Of a DNA stretch of 64,000 nt, positions 1-64,000 are shown piece by piece. The translations under genes were made by a program, and so were the position numbers. Origin of the DNA: Gracilaria domingensis (taxonomy: Eukaryota; Rhodophyta; Florideophyceae; Gracilariales; Gracilariaceae). Where the stretch lies: assembly GCA_022539475.1 (NCBI GenBank), contig VCMS01000128.1, forward strand, positions 124,001 to 188,000, given 5' to 3'. The notes under the pieces were generated by a model. The model did not search any database, was not told the origin of the DNA, and saw only the letters and a program-made list of their open reading frames with translations. Numbering within the stretch: position 1 is the first letter of the stretch; each line of letters opens with the position of its first letter.

Positions 1-773
1 ATAGGTGGGACAAAGAACTTTCTCACAACCATTCCTCGTGCCAACCCTTCAAATGCCTTTGCTGTTACAGCAGAATGACTGGGGGATTCTTCACATACCC
101 AAAGTGGGAACGACACAGTTCCGGAGACCATCACAAAGTACCCCGAGTTCTTCCCTTCCAGCTTGTCTTCGTTTCTCAAGGTCTCGAAGTCGGTATGTAG
201 TTGCTGTCGCTGGCCGGTACATAAGATCCTCCCTCCGGTCTTCGGTGCATACATTCTCTCATTCGGTTGCTTGTTGTCTTGTAGCGCCAACGTCGCACAT
301 ATCTGACCAAGCCGAGCATCTAACAACGCCCTCTTCTTCACAAGCAAATGCGTCTCCGGTCTATTCTCCAGCTCGTCCACTATACCTCTTCTCGTCGTCA
401 TATACCTCCCATTGTCCGCGTTAATTATAGAAATCCAAGTAGTTTGATTCTCCGGTACCCTGAGGTCTGTGGCTTCTTCGAAACTTTTTTTGAAGAAGCC
501 CAATATCTCGACGCTTACATCCCCATCGATGAGCTTGCTGGGACTTTCAGCCATCTTTAAAAGGTCGTTATCACAAGCAAAGCCTTCCAAAATACAGAAC
601 CCTCTCTCCCGAAGCTCAGCCTTCTTGTTCACAAGATACATATACGCGAAGGAATCGTTCTTCACTGCCTCTGCCCATAGGGTCCCATCATCAACCTCCC
701 CCTCTCCTACGGCCTCGTTGAGAAGCTTCTGACCCTGATATGCAGCATGCCAAAACACATGTACTGAAAGGGT
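1..773 (-). CDS. Open frame running off the left edge; possible 2OG-oxygenase-like protein (partial)
   Basis: Read on the minus strand, the frame from 773 down to 1 has no stop codon (about 257 codons) and leaves the window, so its end is missing. The first Met codon is at 641; the frame is already open upstream, after a TGA at 776-774. A CTTTCAG just upstream could be a splice acceptor, so an earlier exon is possible. Visible features are a segment reading FWHAAYQGQKLLNEAV, a mixed Glu/Lys region, and an H-T-D-F followed by hydrophobic strands (GYFVMVSGTVSFPLWV). An HxD followed by such strands is what 2-oxoglutarate/Fe(II) dioxygenase-fold proteins show at the first metal ligands, but the second His would lie outside the window. 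Function is not established. Codon-like structure and length make a real or recently active gene plausible; a transposon-borne frame is the main alternative. Confidence 0.5.
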
Positions 774-790
774 TCAACCCTTTCAGTACA
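760..790. repeat. 31-nt perfect palindrome
   Basis: The sequence is perfectly self-complementary around a single central base at 775, with arms TGTACTGAAAGGGTT and AACCCTTTCAGTACA. It lies directly upstream of the minus-strand open frame. It could be a terminal structure of a mobile element or a cruciform-forming site. Confidence 0.85.
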
Positions 791-798
791 TTAGAACA

Positions 799-1400
799 GT
801 ACGTGATACCTTTATGGTTGTGTGTGTGCTGTGTGTACTAACTGTATGCCAGTTTTGCGGTGTTGCGTTGCGATGAGTGGAAGACTGTGGCACAGGAGGC
901 GTTGAGGGTGGATCGTGAAGCAGTGGAGGGTGAATGTGTCGTATTAGCGGACTGGAAACGTGGAGAGGTATGTAACGTGTCGAGAAGGAGTTCGTGTGTG
1001 TTATCTGAATGCTAACTGTGTGTCTCATTACTGTTTCTTGCGGGGTCTTGATTCTTGAGTAGGGACGTGAAGGTGTGTTTGGGTACGAGAACTGGAGGAT
1101 TTGAAAACGTAGGGAGATATCGCATTGCAAGGGTTCTGTGTGCGATATGGATCCTAACTGTGTTTCAGTGTGTGTTTCTGTGCGGCGCCACGATGAAAGT
1201 GTATGGACGGTGGTTGGGACTGAATGGGATGGAGAGGTAAGAGTTTCAGGTATCGAAGAGACGTTTCTTGGTTGTTTTGAGTATGGCTACTAACTTTGTG
1301 TCCGTTTACGGCTTTCTGTGATTATGCGATCGAGGTATGTGGACTGTGAGAAGGAAGATGCTACATGCAACAGCCGATGAAGAAGTTCTGAATATGAGTT
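799..1400 (+). repeat. Degenerate four-copy repeat with CTAAC-TGTGT cores and splice-like signals
   Basis: Four copies of a core resembling CTAACTGTGTNTC occur at about 837, 1010, 1152 and 1288, at intervals of roughly 140-170 bp, each followed by a related segment that aligns around a GATGA..GTGTATGGAC-GTGG pattern. The cores look like intron branch sites (TACTAAC, TGCTAAC, TCCTAAC, TACTAAC), and donor-like GTACGT (799), GTATGT (968) and GTAAGA sit before them. Between 854 and 967 the sequence is open for 38 codons and ends at a GTATGT donor. It may be a gene made of repeated short exons, or a decayed tandem repeat. No protein family is recognised. Confidence 0.45.
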
Positions 1401-1635
1401 CTGGGTTTGATCAAGGTGTTTTGAGGATATGCGGTCGCAGTGGTGTTGCTCAGGGGGTACTGAAGCAAATGAATGTTTCAGCCGTAGTATTCTCGGAGAC
1501 TGGCTGCGTTTGGTCCAGACTGGTCTGCTCACAGGCGCCTTCATTGGGTCCGTTGGTGGACCACCCGAATGGCCCCACTCACTTAGAGCACTAGCAAAAG
1601 TGGAGGACTGGAAGTACCGTTCTGCCATCTTTCAT

Positions 1636-1815
1636 ACTTGCTAGTTTTAGATGTCTAGTATCAAAAATATAGCTTACTTTAGCATACCTCAGAATCAATC
1701 ATTAGTCGTAGTTTTCGGTAGTTTTTCCTCCAAATGGAAACTGCAGAAAGTGCAATTTAACATATGAAAAACTAGCACTTCAAAACTAGCATTTTTGGAC
1801 TGCTAACTAGCAAAA
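1636..1815. repeat. AT-rich segment with inverted CTAG-containing ends
   Basis: This AT-rich stretch begins with CTTGCTAGTTTTAGATG and ends with copies of AACTAGCA plus CTAACTAGCAAAAC, which are roughly inverted relative to each other. It abuts the truncated 3' end of the minus-strand LTR element. It resembles a short foldback insertion (MITE-like), but no target duplication was identified. Confidence 0.35.
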
Positions 1816-3441
1816 CGGGAACACAGACGCGGGCTCCCTACCCAACGTGATAGCCTCTAACGAGGGTGAAGGTGCCAATACCACGCGGTTGCGGGAGATC
1901 TGCTCATGCGCGTCATCGATCTCGACCACAACAGTTTCCGGTGGGACTGAGATTACCTTGTAAGGTCTATCCGTCATAGGCGAGAGCTTATGACGGTTGC
2001 CCTTCTCAGGCTTGTATTTTTCCTTCCTTACGAAGACATAGTTGCCCACAGTAAGTGGTTCAGCGGTTCTTTCTCGTAAGCGAGCATCAAAATCAAGCTT
2101 GTAAGCCGCTTGTGCTTTCGCCATGGATTTTCGCGCGGCGGGGATAACTTCGTGAGAGAGGTTTTCCATTGTTGGCGATAATCACCCACGGATGAGAAAC
2201 TGCCCAAGGAAGCTTGTGATTCTAACGCCGGTGGCGGGGGTGTCCTTGACAAAACCAGTTCGAATGGAGAAACACTAGTAGTCCTGTGTACCTGCGTGTT
2301 GTACGCAAAGATTAACGCGTCAGTGTATAAGTCCCATGTTTGTGGTCACCAATGTAAGAACGGAGAGATGCGAGCATCTTACGGTTGTACAGTTCAACTT
2401 GCCCAATATATTGAGGATGGTAAGTGGTCGTGAAGAGGTTCTTCATGTCCATGATGCGGCATACATCCCGGAAGAACCGGGATGCGAATTGCTTTCCGTT
2501 ATCGGATAACAACTCCGAGAACCGTATACGAAGATCCAGTGCGTGGCAAATGCCTGCGCGAATGTGATCGCGGTGATCCTCTTAAGAGGTACTGTGCGAA
2601 CCAGTTTCGAGAACCGACCCGTGATAACGAGAAAGAACTTATTTCCTCTCCGGATGGTAAACAATGGTCCGAGAATATCGATTGCTACAAATTCAAGCGG
2701 CACCCTAACAGGGAATAGTGTCACTTTCTTAGAATTCTTCCGGAGTTTCTCACGATTTTTTGCGCAATCGGCACAGAAACATACCGTAACGTAACAATCC
2801 ACCGCCATGGCGGGCCAGTAGAAGTCTCTCCTCACGGTGAGGTACAATCCTCTTCCACCTGCGTGGCCGCCTACTTTTGCGTAATGCGAAAGGTGTAGGA
2901 TCCTCGTCTGCAACGAGTGTGATACCACAACTTGTGAGTGTGACTCGACTGTCCTTATGAGATAGCCGATGTTGTTGACCTCGAATGGGAGGGTGGCTCT
3001 ACCGTTAAGTCGGGCATGGATCGTGATGCAGAACGGGTCTCCATGTTGTTCTTGGATCATTTCTTCCGGTGATACCGGTACAAAATTTCCCAGTAGGGGC
3101 TTTACAGCCTCGGCTTTGCCTTTAACAAACAGTTCATCAAATTCAACGTCCAGATCTTCCCAGTCATCTGTCCAGTCGTCAAGCTGCCACTCCGGAGGTT
3201 CCGGTTCATCACCGTCGACGACGAAGCAAGGAATATCACCGTCCTCGACGACCAGAGCTTCTTTACTCATAGGTAAGCGCGACAGCGCGTCCGCATGGGT
3301 GTTCAGGGTCCCCTTTTTGTATACGAGGTCGAAGTCGAATTCTGCTAGACGGAGCCTCCACCGCATAAGGCGGCCTGATGTGTCAGAGATATTCATCAAC
3401 CACCTCAACGAAGAGTGATCCGTGTACACGGTGAAGTACAC
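1807..3441 (-). pseudogene. RNase H C-terminus and integrase of the minus-strand element (frameshifted)
   Basis: The piece from 3441 to 2443 starts inside RNase H (YTDHSSLRWLM, then HADALSRLP, a typical end of the Ty3/gypsy RNase H), followed by an acidic spacer and the integrase HHCC zinc domain (H..H..C..C ending CADCAKNR), then the first catalytic aspartate context AIDILGPL. The frame breaks near 2500. The piece 2512-2312 carries LSDNGKQF (second Asp) and a QVELYNR (Glu) context. The piece 2169-1807 is the C-terminal region. The function in an intact element would be cDNA insertion. Three frames are needed to read it, so no intact integrase is made. Confidence 0.88.
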
Positions 3442-4177
3442 ACCTAGCAGAGAGAGACGGAGGGTGGATAATGCTCATACAACAGCAAGGCACTCCTTCT
3501 CGGAAACGGACTAGTTCCGCTCATGAACGTTTAGCGAACGTGACCCGTACCCTACGGGTTTTCGTTCTCCTTCGGGAGTGGTCTAGAACAGCACGAAGCC
3601 TACTTGGTAGTCGCTCAAGTTCGTGTCCACGGAGAACGGCAATTCCGGTTTTGGTATGGATAGGATTGGTGCTGATGTAACAGCCTCTCTCAAGAAGTTG
3701 AACGCTTCCGCTTGTGCGGGAGTGAAGGGATCCAATTTCGGTGGCTGATCTTTTCGCAAGAGCGCGTTAGGGGGAGCCTCAATGTCCGAAAAGCTCGGTA
3801 CAAACCGTCTGTAGACGTTAACCAACCCTAGGGAGGAGCATAGTTCCGTTTGAGTTCGCGGTTCCTTCGCCTTGGCGAGTGACCTGACGGGAGCTTTCTC
3901 GATCGTTAGCCTTCCTGGACGGATGATGTTTCAAAGATACTTGACGATGTCGGTGAAGAACTCACACTTCCTCAACTTGAGGGTTATTCCTGCATCACGA
4001 AGAGTAGTCATCACGTCCCTGACACGGGTGAGATGATCGTCCAGATTACTGGAAACAAGATGATATCGTCAAGGTAGACGAGACAGGTCCGCTATTTGAA
4101 GCGGCTCAACAAGATGTCGATGGCACGCTGGACGTAGCAGGCGCGTTGGTTAAGCCGTAAGGCATCCGCTTGAAGCG
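3442..4177 (-). pseudogene. Decayed reverse transcriptase C-terminal half and connection region
   Basis: Translation in shifting frames on the minus strand gives RMPYGLTNAPAT, then an in-frame TAG, then VYLDDIILF, the catalytic YxDD box of reverse transcriptase, followed further on (3825-3583) by FVPSFSDIEAPPNALLRKD-like RT-thumb and connection sequence. No frame is open throughout. It joins the RT N-terminal piece to the right and the RNase H piece to the left. Confidence 0.85.
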
Positions 4178-5782
4178 TTAGGAGCACGAGTGGCACACGA
4201 ACGCAGTCTTATCGTGGTATCCCTTCCTGATGGGGACTTGCCAGTATCCCCAATTGGCATCCAAAGCTGTGAACACGGTAGCGTCACCAAGCGAATCGAT
4301 ACACTCGTCCATACGAGGGATTGGGTAAGCGTCTCTTCCCGTCACGGCATTGAGACGACAATAGTTGACACAGAACCTCCAAGTTCCGTCGACCTTGACA
4401 GCCAGTACCAATGGGGATGCCCACGGCGATTGCTCGTGTTCGATGACACCTGCGCGGAGCATCTTGTACACTTGGAACTGTTCTTCCTCCTGAGCTTTCG
4501 GTCCTGTCCTGTAAGGGGGTTTTGAAATCGGACGCGTATTCGGTAACAAATTGATAGGGTGTTCCGTTGCATAAATCTCTCCAAGAAAGACATCCCACAT
4601 TGGGGTAACCTCCCGTAACATGTCTCTTAGACGTTCACGGTGCGACTCCGATACATGACCCGGATCAAGTTCCTCGAGCGCCTTCAAGGGGTCAACCATG
4701 TCGTAGCTCGTGGACTCACGCTCTTCTGTCCCTGACACAGGGTGTGGTTCTGAGTCAATCGGTTTCCTCTCCGTTGCCACGGTACTGGTATTTGTAGAAG
4801 CAGCAGGAATTGCAACTCCCTCCGCCTCCTTAGATGAAGCCACGTGCTCTTCGGAGGTAACTATTTCGAGGACATCGGCGGCCGTCATCTTCGTCGGAAG
4901 CATCGCGAGTGGGTGCGGTGTCACGGATCCAATGACTTGGTTCTTCACCAGATACTGGGAGGTGCTGCCAAGATTGGCAACTAGTATCCAAAACGAAGTA
5001 TCCGGTGTGACTTGCACAACGCCATTCGCGACAGCCAGTTGGCACTTCTCGTACAACGGGGGTAATAGTTGAATAATCTGAAGACCGTGTTGACGGGAAT
5101 TAACTGACACCATAACTTGGGACTCAGGCGGGATGCGGATCGACGAAGCGACGTAGAGCTTGGTGGACTCGCGCGACGCCAGTGCCGGCGCCTGCGCAGC
5201 AGGGAGTGGAACTTGCTTCCGCGATGACTGCTTCAGCGGACGAGGAATGATCGGTACCGATGAACAATCGTCGAGTTCTACACGCCTGAGGCGGGGCCTG
5301 ATTGTATCGAAAAACCTGTCGCAGTAATCGCAACCCAAAATGACTGGGGCAGCCAATGAACGACAAACGATGAAGTCGACCCTCACCACGGAAGTTCCCG
5401 AACGCACGACTAAGTCGATTGTTCCCACCGTTGTTAACGGGTTGTTATTAACGTCAGCGACATCCGGAAGCACGATGCGGCGGATACGTTCCCGCAATTG
5501 CGTTGTGAGAAGAGACTTCACGATGAAGTTCGGACCTGCATCTGTGTCTAGTACAGTCAGGTAACGCACCATAAACTGGGGGCTCAGGCCAAGGTCACCG
5601 TACACCTTATAGTTTTGCTTGGCTATCACCATAGTTCGTTCCGGGATCCGGTTATTCCTTACCCGTATCCACGGTCGACGCAGAACACCGAGGTGCTCCG
5701 AATCCGCGTCTGCGGCGTCTTTTCTCGAGAGGAATTTCACCGGAGAGCGAGGCAACGACGCCTCTGGCGTGAACAGTCTCAA
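4178..5782 (-). pseudogene. Protease and N-terminal reverse transcriptase of the minus-strand element
   Basis: The frame holds a retropepsin-like domain with VLDTDAGPNF, followed by a spacer, then reverse transcriptase beginning SPWASPLVLAVKVDGTWRF and running through ALDANWGYWQVPI before the frame breaks at 4178. Retropepsins use D-T/S-G; here the third residue is Asp (GAT where GGT is expected), which should inactivate the enzyme. The related plus-strand element keeps DTGA at the same place. In an intact element this polyprotein would process Gag-Pol and copy the RNA. The minus-strand copy is a dead remnant. Confidence 0.88.
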
Positions 5783-5820
5783 ATCTGAGAACGAATCTCC
5801 CGAAACGGAGACTCCCTCGT

Positions 5821-7881
5821 TCAGTTTTCCGGAACTTCCGCCTGCGGCGGCTGCTCAGGTTTTTCGGCAACGAGTGCTTGGGCTCGCTGACTGTGGGGTC
5901 CCGCGTTAGCGGTGGGGGGTTCGGCATTAGGCCGAGGGTTTGGATGCATAGGTGATGCTTGGACATTCCGCTGCGGCGGTGGTGCTACAACAGCGTGAGA
6001 GAAGTCCGTCTTCGCACGCAAGTACGACGTCATAGGGACGGTTTTCTTCTTCTCCGGAGTCAAAGCTTCATAGTTCACCGTGACTATCGGCATATCCCTC
6101 ATCGAGAGAAGGCATTGCGGTGAAATGTGACCATGCCTATAGCAAAGGTGACAGATCGTCGTTGCCATTCCCGAACGTCGGGTACCATTCCGGGAATCGG
6201 TGAACCCTACCCTGGGGCGAGTGGCTTTCCATCCAGGCCGTTGAAAACGGGTTGCTCCGTTCGCATACGGGATTCTTGGTCCGTTCACACGGTTGGAATC
6301 TGCGTAAAGCAGCGGACCGTCCCGAGCGGTATCGAAGGAGGCATCCGTAGTCGACGGTAGTTCCGTAGTTGAAATGGAACTCAGGCCCTCCTGGGCTAAC
6401 TGGACGTTGTCATACTCTTTTAGGGAGGCCTCGCTCGCTAGCAGCGACAAGGATGGGGGGCCAGTCTACATCATCAACACCTTGGCGTACTTTGACCTGG
6501 TTACAGGACCTCGTGCACGGAGTGCAACACCCTCCGCTCGAGCGTACTGGACTAACTCGAGGTAGGTAATCTTCCGCTTATCCTCGCGGTAGCCGGCGAC
6601 CAAGATCTTGATGGTCGGGTCGAGGCCGTCGACGAACATCGTACACCGTTCCCCTGCGAGGTAGACATTACCACAACGGTGGAAAGCCCTATTCAGGCGT
6701 ACCGAGTAATCGGTTTCCGTCCCTCCAGACTTCTGCCGGGTGCCCCGGAGTGCCAGGATGGCCGTGCCGATTGCATCGTTGGTGGCGTACGAGCGCAGCA
6801 AGTACTGGACCGCTTCCGGCCAGCACGTAACCCCTCCTTCGGAGGCACGAGATGAGCCTCTTACAGAGTTGAACTGGTCTTCGCTACTCCCTGTAAGAAA
6901 TACGGCAACACAATGTAGGCCTGGCCTTCGTTCATCCCTAGAACATCGGTCTCCGCCACGAAACGGGCGAGAAAATCAAGCACCAGGACTGGGTCGTCTC
7001 CAGAAAAGGTCTGGTTACGCAGTGAGAGCTGCATACGGCGGATGCAGTCCTTCACCTTACCCGTCCCACGGGGTGTGCGATCCAATGAGGAATCGTCCAA
7101 ACGGTAGTACCGGTATGAAAGTAACTTCCGATACATCTGGTTCGTGGGCTTCAGCTCCTTCAAACCGGAGTGCTTCCGTCCTTTCGACCGGGTACGAACA
7201 GCACCTTGGGTGGCCGATGACCGCTTCGAGCGTGATGAGTGCCCTGCACGACCATTTTCGGATGAGAAATCGAATGAATCCGAACTACCTGGAACATCCG
7301 GTGCGTCGTCTGACGAATTCGAGTCCGAGTCGGAGTACTGATTGTCCTCTTTGACTTTCCACCTGCGGCGAGATTTGTCCCGACCGGTGTTCTTGTCGCG
7401 ATGCGACACTTCAACCGGCTCCGATGGAGTGGCGAGTTCCGCGATAGCGGCCTTCTCCAACGTCTCCAGACGGCTTCGAATCCGATCAAGTCGGGTCTCA
7501 ATTCCTTCCAAGAAGGCAGCGGGTCCTCCTATGCATTCTAGCACGGAGCTGAAATCAGACCGTAGGATACGGAGATCCTCAGCGGCATCCTTCACAGGAA
7601 ATGTGCGAACTTCCTCCCGGAGAGTCCGGACTTCTCCCGCGAGGGAATCATGGGCCCCCATAAGGGAATTGTGAGCAGCTTGCAGCAGGCGAACCTGCTT
7701 TTCTAGGGTCGTACCCTGGGGGTTGTCAACCTTCTCCTGACGCTACTGAGACACCTCGGCGGTAGCATTCACCTGCCCAGCAGGAGCCGGTTCGGCAACG
7801 GCAGATGCCGGAGCAATCCCATCAGTGGGAGGAATTAACGAGGAAAACGGAAGTGTCCGGCCCGCCGGTGGGTTAGACGTC
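5821..7881 (-). pseudogene. Gag of the minus-strand element, main part (broken)
   Basis: Reading down from 7881: a Pro/Ala-rich N-terminal stretch, an in-frame TAG near 7743, then a long frame (from Met at 7661 to 6861) with a coiled-coil-like region, an acidic Ser/Asp stretch and the start of the capsid-like domain (FSGDDPVLVLDFLARF). It shifts frame near 6800 for the rest of the capsid-like domain (6801-6466) and again for 6450-5821. The last piece has the nucleocapsid zinc knuckle CHLCYRHGHISPQC (CX2CX4HX4C). At least two frameshifts and a stop are present. The N-terminal end is separated from its upstream exon-like portion (16752-16937) by the nested plus-strand element. Confidence 0.85.
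7877..7881. repeat. Target-site duplication, left copy (ACGTC)
   Basis: ACGTC immediately precedes the TGTAGAGC start of the 5' LTR. The same five bases follow the 3' LTR at 16757-16761. Joining the flanks through one copy restores the gag reading frame of the minus-strand element, which proves the nesting. Confidence 0.95.
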
Positions 7882-8725
7882 TGTAGAGCAAAACGCCCGG
7901 ATTTCTGGTCGTGCTCGCGCTGCTTTTTGCAGATTTACCGGGTTTCTCGGAGTTTTACCTCAGAATGTTGAGGATTGAGTTGACGGTCGCAGGACAAAGT
8001 ATAGATTGTTGGCCTGGATGGTGGACACATCAGGTGTCCACGTGGTGGATGTGTCCGCTCACGCGGATTGCCCTCTGAGCCGAGGGGCACGGTACACGTG
8101 TAGTGTATTGTGCGGACGTGTACCGGTATAGTTGATACTGTAAGATAGTATAGTGATCCCTACTTAAGGGTTGGTCTCACGGCCACCCTCTTGGGAAGTA
8201 AAGATAACCGAGTGTTCGGCTCTAAGTACCTCGCCTGCGCGGGATCGCGACTCCTTCTTGGAGAGCTTCCGTGCCGTCTACGGTAGTACTTATCCACCTC
8301 GCGTCTCTGAGGAGTTCCCGTTTACCTACGGTTATATTTATTGTTTGTTTTCTCTTGTTTTCTGTTTATTTTCCCGCTCTTACGGTTGTTCTCCGCCCTG
8401 TGTGTACAGGTCTCTTGTTGTTGTTGTTCTCTTGTTCCCTCTTTTTGGGTCTGTGTTCCGTACATACGGCCTGTTTCCCCCCTGTATTTCCCCTATCCCT
8501 TTGGAATTCCCGTTGATACGGTTACTACCGCCTCTTTTGGGTTCATCCCTTACCTCCGTCTGTAAGTCAGAAAGAGGTCGCCCAAAGTTACGCCCGGCTA
8601 GTGTCGACCTCATCGGAGGGCTCTTCCGCTGCGCCACCCTTCATAGGGAGCAAGGCTGAACACCTTGAGAGTACCGCGCACGCGGGTGGTTTTTGTCTCC
8701 TTCCGCGGAGTGATTTTGCTCTACA
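7882..8725 (+). repeat. 5' LTR of the nested element
   Basis: This is an 844-bp direct repeat of 15913-16756, bounded by TGTAGAGCAAAA and TTTTGCTCTACA inverted termini. Visible differences from the 3' copy are four single-base changes (near 7956, 8156, 8704 and 8712). It includes a pyrimidine-rich T/C stretch at about 8340-8530. Open frames inside it are probably incidental. Confidence 0.95.
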
Positions 8726-8727
8726 AG

Positions 8728-8746
8728 TGGTCTCCCGACCTAGAAG
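8728..8746 (+). other. Primer-binding site of the nested element
   Basis: TGGTCTCCCGACCTAGAAG lies two bases after the 5' LTR. Its complement ends in CCA and fits a tRNA 3' end with C at position 61. The identical 19 bases occur on the minus strand at 16992-16974 for the host element, so both elements use the same primer tRNA and belong to one lineage. Confidence 0.85.
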
Positions 8747-8851
8747 TTGTCGATTGATCCGTTTTAATGGTTGTCTCTTTGGTTGAGTCTACCCGGTTTG
8801 GTGTTCCGGAAGTCTCGAAGTCGAGTTTGTCGTTTTTGACGTGTCGGTCTA

Positions 8852-9708
8852 ATGTCTCGATTGCCACCGAATGAAACTCGGAATCGTTCCCTACCTATGT
8901 CTGTTGTTGGCGCTTCCGTCGCGCCTCCGCAACTGCGGTTTGTTCAGAATGTTCTCATTCATGATGGATTTGGCCCTGGCCTCAGGAATTCCCGACCTTC
9001 CCTTTCGGTATCCCCAGATGTTGGGTTTGTTGACTCCACGCCGATGGAGAATACTCGCCCCTCTGGTGGGTTCCATTCCCTTTACTCTGAGTTGGAGGCT
9101 CGCGTCTGCACGTTGCAGCTCGTGCAGTCCTCAATTCTAGAGGTTTTGAACACCCTTCTCTCTAAGGTTGATGAGACCCTGGCTAGGGATGTTCGCGGTG
9201 ATTTGCTCGAGGTGATGTCGAGTTTATGGTGAAAACTTTCGATGGTCCTCTGACGAGGTGTGATTCAAAGTTCAGTCGTATCGACCAACGTTTGGAGTCG
9301 TTGGAACATACCATTTTGATGACCAATCATGATACCGAGTCATCGGATTGCAAGCCCAATCTTGGGAAACGTCGACGTCATTCACGTTCGAAGAATCGCA
9401 GGAAGCGAATGAAGTCCGAAGTTGTTCGGTTTGTTTCGTCCAGTTCTGATTCTGGTCTTCCCGACACGGAGTCGTCTGCTACAGATGTCTCTGAGATGTC
9501 AGAGTCGGATACCGATTCGTCGGAGTGGTCCTCGTCATCGATAGGTGCTTGGCAGCGAGAGCTTGAACGAATTGATAAGGGTCTTTCATCGAGTGATTCT
9601 CTCGATGGAGAGTCTGGTCCGAAGAAGTCGGTTACCTTTTCGAAGGAGATTTCCACACCGCTTGGTGGTCCGGGTGATTTCTCGTATGTTACCGATAAAC
9701 CCAGATAG
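8852..9708 (+). pseudogene. Gag N-terminal region of the nested element (two overlapping frames)
   Basis: An ATG at 8852 opens a 126-codon frame (MSRLPPNETRNRS) that ends at 9232. It overlaps a second frame starting at 9226 that continues to 9708 with a basic cluster (KRRRHSRSKNRRKRMK) and then a Ser/Asp/Glu-rich stretch. The same order (coiled-coil-like, basic, acidic) occurs in the Gag of the minus-strand relative. The capsid-like domain that should follow is missing: the stop at 9708 is only 40 bases before the zinc-knuckle frame. Whether the overlap is a frameshift mutation or a translational frameshift cannot be told here. Confidence 0.7.
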
Positions 9709-9747
9709 GAAACGTCTTCTTTTGACGCCCCTACTCAGTGGGATCCT

Positions 9748-10101
9748 GTGTTTCCGCTTCGTACAGGTGTTGACCGTAGTGGTTGTGCGGTTATCTGTCA
9801 CCACTGTTACGGGAAAGATCACCACGGTTCGGTGTGTACTCCCCCTATCAGGGATCTCGACATCGTCGCTGATCAGTACGAGATGTTGACTGCTGAAGAG
9901 CAGAAGACCGTTCCGATTGGTTCTTACCTTCTTGCGAAGAATGTCTGTTCACATACAGGTGTCCCCCACTCTTCGAGGTTTGCCGACACTTGGCCGATGC
10001 CTGTTCCTCAGGTCGTTGACAACATCACCACTTCTGTGGAACCACCTGGTTTTCAGGAGAAGTTTCGTCCGTCACGAACGGATTTGGCTCCGAAAAACTG
10101 A
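9748..10101 (+). pseudogene. Nucleocapsid zinc-knuckle segment of the nested element
   Basis: This frame contains CHHCYGKDHHGSVC, a CX2CX4HX4C zinc knuckle, followed by a stretch (EMLTAEEQKTVPIGSYLLAK) that matches the equivalent EALTPEKKKTVP segment of the minus-strand element. It ends with TGA at 10101, just before the protease frame, which is in a different register, suggesting a gag-pol frameshift arrangement or damage. Confidence 0.75.
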
Positions 10102-10103
10102 GT

Positions 10104-11957
10104 TTGAGAGCCTCCCATTCGGGAGAGGTGCCCTTTGAACAGGATTCATTGACACCTGGGACATTTCAGTCCCGCTCCCCTGTGACCATCCTTTCGAGGA
10201 AGATTTCTTTATCCTTATCGGATTCACACCCAGATGTGGGACAGCTTGCTAGACCGTGGATATGGAAGATTAACCCGAAGTATCCGGGTTGCGCACTCAT
10301 GCTGTCGAAGCGAAGCTTCAAGGTCTACGCCGATCTCGGGTTCTCCCATCATCTGATGGTTCGTCATGTGACCGTTCTTGATACGGGAGCACGTCCGAAC
10401 TGTATTCTGGATTCGCTTCTCCCTCAGGAGTGTATTCCAAACATCCGATATGGTCCCCTGGAGGATATTTGTGATGCAAACAATTCCCCGATTGGAACTT
10501 TGGGGACTGTTCCAATTCTTGTTCGACTTGGATTATCCGTGGTTACGGTGGACTTCGTTGTGTGCAAGAAGCTTGCTGCCCCGATCGTTCTCGGTTGTGA
10601 GTTTTGTGACCTCTTCGTTGAGGAGATAAAACCGAGGCTTTCTCGGGTGGAATTGGTTGACGGAAGCTCTGTTCCATTTGCTGGAAAACCGTGGGAACGG
10701 GCGCGAAAGAATCCGGCACCATTGCCTCCTGCACAGCAGTACGTCCGAAGTGGTCGGAAATCTTCACGGATACGCGTTGAAGTCTTTACCGAGATTCCCC
10801 CGGAATCCCAGTCTTGGGTTACTGTTTCTACCGCACAGAGCGGAGTATTGTGTTTAGAACACCTGCCGTCCATGTACGGAAATCTGAACGCTGCCATGGC
10901 GAATGGTGTTGCACTTTGTGAAGAGGATAGGCCTTTCCAGGTATTAATCGCGAACTTCTCGAGATCACCACTGTACTTGCAGAAGAACCAAGTCATTGGT
11001 CAGACCTTTCCTCACCCGAAGGCTTTCTTTGCCACTAATGTAGATATCTCCGATGTCCTCGGTTTTTACGATATCTCGGAAGTCCAAGAGTTGAAGTCCC
11101 GATCTTTTGGGAAGTTGCCGCATCACGGTTTGGTTGGTTCACGTTTGGAAATGTTTTCTCCTCCACACGAGTTTCAATTTTGCAAAGTCTCTGATCCTAA
11201 GAGTTTGACCTCGTTTTTCAACAAAGTTTCCATGTTATGGTCGTCCCTGACGGATGGGATACGGCGCAAGGCTCAACATTTAAGTTTCATCCCGTTTGAA
11301 CGGTCATTTGCCATTCTTACTGGTTCTGTTTCTTCTTGGACGCCGATCTTTGTCGTCCAGAAGCCGGGTAATTTGCTCCAGTTCTGTCTGGACTACCGCA
11401 ATATCGGCGGAGACTGTACTGGAACATACAGCGTGGTACCCGTAAGGAACGGTGTCTACCCACACCCTTGGGCTATGAACTTTGCCACACGTGAAGAGGA
11501 TTTGAAGGACCGGTTCCTGCACCGGAAGATTGTAAAGAAATTCCCAATGTTATGGTTATGGATTCGCAAGACGCGATTGGATACCAGAAGTCTCTGGGTT
11601 TACAAGAACTCCCGACTTCGTCGGACAACTCTATCTCTACTTCTGTTCCTATCGCTAAGGTTAATCCGTATGTTTACACACGGTTTCATCCGCCTTCTGG
11701 CGTTAGAACTCCATACCCCGTTGCTACACCTGAGAAGGAGGAGGAGAGTGCTCGCTTGTGCGATTTGGACACTCCAGTATCTTCGCATCCGGTGTCGCAA
11801 CGCCGCATGTAGCAGTTCTCTATGTCTCCGTGAAAGGATTCAGGTCCCGTGTGGAACGGTGAAGTCTTCTCGTACATCTCGAGTCCTACCTCTTTATGTA
11901 CCGGTGGTTGGCCGAATCCCCTCGTTGGGTAAAGAAGATGGAATGTTAGATGGTTAA
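10104..11957 (+). pseudogene. Protease and truncated RT start of the nested element
   Basis: The open frame has no ATG at its beginning and would be reached from gag by frameshifting. Residues around 94-100 give VLDTGARPN, a retropepsin-type active site with D-T-G-A intact, and the following 200 residues align with the minus-strand relative (IPPESQ..., KNQVIG...PHP). Reverse transcriptase is suggested only by SWTPIFVVQKPGNLLQFCLDYR near 11335-11400, after which the sequence no longer resembles RT, although the frame stays open to 11957. The rest of pol is missing rather than merely frameshifted. Confidence 0.75.
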
Positions 11958-14900
11958 TGCAGTCGCATTGCCATCGCGATGTTCGCTTTCGGGAGTGCCA
12001 GTGACTTCCGCCGTATCACGCGGTACGAACGTTTTGACCGAGTTTCGGAATGTCCAGTGAAGTCCTGGTGGTGCCCGTCCGGATTCTACTCGGATACCGA
12101 TCGGATCGGATTGTGTTCTCGATTCTTCAAGTGACGAAGATTCACCGTTGTCAACGGAATACTGTTTCGTTAAGACAGTAATGTTTCCCAGGTTTGGGTT
12201 TCGCATAGTCTCGCTTCGGCGCGTGTTGATGCCGCATCGTTGCGGAATTGGTTGAGGAGTGTCTTCCGACAGTGTCAGTTAGTTCCCGCGTGCTCGCGGA
12301 ATGGTCGGGAGAGATACACCGAACTTGTCGGCAGAAGCCATCGATACGATGCTGTTGTCTCCGTTGCAATAGGGTTCTCATGTGCCTCACCTTGGGGACG
12401 GAGCACCTACTGCGTTGATGGTTGCAGATTCCATGTCCATCTGTGACGAGAAAGTGACCTCCAGAAGTTCCAGAGAAGGTTTCGTGAAGTATCCCATTCG
12501 TGGGTTTCGAACCTGTGTACAGGACGCTCGCAGTGAGAAAAACTGTTCGTCTCAGTCGTTGGCGTCCTCCGAACACGAAGTTCTTGTCAAGAATGCCGCT
12601 TACCTCATGTCGGATGATCCCATCATTACCGGGCTTTTGCTCCCTCATCTCGAGAACTGAGTGTGTGCCCAGACCCCAGTCAGTGGGAGAATGTTGGTCC
12701 TGAAGTCAGGTTACGCTCCATTTCCACGCCAGTTCATCACGGTAGAATAATCTCCGAATGATGGAGAGACCCTCGCAGAATATCCATCAATGGGTGTCGC
12801 ACCTGTTTGCAGGAAGCCCAGGAATGAGAGAAGAATGTTATGTCAGTTGTTCGCTCTTTTGCCGCTTCCTCAGTGCGGATGTGATCAAGATCTCTGGTAC
12901 TTCCCGCAGTGCTGTGGTCCCTTGTTCGTTTGGTCCGTTGGAGATGTTTCACGAGTGCTGCCCGCAATGGGTGAGAATTTCCACGTCAGCGAGTGGTCGT
13001 TGCGTTGCACTGCAGTTGTCGCAGGTTTTATATGATACCGCTCGCGCTGTGCGAGTGTGTTGTGAGCACTTGGTGCTGTCCCCATTTCTCGACATAGGCC
13101 GCATTTGACGCGGAGAAATCTGGTAAGAATGTACCGTGAATGACGGATTACGAGTTGCTATGACGATTCTGACTCGCATGAGCGAGAATTGAATGACCGT
13201 GAAAGATGGCGGATGTTGCTGCTTGCGGCGCAGAGCTTTGGCACCGTTTGGGAGTTGCCCGTGCACCGCGGTTGCGCATCTAGGCCGAAAAAATTCGGAT
13301 TTATTCACTGCTCAATGTTGCAGAGCTGCACAGCAAGGTCGCTTGCCGCGAGGCGTGGGACAACCCATGTAATGCACATGGTTGGCCGACCAAGTCGAAC
13401 AACACGTGTGTTTTTGCCATTGCCCTCGGTTGTCTACCCTTCCTAGGGAGTGGCCACATTATTGTTTGTGCAGTGCCACACGTGTATTTTGACCGGTGCA
13501 ACCGGAAGTGAACCCTTCGTGGATGGAAGACAAATTGAATGATGTGCAATGCCACACGTGTCGTTTGGCCCGTGCAAGCGAATGTGAACCATCCATGGGT
13601 GAAACAAATAACGAATGTCGGCACCACTACACGTGGCTTGCCATACAAACGAAGCGCAGTGCACACATCCACTTGGCAGTGGTAAGGACCAATGAAATTG
13701 AATTGCACTTCTCCCCGTGTACTGTGGTACAACCAATGATATTGGAATGCATTGCATGTCTGGCAAGCCGTGCTGGCAATGTGCATTGCGCATATTAAGA
13801 GGATTTTGGCCCTTCGCATTTTATGCGTTCTATCAACGGTGGTACTTGTGTTCAACATGCTATAACTCCGCAACGGAGAGTCCGTTCATGCTGGGCGGCA
13901 CCTCTCCGTAGTCGGGAGAACGTGTTTTGCTTGTTGTGCCCTCTCTAGACGGATAAATATCTGGGAAAAGGCGGTGATTTCTGGACTGGAACCGAATATA
14001 TCGGGAATGACTCCAGTCAGTGGCCGTGCGAAGCAGTCGCTGCCTTTGCGGACTTGTAGGCCGAACGCGGAAGCGGATAAATCTTTTGTTAACACCTCAC
14101 TTTAAAAGAGCCTCAATGAGGATGGGAAACTTCTCTGGTAACGTACTGGAGGCTGTCGCTGGACTCAAGCTCACTGAGAAAAACCATCGAATTATGAAGA
14201 GTCGCCATATTCTGGGTGTCGACTCTGCGGGGAAAAGACCATCACGTAGAGCACTAACTCCACATGGGAGCGAGGTAGTCGTCCTGGAAAGACCCCCCCG
14301 TCACGGGAGGATTACTAATCATAGCGGTCGGTCCCCTCTTGAGGTAAATCACGCAATTCGTCATGCGTTGCTGACGGTCAGTACGGGTTGAAACTTGAAG
14401 ATGACTCCATGCGTCATGGAGAAAGGACCCCAGTGAGGAAGGACCGAGTCATTGGACGTATTCGATATTCTCGGGAAGCAACCTAGGATATGTTGGATAT
14501 CGTTTACCGTGTCTGTCACGGCGGAGCACCATTGGTGAATGGACTTTGCGAGGACCGCTCAGTGGATTGAGCCTTGCGAAGGAAGTTGAGCCCCGCTGGG
14601 ATTGGCCTCTGGGAAAGAGGATCTGATTAGTCAAATACCGCATTGCGGATGCACTCTTTTTGAGGAGAGCAGTCTCTGGTCCATGCTGAAGTTATCAGTA
14701 GACCCTTGTTACTGGGAGCAAAGCCTGATGGTTCAGGACATCTACTGGATATTCCAGAGTTCTCTGGGAGATACGCACAACGTTGGTTACGGAATACCAG
14801 GATGTCTGGACGATGTACCCACTGTACTGGGATGGACTACCGTGGTCCTCGGATCTGGGTGCCACTCAGAATGAGTATGTCTCTGTTGTGGTCTGGTATG

Positions 14901-15897
14901 AACTCGACTGTTTCGAGTCAGCGACGCGCGGTTGCCATGCTGTGGAACTTCTCCGCGATGGGGTACAGAAGGGACTCGTGTCGTGCAGAGACCCTCATGA
15001 GGGATGTCACCGCCAATGGACGGAGAGTGTTGCTATGTCCGGTGTTGGCCGGGATGTCTTGTTGTATTTGGGATACTCACGAGAAGTGAGGATTTCCATG
15101 TAAGTCATGGGTTATTTGGTCACCGTGCGACGGGACTCTGCTTGTGCTGAGTACGAACGCCGAACTGTGGAGAAGTACCAAAAGGCTTCGAAGCCCTTGG
15201 TGTTGTCCTGGATGTTCAGTGATTATTGTTGGGTACCAGTGCGAACTGGAGCGTCTCGCTACCGTTCGTCACGGGATCCCAGTTGGTTGGAACTCTGGCC
15301 AAGGTCTAACTAACTTGGAATACCGCGATTAACGGGCCTTGTATGCTATTCTACCTGAGTTTTCCGATAGTATCGGTTTGTTTATTCGTCTCAACCGCCG
15401 CGAAGTCGCGGTCCGTCTGGCTCGCAACACGAGAAGATAGTGAAGCGCCAGAAACTCCGGAAGTCTCCAAGTATCTGATGGAGGCCGGAAGAAGTACCGT
15501 TTTCTCGGCGGGAACTCCTGCAGTGGAGGTGCACTAATGCTAAGTGCTACTGAATAGGATGTCGCGTGCTACCCGCATTGCGGAATCCGATGGTATCGGT
15601 TAATTGCCGAACCCACTCGTGGGGTGTGTTGGAACTGGACGGTTCCACCAGTGACCGGTTTGCTACGGATGTGTTTGTCACTCCACAACTTGTGGTGATG
15701 ACCACTGAGCGGATATACCAGCGTCGTTGGGTCGGATGTCGTGTTGAATCACCGTTTGTACGGAATGTCGCTCGTTGTCGAGGTGAACCGAAGAGGGATA
15801 TCGGATTGGATTTCGCTCGCTTCGACCGAATTCTCGGACATTGTGCTTCTCGCCTCTTCGAGGAAGAAACCCGTGGATCCGGGAAGGTTCCCGAATC
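11958..15897 (+). other. Non-coding interior of the nested element
   Basis: About 4 kb between the protease frame and the polypurine tract has only short frames on both strands, none with RT, RNase H or integrase motifs. It has a distinctive texture of short paired phrases (CGTCACGGGAGG-like, CCAGTGAGG-like) and an imperfect tandem repeat at about 13370-13690. This is what large non-autonomous LTR elements commonly carry in place of pol. Confidence 0.6.
13470..13622 (+). repeat. Imperfect tandem repeat inside the nested element
   Basis: Two adjacent units of about 76 bp begin GTGCAGTGCCACACGTGT and GTGCAATGCCACACGTGT, then share GTGCAA.CG.A.GTGAACC. Partial units with the same ACACGTG phrase are seen on both sides (13398 and 13630). 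Confidence 0.65.
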
Positions 15898-15912
15898 TTG
15901 AGGAGGGGGAGA
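15898..15912 (+). other. Polypurine tract
   Basis: A purine run (TGAGGAGGGGGAGA) ends exactly at the start of the 3' LTR, where plus-strand DNA priming occurs in LTR elements. Confidence 0.85.
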
Positions 15913-16756
15913 TGTAGAGCAAAACGCCCGGATTTCTGGTCGTGCTCGCGCTGCTTTTTGCAGATTTACCGGGTTTCCCGGAGTTTTACCTCAGAATGTT
16001 GAGGATTGAGTTGACGGTCGCAGGACAAAGTATAGATTGTTGGCCTGGATGGTGGACACATCAGGTGTCCACGTGGTGGATGTGTCCGCTCACGCGGATT
16101 GCCCTCTGAGCCGAGGGGCACGGTACACGTGTAGTGTATTGTGCGGACGTGTACCGGTATAGTTGATACTGTAAGATAGTATAGTGCTCCCTACTTAAGG
16201 GTTGGTCTCACGGCCACCCTCTTGGGAAGTAAAGATAACCGAGTGTTCGGCTCTAAGTACCTCGCCTGCGCGGGATCGCGACTCCTTCTTGGAGAGCTTC
16301 CGTGCCGTCTACGGTAGTACTTATCCACCTCGCGTCTCTGAGGAGTTCCCGTTTACCTACGGTTATATTTATTGTTTGTTTTCTCTTGTTTTCTGTTTAT
16401 TTTCCCGCTCTTACGGTTGTTCTCCGCCCTGTGTGTACAGGTCTCTTGTTGTTGTTGTTCTCTTGTTCCCTCTTTTTGGGTCTGTGTTCCGTACATACGG
16501 CCTGTTTCCCCCCTGTATTTCCCCTATCCCTTTGGAATTCCCGTTGATACGGTTACTACCGCCTCTTTTGGGTTCATCCCTTACCTCCGTCTGTAAGTCA
16601 GAAAGAGGTCGCCCAAAGTTACGCCCGGCTAGTGTCGACCTCATCGGAGGGCTCTTCCGCTGCGCCACCCTTCATAGGGAGCAAGGCTGAACACCTTGAG
16701 AGTACCGCGCACGCGGGTGGTTTTTGTCTCCTTCCGTGGAGTGGTTTTGCTCTACA
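15913..16756 (+). repeat. 3' LTR of the nested element
   Basis: 844 bp, nearly identical to 7882-8725, ending in TTTTGCTCTACA and followed by the ACGTC duplication at 16757-16761. Confidence 0.95.
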
Positions 16757-16937
16757 ACGTCCTTGAGGACGGCCTGGTACCCAGGGTCGACCCAGAGCTA
16801 ACTGGTATCTTCAAAGGAAGCCGACCATCTGTTGTATTTCCACCGTTGGTGAAACGACTTTGAATGATCTCAGGCTCCGCATCGTAGAGCTTCCAAGACA
16901 TCGGTACCCACACAAACAGTGACACGGGAACTTCCAA
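16757..16937 (-). pseudogene. Gag 5' end of the minus-strand element
   Basis: On the minus strand an ATG at 16937 opens MEVPVSLFVWVPMSWKLYD and stays open up to the ACGTC duplication at 16757. The frame continues in register on the far side of the nested element at 7881 (reading into SNPPAGRTL). This piece lies just downstream of the element's primer-binding site. Confidence 0.75.
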
Positions 16938-16973
16938 AAGAACCTCAAAGACAGTACAAAATAGTCAGTCAAC

Positions 16974-16992
16974 CTTCTAGGTCGGGAGACCA
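16974..16992 (-). other. Primer-binding site of the minus-strand element
   Basis: The complement of CTTCTAGGTCGGGAGACCA gives the same 19-base site as in the nested element, two to three bases after an LTR end reading ...CACTACA on the minus strand. Confidence 0.8.
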
Positions 16993-16995
16993 CTT

Positions 16996-17440
16996 TGTAG
17001 TGCAATGCCTGCAAGCAGGAAAACACCATGAAGAAATTCGGGATCTTCTTTTACTGAGGGCAACACAGAGAAGAGAGCCTCTCTGGAATGGTTCAACTAG
17101 CCAGGTGTAAGATCGGAGTCAAACCGTTACGACGGGACGTTGAGAGTTGAGCAGAGTGGCATGACTCACACGTGAGTGTAGCAGCCTCAAAAGAGAGACG
17201 AAACCGCAGAGTGATGAAAGGAAAAGAAAGAAAAAAGAGTAGAAGATAAGAGAGGTACGACGTATCGCCGTGATATTTCCTGTACAGAGAACACAAACAA
17301 CAAAGGCAAAAAACTTTCAAAGCTGGGTTCTGCGAGAACGCAAGGTGGATAGCTGCATCCTGACAACGGAAAGTCCCTCCGATAAGAAGTTGTTTACCGC
17401 CGAAGGCGAGAATAGCTAAGGACAAGATTCTTGGAGTAGG
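16996..17440 (-). repeat. Probable 5' LTR of the minus-strand element (outer edge unknown)
   Basis: The inner edge is set by the PBS and the terminal TGTAGTGCAATG seen on the plus strand. No second copy is available for comparison, so the right edge is a guess. No gene is visible in it. Confidence 0.5.
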
Positions 17441-19555
17441 ATCACTCTGGTAGAGGAACTTTATTTGTGCGACAGCGGCGACGCCGTCGCACTAAATAAC
17501 GTCCTCACTGAAAATAATGAATAATATTAACTGAGACACCCACTAGTTGTGACAAACACTCACGTGTAGTGGCCAAATTTCGATTACCTCCACCGCGTCC
17601 CACGTGTCCAAACCGTCTTCATGGCAACCACTAGTTACTACTAATCATATACTGATGTGCAGCAAGCAAACCCGTGAACTGAAATTATGACCCAGTCTAG
17701 CAAAAGTTTTTATAGATGAGCATCGTACTACATAGACAGCAGCTAGTGTTTTTAATAGCGTACTGAAATTGATATATTATTTTTAAAAATGTGCGCCATG
17801 TTACACGGCGCAAGTTTTCTTGATTTTGAAGACACACCCTAATTTGGACCAATAGTTCTCCAGCAAATTGAAATGGAATAAAAACAAATGCATCGTATGC
17901 AGTACATCTAGAGATAAAGTACAAATGAGAACTAAATTCAATCAATGAATCTAATTTGCCTCTACATTTGTTAGCATAGAACACTACCAAGAAGGTTGGT
18001 ACTAGAGAAGAGCCCAAAAACGCAGTACAACTTTGCTAATTTTGTGAAACTTTCTAAAACATTCATAAAAGTCTATTAATACGAATGCAGACTATTGTAA
18101 GCCGCAATGGAGCTGATCATTTCATAGTAGTAACTTATAAAGCAATAGTCAATAAGAAAATGACTTTTTATGAAACAGAATATACTGCTCAGTAAAACTG
18201 TTTACTTTTTTAAACAGCTGAGCCGAATAAAGCATTAGTCAATTTGATAACGTCTTGTGATGTATCAACGCATATTGTTTAATTTTGTTTAAATGTTTTT
18301 AAAAAAAATGTTCGAACCAAGTAAAAGTTTTAAAAAAACAAAGCCTTCTAGAGTGCAAACTATTTGGTTGAGTAAAAAACATTTGTGCTTATAGAGAACA
18401 GAGAACTTTAACATGAATGCATAAGAGCGCTTTTAGAGCCGATATAAACTCCTTCTGTGTTTAGGGAGCAAAACTTATTTTACTTCTCAGATTGCTTTAT
18501 TCAAAAGGAGCACTCCACTTCGGGGCAATGCCTTCAAGTTGGCATAAAATAATATGAACTGTAAGAGCTTTGCGAATTTTTCTTGAGAAGCTTGCTTCTC
18601 AAAACGCTGATTTGTACTGTGCACTTTTTTCTGCTTTTCCGTCTCTACAACTCCATTAACAAAGATTTGGAATTGTTTGTGCCACACGTATATTTCTCTT
18701 GTAGTTTTTTCTGCATTTCATCATTTCCTTTGATTACGAATAATAAAATTTAAAAAAGACAAATGTTACTTACACAAGAAGTACAAGCTGTTAACGAAAA
18801 ATTGTTTAACTTTTAAATAGTTTTCGAAAAACCTATTCTCTTTAAATGTTTTTCTCGTACTTTTCAAACGATCTTTAGCTTTCAGCAAAGTTTTAGTTCT
18901 TATTGCAGCAGTTTAATGAGTAAAGTCATTTTGCAACACGAGATTTCTTACCCTTCCACAGAAAGTATTTCAGGTTAACAGAATCATCTTTACATCTTGC
19001 TGTAGAAATGGGATTGCAAAGCTCTCAAATTTTATAGAGCTTTGCGGCCCCCCTTTCAGAGAAGCCATGCTTCTCTGAACCTCTGATTGGTTTACAATTT
19101 GAAAAAATGTTGAATTGGCGAGTTTTGTTTTAACCCACTAATCTAATCGTATCATTTTTATATCTGATAAACCCGTAACAAGGTTAGTAAATGAGGATGT
19201 TATCGTCTAGGAATCCCCGACGAAGTCGTTCAAAACGCTGATAACTTTTACAGTTTAGATAGCTGCATCAACTGCAAATACATATACAGTCTGCATACGA
19301 TTTAGGTTTTAACAAAATACAAATATAAGCTGAGGTAGGTCTAGTAGTAGACTTCAACGCTAAGACTTTTGTCTTCGAGCGGAAGCTTTCGAATGTGACA
19401 AGCCAGAGTACCGACGGTACGGACAGTACAGGCTCCTCACTCAACTTGTAACAGAAAACTATGTATCAGTTCAACTCTATAACCAGACGTATGCGAGAGT
19501 ATGGCTACAGTACTTTTGGTCGATAGAGAATGCTCAGAGCAATGCTCTCACCCAG
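17441..19555. other. AT-rich intergenic tract
   Basis: No coding sequence can be supported here. The DNA is distinctly AT-rich with many A and T runs. It holds small inverted repeats: GTGCGAC-A-GCG...CGC-C-GTCGCAC at about 17467-17492, TTGAGAAGC-TT-GCTTCTCAA near 18583-18602, and TTCAGAGAAGC-CAT-GCTTCTCTGAA at 19055-19079. Confidence 0.6.
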
Positions 19556-20395
19556 CTAATCCAGTATCCACAGGGCGTGCAAGATCGTCGCCAATTCTTT
19601 CGCATTTCTGAGTCCCTCGCAGAAGTTATACCTTGCCCAGGTCCATGGATTGTTTATGTTTCTAAGCCTGAGGTAGGGGGATGAATCGTTAGTACCGTCT
19701 CCACCTTCGGCGTTCGAAAATGCATTCTCAAACAAAAACCTGGCCCGCAAAAAGTAAGTCTGTGAGGCCTCAGAGCCGGCTGAAGGATTCCGTGAACGAT
19801 GGGAACTATGGTTGAGGTGTGTTTGCTCGGTGAACCTCTGATTCCCTTGTGCCATTTTTCCGCGCGTGCCCTCCAACATGTCGAACGTTTCAATGAGCGA
19901 CGCGTGGCCTGGATCAATGCGCAGTAGTCTAAAAGAGTACTTCCTGGTCAAGGGAGTTTGTCCATTTCTCTTTTCCACTAGTACCCAAGCGTTCCAGGCT
20001 GCAACCTCGGTGACAGATTCTGCTGCGTTTCGTGCGGAACGAGCAAAGGAGTGTCGCGAAACTAGCTCGTCTTTTTGCGAGCCTTCGAGACAGCCAAAAA
20101 AGTGAGCAGACTGAGACCACCACTCCGAATCTTCATTTGAACGGAAGAGACCGCCTGAAGGCAAGTAACGTCGCTTACCCATCATCATACACGCTTGTCG
20201 CCGAGGGGATGAAGATTCACAGTTTGATATGGGTGCTTTCTTCGGTGCATGTGCCGGGTGATGGGACCTGCAGGAGGAAATTTGGACGGGTGACACAAAA
20301 TTGGAGGTCAGTCTTATTTTCGTGCGCAGCAGATGGAGCTGCGCAGAATGAGAAGAGAGCTGCGGTACGGGATTGGACGAGATGAAGGCCAACAT
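19556..20395 (-). pseudogene. Truncated, decayed copy of the HAT-repeat gene (copy A)
   Basis: A 279-codon frame with an ATG at 20395 matches the intact HAT-repeat gene at 24157-25728 from its leader onward: CLEGSQKDELVSRHSFARSA against CLEGSKGDEQVARQLFARAV, VAAWNAWVLVEKRNGQ against AAVWNAWALMEQRKGR, and ATILHALWILD against AKILHAWGSMES. It stops after about five repeats, whereas the intact gene continues for six or more. Key repeat tryptophans and alanines are replaced, and a stretch around residues 185-210 is unrelated. The frame is still open, so a short protein could be made, but the pattern is that of a decaying paralogue. Its 5' end faces the linker gene at 22708, as in copy B. Confidence 0.85.
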
Positions 20396-22707
20396 GCTGA
20401 ACTTGGCGACTCAGAGGACAATAAGGTGCACGGATGAAATCGCACTGGACGCTGCTGACGAGGGGAGAAAAAGAGACGAGACCTGCAGCGCAAAGAACTC
20501 GGGTTTGAAGTCAGTAGCCAAGCTCGCTGAGTAAAATACTTTAGAGGTGCAACCACTGACTCATGTCTCTGCTCTGTGAGACATGCGTTGCAGCACCGTG
20601 GCGAGTAAGTCTTTCGTCTTTAGGTGGTAGGGGGCAACTGAGGGGAAAAGCTTTCGAACAAAACTCCGTGAGTCACTCTCAAGAGAGAAGTCATTGGTAG
20701 CTACGGAGCAATGATGAGTCATGGACCACTACCCCTGGCCAATGAAAAAGTCTTGTCTCCCGAGAGACAAAAAGAAAAACGTGACTGGTGTAAAGAGTAT
20801 TTCATATCTCGAACATGACCTTTGGTGCGGCTATCGAGAACCCAATCAGATTTAAGAAAGGTTGAAAATGCTATGAGTTCATTATCGTCGCAAACCAGCT
20901 CGAGGCCCCGTACGGTACTCGTCCGTGGTAAAATCGTCGATTCTGATGACGGACTTCACATGAACTCAAGCTGGCAAGGCCCAAAACGCTGCTCATAATT
21001 TTTATATTCAAATCAACAAGCGCCCTATACAGCGCTCCAGGGCCTATTCGAGTTCGTGTGAAGTCCGTGGTCGATTTTCAACGATTTGCCCTTCGTACCA
21101 CGGTCGTTCTGCGGTTGGAGCTCGTTTCCGACGATGTCCGCGGGAATCTTGCGGCAGGAGTTAAAATTGGCGCGTGCGTCGCTTCAAGTTCATTCTACAC
21201 GTATACATGCACGATTCTCTGGTGGCCGTTCCTTTCTTGCGTTGGAAAGAAAGCTTGTCCCCGCACAATTACTGGGACATTGATCGCAAGCATCTCTTCA
21301 TCGCGTTCCAAATAGGACCTGACTACACCCATCGTATCCCTGTAACCACTTTGAATTGCCTTCACAATGTGTGAGCTTGGAAATTTGCGGTTGCAGATGG
21401 TGCAACCAGTGGTTGCACACATACGTCTAGTTCTCTTGACTTCCGAATTCCATGACTAAGACCTGTCATACTTTCGTACCGTATAATCATGGACTGTATG
21501 CGTCTGAAATTATTCTGTAGAAGGAGGGTAGTTACCTAATGGAGAGAAACGCAGTTGCCTGGATTGAAAGCCTCTGCCAATGGTATGTTTGGAGGGGTTG
21601 GAATTTGTTTCATATTAGGGGTATAAGGTGGGTACAGATTTAAGGGAATGAGAAGCTAGAAGCAACACAGCGTGCTGGGCCCTGAAATGCACCTCATTGA
21701 TCTTGGTATTGTTGCTTGACGTACCTTACAAATGTCGATACTGAAGGTATTGCTGGGATTCAGCTTCGTATCTGCCGAAGCTAGCCCTCTTACCTGCTGA
21801 CAGCAGGCTGCTGTAGGTATCAGTTCATATTTCCTCTTGTGAGAGTCCGTCGCTTCATGGCGCAGGTGGTCGCAGCATGATCGTGCGTGTAGTTGTTGTG
21901 TGGTCACAAGCAAAATACTGCAGTAGAAAGAGCGCAATTATAGATTAACTCTTGCCTCACACTTTTCGCTCCCTTCGTCTTTCACTTTCCTTCGGCTACT
22001 ACCCGTACTTTCACGGCATTCATACACAAATAGTTCAAAATACGAAGATCGGCGCTGAAATAGTCTTTCCCAGCTGCTTGCTGCGGAGCAGGTCCTTGGC
22101 GCAATGTACGTGTCTGGTGAACCGATTTTGAGGTCAGAAAAAGCCGTGATGGCGAGAGATTCGTGATGCCCGATCCTATGACGGCCATGGGGCGCATTAT
22201 GAGAACATGTTTATCGTGACATGATGTGCGCAGTTGCCGTTCAAAAATCCGATCAAAGATTGCTCACAATACCACTCGATAACTTGAGACCCCCACTCCG
22301 AATACGGTGGAGCAATTTGGCTTTCGACAGGCATACAAGATGTTTTGCTATTCCCTCTCCCTTTGACCTCCTGAGTATAGAGTATAATTACTTGTAACCT
22401 CGGCTCAATGCTTGGCCTCGCTTCGCTCTGACACTCGTTCGCCATAATATATCGCCCCTGCCCATCGCAACAACCTTGTAGCGAGAGTGTAGACTCGGAT
22501 TATAGGGCTGCAAATTAGAGCTTACATCGTTTTAGAGGATATTGATGGCCATCATTTCCACCTCCAATACCGAAAGCTTCAAGGATGAATCAAGCATTTG
22601 ACCTCTCTCATATTCTGCTCGTGAGGTTCCTTCACACTGGTATAGCGTGTTCTCTCAGAAAACAAACGTTCGTACCAAGCAGCTGATATCTGCTTGTACA
22701 TTCGGAC
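20396..22707. other. Intergenic region between the divergent pair, copy A
   Basis: About 2.3 kb separates the 5' ends of the HAT pseudogene and linker gene; the equivalent gap in copy B is also about 2.4 kb. No gene is recognised. The main structure is a long imperfect foldback at about 20910-21110. Confidence 0.55.
20910..21110. repeat. Long imperfect foldback
   Basis: ACGGACTTCACATGAACTC (20949-20967) pairs with GAGTTCGTGTGAAGTCCGT (21050-21068) with one mismatch. Flanking arms CCGTGGTA and TACCACGG and an inner GGCCC/GGGCC extend the fold. This suggests a MITE-like insertion. Confidence 0.6.
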
Positions 22708-23580
22708 ATGGCTTTCGTCAAGGTTATGCTCCCTACTTTCAATGGAAAGTCTGGAACTCTATTCGCTTCAAAATGCACAGTCCGACTGATACAGTCTTAT
22801 TCTCGAGGATGTGTTCGCATGGTATTCTCGTCGTTTGATGAGCCGGACACTGCAGGCTTCTTGAGAGACAGTCACTTGGTTTCCAAACAGAAAGTTCTCT
22901 CTGCTGTTTACAAACACATATTCGGAAACTCGTACATCATGGAGGAAGATCGTGCGAAAATGACTGGGTTGGAAAACGATTTTGTGCGGGGAAAGATCTC
23001 TGTGCGTGATCTTGTGCGACAGCTCGGAAAGAGCGAGTTGTACAAAGCACGATTCTTCGAACGATGTGGACCGTATCGTTTTATCGAGCTCAATTTGAAA
23101 CATTTCCTCGGGCGCGGTCCCGAAAGTCAACCAGAGATTTCGTTCCATGTGGAAAAGTTGATGAAGGATGGCTACGAAGCGGAGATCGACTCGTACTTTG
23201 ATACCGGAGAGTACAATGAACGTTTTGGAGACAATGGTGTCCCCAGATTTGTATTTATGAGCAGATATCTCCGAGCTGATAATTTCAATAGAATGGCATT
23301 GCTTCGCAAGAATTACGACGGATGTGGTACTAGTGTTGTGGCGGGTATGAATGCTTTTGGAGAGCCCATTGCGGCACAGCTCATTATGGGGCACGCAGAA
23401 CACGTAAACGACATTGAGGGAATAAGAGCAGGATTACCATCGCGCTACCGTGTGGAGCCGCTGCAAAGAGCTAAGCCGCCGAGCGGGATGGTCGAACCTG
23501 TAGCAAATCCAAAACTTGAATTTCGGCGTCGACGTCTTCCGAAAAACCTTGTCTCAGGCACGTTTATTTACGACATGTAG
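22708..23580 (+). CDS. Phycobilisome linker polypeptide, plastid-targeted
   Basis: This 290-residue protein has one phycobilisome linker domain (about residues 45-185). Diagnostic stretches are VYKHIFGNSYIMEEDRAKM, GKISVRDLVRQLGKSELY, RFFERCGPYRFIELNLKH and FLGRGPESQPEISFHVEKL, followed by the linker hallmark YEAEIDSYFDTGEYNERFGD. The first 37 residues are Ser/Lys/Arg-rich with few acids, consistent with a plastid transit peptide; MVFSSF may mark the mature start. Linkers join biliprotein hexamers in rods and cores of the light-harvesting antenna on the plastid thylakoid. The leader shows that the gene is nuclear. A C-terminal extension of about 100 residues (KNYDGCGTSVVAGM...) is shared with copy B. 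Which linker position it occupies cannot be told. It has no intron. It is divergent from the HAT pseudogene at 20395. Confidence 0.92.
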   Translation: MAFVKVMLPTFNGKSGTLFASKCTVRLIQSYSRGCVRMVFSSFDEPDTAGFLRDSHLVSKQKVLSAVYKHIFGNSYIMEEDRAKMTGLENDFVRGKISVRDLVRQLGKSELYKARFFERCGPYRFIELNLKHFLGRGPESQPEISFHVEKLMKDGYEAEIDSYFDTGEYNERFGDNGVPRFVFMSRYLRADNFNRMALLRKNYDGCGTSVVAGMNAFGEPIAAQLIMGHAEHVNDIEGIRAGLPSRYRVEPLQRAKPPSGMVEPVANPKLEFRRRRLPKNLVSGTFIYDM

Positions 23581-24156
23581 ATTTTCACATTGTTCGACTC
23601 CCAAGTTGTCTGCAGCAGCCCGATAAAACAGACGTAAACACTGCTTCTGCGTAGGTTTTCAATTTACGAACGGTATCAAATGCAGTCTGGACAGCGTGCT
23701 TCCAATAGATTTATCTACAGATACAGTTCTTCTGCGGAATTAAAAACTTACATCACAAAAGACGAATCAGAAGCACTGATGGTCCAAGGCCGAGCAGAAT
23801 TTTGATGCTGTCAGCGGCAGATGGCAGGCACAAGGAGTTCCGATACGATATCCGGGGTGCAGGCGTAAGGTCGCATGAACTAGTGTGGCGAACAGGAGGG
23901 GAGCAAAGCCCTTGTGACTGCCTGCTGCAGCTGACAGCATGTCAACTGGAAGGTTTGCTAGACACGTCGAGGAATCAGAAGAAATGTAACAAAAGATTAG
24001 GTGCATTCGTGAACTATATTGCAAGTCTGAAGAGACGAAATGTCACCTACAGCTAGTACTTTTTAATCACTTCAATGTCCCCTTGAGGTTGGGGGCAACA
24101 CTGCCATCCATTTCCTCATCGTTTTCGTTCGAAGTCGTGTTCACGTGATCTGTCCT
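23581..24156. other. Intergenic spacer between convergent linker and HAT genes
   Basis: The linker (plus) and HAT gene (minus) converge here. Nothing coding is supported; no clear terminator structure is seen. Confidence 0.5.
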
Positions 24157-25728
24157 TCATCGAAGAGTGCATGCTGGGCCAGTTTCCCACTCCCCCAACT
24201 CTTCTTCCATTTGCCACCACGCGTGCCATACAGCAATATGTCTTGGATCGGCGTCAATGCCTTTTTGGAACAAAGACCGCGCTGTCTCCACGTCCCCATA
24301 CTTCTGCTCCAAAAGAGCCCACGCTTGCCATGCGGGTGCACAACTCGGATCGGCATTGATCGCCTTCTTGAACAAAGCTTGTGCCTTGATTACATTTCCG
24401 TGCCGTCCCTCCATGCATGCCCATGCCTGCCAGCTAATCGCGTGGCTCGGATCGCTTCGTGTTGCACATTGAAATAAGCGTCGAGCCTCTCCCAAGTTGC
24501 CTTCCCTGGATTCCATCCTCGCCCAAGCGTTCCACGTTGGAGCATTACAGGAGTCAGCTTCTGTGCCTCTTACAAAGTACTGTCTGGCTGTTTCAGGCCT
24601 TCCGCAGCTGTGTTCCATGATAGCCCATGCCTGCCATATGTACACATGATGTGGGTTTGCTTCAGCACCACGCATGAATAGCTTTCGCGCATTTGAAATG
24701 TTTCCAGCCTTCTTCTCAGACAAGGCCCAAGCTTGAAAGATGGGCGCCTTTTGAGCACCTGTCAAATTTGGACATGCCAGAGTAGCCAAGAACAGCTGTC
24801 GAGAACGCTCAAAATTGCCGCACTTACTCTCCATCGAGCCCCAGGCGTGTAAGATCTTCGCACATTGCCTTCCATGCTTTGTAAGTCCCTCAAAGAAAAT
24901 GCTTCTTGCCTTGTCCCATTGTTTTTGTTGCTCTTCGAACTTGGCCCAAGTCAACAAAGTGCGAATACCGTCCTTATCTCCGGCCTTCAAAACGGCAGTC
25001 TTAAACAAAAACCTGGCACGCGAATAGTCATACTGAGAAGCCTCGAAGCGGGCCCACGCCGTCCAAGTACGAGGGGAGTCGAGGTTCAAGCGTACGGCAT
25101 TGACAAAAAGCTGACGTGCCTGTGTCTTGTTTCCATACTTCCCTTCAAACGTAGCAAACGCCTGAATGAGCGGCACATGGCTTGGATCGGTGCGCAGTCC
25201 ATTCAAAAAGTACTCACGAGCAGTGGAAACTCTTCCCTTCCTTTGTTCCATGAGTGCCCATGCGTTCCACACTGCAGCTTGTGTGGCGGGCTCGGATGCG
25301 GCAGATACGGCGCGAGCAAATAATTGTCTTGCAACTTGCTCGTCCCCCTTCGAGCCTTCTAGGCAGGCCCAGGAGCGAAGAACCTCGGAACCACCTTCGG
25401 AACCACAATCCACACCTGCAAGCGAGCGAAAGGCGTCTCTTGCACAATTGTAACGTCGGTGACTTATAAGCTCACGGGCGTGCTGCAGAAGAGACGAACT
25501 TTGATCAGAGTCTGGAGTAGATTTGAAGTCTGACATCTTCGGTGGTGCTGTCGGGCAATGGAGACGAACAGCAGGGGTTTGCACTTGTGCTACAATTTCA
25601 GAGTTGAATCGCATAGTGGTGCACGGCGAGTGTTTAAGAGCAGGTCCAAGGAAGAGCGTCTGTGAAACAATGGGCGTGATGAAGGCAGACATCGTGAACA
25701 GGGAAAGCGCAAATGATGTGCAGGGCAT
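24157..25728 (-). CDS. HAT-repeat (half-a-TPR) protein, Mbb1/HCF107-like
   Basis: The 523-residue protein begins with an ATG at 25728. Residues 1 to about 65 are Ser/Thr-rich and hydrophobic, like a plastid transit peptide. From about residue 105 it consists of roughly eleven to twelve tandem 34-residue helical repeats with the HAT signature, for example WNAWALMEQRKGRVSTAREYF, WQAWACMEGRHGNVIKAQ and WQAWALLEQKYGDVETARSL. HAT repeats bind RNA in processing factors. In green plastids the all-HAT proteins Mbb1 and HCF107 protect and process psbB/psbH transcripts, and this protein has that architecture, so a role in plastid mRNA stability is inferred. It is intact, unlike its copy at 19556-20395. 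It converges on the linker gene upstream and diverges from the broken linker at 28098. Confidence 0.82.
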   Translation of the reverse strand: MPCTSFALSLFTMSAFITPIVSQTLFLGPALKHSPCTTMRFNSEIVAQVQTPAVRLHCPTAPPKMSDFKSTPDSDQSSSLLQHARELISHRRYNCARDAFRSLAGVDCGSEGGSEVLRSWACLEGSKGDEQVARQLFARAVSAASEPATQAAVWNAWALMEQRKGRVSTAREYFLNGLRTDPSHVPLIQAFATFEGKYGNKTQARQLFVNAVRLNLDSPRTWTAWARFEASQYDYSRARFLFKTAVLKAGDKDGIRTLLTWAKFEEQQKQWDKARSIFFEGLTKHGRQCAKILHAWGSMESKCGNFERSRQLFLATLACPNLTGAQKAPIFQAWALSEKKAGNISNARKLFMRGAEANPHHVYIWQAWAIMEHSCGRPETARQYFVRGTEADSCNAPTWNAWARMESREGNLGEARRLFQCATRSDPSHAISWQAWACMEGRHGNVIKAQALFKKAINADPSCAPAWQAWALLEQKYGDVETARSLFQKGIDADPRHIAVWHAWWQMEEELGEWETGPACTLR

Positions 25729-26157
25729 GGATCAGGTCAAGCAGAATGCCTGTGGAGCGGACGAGAGAGGTAACGGAAAGGATCCGGAAGACAGGGAGAT
25801 CGAAGATAAAAGCGCATCAGGCTGCGTAGAGGTGGAGTAGGGACTGGGCGAGCTGAGGTCACTAATTCCGCCAGTCTGGCGGTCTCGCTGTTCGTGTCAA
25901 GAGCGTGTCATTATGATAGTGCCTTGCCACTGATTGGGCAGCAAAAGGGTTGGAGGAAATAGGTCTCATGATCAAAGGCATCGGCGATTGCAAAGAATTG
26001 GTTTTTATTCATAACCCTAGTAGAGGGTAAGGATAAATGAAGGACAGACAGTATAGAAATTGACTTACGCCAATTATAAAATGGAACACAACTTTTGGAC
26101 CACTCCGAAGACCCCATCAGATATCGGTAAGGGGCATTATATGACTTTGTGAATACG

Positions 26158-26230
26158 GAAACAGGAAACGCTCAATCAAAATGTGTGCAATAAAAACTGC
26201 ACACGTTCGTCTGTGAGCGTTTCCTGTTTC
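26158..26230. repeat. Inverted repeat with 17-bp arms
   Basis: GAAACAGGAAACGCTCA (26158-26174) and TGAGCGTTTCCTGTTTC (26214-26230) are perfect complements, with a further inner TGTGCA/TGCACA pair. Confidence 0.85.
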
Positions 26231-26462
26231 GTTTCCGAAGGCAGCTGGATTTGTTTCGCCTTCTAGGAAGGAAACAGAGCATGCCATTCCATTTACGATA
26301 AAAATGCAAACACTTTCGAACTTGCATCCGTCTTTTATCTTGAGGGCTTATGAAGATATGGTAGCAGTCCTCAGAAACAAAATAGATTCGCAGACCGTGG
26401 CCTTTTTCGGTACCGGACCGGTACTCTCCTTCAGATTGTTGGTCCGGGCCTGAGGCTCTACA

Positions 26463-26530
26463 GGTACGGTTACGGCTGCCCGGGCAGAGATAATAGTTAT
26501 TATATCTGCCCCAGCAGCCGTAACCGTACC
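26463..26530. repeat. Near-palindrome, about 68 bp
   Basis: GGTACGGTTACGGCTGC (26463-26479) pairs perfectly with GCAGCCGTAACCGTACC (26514-26530). Inside, GGGCAGA pairs with TCTGCCC and the centre is an AT palindrome. Confidence 0.85.
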
Positions 26531-27120
26531 CACGAGCACCTGTGCTCTCGTTTCTGAGGTTGAAAATCCTCGCAAACGGGCCCGAACCGGTGTACGGTTT
26601 CTGGACCGCAGTTTCCTTAAAGAGGTTCCTCGTTTATCGATAAGTTAGACAATCCTGCATGAACAATAACGCACTCCACATGGCTCAGCACTCGCTTCGC
26701 CAGGTTGTAAGCTACTGTACGTTTTAAAGATTTTTGGAGGAAGCACAGTCCCAACGTTTGGCCCTTTGCGCTCGTTCCCGACGAGTTTTGCTGTTCCGAT
26801 GACTTGATACCCTCGTAGGGACTGCTTACTGGCATCAATGGATCGAAGAGATGCTTCGCTCGTAGCACACGCATACGACTCAAGTGTCGCTTCCTTGTGA
26901 CCAGAAGTTAATGCTTCGAGAAAAAAAACTTGCGCAGATTCCAACATGCTAGTATTTAAGGAACTCACGATTCAGAAGGTGGAGAAAGTTGGATGTGCGC
27001 AGATGTATTTCTGCCCAGAACTTGAAACCAGCTGTGCGATCTTCTTGATTGGTGCTTCCCGTGCTTCTGGTATTTCTAAGAAACTTTCCGAAATCTGATG
27101 GGTCTTGGGAGCGGCTATTG

Positions 27121-27187
27121 TTCGACGCACTATGACTCATAATGCGTCGAACGCGTGACATCTCATAATTTATGAGATGTCACGCGT
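27121..27187. repeat. Two adjoining hairpins including a 37-nt perfect palindrome
   Basis: TTCGACGCA (27121) pairs with TGCGTCGAA (27143-27151). Immediately after, 27151-27187 is a perfect palindrome with arms ACGCGTGACATCTCATAA and its complement around one T. Confidence 0.85.
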
Positions 27188-27272
27188 GTACACACTTGCG
27201 ATATACAGCATTGCGAGCCACTTGCGAGATCTTCGAAAAATAACGCAACTGGATGAACACAAGTACACTGTA

Positions 27273-27395
27273 TAGGTTATTACACAGGGCCATACCGAGC
27301 GATAGTGGACCGAGACAGATGCTTGCCCGAGCGAAGCGAGGCCAAGCATGCCGAGGTCCACAATACCGCTCGGCTCAGTCCTGTGTAGTAACCTA
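27273..27395. repeat. 123-nt foldback
   Basis: Arms TAGGTTATTACACAGG and CCTGTGTAGTAACCTA (one mismatch) enclose CCGAGCG/CGCTCGG, GTGGACC/GGTCCAC and a terminal GCTTG..CAAGC loop. It could be a MITE or a structured RNA. Confidence 0.75.
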
Positions 27396-28097
27396 CTTGT
27401 CGGAGAGACTTATGGCCATTGGATGAAGTACAAATCGCCGCAATTCGTTGCTGAGAGCGACAAGGACATAAAGCGGTCATGTTCTCGTCCTCGAGTATTA
27501 ACAATAACCTACCAGCTTTGCGAATATAATTTCCAGGTTAATGCTCTCAGCTTTCTACTAGAAAGTTTCTAGAGCAATAACCAGTTCTTGTGGATTTACG
27601 TGTAGGTATAACTAGAATATTGCTTGTTGTCTTGCTTGATAAGTACTTATGCTCATCTGGGCTCCTTTTGACCACGAAACACGAAACTCTTCGCTTCATA
27701 TATTCCTAACCATGCTTCTGAGCACGAATTTGACTTTACTAAATCTACTTTGAAGCAATATTGACATGAAATGCTCTGTACTTCTGACCCAGTGAGATGA
27801 ACAACTAAAGCTGATTGGAATATCTCTGGCCGTAGTTTGCTCTTCGCTTGCGGTAAAACAGTTGTGATTGCCATCAGAGTCTGCACGAGAGGTCCTCTTC
27901 ATTGTTTGCCAGAGAGCATATCTATCTCTTCGTGGGCATTGGCGAACTGCTGCCATTGATTCTAGACCCACTCAAGACCTCACAGAAAATCGGGATACAA
28001 TCGCTGTAATTGTTCGAGCACAACTTGCAACCAGGCCGTGCGTATAAAGCATGGGATTCCACCGCGCTACAAACCATCGCTACTGGCATCAGCAGAC

Positions 28098-28920
28098 ATG
28101 GCTTTCATCAATCTTACCATCACTAGGTTCAGTGGAACGGCCGTAACTCTTTCCCATTCAACATGCTCATTCCGAAAGATGAGGGCACCTTCTTTGGCCT
28201 GCTCGCGCATGGCTTTCTCATCGTTTGATGAGCCGGATGCGGCAGTATTTCTGCGGGACAATAACTTGCTCTCGAAAGAAAAGGCTCTTTCTTCTGTTTA
28301 CAAGCACGTATTTGGCAATGTATACCTAATGGAGGAAGATCGCGCAAAACTGGAAGCGGTAGAGAATGAGTTTCTTCTGGGAAAGATCTCCGTGCGTGAG
28401 CTTGTGTGTGCACTGGGTAAGAGCGATCTATACAAGACTCGATTCTTTGATCGGTGTGTTCCATATCGTTTTATCGAACTAAATTTCAAGCACTTTTTGG
28501 GGCGCGCCCCCGAAAGTCAGCAAGAGGTTTCGTTCCATGTGGAAAAATTGATGGAGAAGGGGTAGGTACGAAGCAGAGATCGACTCCTACTTTGATACTG
28601 GAGAGAATAATGAAGGTTTTGGAGATAACGGGGTCCCCAGGTTTGTTTTCAAAGACAGATATTTCAGTATTGACAACTTCAATATAGTGACATTGATGCG
28701 TAAGAACTACGACGGGTGTGGTACTAGTATTGTGCCGGGTTTGAAGTCTCGTAAAAATCCATTTCCAGCACAGCTGATAATGGGAAGAAAAGATTCTGTG
28801 AGAGACATTGAGAGGATAGTCTCAAGACTTCCATCACGATTCCGTGTGGAGAAGAAGGAAGCGGCACCGGCGAAGAGCGAAAATGAAGAGCGAGTTGCAG
28901 AACCACAACTTGCAAGATAG
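28098..28920 (+). pseudogene. Phycobilisome linker paralogue disrupted by a 4-bp duplication (copy B)
   Basis: From the ATG at 28098 (MAFINLTITRFSG) the frame parallels the intact linker at 22708: transit-like leader, AFSSFDEPDAA, VYKHVFGNVYLMEEDRAK, RFFDRCVPYRFIELNFKHF and FHVEKLMEKG. It then meets TAG at 28563-28565. The cause is a tandem GGTA duplication at 28561-28568. One frame over, homology resumes at once (YEAEIDSYFDTGE) and continues through NYDGCGTSIVPG to TAG at 28920. The first piece would keep most of the linker domain but lose the conserved YEAEIDSY segment. A frameshift pseudogene is the simplest view; ribosomal frameshifting or a sequencing slip are alternatives. Confidence 0.88.
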
Positions 28921-31626
28921 ACTTTGTTGAATCAGCAAGTATGTGATCACGCAATCTTATGAATTAGGACATCATATGCTTATGCTCAAGTTGTCCTGTC
29001 ACTTGATACGAGAATCAAATTGTTCTTTTGCATGGAAATGCTCAAACAGATGAGGATCTCTGGAGAATTGTTCGCTTGATTACTGTTCGAAGTAGAGCCC
29101 CCTGTAATAGAGGCTACAACAGCGCCGGTTTAGCAGAGTTTACGGTACAAAAAAGATACATCACTATCCACTCTTATTTTCTGTTCACCATCACGCCTTC
29201 GAAACTCTAATGTGTGCTGCATCAATTACCCCTGGTGCAGTGTCTTTCTGGAGCAGCAAAGGTGTATCCGAAAAGTATTGAAAATTAGGCAGCCAAGAGC
29301 CCACGTTTACGGCTTGAATCCAATACAATATAGTTTATTGTTGGTCAGAGGGGGGCCCATGAAGGACTGCAGCTGTTTCGGCGTCGCTCATAGTTGCGGT
29401 GTTGAAGGGAATGAAAGGCAAAGGCAAGCAGACACAAGCGCTCTGTAGACTCTACTCGGGATGCCGCCGAACATCAGCAGACTGCTGCTGTGTCCGGGCA
29501 TTGATTCTGTGTTGCTCGGACAGTTCTCGAGAAACGTACTTCCTTTTTGCGTTGCATTTGCTTCCAAATCGGGATGCAGGCGCACAGGACTACCTAGGTA
29601 GTTTTGAGTCAGAAAAAAACCTGTCTGGCCACACAACTGCGAACTACCCACGCAAAAATTCTATTGCGTAGCGATCAACATCTATCCAGATATTCTCAAA
29701 ACCATTTTTGGTTGGATGTTGCACAAACAGAGAGAAGCCGCGGGCTTCCTTTATTCTTCGCCCTTAGCTTTGATCAAACGTTCTTTCGCCATTTGTCCAA
29801 AAGAAGCAATGACATTGTTCTCGAGCTATATTTATCTTGCAACGTGTTGAGGCGTGATGCTCGTTGATTTCAAAAGTGAATGCCTACTCTGAGACCGTTC
29901 ATCGCCTGTGGGCAGTTCCAAGTTGGAACTTCCAACCGCCCTCCTCGATATGAGTGCTGTTCGACGACGCTGAAGACTGTTGATTACTGTGCAGCACTGT
30001 TACCTGCCTACGTCAGCCCGACCTTTGTCAACAAAGACCCACTAGGGCCGTTAATGCTCATCCAAGGCGAGAGTTAAGAGCCTCTACTCTACGCGGCAAA
30101 CATTGTCTTACGCCTCCGTTTTTACTGTTATCGTCGTGGTGGACTGCAGGAGGTACGGGACCTGCAACCGGAGATAAGGCCTGTTTGTAATCCAGTAACG
30201 TTGCTACGCAGTTTGAGCTTTTGGTTCGAAAGTGGCGTGATCAGCCCGTGGCGCAGTATGACCAAGGGCGCCGTACTTTGAGGAGGCGACATCCGGCGCG
30301 TAACGCCTACGCTCGTGAGGTCGCCACCGACTTAATCGTCCGACAAACCCAGAGGAACCATGCGGGCGGGCCGCGTGCATCATGCAGGGTCGATGTTTCA
30401 ACTTGACTTTTATTCATTTTGAGAATAGATTTGAATCCTTCAAAAAAATTCTAAATTGAAGGCTTCTCTAGTAGAGGGCCCAGATCAAGATCCAAACATG
30501 GATCTTGTTACAAGACTCGAAGCCGTTCAGGTCGCAGGCAACTCTAGAAGCATTGGTTCACGTCACCGCTATGCGCTACGAATTCCGAAGCATCTGCGGC
30601 GAGAATCCGGACAACACTGGCGAGAACTTGGAGAAGGTTTTGCTCTGAGCTCATGGCATGTGTATTCTCATCATCCTCATCTATTATGTTTTGACTCTGT
30701 TAGTTCCCTATCGCTGAGCGTTGACCTAAAAACAGAGCCTTCCCACCAGAACCACCGCGAGTGCATGCAGAGTTAGACAAACGCCCAGAATTCGTAGTGA
30801 AGACATGGACCTACAGGATCATTTACAGTTATTGCAGCATATGGTGCTACCGAAGGCAGAAGCAACTGCGAAGCGATCCTTTGAACGGCAGGACTTTTTG
30901 ACAGATGAGTCGAGAAGCTCGAAAAGTAATTCAATCACTGTAGCATGCCCCAAAACCCGACGCGACTTGCATTGGCTGTGATTGTGTGGCTCTTGACGGT
31001 AAGCTGGAGTCTGTGATGCTGAAGGGGAGCAACAGCGATATTTTTGGAGTGCTTCCGGCGGGGTTGGGAGAGACCAGTTAAAGAGGTCGCTTCGCTTGGG
31101 AGTTTGCGATCAGAGATAGATTTCCTACACATTTGCTCTATGTTGAGCTGAGAAACAAGGCGGCTACAACGATCAACGTCAATGGTTTCCCACCAACTGG
31201 TCAACTCAAAGGTGGAGAGAAACTCCCGCAATCGATATGGCAGTCGTCTTTTAAAAGCCACAGACAAGGTGGCTAGATGGTTCAGGAACAATGTCCGTGC
31301 TCCTCATTTGTGATTTATAGAGAAACGAGGGAATAACACATCACATGTTCCCAATGCGGGGCGTAGTTCTTCACGAGAACGGCCTGCATGTAACTGGAGA
31401 TGAGAGATTCCCAGAAAGAGAGGACAGAAAGTTCAACGACATCGAGATCTGGTATGGGGCGCCAGCCGCGGGATTAACGGTCACTGACTCGTCTGCGACT
31501 ATGATTGTGCGGGAGATTGAACTCCAGTAGCTGGTTCGTTACTTGTCACAAGATATATCTCCAGGTCTTCACTGACGCTCTCGGTAATCCCTTCACAAGA
31601 CTGGAGTTGGTAGCTCACATGCCCGT
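28921..31626. other. Intergenic region without recognised genes
   Basis: Frames of 60-118 codons occur on both strands (for example 30935-31291 minus and 30456-30776 plus), but none shows a family motif, signal peptide or repeat. No tRNA or long inverted repeat was seen. Confidence 0.5.
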
Positions 31627-32724
31627 TCAGGACAGGGAAACGCCGATTTGTTGCGCTTCCTCTGTCGTCAACTCGCGATTCTTCAAAGTTTCCCACATCG
31701 AAGATTCAGCACCGTATCGTTCACCCTCAACTTCCTTCCACGGCACAGCTTCTTCCAGTAACGCCATATCGTCTACGGAAAGCTCAACTGCGGCAGATTC
31801 AACGTTACTAAGTAGATTCTTCTCCTTGGTGGTACCCGGAATCGCCACCAGTCCGGCGCCGCCAAGTCGACTACTCTGAGCCTGCACCCAAGCAAGTGCC
31901 AATTGCGCGGTGCTGACGCCCTTGTTCTCAGCGATCCTTTCCATTTTCTGCAGCATCTTCTCGTTCTTCTGGCCGGCATCGCCCTGGAAGCGCGCTTGTG
32001 ACGCTCGGTAGTCTGTTGCTTCCAACTTTTTGCGGGAAGCGCCTCCGAAAAAGCCGCGTCCAAGCGGCGAATATGCGACGATACCAATTCCGAGACGCTG
32101 ACATAGTGGTATGATTCGTTCTTCAATCCCGCGACACCACAGCGAGTACTCCAGTTGCACGGCTGTGATGGGGTGGATCTTGTGCGCACGCTCGATAACC
32201 TCGGCAGGCGCTTCGGACAAGCCAACATACTTCACTTTACCTTCTTCCACAAGCTTCTTCATTTCGGTCATAGTGATCTCGATAGGGATATCGGGATCAA
32301 TTCGATGCAAGTAGAACAGATCGATTGTGGAGACATTGAGCCTTCTGAGAGAGTCCTCACATTGCTGTCGAATGAACGCAGGGTCTCCTTCAGTCTTCAT
32401 GGAAAACTTTGGGAAGACGTTGACGCGGATGCCTGTCTTGGTGGCAATGACGATATTCTCACGGCCGACGGCTTGAATGGCATGGCGGATAATTTCCTCC
32501 TGACAGACAATCGGTGATGCAAAACGTAGCAGACGCCACCAGTCAGGGTAGAAGTAGATGTTCGCAGTATCCCAGAAGGTGACGCCCATGTCCGCGGCCT
32601 CTTGCAGCAGGGCAATGATTTGATCGTCCGGAAGTTTGGTGCCATAGAATGAGGTGAGTCCCATGCAACCAAAACCCAGCTTGGAGACGTGCAGGCCCTG
32701 AGAACCGAGAGCAATCTTATCCAT
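31627..32724 (-). CDS. Aldo/keto reductase
   Basis: A 365-residue protein starts at the ATG at 32724. It has the AKR pattern: LGSQGLHVSKLGFGCMGLT at the N-terminus, catalytic Asp52 and Tyr57 in FWDTANIY, Lys96 in IATKTGI and His140 in FYLHRID, then VKYVGLSEA, a QLEYSLW strand, AYSPLGRGFF and the NADPH-binding IPGTTKEKNL near the C-terminus. Such enzymes reduce aldehydes or ketones with NADPH in the cytosol. The sequence resembles the YakC/perakine-reductase group. An insertion of about 15 residues (FYPDWWRLLRFASPIV) follows the catalytic tyrosine and is unusual. There is no targeting leader. The substrate cannot be inferred. Confidence 0.93.
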   Translation of the reverse strand: MDKIALGSQGLHVSKLGFGCMGLTSFYGTKLPDDQIIALLQEAADMGVTFWDTANIYFYPDWWRLLRFASPIVCQEEIIRHAIQAVGRENIVIATKTGIRVNVFPKFSMKTEGDPAFIRQQCEDSLRRLNVSTIDLFYLHRIDPDIPIEITMTEMKKLVEEGKVKYVGLSEAPAEVIERAHKIHPITAVQLEYSLWCRGIEERIIPLCQRLGIGIVAYSPLGRGFFGGASRKKLEATDYRASQARFQGDAGQKNEKMLQKMERIAENKGVSTAQLALAWVQAQSSRLGGAGLVAIPGTTKEKNLLSNVESAAVELSVDDMALLEEAVPWKEVEGERYGAESSMWETLKNRELTTEEAQQIGVSLS

Positions 32725-33296
32725 AGCGACAGGAGACGTATTGCAAAACGACGTGCGAGAGTGTGGAGAGAGAGGTGTTTGCGGTGTGGAAGACGCGGGG
32801 GAGAGAGGCCAGGGAGGGAGTTAAATGCGCGACGACCCAACGGCGGCGAGATGCAATGGCGTCACGTCGTTGGCAGCTCGTATGCACCTTCGTAATACGA
32901 AGTTCGTATGTGTCCAAGATCATCGGGAAGCAAATCACCAATGGAAAGCAGAGCCATGGCACTAACGGCAACTCTTCAGACGGGTTCAAATCCAATTTTG
33001 GACGCAAGAGAAGATGTCTTGGGTGCCACACGGTAACTTTTCCACCGAATGTACTTGCGTGGTGTGGGAATGATGACGGAGCGTTGGTCCTCTGGCTGCG
33101 CAAAGACCGATACTCGTGGAGGAAGGGGAACGAGAAAGGGATGGTGCATGGATGGCAAACAATTCTCCCGGACCAAGGCGGAGCACGAAAGAGAAGCTCG
33201 GAAGAAAAGATTACCTTCGTAGAAGCATGATGAACAAAATTCATTTCATTTTTCGCCGCGCGCGATCCGACGGTCGACCGGGCCACGCAATTCACT
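32725..33296. other. Spacer containing the 5' part of a segmental duplication
   Basis: From about 32967 the sequence is homologous to 37005 onward. It is the region 3' of the catalase coding end, duplicated together with the catalase C-terminus. No separate gene is supported. Confidence 0.6.
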
Positions 33297-33659
33297 TCAG
33301 AATCTGAAGTTCAGATAAACGACGATCGGCTCCACCGACCTCATATTGCAGGCCACCATGGCCGCAAGCCGACGTCCGCAGTGTTCTTCCGCCTTGTAGA
33401 AGTGCGCGCACATCGCATTGCTCACTTTGTCCGACCAAACCTGAACCGGATCTGCCGCGAGGCTGTCCATCAGATTCCTCCGATCCCTTCTGGAAAAGCG
33501 GCGGTATGTGTCACCGGCCTGCTTGAAGTTGAGCGTCTTCTCAATACTTGCCTGTTGGTAGCTGCCACACACCGCAATGCTTGAGTACTTGAAATCTGAA
33601 TCTTCGCGATAGGAGGCCGGCGAGTTGTTCGGTTCGTAGTTGATGGAACCATTCCAAGC
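32967..33659. repeat. Segmental duplication, copy 1 (catalase 3' end plus downstream DNA)
   Basis: The segment matches 37005-37740 throughout (shared phrases GTGGTGTGGGAATGATGACGG and ACTTTTCCACCGAATGT/ACCTTTCCACCAAAATGT). It ends abruptly after ACCATTCCAAGC, inside the catalase codons for AWNGSINYEP. Confidence 0.9.
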
Positions 33660-34163
33660 GCAAAGCTCGTCCACTGCAGCCGGCGACGAAGCCCTTTCTG
33701 CCGGCAGTGCAACGTTGTCCAACATCACGAGCACCACAGCTAACTTCGCCGCCGCTTGCGCGGCAGTCACCTCGCCATCGGCATCGGAAGCCAGTGAGTT
33801 GCGAATCATCTCTCGCTCAAACCGCTTCATCCACTTGTAGTTCCCAAGCTCGGCACCACGCAGCGTGTAGTTCACGCTTTGACCTCGTGAGTCGCGTATC
33901 ACACCCCGTGCATCCACCGTCCCTTGACGCCACGCATGCCGGCAGCACACAGCCGGCAGGTTTCCGTCCGTACGCAAGCGGCCTTCGCGGGTCTCAGCTG
34001 CACCTTGTGCCTTGATAGCTTTGATGAACACCAACGTTTGTAACAAAGATCGAAATCCATTTGCCGCTTTCGGCCATGGAAGCGTTCGCGGTCTCCAAAC
34101 AGTCGAACACCACCATAAGCCATGGCCTAAGAAGACGACCTCGAGATGCCGCGGGGATTGCAT
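33297..34163 (-). pseudogene. Chimeric frame: unknown N-terminus fused to a duplicated catalase C-terminus
   Basis: The frame begins with an ATG at 34163 and runs 288 codons. The last 122 residues, from WNGSINYEPNNSPASYRED through IEKTLNFKQAGDTYRRFS to the end, are a diverged copy of the C-terminus of the catalase at 37387-38931. The first 166 residues show no family I recognise. None of the catalase haem or active-site residues is present, so catalase activity is excluded. It could be a duplication scar that happens to be open or a new chimeric gene. Downstream DNA is also duplicated, so the catalase 3' end came with its flank. Confidence 0.7.
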
Positions 34164-35744
34164 AGAAACCGTCGTCGAGACGTAATGTAGCCAGTGGCTC
34201 AGGTGTTCCGTTATCCTGAGGAAGCCTTCATCACGGTTGATCTTCGTCGTACTTCGTGCATGGTGTGCAACATACGTCGAACATCAAATGGGCGCCCCAA
34301 GTGCTTTGATTGCATACGCGGTATCCAGTACTGCCGAGGTATCCAGCCGCGATTTATGCAATGCATGTCCGGATAGAATACCGCCGATTCAGCTGACATG
34401 CCACGTCCATCGGGACGATGACGCCGCCCAGAGCATGCACGAACCAACGCCCCTTCAGCGCAGAACATCGCTTCAGAGCTGCCTACGTCGCCTGTAACCG
34501 GTGCCGTTCTGTGAGCATCGCGCGTTGCACGACGTCGTCGCGCATTGTGCTGACCACATCGCGCAGTGCATCGCCCTCGAGCACCATGACCGTGGTCTCG
34601 CTCCAACACGCTCCATGTCAGCGCGTGCAGCTTTCGGCAGGTGGTCGCCACGATCCAGACGTCACGAAGGTCACGGCAGCAGTCCGTCGGGCAGCTGCAG
34701 ATGGTGCGCGTTGCGTTTCTTGAAGCTCAGCCCAGATCTCAGCGCTTGTCCACGTATGATACAGTAGAGACTTCCCCGCGTGGCCAGGTCATGCAACTGT
34801 CCACTAAGCAGCAAATACTGGGCGCGTAGGGCTGTCTTCGCGGATTCGTTGGTAACCTTACGCTTGGTACCTTTGGTACCCTTGGTAACGACGCTAACAA
34901 AGGGTTACCAACTGTACCATCGGTACCAACGGTACGTGATGAGAATTGGAGTAGGATACGTTCGTGCTTTCGCGCGTAATTACTCCTACGACACTCCCGT
35001 CATGGAATGAACTGTTCTGTTGTATTTTGAAAGCATTCACGGTGACTAGCTTGTCCAGCAGCATCAATGCTTTGCCAGAGGTGTAGCATCCTCCAGCGCA
35101 GGTTTGACTTCAAACAAACCTTGGTTGATAAAGGGTGGTGCCCCTGCCAACTCATACGCCAGTATCTAGCTACTCACTCTGCCTTCTGAGATGCAGCGTG
35201 CGGGGTGCTCAGAGGAGTAGCACTGACGACGACCCGTCAAACGAGTTGCGTGATCGAGGCAGCTGGAGTCGGAGGGGAGCCGGTCTCCTGGCTCTGTTTG
35301 GCATTGCGGCAATTGTTGACACGCTGTCACACGGCGACACGTTTCCAAGACAAAAGGCCACAAATGCGATGCATTGCCATCGGCTACGAATCAGAGATGG
35401 AAAAGAAAACTAGACTGATGCAAGTTGTTGTCCATCGAAGCATCGCTCTGCTCCGCAGCACCCCAGCGAGAGTGCTACCAAGGACATGCGTGGTCCACAT
35501 CGCCGAATTCAACCTCTTCTTCCGCCCGCCTTCGCGCTCATCAAACAAGCATCTCAATCGCAAACCCTCTCGTCGTGTAAAAAGCATTAAGCAAAGACAG
35601 CAACAAATAAAACAAAGCGTTCAAATCCAAGCAATGCTGTGCCCTCCATATCTTTTACTTTGACACCATCATGCCCTTGAACATGACAAAGCTATAGCAA
35701 ATTTCTAAAGCAGGTCGGTTGGACGAGCTCGTAAACAGCTTGTA
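34164..35744. other. Intergenic region; GGTACC-rich inverted repeat
   Basis: No gene is supported. At about 34847-34935 there are several GGTACC/GGTAACC phrases in alternating orientation (TTGGTAACC ... GGTTACCAA and GGTACC copies), forming potential hairpins. Confidence 0.5.
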
Positions 35745-35752
35745 TCTATAAG
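35745..35752 (+). promoter_or_regulatory. TATA-like element
   Basis: TCTATAAG lies about 125 bp upstream of the secreted cysteine protein's ATG at 35878, a suitable place for a TATA box with a short 5' leader. Confidence 0.45.
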
Positions 35753-35877
35753 AGAGGCCGCAAACTTTCTTGAAGACCCCAACCACAATATACTCACACA
35801 CCCAGTTCTCACACTGGTCAATAACTTCGTACTCACTCTCATCTTTACGTTCTACACCAGACCACCATTCTCATAAC

Positions 35878-36612
35878 ATGAAGCTTTTCAACACTCGTTT
35901 TCTAGTGGCCGCCTGCTTCCTTCTTGCAATTGCATGTGACGCGCAAAGTGCTTCTAATGCTGTCACTGCCGAACAGTCCTGTGCCATACCGCCTGTTGTG
36001 GCATACTGCTTGGACATGATACACATAGGAGTCGAACACGAAGAGCGCTCAGTTGATGTAGATCTCCTGAGGGAAACAATTCACAAACTGCCAATTGGAA
36101 GCTGCAGCTGGGGTGAATATGCTGAGACCGTCTCCGATACCGACTGTGTCACAGCCATATCACAATTTGCTCACCAACTTGCAGAAGCTCAATCGACGCC
36201 GAACACGGCGAGTAGCCAGATGCCCACAACCGGCCGACTTTGGAATCCTTTCCGAAACCTTGTACCACATGATGTCAGGAGGCCGGTCAATGAAGTAATC
36301 GATGAGGTGGAAGGCGTTGTGAGGTCTGTCGCCAACATTTGCGATGTTAAGGTTTGGCTGTGCCGCGAAACCGTGCACAGGGGCATCGATACCGTATTCG
36401 GTGCGCAACCGCAATCAGCACCATCTCGACGAACCGCGTGTGATTACTCGACCAAACATGCATACTGTCTGGATTTGTATCAGTTTACGCACAGCAACAT
36501 CGATTCATGGATTCATGGAATGCAAGTCGGAAACTGTAACTTTGAGCAATGGTATAGGATACTTTCGTCGGATGATTGTGATGAATTGATGCCAGAAATG
36601 AACCGTAATTGA
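35878..36612 (+). CDS. Secreted protein with two copies of a cysteine module
   Basis: The likely start is the ATG at 35878, because MKLFNTRFLVAACFLLAIAC is a clear signal peptide; an upstream in-frame ATG at 35770 would bury it. The mature protein of about 220 residues holds two related modules. Module 1 has a Cys, then AYCLDM, about 35 residues later IGSCSWGEY, then SDTDC. Module 2 has a Cys, AYCLDL, VGNCNFEQW, then SSDDC. Each module thus has four cysteines in the same order, suggesting two disulphides each. The 105-residue linker is Pro/Val/Arg-rich with one CDVKVWLC pair. I recognise no family. It is likely an extracellular or wall protein. It has no intron and a TATA-like element upstream. 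Confidence 0.8.
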   Translation: MKLFNTRFLVAACFLLAIACDAQSASNAVTAEQSCAIPPVVAYCLDMIHIGVEHEERSVDVDLLRETIHKLPIGSCSWGEYAETVSDTDCVTAISQFAHQLAEAQSTPNTASSQMPTTGRLWNPFRNLVPHDVRRPVNEVIDEVEGVVRSVANICDVKVWLCRETVHRGIDTVFGAQPQSAPSRRTACDYSTKHAYCLDLYQFTHSNIDSWIHGMQVGNCNFEQWYRILSSDDCDELMPEMNRN

Positions 36613-37386
36613 ATTTGACTGCGTTCTGGGTAAGTATCTACTAAACTTTTGGATTAATACATCGTCGTGACGCTCATCGCATGGCCATTAGCTATTGATT
36701 TTTCTCTTAACACGGTTTAGTAAACTTGACATCTTCTCTTTCTTTTAAAAGGCCTACTAAAAGGCAGCCAGCACGACAATAAGTTCAATTCTTTAAGCGA
36801 AATGGTTGGTTTAGTGCTTTTATCAGCAAAGTGCATCAAAGGCCCAAAATTTCATACATGAAACCCCTTGAGGAGGTTTTTTCTCTCATGCTGTTTTGAA
36901 TATTTCTTGCAGACAACGCGGGTGTTTGATACAGAGTGGTGCATTTGGAAGAAAGCCTACTATCTACCTTCGTAGCGTAAAGCAAGCAATGTAATGACAT
37001 TCAAAACAACTATCGGAAGGGTTCAAAGCCAATTGTGGACGGAGAGAGGATGTCATTGGTGCTATACAGTAACCTTTCCACCAAAATGTGCTGACGTGGT
37101 GTGGGAATGATGACGGCGCATTGGTTCTCTGGCTGTGCAGAGACCTCCCAGTACTGTTACATGGTGTGTCGAGGCTCTACTAGAAGATACTCATGGGGAA
37201 AGGGTGAACGATAACAACGAGAAAGGGATTTCGCATGGATGGCAAACAATTTTACTGGACCAAGGCGGAGCACAAAGGAGAAGCTTCACGCTTCAGCTTC
37301 GGAGAAAAGATTACCTTCGCAGAAACATGATCAAAAATTATTTCCTTTTTCGCAGAGCGCGATCCGCCGCGACCGGTCTACGCAAT
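36613..37386. other. Spacer containing the source of the segmental duplication
   Basis: Downstream of the secreted protein no further gene is seen. From about 37005 the DNA matches 32967 onward and forms the 3' flank of the catalase gene. Confidence 0.6.
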
Positions 37387-37740
37387 TCACTTCAGATCGG
37401 CTGCGATCCGCCTCACCAAGCTCATATCGCAGGCCACCATGGCCGCAAGCTGACCTCCGTAATGTTCATCCGCCTTGTAGAAGTGCGCACACATTGTATT
37501 CCTCACCTTGTCGGACCTAACCTGAACCAAATCTGCCGCGAGGTTCTCCACCAGATTCCTCCGATCCTTTCTGGAAAAGCGGCGGTATGTGTCACCGGCC
37601 TGCTTGAAGTTGAGCGTCTTCTCGATGCTTGCCTGTTGCGAGTTGCCACACACCGCAATGCTCGAGTACTTGAAATCTGAATCTTCGCGATAGGAGTCCG
37701 GCGAGTTGTTCGGTTCATAGTTGATGGAACCATTCCAAGC
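37005..37740. repeat. Segmental duplication, copy 2 (source, within catalase)
   Basis: Homologous to 32967-33659. Here it is continuous with the full-length catalase, so this is the parental copy. Confidence 0.9.
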
Positions 37741-38931
37741 ATGCTCGTACGTCATGACTCCATCTTGATTGTACGTGCGCACTTCTGACTTGGGCCTGTT
37801 AACAGGAAGTAGATTGAATGAGTTGGATCCAAGCCGGTGAGTCTGAGACTCGTGATATGACACGAGACGGCCCTGCAACAAAGGGTCCTCCGAAGGCTCT
37901 ATCGCTGCTGGGAGGAAGTTTCCAGGGTCGAACGCAGATTGCTCTGAGAAGATGTGGAAGTTCGCCGGGATTCGATCAAGCACAATCTTGCCGATTGGCG
38001 TGAAAGGGAACTGATGTACAGGCCACTCCTTTGTCGCATCGAGGGGATTAAACTCAAAGTCGTCAAGCTGTTCCGGTTTCATGGTCTGAATGGCCAGCTC
38101 CCATGATGGGAAATCCTTCCGTTCAATCGCGTCGTAGAGATCCTTCGTAGCGTGGCTGAAACTCTCAGACTGAATGCGTGCCGCCTCGTTGCGAGTAAGG
38201 TTTCGAACACCTTGATTGGTAAACCACCGGAACTTCCCATATGTGACCTCCCGATTCTTATTAACAAACTTGAAAGCATGCACAGAGTTCCCATCCATAA
38301 ACCGATAGGAAGCTGGAATGCCAAGGTCCGAATACACGTGAGTGAGCATGTTGGTGGCCATTCCGCCCAATGCCGAGAAGAAATCGAAGAAACGGTTCGG
38401 GTCCTGCAGGTTTGTGATCGGATCGGGGTTCAGGCTGTGCACCATATCCGGGAACTTAATGGCATCGCGAATGAAGAACACCGGCAAGTTGTTCCCGACC
38501 AGATCCCAATTTCCCTCCTCCGTCTTGAATTTGATCGCAAACCCTCTCGGATCTCTGACAGTCTCCGGCGAGTCTTTTCCATGGATCACAGTTGAAAAGC
38601 GGACAAACACTTCTGTCTTGGCCTCGGTGTTGAAAACTTTCGCTCTCGTAAGATGAGCCAGGGATTCATACGGTTGGAAATAGCCGTGAGCACCTGCTCC
38701 TCTTCCGTGTACAACTCGTTCTGGGATGCGTTCATGATTGAGACGGCGGACCTTTTCTAGCATGTAGATATCTTGAAGAAGAACAGGACCGTTAAGAGAT
38801 GCTGTCTGCGAGTGCTGGTTAGATCCGGCAAATCGTCCGGTCTCCCCCGTAAGAATCTGATGCCCTGCGCATATATGAACCATAATAGCAAGGAAAAAGC
38901 ATCTCGGGAACCTCATGGCGAATAGATACAT
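37387..38931 (-). CDS. Haem catalase with a signal peptide
   Basis: The protein is about 514 residues from the ATG at 38931 (a second ATG at 38916 gives 509). It converts hydrogen peroxide to water and oxygen. Active-site features are all present: the distal His in RVVHGRGAGAHGYF, the distal Asn in LVGNNLPVFF, the haem-ligand Tyr in RLVSYHESQTHRLG, and EQSAFDPGNF upstream. The haem motif has His-Glu-Ser where Asp-Thr is usual. The N-terminus MRFPRCFFLAIMVHICAG is a good signal peptide and there is no obvious peroxisomal SKL-type end (it ends ADLK), so entry to the secretory pathway is inferred. This is unusual for an algal catalase. Its C-terminal 120 residues have been duplicated at 33297. 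Confidence 0.93.
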   Translation of the reverse strand: MYLFAMRFPRCFFLAIMVHICAGHQILTGETGRFAGSNQHSQTASLNGPVLLQDIYMLEKVRRLNHERIPERVVHGRGAGAHGYFQPYESLAHLTRAKVFNTEAKTEVFVRFSTVIHGKDSPETVRDPRGFAIKFKTEEGNWDLVGNNLPVFFIRDAIKFPDMVHSLNPDPITNLQDPNRFFDFFSALGGMATNMLTHVYSDLGIPASYRFMDGNSVHAFKFVNKNREVTYGKFRWFTNQGVRNLTRNEAARIQSESFSHATKDLYDAIERKDFPSWELAIQTMKPEQLDDFEFNPLDATKEWPVHQFPFTPIGKIVLDRIPANFHIFSEQSAFDPGNFLPAAIEPSEDPLLQGRLVSYHESQTHRLGSNSFNLLPVNRPKSEVRTYNQDGVMTYEHAWNGSINYEPNNSPDSYREDSDFKYSSIAVCGNSQQASIEKTLNFKQAGDTYRRFSRKDRRNLVENLAADLVQVRSDKVRNTMCAHFYKADEHYGGQLAAMVACDMSLVRRIAADLK

Positions 38932-39980
38932 GTAGTAGATATTCAAAGCTGAAGACTATGGCCGATGGCGATTTACGAGAGGGTAAGGAGCTGGTTTGTC
39001 CTGAGTGCGACTTTTGATTGCCGGCGTGCTGGTCGTCTGTGTCTTAAGAGCACGATTTGGGTTTCCAGATTGGGGACTAGCGCGCTTCTGGGGTGCTTTC
39101 GATGCCTGATTACAAGGCTTGGTTCAATCTAGAGTAGCGTTTCTGCGTGAAAGTGCAGAACAGGGTGACCTGTTTCCTTTTCAGGATCACTCTAGCAGAA
39201 CCGGGTTCCCTGGCACCCAGCCCAAACCAGTGAGTGGAACTCCACTTCAGGAATCATTAACGCGAACGTCCACGGCTTACAGATTGATACTTATCAGCAC
39301 CACACGAGCGAGAATAGATGTATCTAACTTGTAAGGGTGAACGAATCGAAGGGTAGAGTGACGTGGCTGCGGGACGGAGAAGGAGTGGAAGTGGACAGTT
39401 TCTCGTGAGAGAATCGGGGTTCGGTCGTGGCGTTGACGTATCGCGCTTCAATGCGCGCAAGTGTTTGGTGCTTACATCTTGTCCTCGAATGCGCACGAAG
39501 TTTAAGCGGCGACATGGGACAAGGCGAGAACATGCTCGAAACAAAATGGGTTGCTGTACATTCGCAATGTCGTTCCAAGAGGACCACTGTACTTCTTCCT
39601 CTCGTGGAATTGGGATGACTATGGATGTATTTCTATCGACACATGACAGAATTTGTCGAGGAGCGTGGAGAGCATGCACAATTCAATGACTTCGCGAAGG
39701 AGAAAAGCAAGGAGCAAAGGACATTTTGAATTACTTCGAAGTGGTGTGCAGTGCGGGAACAAATACCACGAAGGTAACACGCCCAGTATCACCCGTGTTT
39801 GACGTTGAAGAGATATATGATCAAGTCTGCAAGTCATGTTGTCACGCAGATGGTTATCGCCATATAATGAATGGATAGGATCGGAAAGCTGGCTGAGTTA
39901 ATTCCTTGCAAAGACTCAGCTTTGAAAGAGGAAGAGACAGCAGTGGTAAACCCACTCTGACCATGACTGTAACGAGCAAG
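38932..39980. other. Intergenic region, nothing recognised
   Basis: About 1 kb between the catalase start and the 3' end of the multicopper oxidase (both minus strand). Only short frames without motifs. Confidence 0.5.
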
Positions 39981-42900
39981 TCAGCTGACCCTCATACACA
40001 ACTTCATTCCACCGACAACATGATCTGCCACTTTGCATATGATCGGCCACTTTCCTCTGTTCACTGCTTTCACATCCACAGTCTCCGCATTGAACGGCAT
40101 GATCTGCACTCCATTTGCCGCGTTTCCCCTGTAAACTGTCCTTTGCACAATCTGACCCATCCAAACCGGCGAATGCATTGATGCCTCGCTGCCGTATCCA
40201 AACACGTAGAAGCGGATAACCGACGGAGCCTTCGCTCTTATCAGCGGATTGTTGCCGTACAGGTACCCGTTGATACTATGCATAGCATTGCTTTCCAACC
40301 AATCCTCATCTTCCGCCAGCTCCTCCAGAAGCGCCGATGTGGCATTGCCCGCGTTCAACGCAAACTTTTGCAAGCTTCTCCGAATCAGCGGCGAATCATT
40401 CTCTCTAAAGATTTGGAGAAGCAACGGGTACGCTCTTCTCGTGCCCTTGGGTAGCCTGCTTCGCCTTCGCAATCGACCACGCTTGGTCACAGCAATGACG
40501 CCAGTTAGGCCCGCCGCAGTGTGAGAAATAGGGTCCACGGAGGAATAGTAGACATACGGCACAGCACTGAGATCCGACCTCGAAGGACCTGCCTCGCGTC
40601 TCACGCGGAAGAGATAGGTCACCCTATCGCCGGGAGAAACTGCTAACGCACCTGCAGAAGTAGAATTGAGCAGCTCCAGACCAACAAAATTGATATTAGT
40701 ACTGAAGCGCAAGTTGTTTTGGAACACAATTCGAACAACTTCTCCAACCTCAAAATGCAGTAGAGGACCAACCACGCCGGAGAAGGAGCGCTTTCCGCCG
40801 CCCTTTAGACGGGAGAATGTAGCGTCACGATACTCTCGATAAACGGCCTTGATATAACGCGAGCCGGGCGTAACTGGGCCGGGTTCCGTAAAGACCTGGT
40901 CGTCTTCGCCGAAAGGGTCGCCAGTGCACCCATCTCTTCCGAGAGGTGCGTAGTCCCAGTCGATCTCATCCGCCGCAATGTAGTGCGTGACATCAACATC
41001 CTCGGGATCGACCACCACTGATGTTGACACGTTACCCTTGGTATCAACGAAATATAAGGCCCTCATGCCCGCGATGACGTGGTCATTCACATTGCACCGC
41101 AGTTCGTTCAATCCCGTATGGCGCGGGAACACGAGAGCGCTGGAAAAAGAGCCCGCAAGTAGGGCACCAGAGCCGCGGCTGGCCTCGACATCGAGCTGCA
41201 ACACCTCGTTCCCAATCATGGGTGTATGCAGGTCCACTGTCGCAAAGAAGTTCTCACGCAAGAAAGGGGTTAGCAGGTTGACAAAGAAGAAAGAACGCAC
41301 ACGCCGCGCTGTTGCTGAAAAAGAGGAAGCGTACCTTCCGTCCCCAACGCGTAGAAGTAGAAGCGCGTTGGTTGTCCCTGAGAGAGGGTGATGAGCGGCC
41401 CGTTGCAGTAGACATAGCCATTGATAGAGTGCATCAAGTTGGACTCTTGAAAGTCCTCGTTTTCCATCAGCTCGTGCAGCTCTTCGGCTGAAAGCCGTCT
41501 GTTCGCCTTGCCCCTCAACACATTCTCCTCAAAATGAAAGCTCTCAGCTTCATTCATGACGCTCATGTGCAAGAACACCTCCCTCGTGCCGTCCGACGGC
41601 AGCAAAGTGTGCTCATCAAACGCGGCGTCGTTCGCCACCACGACAATGGCGCCAAACAGCCCAGCATACGTATCCAAGATCTCGTTGCGATGGCTGTGAT
41701 AGATCCACAGCTTGGTGTGCTGCCGCTCCCCGGGGCCCGGCCCCGCGCGCTCCGGCACCTGCCAGCGGTAGGTATAGCTGCCACCCGGCGCGACGCGGTC
41801 GTCGCGCTTCTGGTCGCGCGACGTGCCGTCGTTGTACGGCGCGCCCTCGTTGGCCTTGTCGTACAGCACGCCGTGCGGGTGCATGGACACCGCGACCGAC
41901 GCGCGATTGCGGAAATGAATCACAATCTGCTCGCCAACGCGCGCGCGCAGCACGGGGCCCATGAGCCCGAGGTGCTCGTGGTCGGCGTCGCGCGCCACGC
42001 GCTCCGAGAAGGTGCGGTCGGTGTACTGCACGTAGCGCGACTTTCGGTACTTTGAGCCGATGGCCGACGCGGTGGCGTTGGCAGCCAGCCGGATCTCGAA
42101 GGCGTGGTCCACAAAGATGCGCTCGTCGTCGCCGAACGGCTTGCGGTCGCAGCGGTTGCGCGCGCGCGGCGCGTAGTCCCACTCGACGTCTTCCGCCTGC
42201 ACGTAGTACACGCGCCGTCTGCTCGGCACGAACGGCGCGGTCTTGTGGCGCTCGTCTGCGGCGGGCCGCACGGAGAGCAGCGCCGCCATGCCGGCGTGCA
42301 GGTGGTCGTTGACGTGGCAGTGGAACAGCCATTCGCCCACGTTATCCGGCACGAGCTCCAGCGTGGCCGTGGAGCCCGGCAGCAAGCGCACCGAGTCGGC
42401 GTGCGCGCCGCCCGCAGAGACGCCCACCAGGCCGTGCAGGTGCGCGGTGTGCACGTCCACCTCGTTGCCCACGGCGGCCAGGTACAGGCGCGAGCGCTGG
42501 CGCTCCACCAGCTCGAAGCGCGGCAGCGCGCAGAACACGCGGCCGTTGATGGAGTGCATGAGGTTGCGCTCGCGCTCTTCGCCGCGCTCGCCGCGCACGT
42601 TCTCGTCGCCCACCCACAGCACGGCGAACAGCTCGCGGCGCACGCGCGTGGGCGCGGCGCGGCGCGACAGCGCGCCGCGGCGGTACACGACGGCGGGCCC
42701 CAGCAGCCCGCGGTACGCGCCGGCGGCGCCGTCCGGCGCGCGGCCGCGCAGCGTGGCGCGGTACAGCAGCATGCGCGCGTCGGCGCTTGCGCGCGGCGCG
42801 GGCGCCGCCGCGCGCGTGACGCGGAACTCGAGGCGCACCACCTGGCGCGGGCGGCGCAGCAGCGCGTGCGTGCCCACGCGGCGCAGCCCGTCCAGCTGGA

Positions 42901-43320
42901 AGCCGATCGGGAACAGGGCGCGCTGGGCGCGCGCCGCGGGCGGCGCGCGCAGCACGACGACGAGGCGGTCGCCGACGGCGGCGCGCAGCGCGGGGCCCAG
43001 CAGCGCGAGGTGCTGCTCGCGGCGCGCGCGCGGCAGGCGCGCCGAGAAGTTGGCGGCGTAGCGGCGGAACACGAGCTTGTCGTACGCGGAGGTGGGCGCG
43101 AAGCGGCGGTGGCCGGCGGCGGCGGCGGCGCCGCCGCCCACGAAGAGGCGCTGGTCGGGCGCGAGCGGCGCGCCCGTGCAGCGGTCGAGCGCGCGCGGCG
43201 GCGGGTAGTAGTCCCAGCGCGCGCGCTCGATGGACAGGTGCACGACGCGCGTGCGCGCGGCGGCGCGCGCGGCGAGCGGCGCGAGCAGCGCGAGCACGAG
43301 CGCGAGGCGGGCGGCGGGCA

Positions 43321-43352
<32 letters not shown>

Positions 43353-43381
43353 GGGCGGCGGCGGCGGCGCGCGGGCGTCAT
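39981..43381 (-). CDS. Six-domain multicopper oxidase (ceruloplasmin/hephaestin type), two exons
   Basis: Exon 1 is 43381-41335 and exon 2 is 41236-39981; splicing the 98-nt intron gives 1100 residues. An Arg run precedes a hydrophobic signal (ARLALVLALLAPLAARA). Three two-domain units are marked by WDYYPPP, EWDYAPRARNRC and DWDYAPLGRDGC, each followed later by LMHSINGYVYC-type motifs. Copper ligands: domain 2 has H311-T-A-H314-L-H316 and H354-C-H356..H..M; domain 3 has H501-P-H503 and H562-S-H564; domains 4 and 6 keep type-1 sets (H686, C730, H735, M740; and C1083, H1088, M1093). In ceruloplasmin the trinuclear site is shared by domains 1 and 6; here its eight histidines lie in domains 2 and 3. 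Iron(II) oxidation for uptake is the likely role, outside the cell or in the secretory pathway. Confidence 0.9.
41237..41334 (-). other. Spliceosomal intron of the multicopper oxidase
   Basis: On the minus strand the intron starts GTACGCTTCC and ends TTTGCGACAG, with CTGCTAAC as a branch site. Joining the exons turns ALGTE|G...into ALGTEVDLHTP, the expected blue-copper sequence, without changing frame. Confidence 0.92.
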
Positions 43382-44811
43382 GGCGGCGGTCGCTGCGCGG
43401 CGCGCGGCGCGGGCGGCGTGGCGCTGCGGCGATGCGGCGGCGGCATCGCGGCAGGCCGACTCGCGAGCACACGCGCGCGCGCGGTGAGCGCTCGTGCGAC
43501 GGCGGCAGCACCAAGTCGGCGCGAACTCGCGCGCAACTGATAATATCATTATTATCAGGTACGTGTACACGCCATGCTTCAATTCGGCGCTCACGATTCC
43601 CATTACAATTGAAGAGGGCAGTACCGAAGGTAGACAACGACGGTATCATATGAAATGGATGTGCCACCTCACGCCTTTGCACACAGCCAGCCAAACCGGT
43701 CACTGTATCTCACATTGCTCGTCTGTGCAAACTACACCTGTTACTTCCATAGCGTTTCACGTCTCCTTGCGTTGGTCAAAAGCTTTTGAACGTCACAACC
43801 TTCTGGCCAAGTGCTTTTGTAAACATGTACTTTTGCATATTTTGACCAAAAGATCAACCACCAGCAGTCATCGAACAAAACTTTTCATCCAACTTGTACT
43901 ACAAGTATCTACGCCACTTACGCCATTTGCGTCCATATGATAACGCCACCAACCAAATGCGCCCAAATCTCTTCAACCGTTCCATGTCCTATCGTAGATG
44001 AAACCTGCTTACAACTTCAACCACGTTTGTGGAGAACAACACCGCACATTTTGTGTAGAAGAGGCTCTTCGATAACCCCAACCATGCTTCGAAGCATAGA
44101 GACAGCACAACGTTTTCAGAGAAATCGTCGTCGATGCGGAAAAGTAAACGTAATCCTAGCGATGAGGGAACAGCTCATGCATCCAACATTGCGTTGTGTG
44201 CGCAAGCAAAGGCAGAGATGTATCGTTGCTGTTGCGCTTGAAGCTATAATAGCAACGCGGCGAACGCTATCGATATGTTATGTCATGTCAAGTATCCAAT
44301 TTCTTGTGTGAGACCAAATGTCTCTATAGCTGTTGCGCCACGGGAGAGGGAGCTCGCTGTTTCTGTGGTGCATGACGTGATTCAAGTTGATGACACTGCT
44401 ATCGCCCTCCCGGTTACCGTCACCTCACTCTTGATGCCCCTGCGACGACGTTCTTCTCCTCGGCGGAGCAACACAGCCAATGCCGTAATACGCTAATAAC
44501 AAACGCTGACAAACGCCATCGCTCCCTCATCCGTCAAGAGCGGTTTAGGAGATGATGAGCAAGAGGCTGCCTAGAAGTCGTACGCCTTGAGTTTACTGCA
44601 GACCGTGCCAAGCGGTAAAAACACGCAAGTCGCGTGACGGAGATAATGCCCAACAACGAGCTACGGCAAGTGCTGCGTGACGCGCAGCGTCGGCGCGCGC
44701 CCGATCTAACCGGCGGGGAGGCAACACGCGTTGGGTTGCGGCGCCAACGATCACAACACGCGCTGTCGCGCTGTCGGCGCGCTCATACACGGCCGCGCCT
44801 TTGACCAACGC
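43382..44811. other. Intergenic region, no gene recognised
   Basis: About 1.4 kb upstream of the oxidase. Composition shifts from very GC-rich to intermediate and back. No motif-bearing frame was seen. Confidence 0.5.
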
Positions 44812-46425
44812 TCAGCCGCGCGACTGGCTCACGACCAGCGCCACCACGAGCACAAACACCTGCACCACGAGGCCGACCACGAAGCCGACGCAGAACGCGT
44901 ACAGCCGCTGCCGCCTCTTGAGGCCGCCCATCTTGGCGCAGCACCGCGTGGTGGCCAGCACGGCGCCCGCCCAGCACGGCAGCGCCGCCACGCCCGCCAG
45001 CACGCCCACCACGAAGCCGGCGCAGCCGTACGCGCCCACGTCCGCGCTCGACAGCGGCGCGGCCGTGTGCGCCGCGTCGCCGCCGGCCTCCACGTCGCGG
45101 CGCCGCGCGCGCTGCGCGCTCAGCAGCCGGCGGTCGGCGCTCGGCAGCCGCGACGGGTGCTTGGTGGGCGGCAGCGTGCGCCCGCGCGACGACGGCCGCC
45201 GCGAGCTGGAGTCGCCGTCGTGCTGGTAGCCGTCATCGCCCGCGTCGTCGTCCAGCGCAGAGCCCCACGCAGACGGCCAGCCGCCTGGCTGCTCGCGCCG
45301 CTTGTCGCCAGCGCGGCCGGCGCGCGGCGACGCCGGAGACGCCGGCGCGTCATTCCAGTTGGAGACGAAGGCGCGTGACGGCGTGAGCCCGCTGTCAGCT
45401 TTGCTGTCTGCTTTGCTCTTGTCGCCATTGCTCCAGCCGTCTTCTTCTTTCTCGGCGTCACCATTGATCTTGTCGTCGTCCTTGTCCTTGTCGGCCCTGT
45501 TCTTGTCAGCCTTGTTCTTGTCACTCTTGTCCTTGCCGGCCTTGTCCTTGCCGGCCTTGTCGCCGTCCCCGTCCGCAGGCGGTTCCGCCGGCGCCGACTG
45601 CTGCCACGCGTCTCGGTCGCGATCCTCTGGCAAGGACGTAGACCAGCCGGGCGCGCTCGGCTCACTGCGCTCGTCCGGCGCGAAGCTCCAGCCGTCCGGC
45701 GCCGGCCGCGTCTTGCGCGCGTTCTCGCGCCGTTGGGACGCGCCGCTGCTCGCGCGCAGCGACGACCAGCCGCGACCAAACTCTGGCGTGTCGTCGTCGC
45801 CGTCGTCAGGCGGCGCGGCGTGCGATATGTTGGGGCTGGACGGCGCAGACGAACTGCAGGTGCTGGCGCCGGCACTCGCGACAGCGCGCCACGCGTCGGC
45901 GGCGGCGCTGGCGCCGCGCTTCGCGCGCGGCTGGCGGCGGTCGTCGCGGTGACGCTCATCGCGGCGGCGCTCATCGCGCTGCCGTTCATCGCGGCGTCGC
46001 TCATCGCGGCGTCGCTCGTCGCGGCGTCGCTCGTCGCGGCGTCGCTCGTCGCGGCGTCGTTCGTCGCGGCGTCGCTCGTCACGTCGCTCCGTCGCGCGAT
46101 CGCGATCGCGATCGCGATCGCGATCGCGATGCGGCGCGTGCTGCGCGCGCCCCACGCGCTCCTCGCGGCGGTCGGGCGCGCGGTGGTGTCGCGGGCGGCA
46201 GCGCTCTGCGCGGCGGCGCTCGCGCTCGCGGCGCGAGCGGGCGTGCGCGTCGGAGGCGCGCGCGTCGGCGCCAAGCGCCGCGTGGCAACTAAGAAAGGGG
46301 TGCACGTCGGCGACGGCGGGCGCTTGTCGATGGTGCGTGAGCGAGCGGCACTTGCGCGTGCGGCGACTACTGTGATGGCGCGCGCGCGCCACCGGCGGCG
46401 GCGGCGTCACGACGGGCGCGGCGGC

Positions 46426-46465
<40 letters not shown>

Positions 46466-46626
46466 TGTGGGCACGGCTGCGCGCGCGCGCGGCGGTGCGC
46501 GTCGTGGCGACAGCGGCGCGCGGCGCAGCACGAGCGGCACGCGCGGCGCGGCGCGGACGGCGCGGCGGCGCGATCGGCGGCGGCGCACGCGCAGCAGCAC
46601 AGCTCGACGACGCAGCAGTGCGCCAT
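44812..46626 (-). CDS. Low-complexity protein with RRDE repeats and two C-terminal membrane segments
   Basis: The first ATG in the frame is at 46626, giving 604 residues beginning MAHCCVVELCCCACAAADR, a cysteine-rich start that may be acylated or metal-binding. Then come a Pro run, an RDRDRDRDRD stretch and about ten copies of a DERRR unit, an acidic and Asp/Lys repeat (KAGKDKAGKDKSDKNKADKN), and Trp-Ser segments (GWSSL, DGWSF, PGWST, GWPSAW). The C-terminus has two hydrophobic segments, GCAGFVVGVLAGVAALPCWAG and FCVGFVVGLVVQVFVLVVALVV, separated by a basic loop. It is probably a tail-anchored or hairpin membrane protein with a long disordered cytosolic part. No family is recognised. Start and absence of introns are uncertain. 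It lies 180 bp downstream of HisHF on the same strand. Confidence 0.6.
45955..46133. repeat. Tandem repeats of 15 bp (GTCGCGGCGTCGCTC-like) and 6 bp (GATCGC)
   Basis: About ten 15-bp units encode DERRR on the minus strand, followed by five to six GATCGC units at 46099-46132 encoding Arg-Asp dipeptides. Confidence 0.9.
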
Positions 46627-46807
46627 GTGGAGCTGCAGCAGCGGCGACGGCGGGCGGCGGGCGGGCGGCGGGCGGGCGGACGACGGCGGCGACGAGCTGC
46701 CGCGGCGAAGCGGCGGCGGCGGCGCGGCGGCGCGCTCGCGCGAGCGCGCAACGGATAGAGCGCGCAACGGACAGAGCGCGCGGCGGCGGCGAAGATGTTT
46801 GTCGCGG

Positions 46808-48664
46808 CTAGCAAGCTACAGTAGTGGAGCCATCGAGCGGCGCGGCGACGCGCGTGCGCGTGCCGTGCGCGAGCATGTGGCGCTTGACGGCGGCGATGGG
46901 CAGCTCGCGGCGGTGGAAGACGCCGGCGGCGAGCGCGGCCTCGGCGCCGGTGGCGTCGAACAGCTGCGTGAAGTGCTCGGCGCGGCCGGCGCCGGACGAC
47001 GCGATGAGCGGCAGGCGCACGGCGGCGCGCACCAGCGCCACCAGCGGCAGGTCGAAGCCGCTGCGCTGCCCGTCGCGGTCCATCGAGTTGAGCAGGATCT
47101 CGCCGGCGCCCAGCGCCTCGGCCGCGCGCGCCAGCGCCACCACGTCCAGCGCGCGCGCCTCGCGCCCGCCCTTCACCGTGCACTGGAACCACACGCGGCC
47201 GCCGCGGCCGTCGCCGGCCGCCACCGCCGTGGCGAACGGCGGCGGCGCCGCGCCGCGCGGCACGTACACGCGGCGCGGGTCCACCGACACCACCACCGCC
47301 TGCGCGCCGTACACGCGCGAGATGCGCTCGATGGCGGAGCGGCCGTCGGCGACGCCGCCGGCCGCCCAGAAGCGCTCGGCCGCGTACACGGCGTCGCTGC
47401 CCAGCGACACCTTGTCGGCGCCGGCGCGGAAGTACAGCGCCGCCACGTCCAGCGCCGAGTAGCGCACGCCGGCCGCGTCCGTGTAGTCGCGGATGCCGCC
47501 GCCCACGCACAGCGGCACGAACACGCGCCGCGACGCCTCGCGCAGCACGCGCGCCATCGCCGCCTCGCGCAGCGGCTCGCCGCGGAACGACGTGATGTTG
47601 AGGAACACAATCTCGTCCGCGCCCTCCTCAAAGTAGCGCTGCGCCAGCGCCGCCGGCTGCCCCAGGTTGCGCACCGCGCCCGACGCCGCGTCGCGCACGT
47701 CGTACTGCTCGCCCTTGGTGACCACCAGCTCGCCGTCGTCGTCCTCGCGCACGTCCAGGCACGCCACCACGCGCTTGGCCAGCCCCGTGTGCTGCGGCTG
47801 CGGCTGCGGCTGCGGCGGCTCGTCGTGCGGCGGCTCGTCGTGCGGCGGCTCGTCGTGCGGCGGCGCGCGCTCGTCGCGCACAAAGCGGCGCAGCAGGCGC
47901 AGCCCCAGCGCGCCCGACTTCTCCGGGTGGAACTGCGTGGCGCTGAGGTTGCCGCGCTGCAGCGCGGCCACGAACGGCTCGCCGTGCTCGGCCAGCGCCA
48001 GCGCCGTGCCCGCCGGCAGCGCGGCGCCCACGTCGGCCGGCACGCAGAACGAGTGCACAAAGTAGAAGCGGCCGCCGCCGCGGCGCAGCACGGACAGCGG
48101 CCGCGGCACGGCCACCGAGTTCCAGCCGATGTGCGGCACGGTGAGCGGCGGCGGCGCGCGCAGCCGCCGCACCGTGCCGGCGAACACGCCCAGCCCGGGC
48201 TCGCCGGGGCTCTCCTCGGACGCGTCGAACAGCGTGTGCAGCCCGAGGCAGATGCCCAGGAACGGGCGGTCGTCCAGGATGTACTGGCGCAGCGCGCCGT
48301 CGAAGCGGCGCGCGCGCAGGTTGGCCATGGCGGCGCCGAACGAGCCCACGCCCGGGAAGATGAGCCGCGCGGCGGAGCGGATGTCGTCGGCGCACGTGGC
48401 GTACCGCACGTCGGCGCCCAGCAGCTGCAGCGCGTTGTGCAGCGAGCGCACGTTGCCGGCGCCGTAGTCGAGCACCGTCACCACGGGGCGCGCGCCGCAC
48501 GCCACCGGCGCGGCGCGGCGGGGGCGGGAGAGGGAGCGGGGGCGGGAGAGGGAGCCGCAGCGGGAGCGGCAGCGGGAGCGGCCGCGCGGGAGGCGGGAGC
48601 ACGGCGGTGGCGCGGCGCGCAGCGGCGCGGGCGCGACGAAGGCGGCGGCGGGCGGCGGCGCCAT
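46808..48664 (-). CDS. HIS7: Imidazole glycerol phosphate synthase, bifunctional HisH-HisF, plastid-targeted
   Basis: The 618-residue protein starts at the ATG at 48664. Residues 1-55 are rich in Ala, Pro, Arg and Ser, like a transit peptide. The glutaminase domain (about 58-260) begins VTVLDYGAGNVRSLHNAL and has the nucleophile Cys139 in GICLGLH and the His246-x-Glu248 pair in FHPEKSG. A short linker contains three PPHDE repeats and a Gln-Pro run. The cyclase domain (about 285-600) has KRVVACLDV, FLNITSFR, VPLCVGGGIRDY, KVSLGSDAV, ILLNSMDRDG and IASSGAG. Glutamine-derived ammonia and PRFAR give imidazole glycerol phosphate and AICAR in histidine synthesis. Fusion of the two is the normal eukaryotic form. 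It is divergent from TPI with 440 bp between starts. Composition is extremely GC-rich. Confidence 0.96.
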   Translation of the reverse strand: MAPPPAAAFVAPAPLRAAPPPCSRLPRGRSRCRSRCGSLSRPRSLSRPRRAAPVACGARPVVTVLDYGAGNVRSLHNALQLLGADVRYATCADDIRSAARLIFPGVGSFGAAMANLRARRFDGALRQYILDDRPFLGICLGLHTLFDASEESPGEPGLGVFAGTVRRLRAPPPLTVPHIGWNSVAVPRPLSVLRRGGGRFYFVHSFCVPADVGAALPAGTALALAEHGEPFVAALQRGNLSATQFHPEKSGALGLRLLRRFVRDERAPPHDEPPHDEPPHDEPPQPQPQPQHTGLAKRVVACLDVREDDDGELVVTKGEQYDVRDAASGAVRNLGQPAALAQRYFEEGADEIVFLNITSFRGEPLREAAMARVLREASRRVFVPLCVGGGIRDYTDAAGVRYSALDVAALYFRAGADKVSLGSDAVYAAERFWAAGGVADGRSAIERISRVYGAQAVVVSVDPRRVYVPRGAAPPPFATAVAAGDGRGGRVWFQCTVKGGREARALDVVALARAAEALGAGEILLNSMDRDGQRSGFDLPLVALVRAAVRLPLIASSGAGRAEHFTQLFDATGAEAALAAGVFHRRELPIAAVKRHMLAHGTRTRVAAPLDGSTTVAC

Positions 48665-49103
48665 GGCGCGGCGGCGGCGGCGGGCGGTGGCGGTGGCGGT
48701 GGCGCGGCGGCGACGTCGCGGCGGCAGAGGCGCTGACTACTACGCGTGATCCGCGCCGCCAGCTCATCGCGCTCCAGCTCATCCGACGCGGCGCCGCTGT
48801 CAAGCTCTGCTGGCTGCCCACGGCCGCCACCTGTCCACGTCTGCCCGCGTCCCACGTGTGCGCGCTGCCCACGTGGGGGTGACGTACGCGCATGGCGCGC
48901 CGCGCGCCGCGCTGCGCGCTCGCCGCTGATCTCGCTCCAGCGCCGTCCATTTTGCGCCGTTTCAGAATACCTTCGCGGCGCTCGCCGCCACAGCCGCGCG
49001 CGCGCGCGCCGCGTCGGCATCCCGCGCGCGCCGTCCGCGCCGTCCGCACCTCCCCGCGCCACAGCCGCCCGCGCCGCGCCCTCCGCATCGCGCCCCGCCC
49101 GCC

Positions 49104-50060
49104 ATGTCGCCGCCCGCCTTCGTCACCTCCGCGCCGGCCGCGCTGCCGCCGGGCCTCAGCCACCTGGTCGCGCCGCCGTCGTCGTCGTGCGCGCGCGCCG
49201 CGCTGCCGCGCCGCATCGCCGCCGCCGCCGCGCGCCGCCGCGCGCCGCCGCCGCTCATGAGCGCCGGAGGCGGCGGCGGCCGCGGCCGCAAGTTCTTCGT
49301 GGGCGGCAACTGGAAGTGCAACCTGTCCAAGGCCGCCATCGCCGAGCTGGTGGCCGCCTTCAACGCCGCGCCGCCGCTGGACGCCGCGCGCGTGCAGGTC
49401 GCCGTCGCGCCGCCGGCCGTGTACCTCGACAGCACGCGCCAACAGCTGCGCGCCGACTTTGACACCTCGGCGCAGAACGCGTGGATCTCCAAGGGCGGCG
49501 CCTTCACGGGCGAGCTGGACGCCGCCATGGTCAAGGACGTGGGCGCGCAGTGGGTCATCCTGGGCCACTCGGAGCGCCGCCACATTGCGCAGCTCAGCGA
49601 GTCGGACCACACTATCGCCATGAAGGCCGCGTACGCGCTGCAGCACGCGCAGCTGGGCGTCATCTACTGCATTGGCGAGCTGCTGGACGAGCGCGAGAGC
49701 GGCCGCACCATTGCCGTGTGCGAGCGCCAGCTGCAGGCGCTCAGCGACGCCATCTCCGACTGGAGCCACGTCGTCATCGCGTACGAGCCCGTGTGGGCCA
49801 TTGGCACGGGCAAGGTCGCCACGCCCGAGCAGGCGGAGCAGGTGCACGAGGCGGTGCGTTCGTGGTTGGCGAGCAATGTGTCGCCGCAGGTGGCGGCCAG
49901 CACCAGGATTCTTTACGGCGGCAGCGTGTCGCCGGCCAACTGCCAGCAGCTGGCCAAGCAGCCCAACATTGACGGCTTTCTGGTGGGCGGCGCCAGCATG
50001 AAGCCGACCTTCTTGGAGATTGTCGACTCGTACAAGGCGGCGCTGGCGGAGGCCGTGTAG
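49104..50060 (+). CDS. TPI: Triosephosphate isomerase, probably plastid form
   Basis: A 318-residue protein begins at the ATG at 49104. About 60 residues (Ser/Ala/Pro/Arg-rich) precede the enzyme, which starts RKFFVGGNWKCN with Asn69 and Lys71, then catalytic His155 in VILGHSERR and Glu228 in AYEPVWAIGTG, and the phosphate-binding YGGSVSPANC and GFLVGGASM. It interconverts dihydroxyacetone phosphate and glyceraldehyde 3-phosphate. The leader suggests plastid targeting for the Calvin cycle. A second in-frame ATG at 49257 (MSAGGGGG) lies just before the mature enzyme and would yield a cytosolic form, an idea not proven here. No intron is seen. It is divergent from HisHF. Confidence 0.96.
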   Translation: MSPPAFVTSAPAALPPGLSHLVAPPSSSCARAALPRRIAAAAARRRAPPPLMSAGGGGGRGRKFFVGGNWKCNLSKAAIAELVAAFNAAPPLDAARVQVAVAPPAVYLDSTRQQLRADFDTSAQNAWISKGGAFTGELDAAMVKDVGAQWVILGHSERRHIAQLSESDHTIAMKAAYALQHAQLGVIYCIGELLDERESGRTIAVCERQLQALSDAISDWSHVVIAYEPVWAIGTGKVATPEQAEQVHEAVRSWLASNVSPQVAASTRILYGGSVSPANCQQLAKQPNIDGFLVGGASMKPTFLEIVDSYKAALAEAV

Positions 50061-50118
50061 CTTTTTTGTCTCAAACGTAAACGCAGGCGGAGGCGCGGCT
50101 GTTGCTGTGCGCCGCCTT

Positions 50119-50591
50119 CTACGCGCTCATCGGCCGCTTGCCCGCGTCGCCCGCGCCCTGCGACGCCGACGCCGCCAGCCCCGGCCGAATGTACAGCACG
50201 TTGTTGCAGCGGATCAGAATCTCGCCGAGCTCGCCGTCCATCGCGCCGTCCACCCACTCCTCCGCGTTTTCCAGCTGGACGTTCATGTAGCTGTCCACCG
50301 ACTTCAGGTAGCCTGTTGGGGGAGGCAATTGTGTCAGACGCGTGTTTTGTTTTGCTGATGCGCGCGCGCGTGCGTGTGGGTCAACAGTTTGCGTACCTCG
50401 ATACTCGAGCCCCCACTTGAGCTTGACGATCACGGGCTTGCCCGTGAGCGACAGCAGGAACGGCTTGGGGTTGATGTGCGACGATTTGCTGGCCTGTCGT
50501 GGGCGCGCAGCGCAGGGCGAAGGAGCTGTCAGCGGGCGATGTGTTGCGCGCGGGCGCGGCGCGGCGCGGCGCGGAGTGCGACACTTACCAT
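50119..50591 (-). CDS. SNRPF: Small nuclear ribonucleoprotein SmF, three exons
   Basis: Splicing 50591-50589, 50493-50397 and 50312-50119 gives a 97-residue protein beginning [19 protein letters not shown] and continuing [36 protein letters not shown] and [15 protein letters not shown]. These are the Sm1 and Sm2 motifs of SmF, part of the heptameric ring on spliceosomal snRNAs. The intron at 50494-50588 begins GTAAGT directly after the ATG, so exon 1 carries only the start codon of the coding sequence; its end is ACGACAG. The intron at 50313-50396 begins GTACGC and ends CAACAG; joining restores YRGYLKS. The C-terminus ([10 protein letters not shown]...) is family-variable. It is divergent from the TRAPPC14-like gene, with about 226 bp between start codons. 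Confidence 0.95.
50313..50396 (-). other. SmF intron 2
   Basis: 84 nt with GTACGC at the donor and CCCAACAG at the acceptor; splicing restores the conserved [10 protein letters not shown] sequence. Confidence 0.92.
50494..50588 (-). other. SmF intron 1, immediately after the start codon
   Basis: 95 nt with ATG|GTAAGT at the donor and ACGACAG|GCC at the acceptor. Splicing gives Met-Ala-Ser-Lys, a suitable N-terminus for SmF. Confidence 0.85.
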
Positions 50592-50817
50592 TGTCGACGG
50601 GGGGCCGCGGCGCCGGCGTGGAGCAACTCGGGCAGGGCGGGCGCGGGTGCGTCGGTGCTACCAAGGGTACCAAGTTGGCAAGTCTTCGACGTGCAGGCGG
50701 ATTTATCTACACGAGCGCTGTTTTCTTTTTTTCGGGACCAAAGTCGCGTCGCGCTCGCCAGTGGCGAGTCGCCGCGCCCCCCACTCCCAGAGCTGCGATG
50801 AACGCGCGGCGCGCACC

Positions 50818-52494
50818 ATGTCGTCCCGCCTCTCGCTCCACGACTGCACCGTCTCCATCCGCATCCCGACCCCGCCGTCGCCGCTGCCAGACTCGCCCGA
50901 GCAGATCGCGCTCCAATCGCTCGCCTCGACGCGCGACCAGACCGAGGCGTACATCGGCGAGACCATCTTCCTGCTGCTGACGCTGTCGCCCAAGGAGGCC
51001 ACCGCCAGCTCCGAGTCGCTCCGGCGCGCCATCGACACATGCGACGACCCGTACGTCTACATCGGCTCGCTGCCGCACGCCGCCAGCAACGAGAAGCCGT
51101 CGTGCCGGCTGCCCGTCATGCGCGAGACGGCGTGGCTGCCCTCCAAGCAGGACGGCTCGCCGGTCGTGTGCAAGGCGCTGTGGGTGCTCGTTCGCTCCCC
51201 GCCGCAGACCTCCGACCCGTCGCGCGCGCTCGCCATGGCCGGCCGCCAGAACATCGTGCTCTCCCTGCGCGAGATGACCGTGCCCAACATGCGCAACTCG
51301 AGCGTGTGGGCCACCATCGATCGCGCCAGCCGCCTGTTTGGCAAGACGGTGGCGCTGTATGCCACCAGGCACATCTTGCTGTCGATGCCCATTGAGATTA
51401 CGTGCCAGTGCCTCACCGTGTCGGGCAGTCTGGACAAGGCGTTCATCAGCGTCACGGCGCGAAATTCCACCAGCGACGCGTACATCTCGGTTGTGCCGCC
51501 GTACATCAACGCGTCGTCTTCCCGCGTGGTGCCCGAGGCGGCCGATGTGAACACGCACGGTCGGTCGGCCGCGCTGGACGGCCAGTACGACTTTGTGCTC
51601 TTGACCGATGAAGAAAGCGATGATGACAGCACGCTGTCGAGCATGCAGGCGGAGCAGGACCTGCTGCTCTCCAAGCAGCCAAGCGACTCGAGCGTCGAGG
51701 ACTACGGCCTTTTCATCCCGTCCTTCAATCACCTCGTTCGACACGCGGCGCGGCTCGGACCGCGCGAGGTGTTCAACTTTGTGTATCGCATCGTCGAAAA
51801 GCGCGCCGAGGACAGCTCGCAGTCCGAATTGCAGGATCGAAACAACAGACTTGCGCGACCGACACCGAAACCGCCCCGGCTTGCCATGGATCAGTGCATT
51901 CAAACGAGCGTGGCGGTGGCGTGGAATTGCTCGCCAGAACAGGAGGCCAATCTGGCTCTGTACGCCAAGGAGAGCGTCTCGAGGCAAATGTCGGCGGGGG
52001 GCGTTCTGGCGGCGGGGAAGCGAAGCACCGTGGCCGTGCAGATCACCAGCATCAACTGGCGTCCGCCAGCGTTGCTCAAGTCGATCGTGGTGTCGTTCAG
52101 TGGGCCCGAGAAGGTGGTTGTGGGCAGTCGCATAAATGTGACCATCAGCGTGTTGAACCAGACGGATCGCAACCTGCACAATGTGAAGGTGAAGGTGCAG
52201 CAGGACGGGCAGACGTACGAGTTGCTCGCGTTGCGCACTGTTGTGGTTGTAGGCGACATCCTGGCCGGGTGCGAGACCAGTCTGCAGGTGCCGTGTGTTG
52301 CGCTGAACACAGGGACGTTGAGCTTTGGTCAGGTGTGCGTCGTTGACGAGCGGCGGATGGAATGGACGTCACAGGGCACATTTTGCACCGTGGTGGAAGA
52401 CGAACCGGCTCCGAGATTGGCGGCGGAGGAGAGCGTGACGCAGACGGCTCACACCAGTTTAGAGCCAAAGGCTGCAGTTTCAGTAGCGGACTAA
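50818..52494 (+). CDS. Putative TRAPPC14/MAP11 (C7orf43)-like trafficking protein
   Basis: The 558-residue protein starts at the ATG at 50818 (MSSRLSLHDCTVSI). It has no signal peptide or membrane segment. Its pattern of beta-rich segments recalls the TRAPP accessory subunit TRAPPC14: AYIGETIFLLLTLS near the N-terminus (compare YLGE in that family), ITCQCLTVSGSLDKAFISV followed by a PPYINASSS segment, and a C-terminal beta sandwich (VVSFSGPEKVVVGSRINV, VLNQTDRNLHNVKVKV, VPCVALNTGTLSFG). An acidic Ser/Asp stretch lies near residues 262-300. A role in vesicle tethering is inferred from this remote resemblance, made from memory of the family, and needs profile support. The coding call is firm; the family is moderate. 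It pairs divergently with SmF. Confidence 0.6.
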   Translation: MSSRLSLHDCTVSIRIPTPPSPLPDSPEQIALQSLASTRDQTEAYIGETIFLLLTLSPKEATASSESLRRAIDTCDDPYVYIGSLPHAASNEKPSCRLPVMRETAWLPSKQDGSPVVCKALWVLVRSPPQTSDPSRALAMAGRQNIVLSLREMTVPNMRNSSVWATIDRASRLFGKTVALYATRHILLSMPIEITCQCLTVSGSLDKAFISVTARNSTSDAYISVVPPYINASSSRVVPEAADVNTHGRSAALDGQYDFVLLTDEESDDDSTLSSMQAEQDLLLSKQPSDSSVEDYGLFIPSFNHLVRHAARLGPREVFNFVYRIVEKRAEDSSQSELQDRNNRLARPTPKPPRLAMDQCIQTSVAVAWNCSPEQEANLALYAKESVSRQMSAGGVLAAGKRSTVAVQITSINWRPPALLKSIVVSFSGPEKVVVGSRINVTISVLNQTDRNLHNVKVKVQQDGQTYELLALRTVVVVGDILAGCETSLQVPCVALNTGTLSFGQVCVVDERRMEWTSQGTFCTVVEDEPAPRLAAEESVTQTAHTSLEPKAAVSVAD

Positions 52495-53361
52495 CTCGGT
52501 GTGTTGCGATTAACAACTAACTTTTGCTGTGATGAACAGAGGCTACCCCTGTGTTGCAACTCTTTGCTTTTGCTCCTCTTTTTTTTCTTCCTTTTCCTGC
52601 CCAACCTTTACTCGAGTGGTGCATGCAGACGGAGGGCAAGCAAGAGATGTTGTATAAAACAAAAAGTTGTAATCTCAAGTAGCTGTGGGGCGACCACGCT
52701 TTAGTTTGTGGGAGTACAATTCCAACTGCCAACCTCTTCAAGTCGACGGGACACATTGCTACTCTTCCGTGTGCCACGGTTCCGATGAGCTCTGCAACGA
52801 GGAGAATCTACGACAGCTGATTGAAGCAGAGATTGCGCACAAAATGAAGAGAAAGACTGGCCAGAGTGCGAGCACCTCGGCGAGGTGACCTCGGCGGCCG
52901 TCGTCAAGAGGTGATGTGCGGCGTGCCAGAGCGGGCTCCAGTGGCCGCACTGCGCATGTGCCAATGCAAAGTTACGTAGAAATACGCGATGGCAGTACAC
53001 GTATGATACGCGGAAAATGGCGCGCTTTGATCGATTTCAAAGTCGTTGCGAAGCAGCTTCCGCACTTCAAGCCGCCGGCTCGTTTGCCACCAGAGTGCGT
53101 CCAGAGCAGCCGCTTTCTTAAGACGCAGGCTCTCCACCCAAGCAACTGCCCCCCAAACGGTCAGCGCGAGAGCAAGCCGTCGCACGCAACCTCAATCCGC
53201 CAAACGGTCGTCGACGTTTTCTCGTTTCTGGCTGCCGCACCTCGCCGGCCGCAGCGCGCGAAAACCGCAGCGGCGTGAAGCGTCATTTCGCGCGCAGTCG
53301 CGCTCTTCAAACAGCACGAACGAAGATCGCCAGCTGCGCACGGTAAGCGTACGCGATCAGC
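52495..53361. other. Intergenic region, no gene recognised
   Basis: Contains a T/C-rich run at about 52558-52600 downstream of the previous gene. Short frames only; nothing with a motif. Confidence 0.5.
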
Positions 53362-54243
53362 ATGCCGCTCACGCTCGTCGAGCTGCTGCCGCTGCTCGTC
53401 GTCTTCCTCTGCCTGGCGGTGCTCGTCGCGCTGCTGCAGCGCGTGAGAAAGGCGCCGCCGCCAGCAGAGCCAGAGCCGGCTGCGCCCGCGCGCGAAGCCA
53501 CGCGCGCGAACGGCGGCGGCGTCGCAGCCGCGCCGCGGCGTCGGCGCGGCGGTCTGGCGCGCATGCGCCGCGCGGTGGAGCAGGCGGGCGGCGACGGCGG
53601 CGCGGCGGGCGACGCGGCGGCGGAGCGCGTCGCACGGAAGCGCGGCGGGAGGAAGAAGGAGGCGAAGCGCGAGGCGAAGCGCGAGGCGCAGCAGGCGCGA
53701 CAGGCGGCGCTGGAAAGACTGCGCGAGCGCGAGGCGCAGCAGGACGAGGAGCGGCGCGAGCAGGAGACGATGGAAGAAGAGCAGCGGCAGGAGGAAGAGG
53801 AGGCGCGGCGAAAGGAGGCCGAGGAGAAGGAGAAGAGGGAGCAGCAGGAGTACGAGGGCTGGCGCGGGCTGATTTCGGTGGCGGACGAGGGCGAGGAGGC
53901 GGCGCAGACGGAGCAGGAGAGCGCGGAGCTGCTGCAGCGGTTCTGCAACAGCGTGCGCGAGCAGAAGGTGGTGGTGCTGGAGGAGGTTGCGGCGCAGTTT
54001 GACATGCGCACGGAGGACGTGATTGACCGGCTGTCGCGGCTGGAGGAGGCGGGCGAACTGAGCGGGTTCTTTGACGACCGCGGCAAGTTCTTGTACGTGT
54101 CTAGGGAGGAGATGGAGCAGGTGGCTCGGTTTATTGAACGCAGGGGACGTATCAGCATTGAGGAGCTGGCGAGGGAGAGCAGTCGATTGCTTCGACTTGA
54201 CGCGGCGGCGGCGGCGACGACGACAATGACGGGCGCGTGTTAA
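53362..54243 (+). CDS. DDRGK1: DDRGK domain protein 1 (UFBP1), ER UFMylation adaptor
   Basis: The 293-residue protein begins MPLTLVELLPLLVVFLCLAV, a single N-terminal membrane segment (about 5-27) that anchors the family in the ER. A basic, low-complexity stretch follows, then a long Glu/Arg/Gln coiled coil (about 95-175) and a winged-helix PCI-like C-terminal domain with YEGWRGLISV, VVLEEVAAQFDMRTEDVIDRL and the eponymous FFDDRGKFLYVS (D238-K242). DDRGK1 helps the UFL1 ligase attach UFM1 to ER and ribosomal targets. Length and layout are usual for the family. No intron is seen. It converges on the small proline-rich gene at 54757. Confidence 0.95.
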   Translation: MPLTLVELLPLLVVFLCLAVLVALLQRVRKAPPPAEPEPAAPAREATRANGGGVAAAPRRRRGGLARMRRAVEQAGGDGGAAGDAAAERVARKRGGRKKEAKREAKREAQQARQAALERLREREAQQDEERREQETMEEEQRQEEEEARRKEAEEKEKREQQEYEGWRGLISVADEGEEAAQTEQESAELLQRFCNSVREQKVVVLEEVAAQFDMRTEDVIDRLSRLEEAGELSGFFDDRGKFLYVSREEMEQVARFIERRGRISIEELARESSRLLRLDAAAAATTTMTGAC

Positions 54244-54756
54244 TTAGAGCGGGAGCGGGCTTGGGGCTTTTGCGACGGCGTCGCGGGGGGGCAGTGGTGG
54301 CGGCTCGCGGTGTTTTGCGACCACCGGTGGTGCAGGGTTGTGCGGCGGGCGTGTGCACGGCCGACGGGGGTGGGCCTCTCGGAGGAGGTGTGTAGGAGGT
54401 TGCTACGCACAGTGGGCGAGGAGGCACAAACGGGTGCATTTGACAGCGGCGGCTACAAGCCAACAAGAGCGCGAGCGCAACGGGGACGGGGTGGGGCTAA
54501 TACAGGGGGGGCGGTGGGGGCGAAACGGTTCTGGTGGGGGAGGAGGCGTTGCAAAAGCGTGCTGTCTCTCTCTCTCTCTCTGTCTCTGTCTCTCTGTCTC
54601 TGTCTCTTTCTCTCTCCCTCGCTCTTCGTGTCGACAGCGACCAGACACTGGTTCGACCAGACAAGAACCAAAAAAAAAAAAAAAACTCACACACACGCAC
54701 GCGATGCGCGGAGCGGAGGGGGGGCGGGGGGGGGAAGGGGGGGGAAGGCGACGCGC
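54244..54756. other. Convergent spacer with CT-rich microsatellite and A-run
   Basis: A (CT)n/(TCTG)n tract occupies about 54564-54632, followed by a run of 15 A at about 54669-54684 and a short CA repeat. No gene is supported. Confidence 0.7.
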
Positions 54757-55308
54757 TCACACGGTGCCGGCCAGCGGCGCGCTCTTGGGCCGCACGAAGG
54801 TGGGCAGCGGCAGGCGCGCGGGCGGCGGACTGGCGGTCTCGAACGACAGGCCGGCAAACTTGTGCGCCACGACGGCGGCGCTGGCGGCGTCGGCGGCGGC
54901 GGCGGCGGCGACGACGGCGCGCACCGCGCGCGGCGCGCGCTCGGCGGACGGCGGCGACGCGGCGGCGGCGGCGGCGGCGCGCGTGGGCGTGGTGGTGGTG
55001 GTGGTGGCGGCGGCGCGCGCGCGGCGGATGTTGGCGGGGGTGAGCAGGCGCGAGGAGGAGGCGGGCGGCGACGGCGCGGAGGAGGCGGGCGACGCGGCGG
55101 AGGCGGGCGACGCGGCGGGCGCCGCCGCGTCCACAAAGTAGCCCGACGCGTCCCAGCGGCGCAGCGCGAAGGGCGGCGACGGCGGCGGCGCGACGACGGC
55201 CGGCGCGGGCGCGGCGCTGTGGTACGGCGCGAGCGCGTCGTTGACGACGGGCTCGGTGGCGCCGGGCACGAAGAAGGGGATGAGCGCGCGCGGCGCGGCG
55301 GAGCGCAT
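54757..55308 (-). CDS. Small Ala/Pro-rich protein with a C-terminal FAGLSF motif
   Basis: A 183-residue frame opens with an ATG at 55308: MRSAAPRALIPFFVPGATEP. It is dominated by Ala, Pro, Ser and Thr, with a SRLLTPANIRRARAA segment in the middle, and ends FAGLSFETASPPPARLPLP then TFVRPKSAPLAGTV. The C-terminal pattern (F/Y-A-G-x-x-F, several residues, S-P, L-P-x-P) resembles the short motif used by PNRC/EDC1-type decapping activators; this link is my inference from a short motif only. Third-position GC is extreme, as in neighbours. It is divergent from the SPRY gene. Coding status is supported by the ordered ends and the lack of stops, but GC-rich DNA gives long frames easily. Confidence 0.5.
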   Translation of the reverse strand: MRSAAPRALIPFFVPGATEPVVNDALAPYHSAAPAPAVVAPPPSPPFALRRWDASGYFVDAAAPAASPASAASPASSAPSPPASSSRLLTPANIRRARAAATTTTTTPTRAAAAAAASPPSAERAPRAVRAVVAAAAAADAASAAVVAHKFAGLSFETASPPPARLPLPTFVRPKSAPLAGTV

Positions 55309-56086
55309 GGCGGGGGCGGGAAGAAGAAGAGGCGGCGCGCGGCGTCGGTCGGCGCTGCGTGCGTGCGGGCGTGCGTGCGTGCGTTGCGGGGGGCGGGGCG
55401 GGGGGGGGGGGGGGAGGGAGGCGCGCGACTAAAAAGCGTAGGTGGCGCGGCCGCGGCGCGCGGCGCGCCGCCAGCGCGCGGGCGCGCGCGTGGAAGCTGC
55501 GCGAACGCGATGAGCTGGCCGAAACCAATTGCGGCCGCGCGCACTACACGCGTCACACGCGCGGGCGCCACGTCATCCGCACACGTGGCCAGCCGCGCGC
55601 GCTGGCCAGCCGCGCGCGCTGGCCAGCGGCGCGCGGCGCGCCGAATGACGCTCAGCGAGTGCCGATCACGCTCTTGATGCGAGCGAGTTGGCACGCTGCG
55701 CACGCGGCTGTCGCATATCGCTTCGACTCGCGCCTACAGCGCACTCTGCGCCAAGGCCGACAGGAGTCGAGAACCCCCGAGCACCTTCACGATAACGCAG
55801 TACTGGCAATCGGTCCCCAGCGTACTTCAGTACAGTAAAGGGGTCTGCCTATGATTTTGAATATAAAAGTGCACCATCACCGAAGCGGCGGCGCGCGGCG
55901 CGTTTGGGGCGCTGCGGCGGCGCGCCGCGCGCGCGCGCCCAATCGCGCGCGCACACGTGCGCGGCGCGCCGCGCCGAAGCGCCACGGCGCGCGCGCCGCG
56001 CGCTGGCGGCGCCGCGCGCCGCGCGCCGCTCTTATGGCGCCGCGCGCGCGCCGCGCGCGGCGGCGCAGCTCCGCCGCACGTCCGCC
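55309..56086. other. Divergent intergenic region with a TATA box
   Basis: Holds a G-run at about 55400-55415, repeated GGCCAGC(C/G)GCGCGC phrases near 55590-55635, and the TATA box at 55862-55869 for the SPRY gene. Confidence 0.6.
55862..55869 (+). promoter_or_regulatory. TATA box of the SPRY gene
   Basis: TATAAAAG stands out in otherwise GC-rich DNA, about 218 bp upstream of the ATG at 56087, and would place the transcript start near 55890. Confidence 0.65.
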
Positions 56087-56123
56087 ATGGGCAGCTCGTC
56101 GCGACTGCGCTTCCGCGCGCGCC

Positions 56124-56178
<55 letters not shown>

Positions 56179-56249
56179 GGAGGCGCCGCGCGGCGCGCGG
56201 CGCGAGCCGCCGCTGATAGGCGTGCAGCTGCGCGCGCTGCCGCGCGACG

Positions 56250-56298
<49 letters not shown>

Positions 56299-56939
56299 GC
56301 ACTGCGCGGCGTTCGACGCGTCCATCATGCACCGCGCGCTGGCGCCCGTGCTGCAGGACGTGCTGGTGCAGCGCGACGCGTCGGCCGCCGAGCTGGCCGC
56401 CACCTTCTCGCTGCCGCTGGGCTTTGTGGCCGCGCACTGGCTCACGTCGCGCTCGCCGCTCGTGGCGCCGCGCGCGCGCGCGCCGCCGTCCACCGCCGCC
56501 ACGGGCGGCGGCGGCGGCGAGCCGGACGCGCGCTTTTGCGCCGCGCTGTGCGACGGCCTGCTGGCGTTCCTGGCGCGGCGCCCGGAGCGCGCGCGCGGCG
56601 AGGCGCGCGCGCAGCCGGCGCGGCGGCCCAGCCGCGCGGCGCTGGAGCGGCGCTACGAGGCGGCGTGCGCGGCGGCGCAGGGCGCGCCGGCGCGCCACGC
56701 GCCGGCGGCGGCGGCGGCGGCGCGCGCGCGGCCGTGCGCGTTCGACGGCGCGCGCACGCACGCGCACATTGCGCTGCGGCGCGGCGGCGGCGAGGCGGCC
56801 AAGGCGGTGGACGGGCTGTACCGGCTGGCGCCGTTCGCGGCGCGCTTCGGCCGCGGCGCCAACTACTACGCCGAGCTACACGTGCGCGCGCTGCCGGCCG
56901 GCGGCATGCTGCTGGGCGCGTGCCGGCTGCGCGGCGACG

Positions 56940-56973
<34 letters not shown>

Positions 56974-57502
56974 GGCGACGGACGCGCTGCTGGGCGCGGA
57001 CGCGGCCGGGCTGGGCTTCCACAGCGACGGCTGGGTGGTGCACGGCGGGCGGTGGCGGCGCTACGACGGCGCGTTTGGCGAGGGCGACGTGGCCGCGCTG
57101 CTGTGCCGCGTCGACGGCGCGTGCGCATCGCGCGCGGCTGCGGCTGCGGCCGCGCGCGCGGCCGGCGGCGGCGCGGCGCTGTCGCGCGTGAGCTCGCGGC
57201 AGAGCGACAGCGACGGCGGCGGCGGCGGCGGCGGCGGCGACGCGCGGCGCTGCGGCTGCGCGCTGCGGCTGGTGGTGAACGGGCGCGGCGGCGGCGAGGC
57301 GGTGCGCGCGGCCGGCTGCCTGCTGGGCTGGCGCTTCGCGGCGTGCCTGTACCGCCGCGGGCAGGCGGTGCAGGCGCGCTGCTGCCCCGCCGACTGGCGC
57401 TTCTTTGCGGGCGCGGGCGCGGTGGACGCGGTGTGCGTGCGGCGCAAGGCGCGCGGCGGCGGCGGCGGCGGCGGCGGCTCGTGCTCGCGGCTGACGCCGT
57501 GA
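56087..57502 (+). CDS. SPRY-domain protein with Ala and Gly homopolymer tracts
   Basis: The 471-residue protein starts at the first ATG, 56087 (MGSSSRLRFRARP). A run of about 18 Ala and a run of about 15 Gly lie near the N-terminus, with more Gly runs later. The SPRY domain (about 225-460) is recognised from YYAELHVRALPAGGMLLGAC, DAAGLGFHSDGWVVHGGRW, GAFGEGDVAALLCRVD and the later LRLVVNGRGGG, with a Gly/Ser-rich insertion between. SPRY domains bind proteins in ubiquitin ligases, Ran-binding and chromatin complexes. There is a helical region before it (MHRALAPVLQDVLVQ). The partner cannot be named. Codons are almost all GC-ending. A TATA box lies upstream. It converges on the tRNA and DP gene. 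Confidence 0.8.
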
Positions 57503-57639
57503 GCTGCTCTTGCACAGGCGCGCAATGCAAGTAAATGGGAGGCGCGAGAGGATGCGTTTTTGTACTAGGCGTATGTAGAGCTGCCAACTGTGCGTGCGCA
57601 AAGCGGCGGCGCGGCGGCCGCGGCCGCCAGCGCGCGCAG

Positions 57640-57746
57640 GTCACATTAGCTCAGTCGGCAGAGCGCAGGTCTCATAATCGCGCGGGCCATCCTGAGGTCG
57701 CGAGTTCAAGTCGCCGCCGCCGGCGCGGAGCCCCTCGCATGTGGCT
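57640..57746 (+). tRNA. trnM-CAU: Elongator tRNA-Met (CAU) with two introns
   Basis: Removing 57677-57688 (12 nt, after position 37) and 57712-57733 (22 nt, in the T-arm after position 60) leaves a 73-nt tRNA. Acceptor GTCACAT pairs with ATGTGGC (one G-U); D-arm GCTC/GAGC; anticodon arm CAGG/CCTG with loop CTCATAA; T-arm GCGAG/CTCGC with loop TTCAAGT; discriminator T at 57746. The A box TAGCTCAGTCGG (57647) and a B-box-like GAGTTCAAGTC (57702) are present, and a TTTTT terminator follows at 57764. G1-C72 indicates elongator rather than initiator. Introns at 37/38 are usual for this tRNA in plants; introns in the T-arm are known mainly from red algae such as Cyanidioschyzon. The gene lies antisense to the end of the DP frame. 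Confidence 0.88.
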
Positions 57747-57926
57747 GCCCCCGGCGCGCCCTCTTTTTGCGGCGCCGCCGCCGCGAGGCGCACCGCCAGC
57801 GCCGCGTCGTTGATCAGCTGGAACGGCGCGCTCATCTGCAGCAGCAGCGTGCGCGCGTCGCGCGTCGCCTCGGCGCGCATCTGCGCGCCGCGCGCCACGC
57901 GCACCACCACGAACGGCGCGCGCACC

Positions 57927-58001
<75 letters not shown>

Positions 58002-58379
58002 GCGCCGCGCCGCCGCGCCGCCTCGCGCAGCGCCAGCAGCCGCGCGTGCGCCGCGCGCTTGCGCGCCAGCTGCGCGCGGCCCAGCGCCACCAGCCGCCGC
58101 AGCAGCACCACCCCCTCGCCGCCGCCGCCGCCGCCCACCCAGCGCAGCCGCGGCGCCGTCTCGATGAGCCGCAGCGCGCGCAGCACCTGCAGCGCGTCGT
58201 AGATGCGCCGCCGCGCGTTGCGCCGCGCGCGCGCGTCGTCGCCGCCGGCGTGCGCCGCCGCCAGCGCCGCCGCCAGCGAGTGCGCGCACGGCGCCGCCGC
58301 CGCCGCCGCGCGCGCCGACAGCAGCCGCTGGATCACGTGCAGCGTGATGCTGCGCAGGTTGCACCGCGCCGCGCGCGCC

Positions 58380-58425
<46 letters not shown>

Positions 58426-58504
58426 TGGCGCTGGCGCCGGCGTGGCGGTTGGCGCTGGTGCTCGTGGCCGCCGTCGTCGTCGTCGTCGTCGCGGTCGTCG
58501 TCAT
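57641..58504 (-). CDS. DP-type (E2F dimerisation partner) transcription factor
   Basis: The frame starts at the ATG at 58504 with a Thr/Ala stretch and a Gly run. The winged-helix domain follows (LRSITLHVIQRLLSA, then ARRNARRRIYDALQVLRALRLIE, the DP hallmark RRRxYDALxVL, then RLRWVG). The dimerisation region has a leucine-rich helix (LVALGRAQLARKRAAHARLLALREA), a 24-Gly run, then APFVVVRVARGAQ and LLLQMSAPFQLINDAAL, as in DP. With E2F it controls S-phase genes in the nucleus. The 3' end is odd: no stop occurs until 57641-57643, so the last 35 or so codons are the antisense of the tRNA-Met. Either the protein really ends there or a stop is supplied by a short intron or frameshift. It is divergent from the Ser/Pro-rich protein. 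Confidence 0.82.
57764..57768 (+). terminator. RNA polymerase III terminator of tRNA-Met
   Basis: TTTTT begins 18 bases after the tRNA discriminator, in DNA otherwise nearly free of T runs. Confidence 0.75.
57928..57998. repeat. (CCG)n trinucleotide tract
   Basis: About 23 uninterrupted CCG units, coding for a Gly run on the minus strand in the DP gene. Similar tracts occur at about 56125-56180, 56248-56295, 56940-56972 and 58380-58427 within the SPRY and DP genes. Confidence 0.9.
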
Positions 58505-59070
58505 CGCGCCGCTGCAAGCCGCCGCCGCTGCTGCGCCGCGCCCCCGCGCGGCCGCCGCCGCTTATGGGCGCGCGCGCGCGCGCGCACCACGTACTACGTC
58601 GCGCCGGCGCGCGCGCGCGCCGTGCGCCGTCATCGCGCGCGCTTTGGCGCTTGTTTTGTGTGCGCCACGCGCGCCTTCACGTGGCTCGCCGCCGCGCCCG
58701 TTGCGCGCGCGCAACGTCTGAGCCGCCGCCGCGTTGCGCCGCCAACGTGCGCGCTGCTTTTGGCCCGCGTTTGAGCTTGTTCACACTGCGCCGCCGCGCT
58801 GTCAGGTCTCACACTCTCACCGGAGGTCGCCAAAGCAGTTGCGCCTTCCCGTCCCATCTCCGCCAGATTACAGCCCGCACCACGCATCCGCTGCACATGA
58901 TGCGCATGATGCATGTGCTCGTGCCGTCGCATCTGCCACCACCGCTCCGCGCTCTCATTCCCGCCGGCTCTCCGCACGAGCCGCCGCCGTTCCCGCCGCG
59001 CCTATAAAGAGCATGGCGCCGCAGCCGCCCAACGCCGCCATCGCCTCTGCGACGCACACCCTCGCCCGCC
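58505..59070. other. Divergent promoter region between DP and the Ser/Pro-rich gene
   Basis: Very GC-rich near DP, becoming less so to the right. Holds a TATA box for the plus-strand gene at 59003. Confidence 0.55.
59003..59010 (+). promoter_or_regulatory. TATA box of the Ser/Pro-rich secreted protein
   Basis: TATAAAGA lies 68 bp upstream of the ATG at 59071, fitting a short 5' leader. Confidence 0.65.
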
Positions 59071-60837
59071 ATGGCGCCCCCGACCCCGCTCACCCTCATC
59101 CTCATGCTCGTCTCCCCGCTGCTCACGCACTCCCTCGCCGACCCACACCCGCACTACCGCATTCACCCGCCCCGCCCGCTGCTGCGACCCGTCGCCTACC
59201 CGCCGCATGCCGCCCCGCACAAACAGCCGCACCCAACTCCCACCCCGACCCCATCGTCGCCGCCGCCGAAAACGCCGCCGAAAACAAACAACCGCGGACT
59301 TCGCGACACCATCTCCCTGCCCGGCTCACAGCCACAGCTGCCCGCAGAACCGTCCACCTCGTCGTCAGATCCAGATCGCACCGCCTCCTCCGACGCCCCG
59401 CCGCCGCCCAACCTGCTGGCCGCCTGCCCCGCCATCTGCCTCGGCCTGCAACAAGCGCACGCAATGTGCGCGCTCTACGCCCGCCAACAATGCGAGGTGC
59501 AACCCTGTTCACAGCCGCCATCGTCGTCGCCGTCCTTGTCGGGCGGCCTGTTCGGCGCGCTCTTCGCGTCGCGTCAGCTCGTGCCCGCCCAGTTCATGTG
59601 CGCCGACAGGCCAAGCCCCACCATCACGCCCACCGTCACGCCGTCGCCCTCTGCAAGTGCCTCAATGTCCACCACGCCCTCGCCCTCGCCGTCATTGTCT
59701 TCCGCTCCCATACGCGTGCCGTTTGGCCTTCCGACTCCGTCTGAGACTCTGTCGCCGAGCCCCAGTCCCTCCTCGTCTGCAGACGCGTCAACGCCGCCCT
59801 CTGCGCCCCGATCATCGCCGTCGGTTTCGTCCTCTCCGAGCGTGTCTGTGGATGCGTCTATTTCAGCCACACCGTCAATGTCGCCGTCGCCCAGCGATTC
59901 TGCATCGCCGTGGCACACTTCTACGGCAACACTGTCGCCCACGGCTTCAGCTTCAGTGTCACCGTCGCCCAGCGAATCTACATTGCCGTCACCTAGCGAG
60001 TTTGTGTCGCCGTGGCCCACTATTACGGCAACACCGTCGCCCACGGCTTCAGCTTCAGTGTCACCGTCGCCCAGCGAATCTACATTGCCGTCACCTAGCG
60101 ATTTTGTGTCGCCGTGGCCCACTATTACGGCAACACCGTCGCCCACGGCTTCAGCTTCAGTGTCACCGTCGCCTAGCGAATCTACATTGCCGTCACCCAG
60201 CGAGTTTGTGTCGCCGTGGCCCACTATTACAGCAACACCGTCGCCCACGGCTTCAGCTTCAGTCTCGCCGTCGCCCACAGCTTCAGTGTCACTGTCGCCC
60301 TCAGCTTCAGCCTCACCATCGCCTTCAGCTTCAGTGTCGCCACCGCCCTCAGCTTCAGCCTCACCATCGCCTTCAGCTTCAGTGTCGCCACCGCCCTCAG
60401 CTTCAGCCTCACCATCGCCCTCAGCTTCAATGTCGCCATCGCCCTCAGCTTCAATGTCGCCATCGGCCACTGCTTCAGTGTCCGCCTCACCATCACCTCC
60501 CGGGAATGAAGAGCCTTGCACACTGGACGTCGATGATAGTCAGCCCATTGTGAGGACCAAGTGCAGGTGTGCACGAGGGCGCGGAAATTCTCGCACTGTG
60601 CCGACGAGGGTGACCGGACCAGAACAATGCCTGAGTGGATGTTTGCGCGACAACAACGCCCTCATCACAGAATGTGAAGCTGCTGGAGAAGGCGATGACA
60701 ATGGCTCTCGGTTTGATGATTTCTTGGCGTTGCTTGATGACTTTGCAGACGGCCCCCTCAATCAATGTTGTGAGCAAACTTGTGATGGCCAACTGACGAA
60801 TCCAAGTGGTCCAAACTTTCAATGTACAATTCCTTAG
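59071..60837 (+). CDS. Secreted Ser/Pro-rich (mucin or HRGP-like) protein
   Basis: The 588-residue protein opens MAPPTPLTLILMLVSPLLTH, a signal peptide. A Pro/His/Thr-rich segment leads to a small Cys-containing module (LLAACPAICLGLQQAHAMC..CEVQPC), then about 300 residues of Ser-Pro repeats including three and a half copies of a 34-residue unit (TASASVSPSPSESTLPSPSE..VSPWPTIT) and shorter SASxSPSP units. The C-terminus is a second Cys-rich module (EEPCTLDVDD, RTKCRCARG, QCLSGCLRD, NQCCEQTCDG) ending FQCTIP. Ser-Pro blocks are typical sites of O-glycosylation or hydroxyproline arabinosylation in algal wall and sheath proteins. A wall or mucilage role is inferred. No membrane anchor is seen. 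No intron is seen. Confidence 0.85.
   Translation: MAPPTPLTLILMLVSPLLTHSLADPHPHYRIHPPRPLLRPVAYPPHAAPHKQPHPTPTPTPSSPPPKTPPKTNNRGLRDTISLPGSQPQLPAEPSTSSSDPDRTASSDAPPPPNLLAACPAICLGLQQAHAMCALYARQQCEVQPCSQPPSSSPSLSGGLFGALFASRQLVPAQFMCADRPSPTITPTVTPSPSASASMSTTPSPSPSLSSAPIRVPFGLPTPSETLSPSPSPSSSADASTPPSAPRSSPSVSSSPSVSVDASISATPSMSPSPSDSASPWHTSTATLSPTASASVSPSPSESTLPSPSEFVSPWPTITATPSPTASASVSPSPSESTLPSPSDFVSPWPTITATPSPTASASVSPSPSESTLPSPSEFVSPWPTITATPSPTASASVSPSPTASVSLSPSASASPSPSASVSPPPSASASPSPSASVSPPPSASASPSPSASMSPSPSASMSPSATASVSASPSPPGNEEPCTLDVDDSQPIVRTKCRCARGRGNSRTVPTRVTGPEQCLSGCLRDNNALITECEAAGEGDDNGSRFDDFLALLDDFADGPLNQCCEQTCDGQLTNPSGPNFQCTIP
59926..60282 (+). repeat. 102-bp tandem repeat, about 3.5 copies
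   Basis: Units start at 59926, 60028, 60130 and 60232, exactly 102 bp apart, differing by a few bases. They encode the 34-residue Ser/Pro unit. Shorter 36-60 bp units follow to about 60480. Confidence 0.93.
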
Positions 60838-61976
60838 TAGCGGCTGTACATTCCTCGCTGTACCCTTCTTATGATACATGAAAACTAGTTTGTTCGTTCT
60901 CGCATCTGCGAGATTTTGTCACAGTTGTCGCAGAGACGAGAGCTGCGTTCTTGGGGAATGCCTCCCTGCTGATGGCGATCAGCCCTACAGCTGGCAATCC
61001 GACTGAAGGCCCGACATATACGACCGATTGCGTACCGATGCATATCGGGATTCGGCACCTCCCCTGGAGCATCCAGCTCCTGCTCCCTCCTTAACAGGCG
61101 ACCAGCGCCACTCACAGTAAACACACCGCCTCAGCATTCCTGACACTCCTGACATACTCATTCGCTTCCACGCGCCTTACCTCTCTGCGAGCTAGCAGCC
61201 AGCATTCCACTAGGAGACCATCACCTGCCTCACCTTGGAGGTGCGTTCCGTGTGTTCCTGGCGACAAGGACTATTGTCGCTATTTGTCGCCAAGAACACA
61301 CAGAGCGCGCATATGCTAGCTCCATCGTCAAGTCTTGCCCTTCGTTCCTTGTTGTAACGACCGCACTTGCCAACCGCGCACACCTGTTACGCTCGAATAC
61401 CTCGAATATGGAGAACGGCAACACGTAATGGATCCGCGTCGCCAGCAACGCTGGCTGGATGAAGAACACAGCTGACCAGGTCACACATGTGCAGACACAG
61501 CTGCTACTCTCCAGCATGGGACGGTACTGCACGACATGTCCCCCATAGCCGGCCAAACGGCTCACTGCCACGATGCGGGCAAACAGAGTCCGCGATTGAA
61601 GATTGCCGACGATGCAATGGAGCATCCAGCGGCCAAGTCTGCTCACTCTCGAGACTCGAGAGTGTACATACAGCATTGCTGCCGGTGCTACGTAGCCTTA
61701 GATAATGAGCCGGCGTGACATGCGTCATCGGTACGGTACACATGTATTTCAAGACTTGCTTCGGAAAGCCGCTGTTTCCAGCAAGTAAAAAGGCGTAGGT
61801 TGTGGGCAACGTTACACGCACGGCGTTCACCAATGCTCCGGCTCGGCAAAGTTCAGCTCATGAGCGCCTTGCGCCGCCACAGCGCTCACCGTCGCTTCCC
61901 GCGAAGAGGCAACTAGCGAGCCTTGGGCGTGATGTCAGCGCCCAGCCTGCTCCACCTTGTTGGTACATACCGAAGC
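60838..61976. other. Intergenic region with hairpins
   Basis: No gene is supported. TGTGTTCcTGGCGACAA (from 61251) pairs with TTGTCGCCAaGAACACA (61284-61300), and 61644-61664 is a perfect 21-nt palindrome CACTCTCGAG-A-CTCGAGAGTG. Confidence 0.6.
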
Positions 61977-62780
61977 ATGGACTGCGGCGTAGAGCTCAGA
62001 AAATCCGCCTACGACGGCGATCTGACTCGGGTGCGGCAGATTCTCGCAAGCGGCGCACTCGTGCACAAAGCAAACAACGACGGTTGGAATGCGTTGCATT
62101 GCGCCGCACGCCAACGGCACATGGAGGTGTTGAACGAGCTGCTGCAGCGCGGCGCCGACTTGCGCAGCGCATACAAACAAGGTTAAAACTCGTTGCACCA
62201 TACCGCTTCCAAGGCACACATGAACACTGTCGTCTCACTGCTACACAGCAGAGCCGACGTAAATGGCCAGAACAATGATGGCGACACTGCGCTGCATCTT
62301 GCCGCACATCATGGGCATACGCAGCTCGCGGCCATGCTCCCGCGCGCCGGTGCTGACACGGGCTGCACAAGCAAATGCACGCCGGACGCGTCAAGTCACC
62401 CAAGCTGCCGCCGCCTCCTCCAGCCGCATTCTCCCCCGCTACTCCTCTCTCGCCAAGACTCGCGACTGTTTCGCATGCTTTCGAAACTTGGGCCGGCGGG
62501 CTGCATTGCGGGTCTGGTCGATGGCGGTAGCCGTATCGGGAGAGGGCTGCCTCGCCTGAGATATCTCAATAGTTTTGCGCGGGGAACGTGTATCTCCGAC
62601 GTGCTGCTTTTCGCGCAAAGTGGAGTGAACTCACCGAGCGCTCGGGTACTGCAGCGAATGGGGTTACGCATGGCCTTCAGCTCTGTGCCACATGCGGAAT
62701 CGAGATGTTGCCAGTCACCGGTGACATCGAAAACGGGTGAGAGAGGAGAAGCACAAATGAGGTGGGCCATGCTGTGCTGA
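61977..62780 (+). pseudogene. Ankyrin-repeat protein gene with an internal stop
   Basis: From the ATG at 61977 (MDCGVELRKSAYDGDLTRV) the frame encodes ankyrin repeats: GDLTRVRQILASGALVHKA, NNDGWNALHCAARQRHMEVL and NELLQRGADLRSAYKQG, then TAA at 62184-62186, then in the same frame NSLHHTASKAHMNTVVSLL, HSRADVNGQNNDGDTALH and LAAHHGHTQLAAML. The stop stands exactly where a Trp or Thr of the G-W-x-x-LH start of a repeat is expected, so it is a point change and not a gene end. The frame stays open to 62780 with no further motif. Ankyrin repeats mediate protein binding. It is a nonsense pseudogene, unless the stop is read through. Confidence 0.78.
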
Positions 62781-64000
62781 AGCGGTCTGCGAAACTGAGG
62801 GAAGCACACCGAGCGTCCGGGTCGTACTTTGAGGCGAGTAGCGTACGGCCGTGCTGCGAAAGATACGAAGGCGAAACTTTTGCGAGGTCTCCCTTTTTGC
62901 AGCTGGCGAGAGACAGCCTTACCGAGTGGGAGCTAGCTACTTGGTTCGATTGAACGACATTGGACCACTGGTGGGGTCAATAGTGTTGACCTTCAATCCC
63001 TTTGATTGGCAGTTGATAACCGTTGTAGACATTTTGTGCGACTCGTTTTGTCTTCCCCCGGGACTATCGGGATGGCCAAAAACACTCCTATGCGCACACG
63101 ATTTCTTTCTCGCCGCTCGATGAATTCGGCCGTTCCCTGCGACAGACTGGCGACACGCGCAATCAGCGAATGCGGTTGAAGATCGCTAACAAGCAATAGT
63201 TTATTGTTCGCCTTCAGCTTGCTGACCTTTATTAGTTGGTAGAAGTGGGATTGGACGACAAGCAGCAGCTTGTCGTCGAGAGAAAGGCGTTTGCCTTTCT
63301 CCCACAGCAAAATCCAAATAGATAGAGCTGTAGCCAGGGAAATGGGTGGGCGGGAAAAGAAAGAAATACAAACAACCAAGAAAGAAAGAGACGAGAAACC
63401 AACCAACCTGAATCGAACCTGACCGATCGTGAAGGGCAACAGATCAGTTGTTTCGTCAGCTGTTGTTTTCTTGTCTCGCCAATCTTTCGGCTGAAATAAA
63501 TTAACTTCTCCAGTGCCTTCGAAATGCTATTCTTTCCCAACATTACATTACTGTATTCAAGTGACTTTCAGTCTGTTTACACTGTAAACTTTACAGCACG
63601 CGGCTGGCTTTGGTATCTTTACCTTCGCTGTGCAGCGATGCACATGGCGAAGGTAATGCGATGTTCAAACATCTGTTGGTCCACGCATTTCTGTCACATG
63701 CGGGCATCCAGGCTGTCCCACACCTTGGCTCTCGCATACCTCAGCTGTCATCCTCCGTCATCACACCGTTGTGCGTCCATGCCCTAAGCGTGTTCACAGT
63801 TTGGGCCTCAGTTCTGGCTCTGCTACCTGCCCCATCATTGCGTCGAAACATGCAATTACGTGAACACACATCTTTCATGTGGAAAACTCTAACATAGCAC
63901 AACAAGACAGCACAATCTGGCCGGTGTTCGAAAGCATATTGAGCCAAAAAGCTATGGCCAAATTGAACAAAGTTCTATTGGGATAGGTAGATTCTGGTTC
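62781..64000. other. Right-end region, no gene recognised
   Basis: Only short frames; the longest (63439-62993, minus) has a hydrophobic stretch but no motif. A hairpin TTACCTTCGC...GCGAAGGTAA with inner TGTGCA/TGCACA lies at 63621-63657. Confidence 0.5.

Follow-up and report, generated by a model that had tools for sequence, protein, structure and literature searches.

Introns in the T arm of tRNA genes have precedents in C. merolae and in nucleomorphs (PMC9602550; PMC4090602). In the red alga C. merolae, over 62% of nuclear tRNA genes carry introns, and tRNA-Ile(UAU) is interrupted in its D, anticodon and T arms by introns that form hBHBh' motifs (PMC9602550). In the tRNA-Gly(CCC) of the same alga, the motif at the 55/56 intron is relaxed, so the strict motif is not always found there (PMC3978253), and C. 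merolae is reported to lack a recognisable Sen15 (PMC4090602). Position 59/60 serves as a junction in permuted tRNAs of C. merolae and Thermofilum (PMC3978253) and is listed for archaeal introns (PMC4090602). In the nucleomorph of Guillardia theta, tRNAs bear non-canonically placed insertions of 3-24 nt, some of which lie in the T arm; RT-PCR demonstrated that 3-nt T-arm introns are removed, and three introns interrupt the elongator tRNA-Met (PMC4090602). Where one of many synonymous eukaryotic tRNA genes contains a short D- or T-arm insertion, that copy is supposed to be a pseudogene (PMC4090602). How tRNA introns at odd positions arise is an unsettled question, and no T-arm tRNA intron reported for a multicellular red alga was found in a partial literature search, mostly without subscription papers. 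Here, we describe a nuclear elongator tRNA-Met gene of Gracilaria domingensis that carries a T-loop insertion and is most likely a recently inactivated spare copy.

An interrupted tRNA-Met gene and its intact paralog

The window, meaning the whole stretch of 64,000 nucleotides that was analysed (C128:124001-188000), holds at 57640-57746 on the plus strand an elongator tRNA-Met(CAT) gene with two interruptions, one of 12 nt at 37/38 and one of 22 nt in the T loop. Exon 1 (57640..57676, tRNA positions 1-37) contains the A box (about 57647-57658) and is the same as in a paralog on contig C178; it is followed at the canonical 37/38 position by the 12-nt GC-rich intron ATCGCGCGGGCC (57677..57688), whose G at -3 could form an A-I pair with C32, as judged by eye. 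Exon 2 (57689..57710, positions 38-59) comprises the anticodon 3' strand, the T-stem 5' strand and the T loop up to G59, and the 22-nt GC-rich insertion at 59/60, either an inactivating insertion or a candidate T-arm intron, occupies 57711..57732. Exon 3 (57733..57746, positions 60-73) supplies the T-stem 3' strand, the acceptor 3' strand and the discriminator T. The last three bases of a B-box-like stretch (about 57703-57713) are the first three of the insertion. Eighteen nucleotides past the exon end lies TTTTT (57764..57768, plus strand), a likely Pol III terminator, which is one of two T5 runs on the plus strand between 54 and 60 kb, where 0.9% of plus-strand positions have a T5 within the next 25 nt; the A box and terminator to which the first-pass annotation had pointed are real, the latter being locally rare.

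All features of a eukaryotic elongator tRNA-Met gene with a 37/38 intron are present, namely the CAT anticodon, the A box, the cloverleaf and the intron after position 37. The stems pair as had been claimed, with the exception of 31-39, which the sequence gives as T-T in both the window gene and the C178 copy; a T-T at 31-39 is normal for eukaryotic elongator tRNA-Met. Standard tools pass over the locus: ARAGORN finds no tRNA anywhere in the window, no Rfam family reaches its gathering score there, and a relaxed Rfam scan of 57500-57900 gives the tRNA family 20.5 bits, under the cut-off of 29. A genome-specific model, for which 15 nuclear tRNAs of the G. domingensis genome including the spliced tRNA-Met served as input, scores the window gene at 35.9 bits and the C178 gene at 68.2.

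The genome was searched as a 77.9-Mb assembly of 680 contigs, in which a pattern search returned two places; the spliced sequence, used as a DNA query, matched four, namely two full genes (window and C178) and two 37-nt 5' pieces (C428 and C294). The C178 paralog (30589-30674, minus strand) has a different, 13-nt intron at 37/38, ATCACTAGCAGCA, and a T arm without insertion. When the insertion is removed between G59 and C60, the canonical tRNA is restored and the exons of the two genes are identical at 73 of 73 positions, which rules out a chance resemblance to a tRNA and bears out both the tRNA-Met identity and the two interruptions proposed in the first-pass annotation. The T-arm interruption itself had been put at 57712-57733; the paralog moves it one base leftward, because the rightward placement would yield T60 instead of C60, and the position is unambiguous, as the flanking bases permit no shift in either direction. 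Aligned in this way, the insertion falls on 59/60, a known and recurrent ectopic junction position. The intact C178 gene also rules out that the window gene is the sole elongator tRNA-Met of the genome.

A recent block duplication with C178 is ruled out, since the flanks share no similarity (local alignment scores of 9 and 8 for the 200-nt flanks, with shuffle means of 9.95 and 8.29). The surroundings of the two full genes have 82% GC in the window and 46% on C178, and the 37/38 introns have diverged, ATCGCGCGGGCC having drifted toward local composition. Because the exons stayed unchanged while intron and flanks diverged, we infer from the sequences that both copies were under selection through most of their separate history. 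Any inactivation must for the same reason be very recent: 0 changes at 73 sites place the divergence since such an event below about 4% (rule of three). A third locus derived from elongator tRNA-Met (L035/L036, near position 1500 of C428 and C294) is already decayed, with its 5' 37 nt kept (95% identity) and its 3' half gone save an acceptor-like ATGTGGC followed by T4. It was also aligned as a gene with further T-arm introns, a reading that was rejected, the genome-specific model finding no tRNA at this locus at E up to 10. Between the C428 and C294 loci 3037 of 3037 bases agree, and one of the two may be an assembly duplicate.

The window gene sits in a GC island (about 42000-60000; 62-82% GC in 2-kb windows) flanked by stretches of 38-56% GC, with many CCG words and several ORFs with Ala/Gly/Arg runs. 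The words CCGCCGCCG and CGGCGGCGG, overlaps counted, occur 105 times in 56-60 kb and not at all in 1-40 kb or 60-64 kb, in agreement with the earlier remark that the insertion resembles the CCG-rich DNA around it. The insertion is a non-tandem 22-mer with one other site in the window within 3 mismatches (56163-56184, 3 mismatches), and exact matches to it in the rest of the window reach at most 13 nt on the plus and 16 nt on the minus strand; a copy from nearby sequence was considered and rejected, such matches being unconvincing in DNA so rich in CCG words.

tRNA introns and splicing endonuclease subunits in the genome

A partial survey, drawn from the best 63 of 3349 family candidates and from three D-arm patterns, yielded 53 nuclear tRNA genes at distinct places, some of which may be assembly duplicates (e.g., C369/C370, with the same flanks). 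The genome-specific model scored 58 of 109 loci, the omitted ones being organelle loci, repeat fetches of the same places, the larger regions L053-L056, and L105-L109, which contain no tRNA according to ARAGORN, and the 53 genes are what is left of 56 matches after removal of two weak secondary matches (L016:245 and L093:121) and the 8.5-bit L072. One D-arm pattern had 28 nuclear matches, of which 13 were fetched (nine tRNA genes, one 5' fragment and three non-tRNA sequences), 4 were already known and 11 were left unread; a fourth pattern gave 212 matches against 137 in the control, and neither of the 2 that were read is a tRNA. No nuclear initiator tRNA-Met, tRNA-His, tRNA-Asp or tRNA-Pro, among others, was seen in this partial survey.

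Introns at 37/38 were recognised by eye in 7 of the 53 genes, Val(TAC), Tyr, both Met, Ser(CGA), Ser(TGA) and Leu(CAA), and a T-arm insertion in a single one, the window gene; several genes with ectopic introns, as in C. merolae, were thus not found in this partial survey. Each of the four Sen subunits is represented by its family in the genome, with scores over the respective cut-offs: Sen15 (53.1 bits, E 2.3e-12), the Sen54 N-terminal family (74.4 bits) and two PF01974 proteins, which are candidates for Sen2 and Sen34. The presence of Sen15 is weak evidence, since TSEN15 makes no contact with RNA in the human structure.

Three further observations were made along the way. L095 (C5:155900-156050) is the 5' fragment of a Leu-type tRNA that ends soon past the D arm and in which ARAGORN finds no tRNA. 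L073 (C54:198378-198451, minus strand) is a tRNA-Val(AAC) copy with GC-rich flanks whose acceptor stem, by eye, has a C3-A70 mismatch that the sister copies lack; GC drift may have worn down this copy as well. The mitochondrion-like contig C679 carries at about 25375-28474 five terminal copies of a unit of tRNA-Arg, tRNA-Tyr and tRNA-Ser, spaced by 659 bases, which is either a tandem array or an assembly artefact.

Inactivated copy or spliced T-arm intron

The first-pass annotation had suggested a search for bulge-helix-bulge structure at the junctions, and for the T-arm insertion the strict form is absent: the prediction shows neither two 3-nt bulges nor a 4-bp helix, as hBHBh' would have, the helix being 3 bp long and the 5' bulge missing. 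What is predicted is a relaxed, hBH-like T arm, in which the stem is kept, a 3-nt bulge CC|C60 places the 3' cut where it usually lies, and the central helix consists of the three pairs U54-G, U55-A and C56-G, one of them a G-U, with pair probabilities of 0.66-0.68. This resembles the relaxed hBH arrangement of ordinary nuclear tRNA introns (PMC3978253). With a threshold of three pairs, chosen after the fold had been seen, the hBH-like form is the minimum-energy fold for 58 of 11,654 local 22-mers placed at the same site (overlapping, hence not independent), for 28 of 10,000 shuffles of the insertion and for 4 of 1,398 local 22-mers with CCGCCG, or 0.3-0.5% of controls overall. Bare 3-base complementarity at the right place is common, being found in 538 of 11,678 local (4.6%) and 1,377 of 20,000 shuffled (6.9%) 22-mers.

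The 37/38 intron of the window gene appears prone to misfolding. With the T-arm insertion left out, ATCGCGCGGGCC shifts the balance by 8.6 kcal/mol toward a fold that lacks the D and anticodon arms, compared with 0.3 for the C178 intron (D stem unenforced; 8.7 and 0.4 when enforced), and the same gap is 0 and 0.3 in the intron-containing Val(TAC) and Tyr tRNAs of the genome. Local 12-mers in the same place give a mean of 3.75 kcal/mol, and 22 of 400 are as bad as the window intron.

The window gene is accordingly best read as a spare elongator tRNA-Met copy that was probably inactivated a short time ago. A second, dispersed nuclear copy, whose long functional life is indicated indirectly by exons that stayed unchanged next to a diverged intron and flanks, would have gained the 22-nt GC/CCG-type insertion between G59 and C60 within the CCG-rich island of about 80% GC. 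Pol III would probably still transcribe it, as the A box, the B-box-like stretch and T5 are kept, but the transcript would most likely lack the T-loop/D-loop elbow by which the tRNA splicing endonuclease recognises its substrate; if the elbow is not formed, the transcript would not be matured and would be lost to decay, and the intact C178 copy with its ordinary 37/38 intron would supply the tRNA. The insertion interrupts a conserved arm in one among several synonymous copies, as inactivation would have it, and the intact paralog, the uniqueness of the insertion among 53 genes, the four Sen families, the misfold-prone ATCGCGCGGGCC and the decayed third locus point the same way. The exon decay expected of a tRNA pseudogene is absent, with 0 of 73 differences from the intact copy, and the untouched exons, the ectopic site at 59/60, the rare hBH-like fold and the T5 kept in T-poor DNA all argue against inactivation.

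These last features are the ones that would be explained if the 22 nt were a genuine T-arm intron at 59/60, spliced from the RNA by way of a relaxed hBH-like motif, a reading we consider rather unlikely. Sen would then cut at G59|U and C|C60, the ligated tRNA would equal the C178 product and, if C. merolae is a guide, removal of the T-arm intron would precede that of the 37/38 intron. The exact 73/73 product, the known 59/60 junctions of archaeal tRNAs and of permuted C. merolae tRNAs, a minimum-energy fold that few controls reach and the kept Pol III signals are consistent with splicing, and precedents exist in C. merolae tRNA-Ile(UAU) and tRNA-Gly(CCC) and in the elongator tRNA-Met of the G. 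theta nucleomorph (PMC9602550; PMC3978253; PMC4090602). The central helix, however, has three pairs including a G-U rather than four, the 5' cut would fall outside a 3-nt bulge, and the rarity of the fold depends on a 3-bp threshold set post hoc while bare 3-pair complementarity abounds; no other T-arm insertion occurs among the 53 genes, all four Sen families are at hand and the 37/38 intron tends to misfold. The intact C178 gene disfavours an intron further, as it supplies one half of the sign that the first-pass annotation had itself named against one, another intact gene with the window copy unexpressed. Its proposal of a T-arm intron has lost ground through the synonym, the singularity of the insertion, the Sen families and the lack of a strict motif, and has gained the predicted relaxed motif. 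The fuller version, in which a spliced 59/60 intron was newly born from GC-rich, triplet-like DNA in a multicellular-looking red alga with four Sen families while an insertion-free paralog persists, we hold to be unlikely.

Two other explanations deserve less weight than an inactivating insertion. An assembly or sequencing artefact in an otherwise intact gene is very improbable: the surrounding DNA, at 82% GC and with many triplet arrays, is hard to sequence, and the assembly has duplicated blocks such as C294/C428, but the insertion is non-tandem, has a single match with 3 mismatches in the window and is bordered by perfect exons on both sides. A separate function of the unspliced RNA, such as that of a Pol III transcript antisense to a tail-to-tail overlapping E2F/DP-like gene, is hardly to be expected. 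A 287-aa ORF with an E2F/DP winged-helix domain (26.4 bits) does occupy 57641..58504 on the minus strand, its frame running antisense through the tRNA unit, and the insertion alters the position of its stop; without the insertion, the stop falls within the T loop, and the insertion may thus have lengthened the C-terminus of the E2F/DP-like ORF by about 29 residues. Antisense strands of tRNA genes, however, often read open by chance.

Comparison with known systems

A gene pair with identical exons, with and without an insertion at 59/60, offers a clean natural test of whether an ordinary-looking eukaryotic Sen complex removes a T-loop insertion or whether the insertion kills the copy. If the copy is killed, tRNA predictions with an arm insertion and a synonym should default to pseudogene; if the insertion were spliced, an ectopic tRNA intron would have been caught just past its birth, with the insertion-free paralog still present.

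Like the eukaryotic genes supposed to be pseudogenes (PMC4090602), the window gene is the one copy with an interrupted T arm beside a normal other; unlike them, its exons show no decay at all, and the searches turned up just two full copies. With the nucleomorph tRNAs of G. theta it shares a T-arm insertion within the 3-24 nt size range (PMC4090602), but those belong to a reduced endosymbiont genome, whereas the window gene, with its 22-nt insertion, lies in a full nuclear genome that also holds an intact synonym. The earlier statement that red algae are known to have T-arm introns is borne out by C. merolae tRNA-Ile(UAU) (PMC9602550). The window gene differs from the C. merolae system in its relaxed motif with a 3-bp helix, in a genome where 1 of the 53 tRNA genes surveyed is ectopically interrupted and in the presence of Sen15, and it is like C. 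merolae tRNA-Ile(UAU) in being a red-algal nuclear tRNA gene interrupted both at 37/38 and in the T loop.
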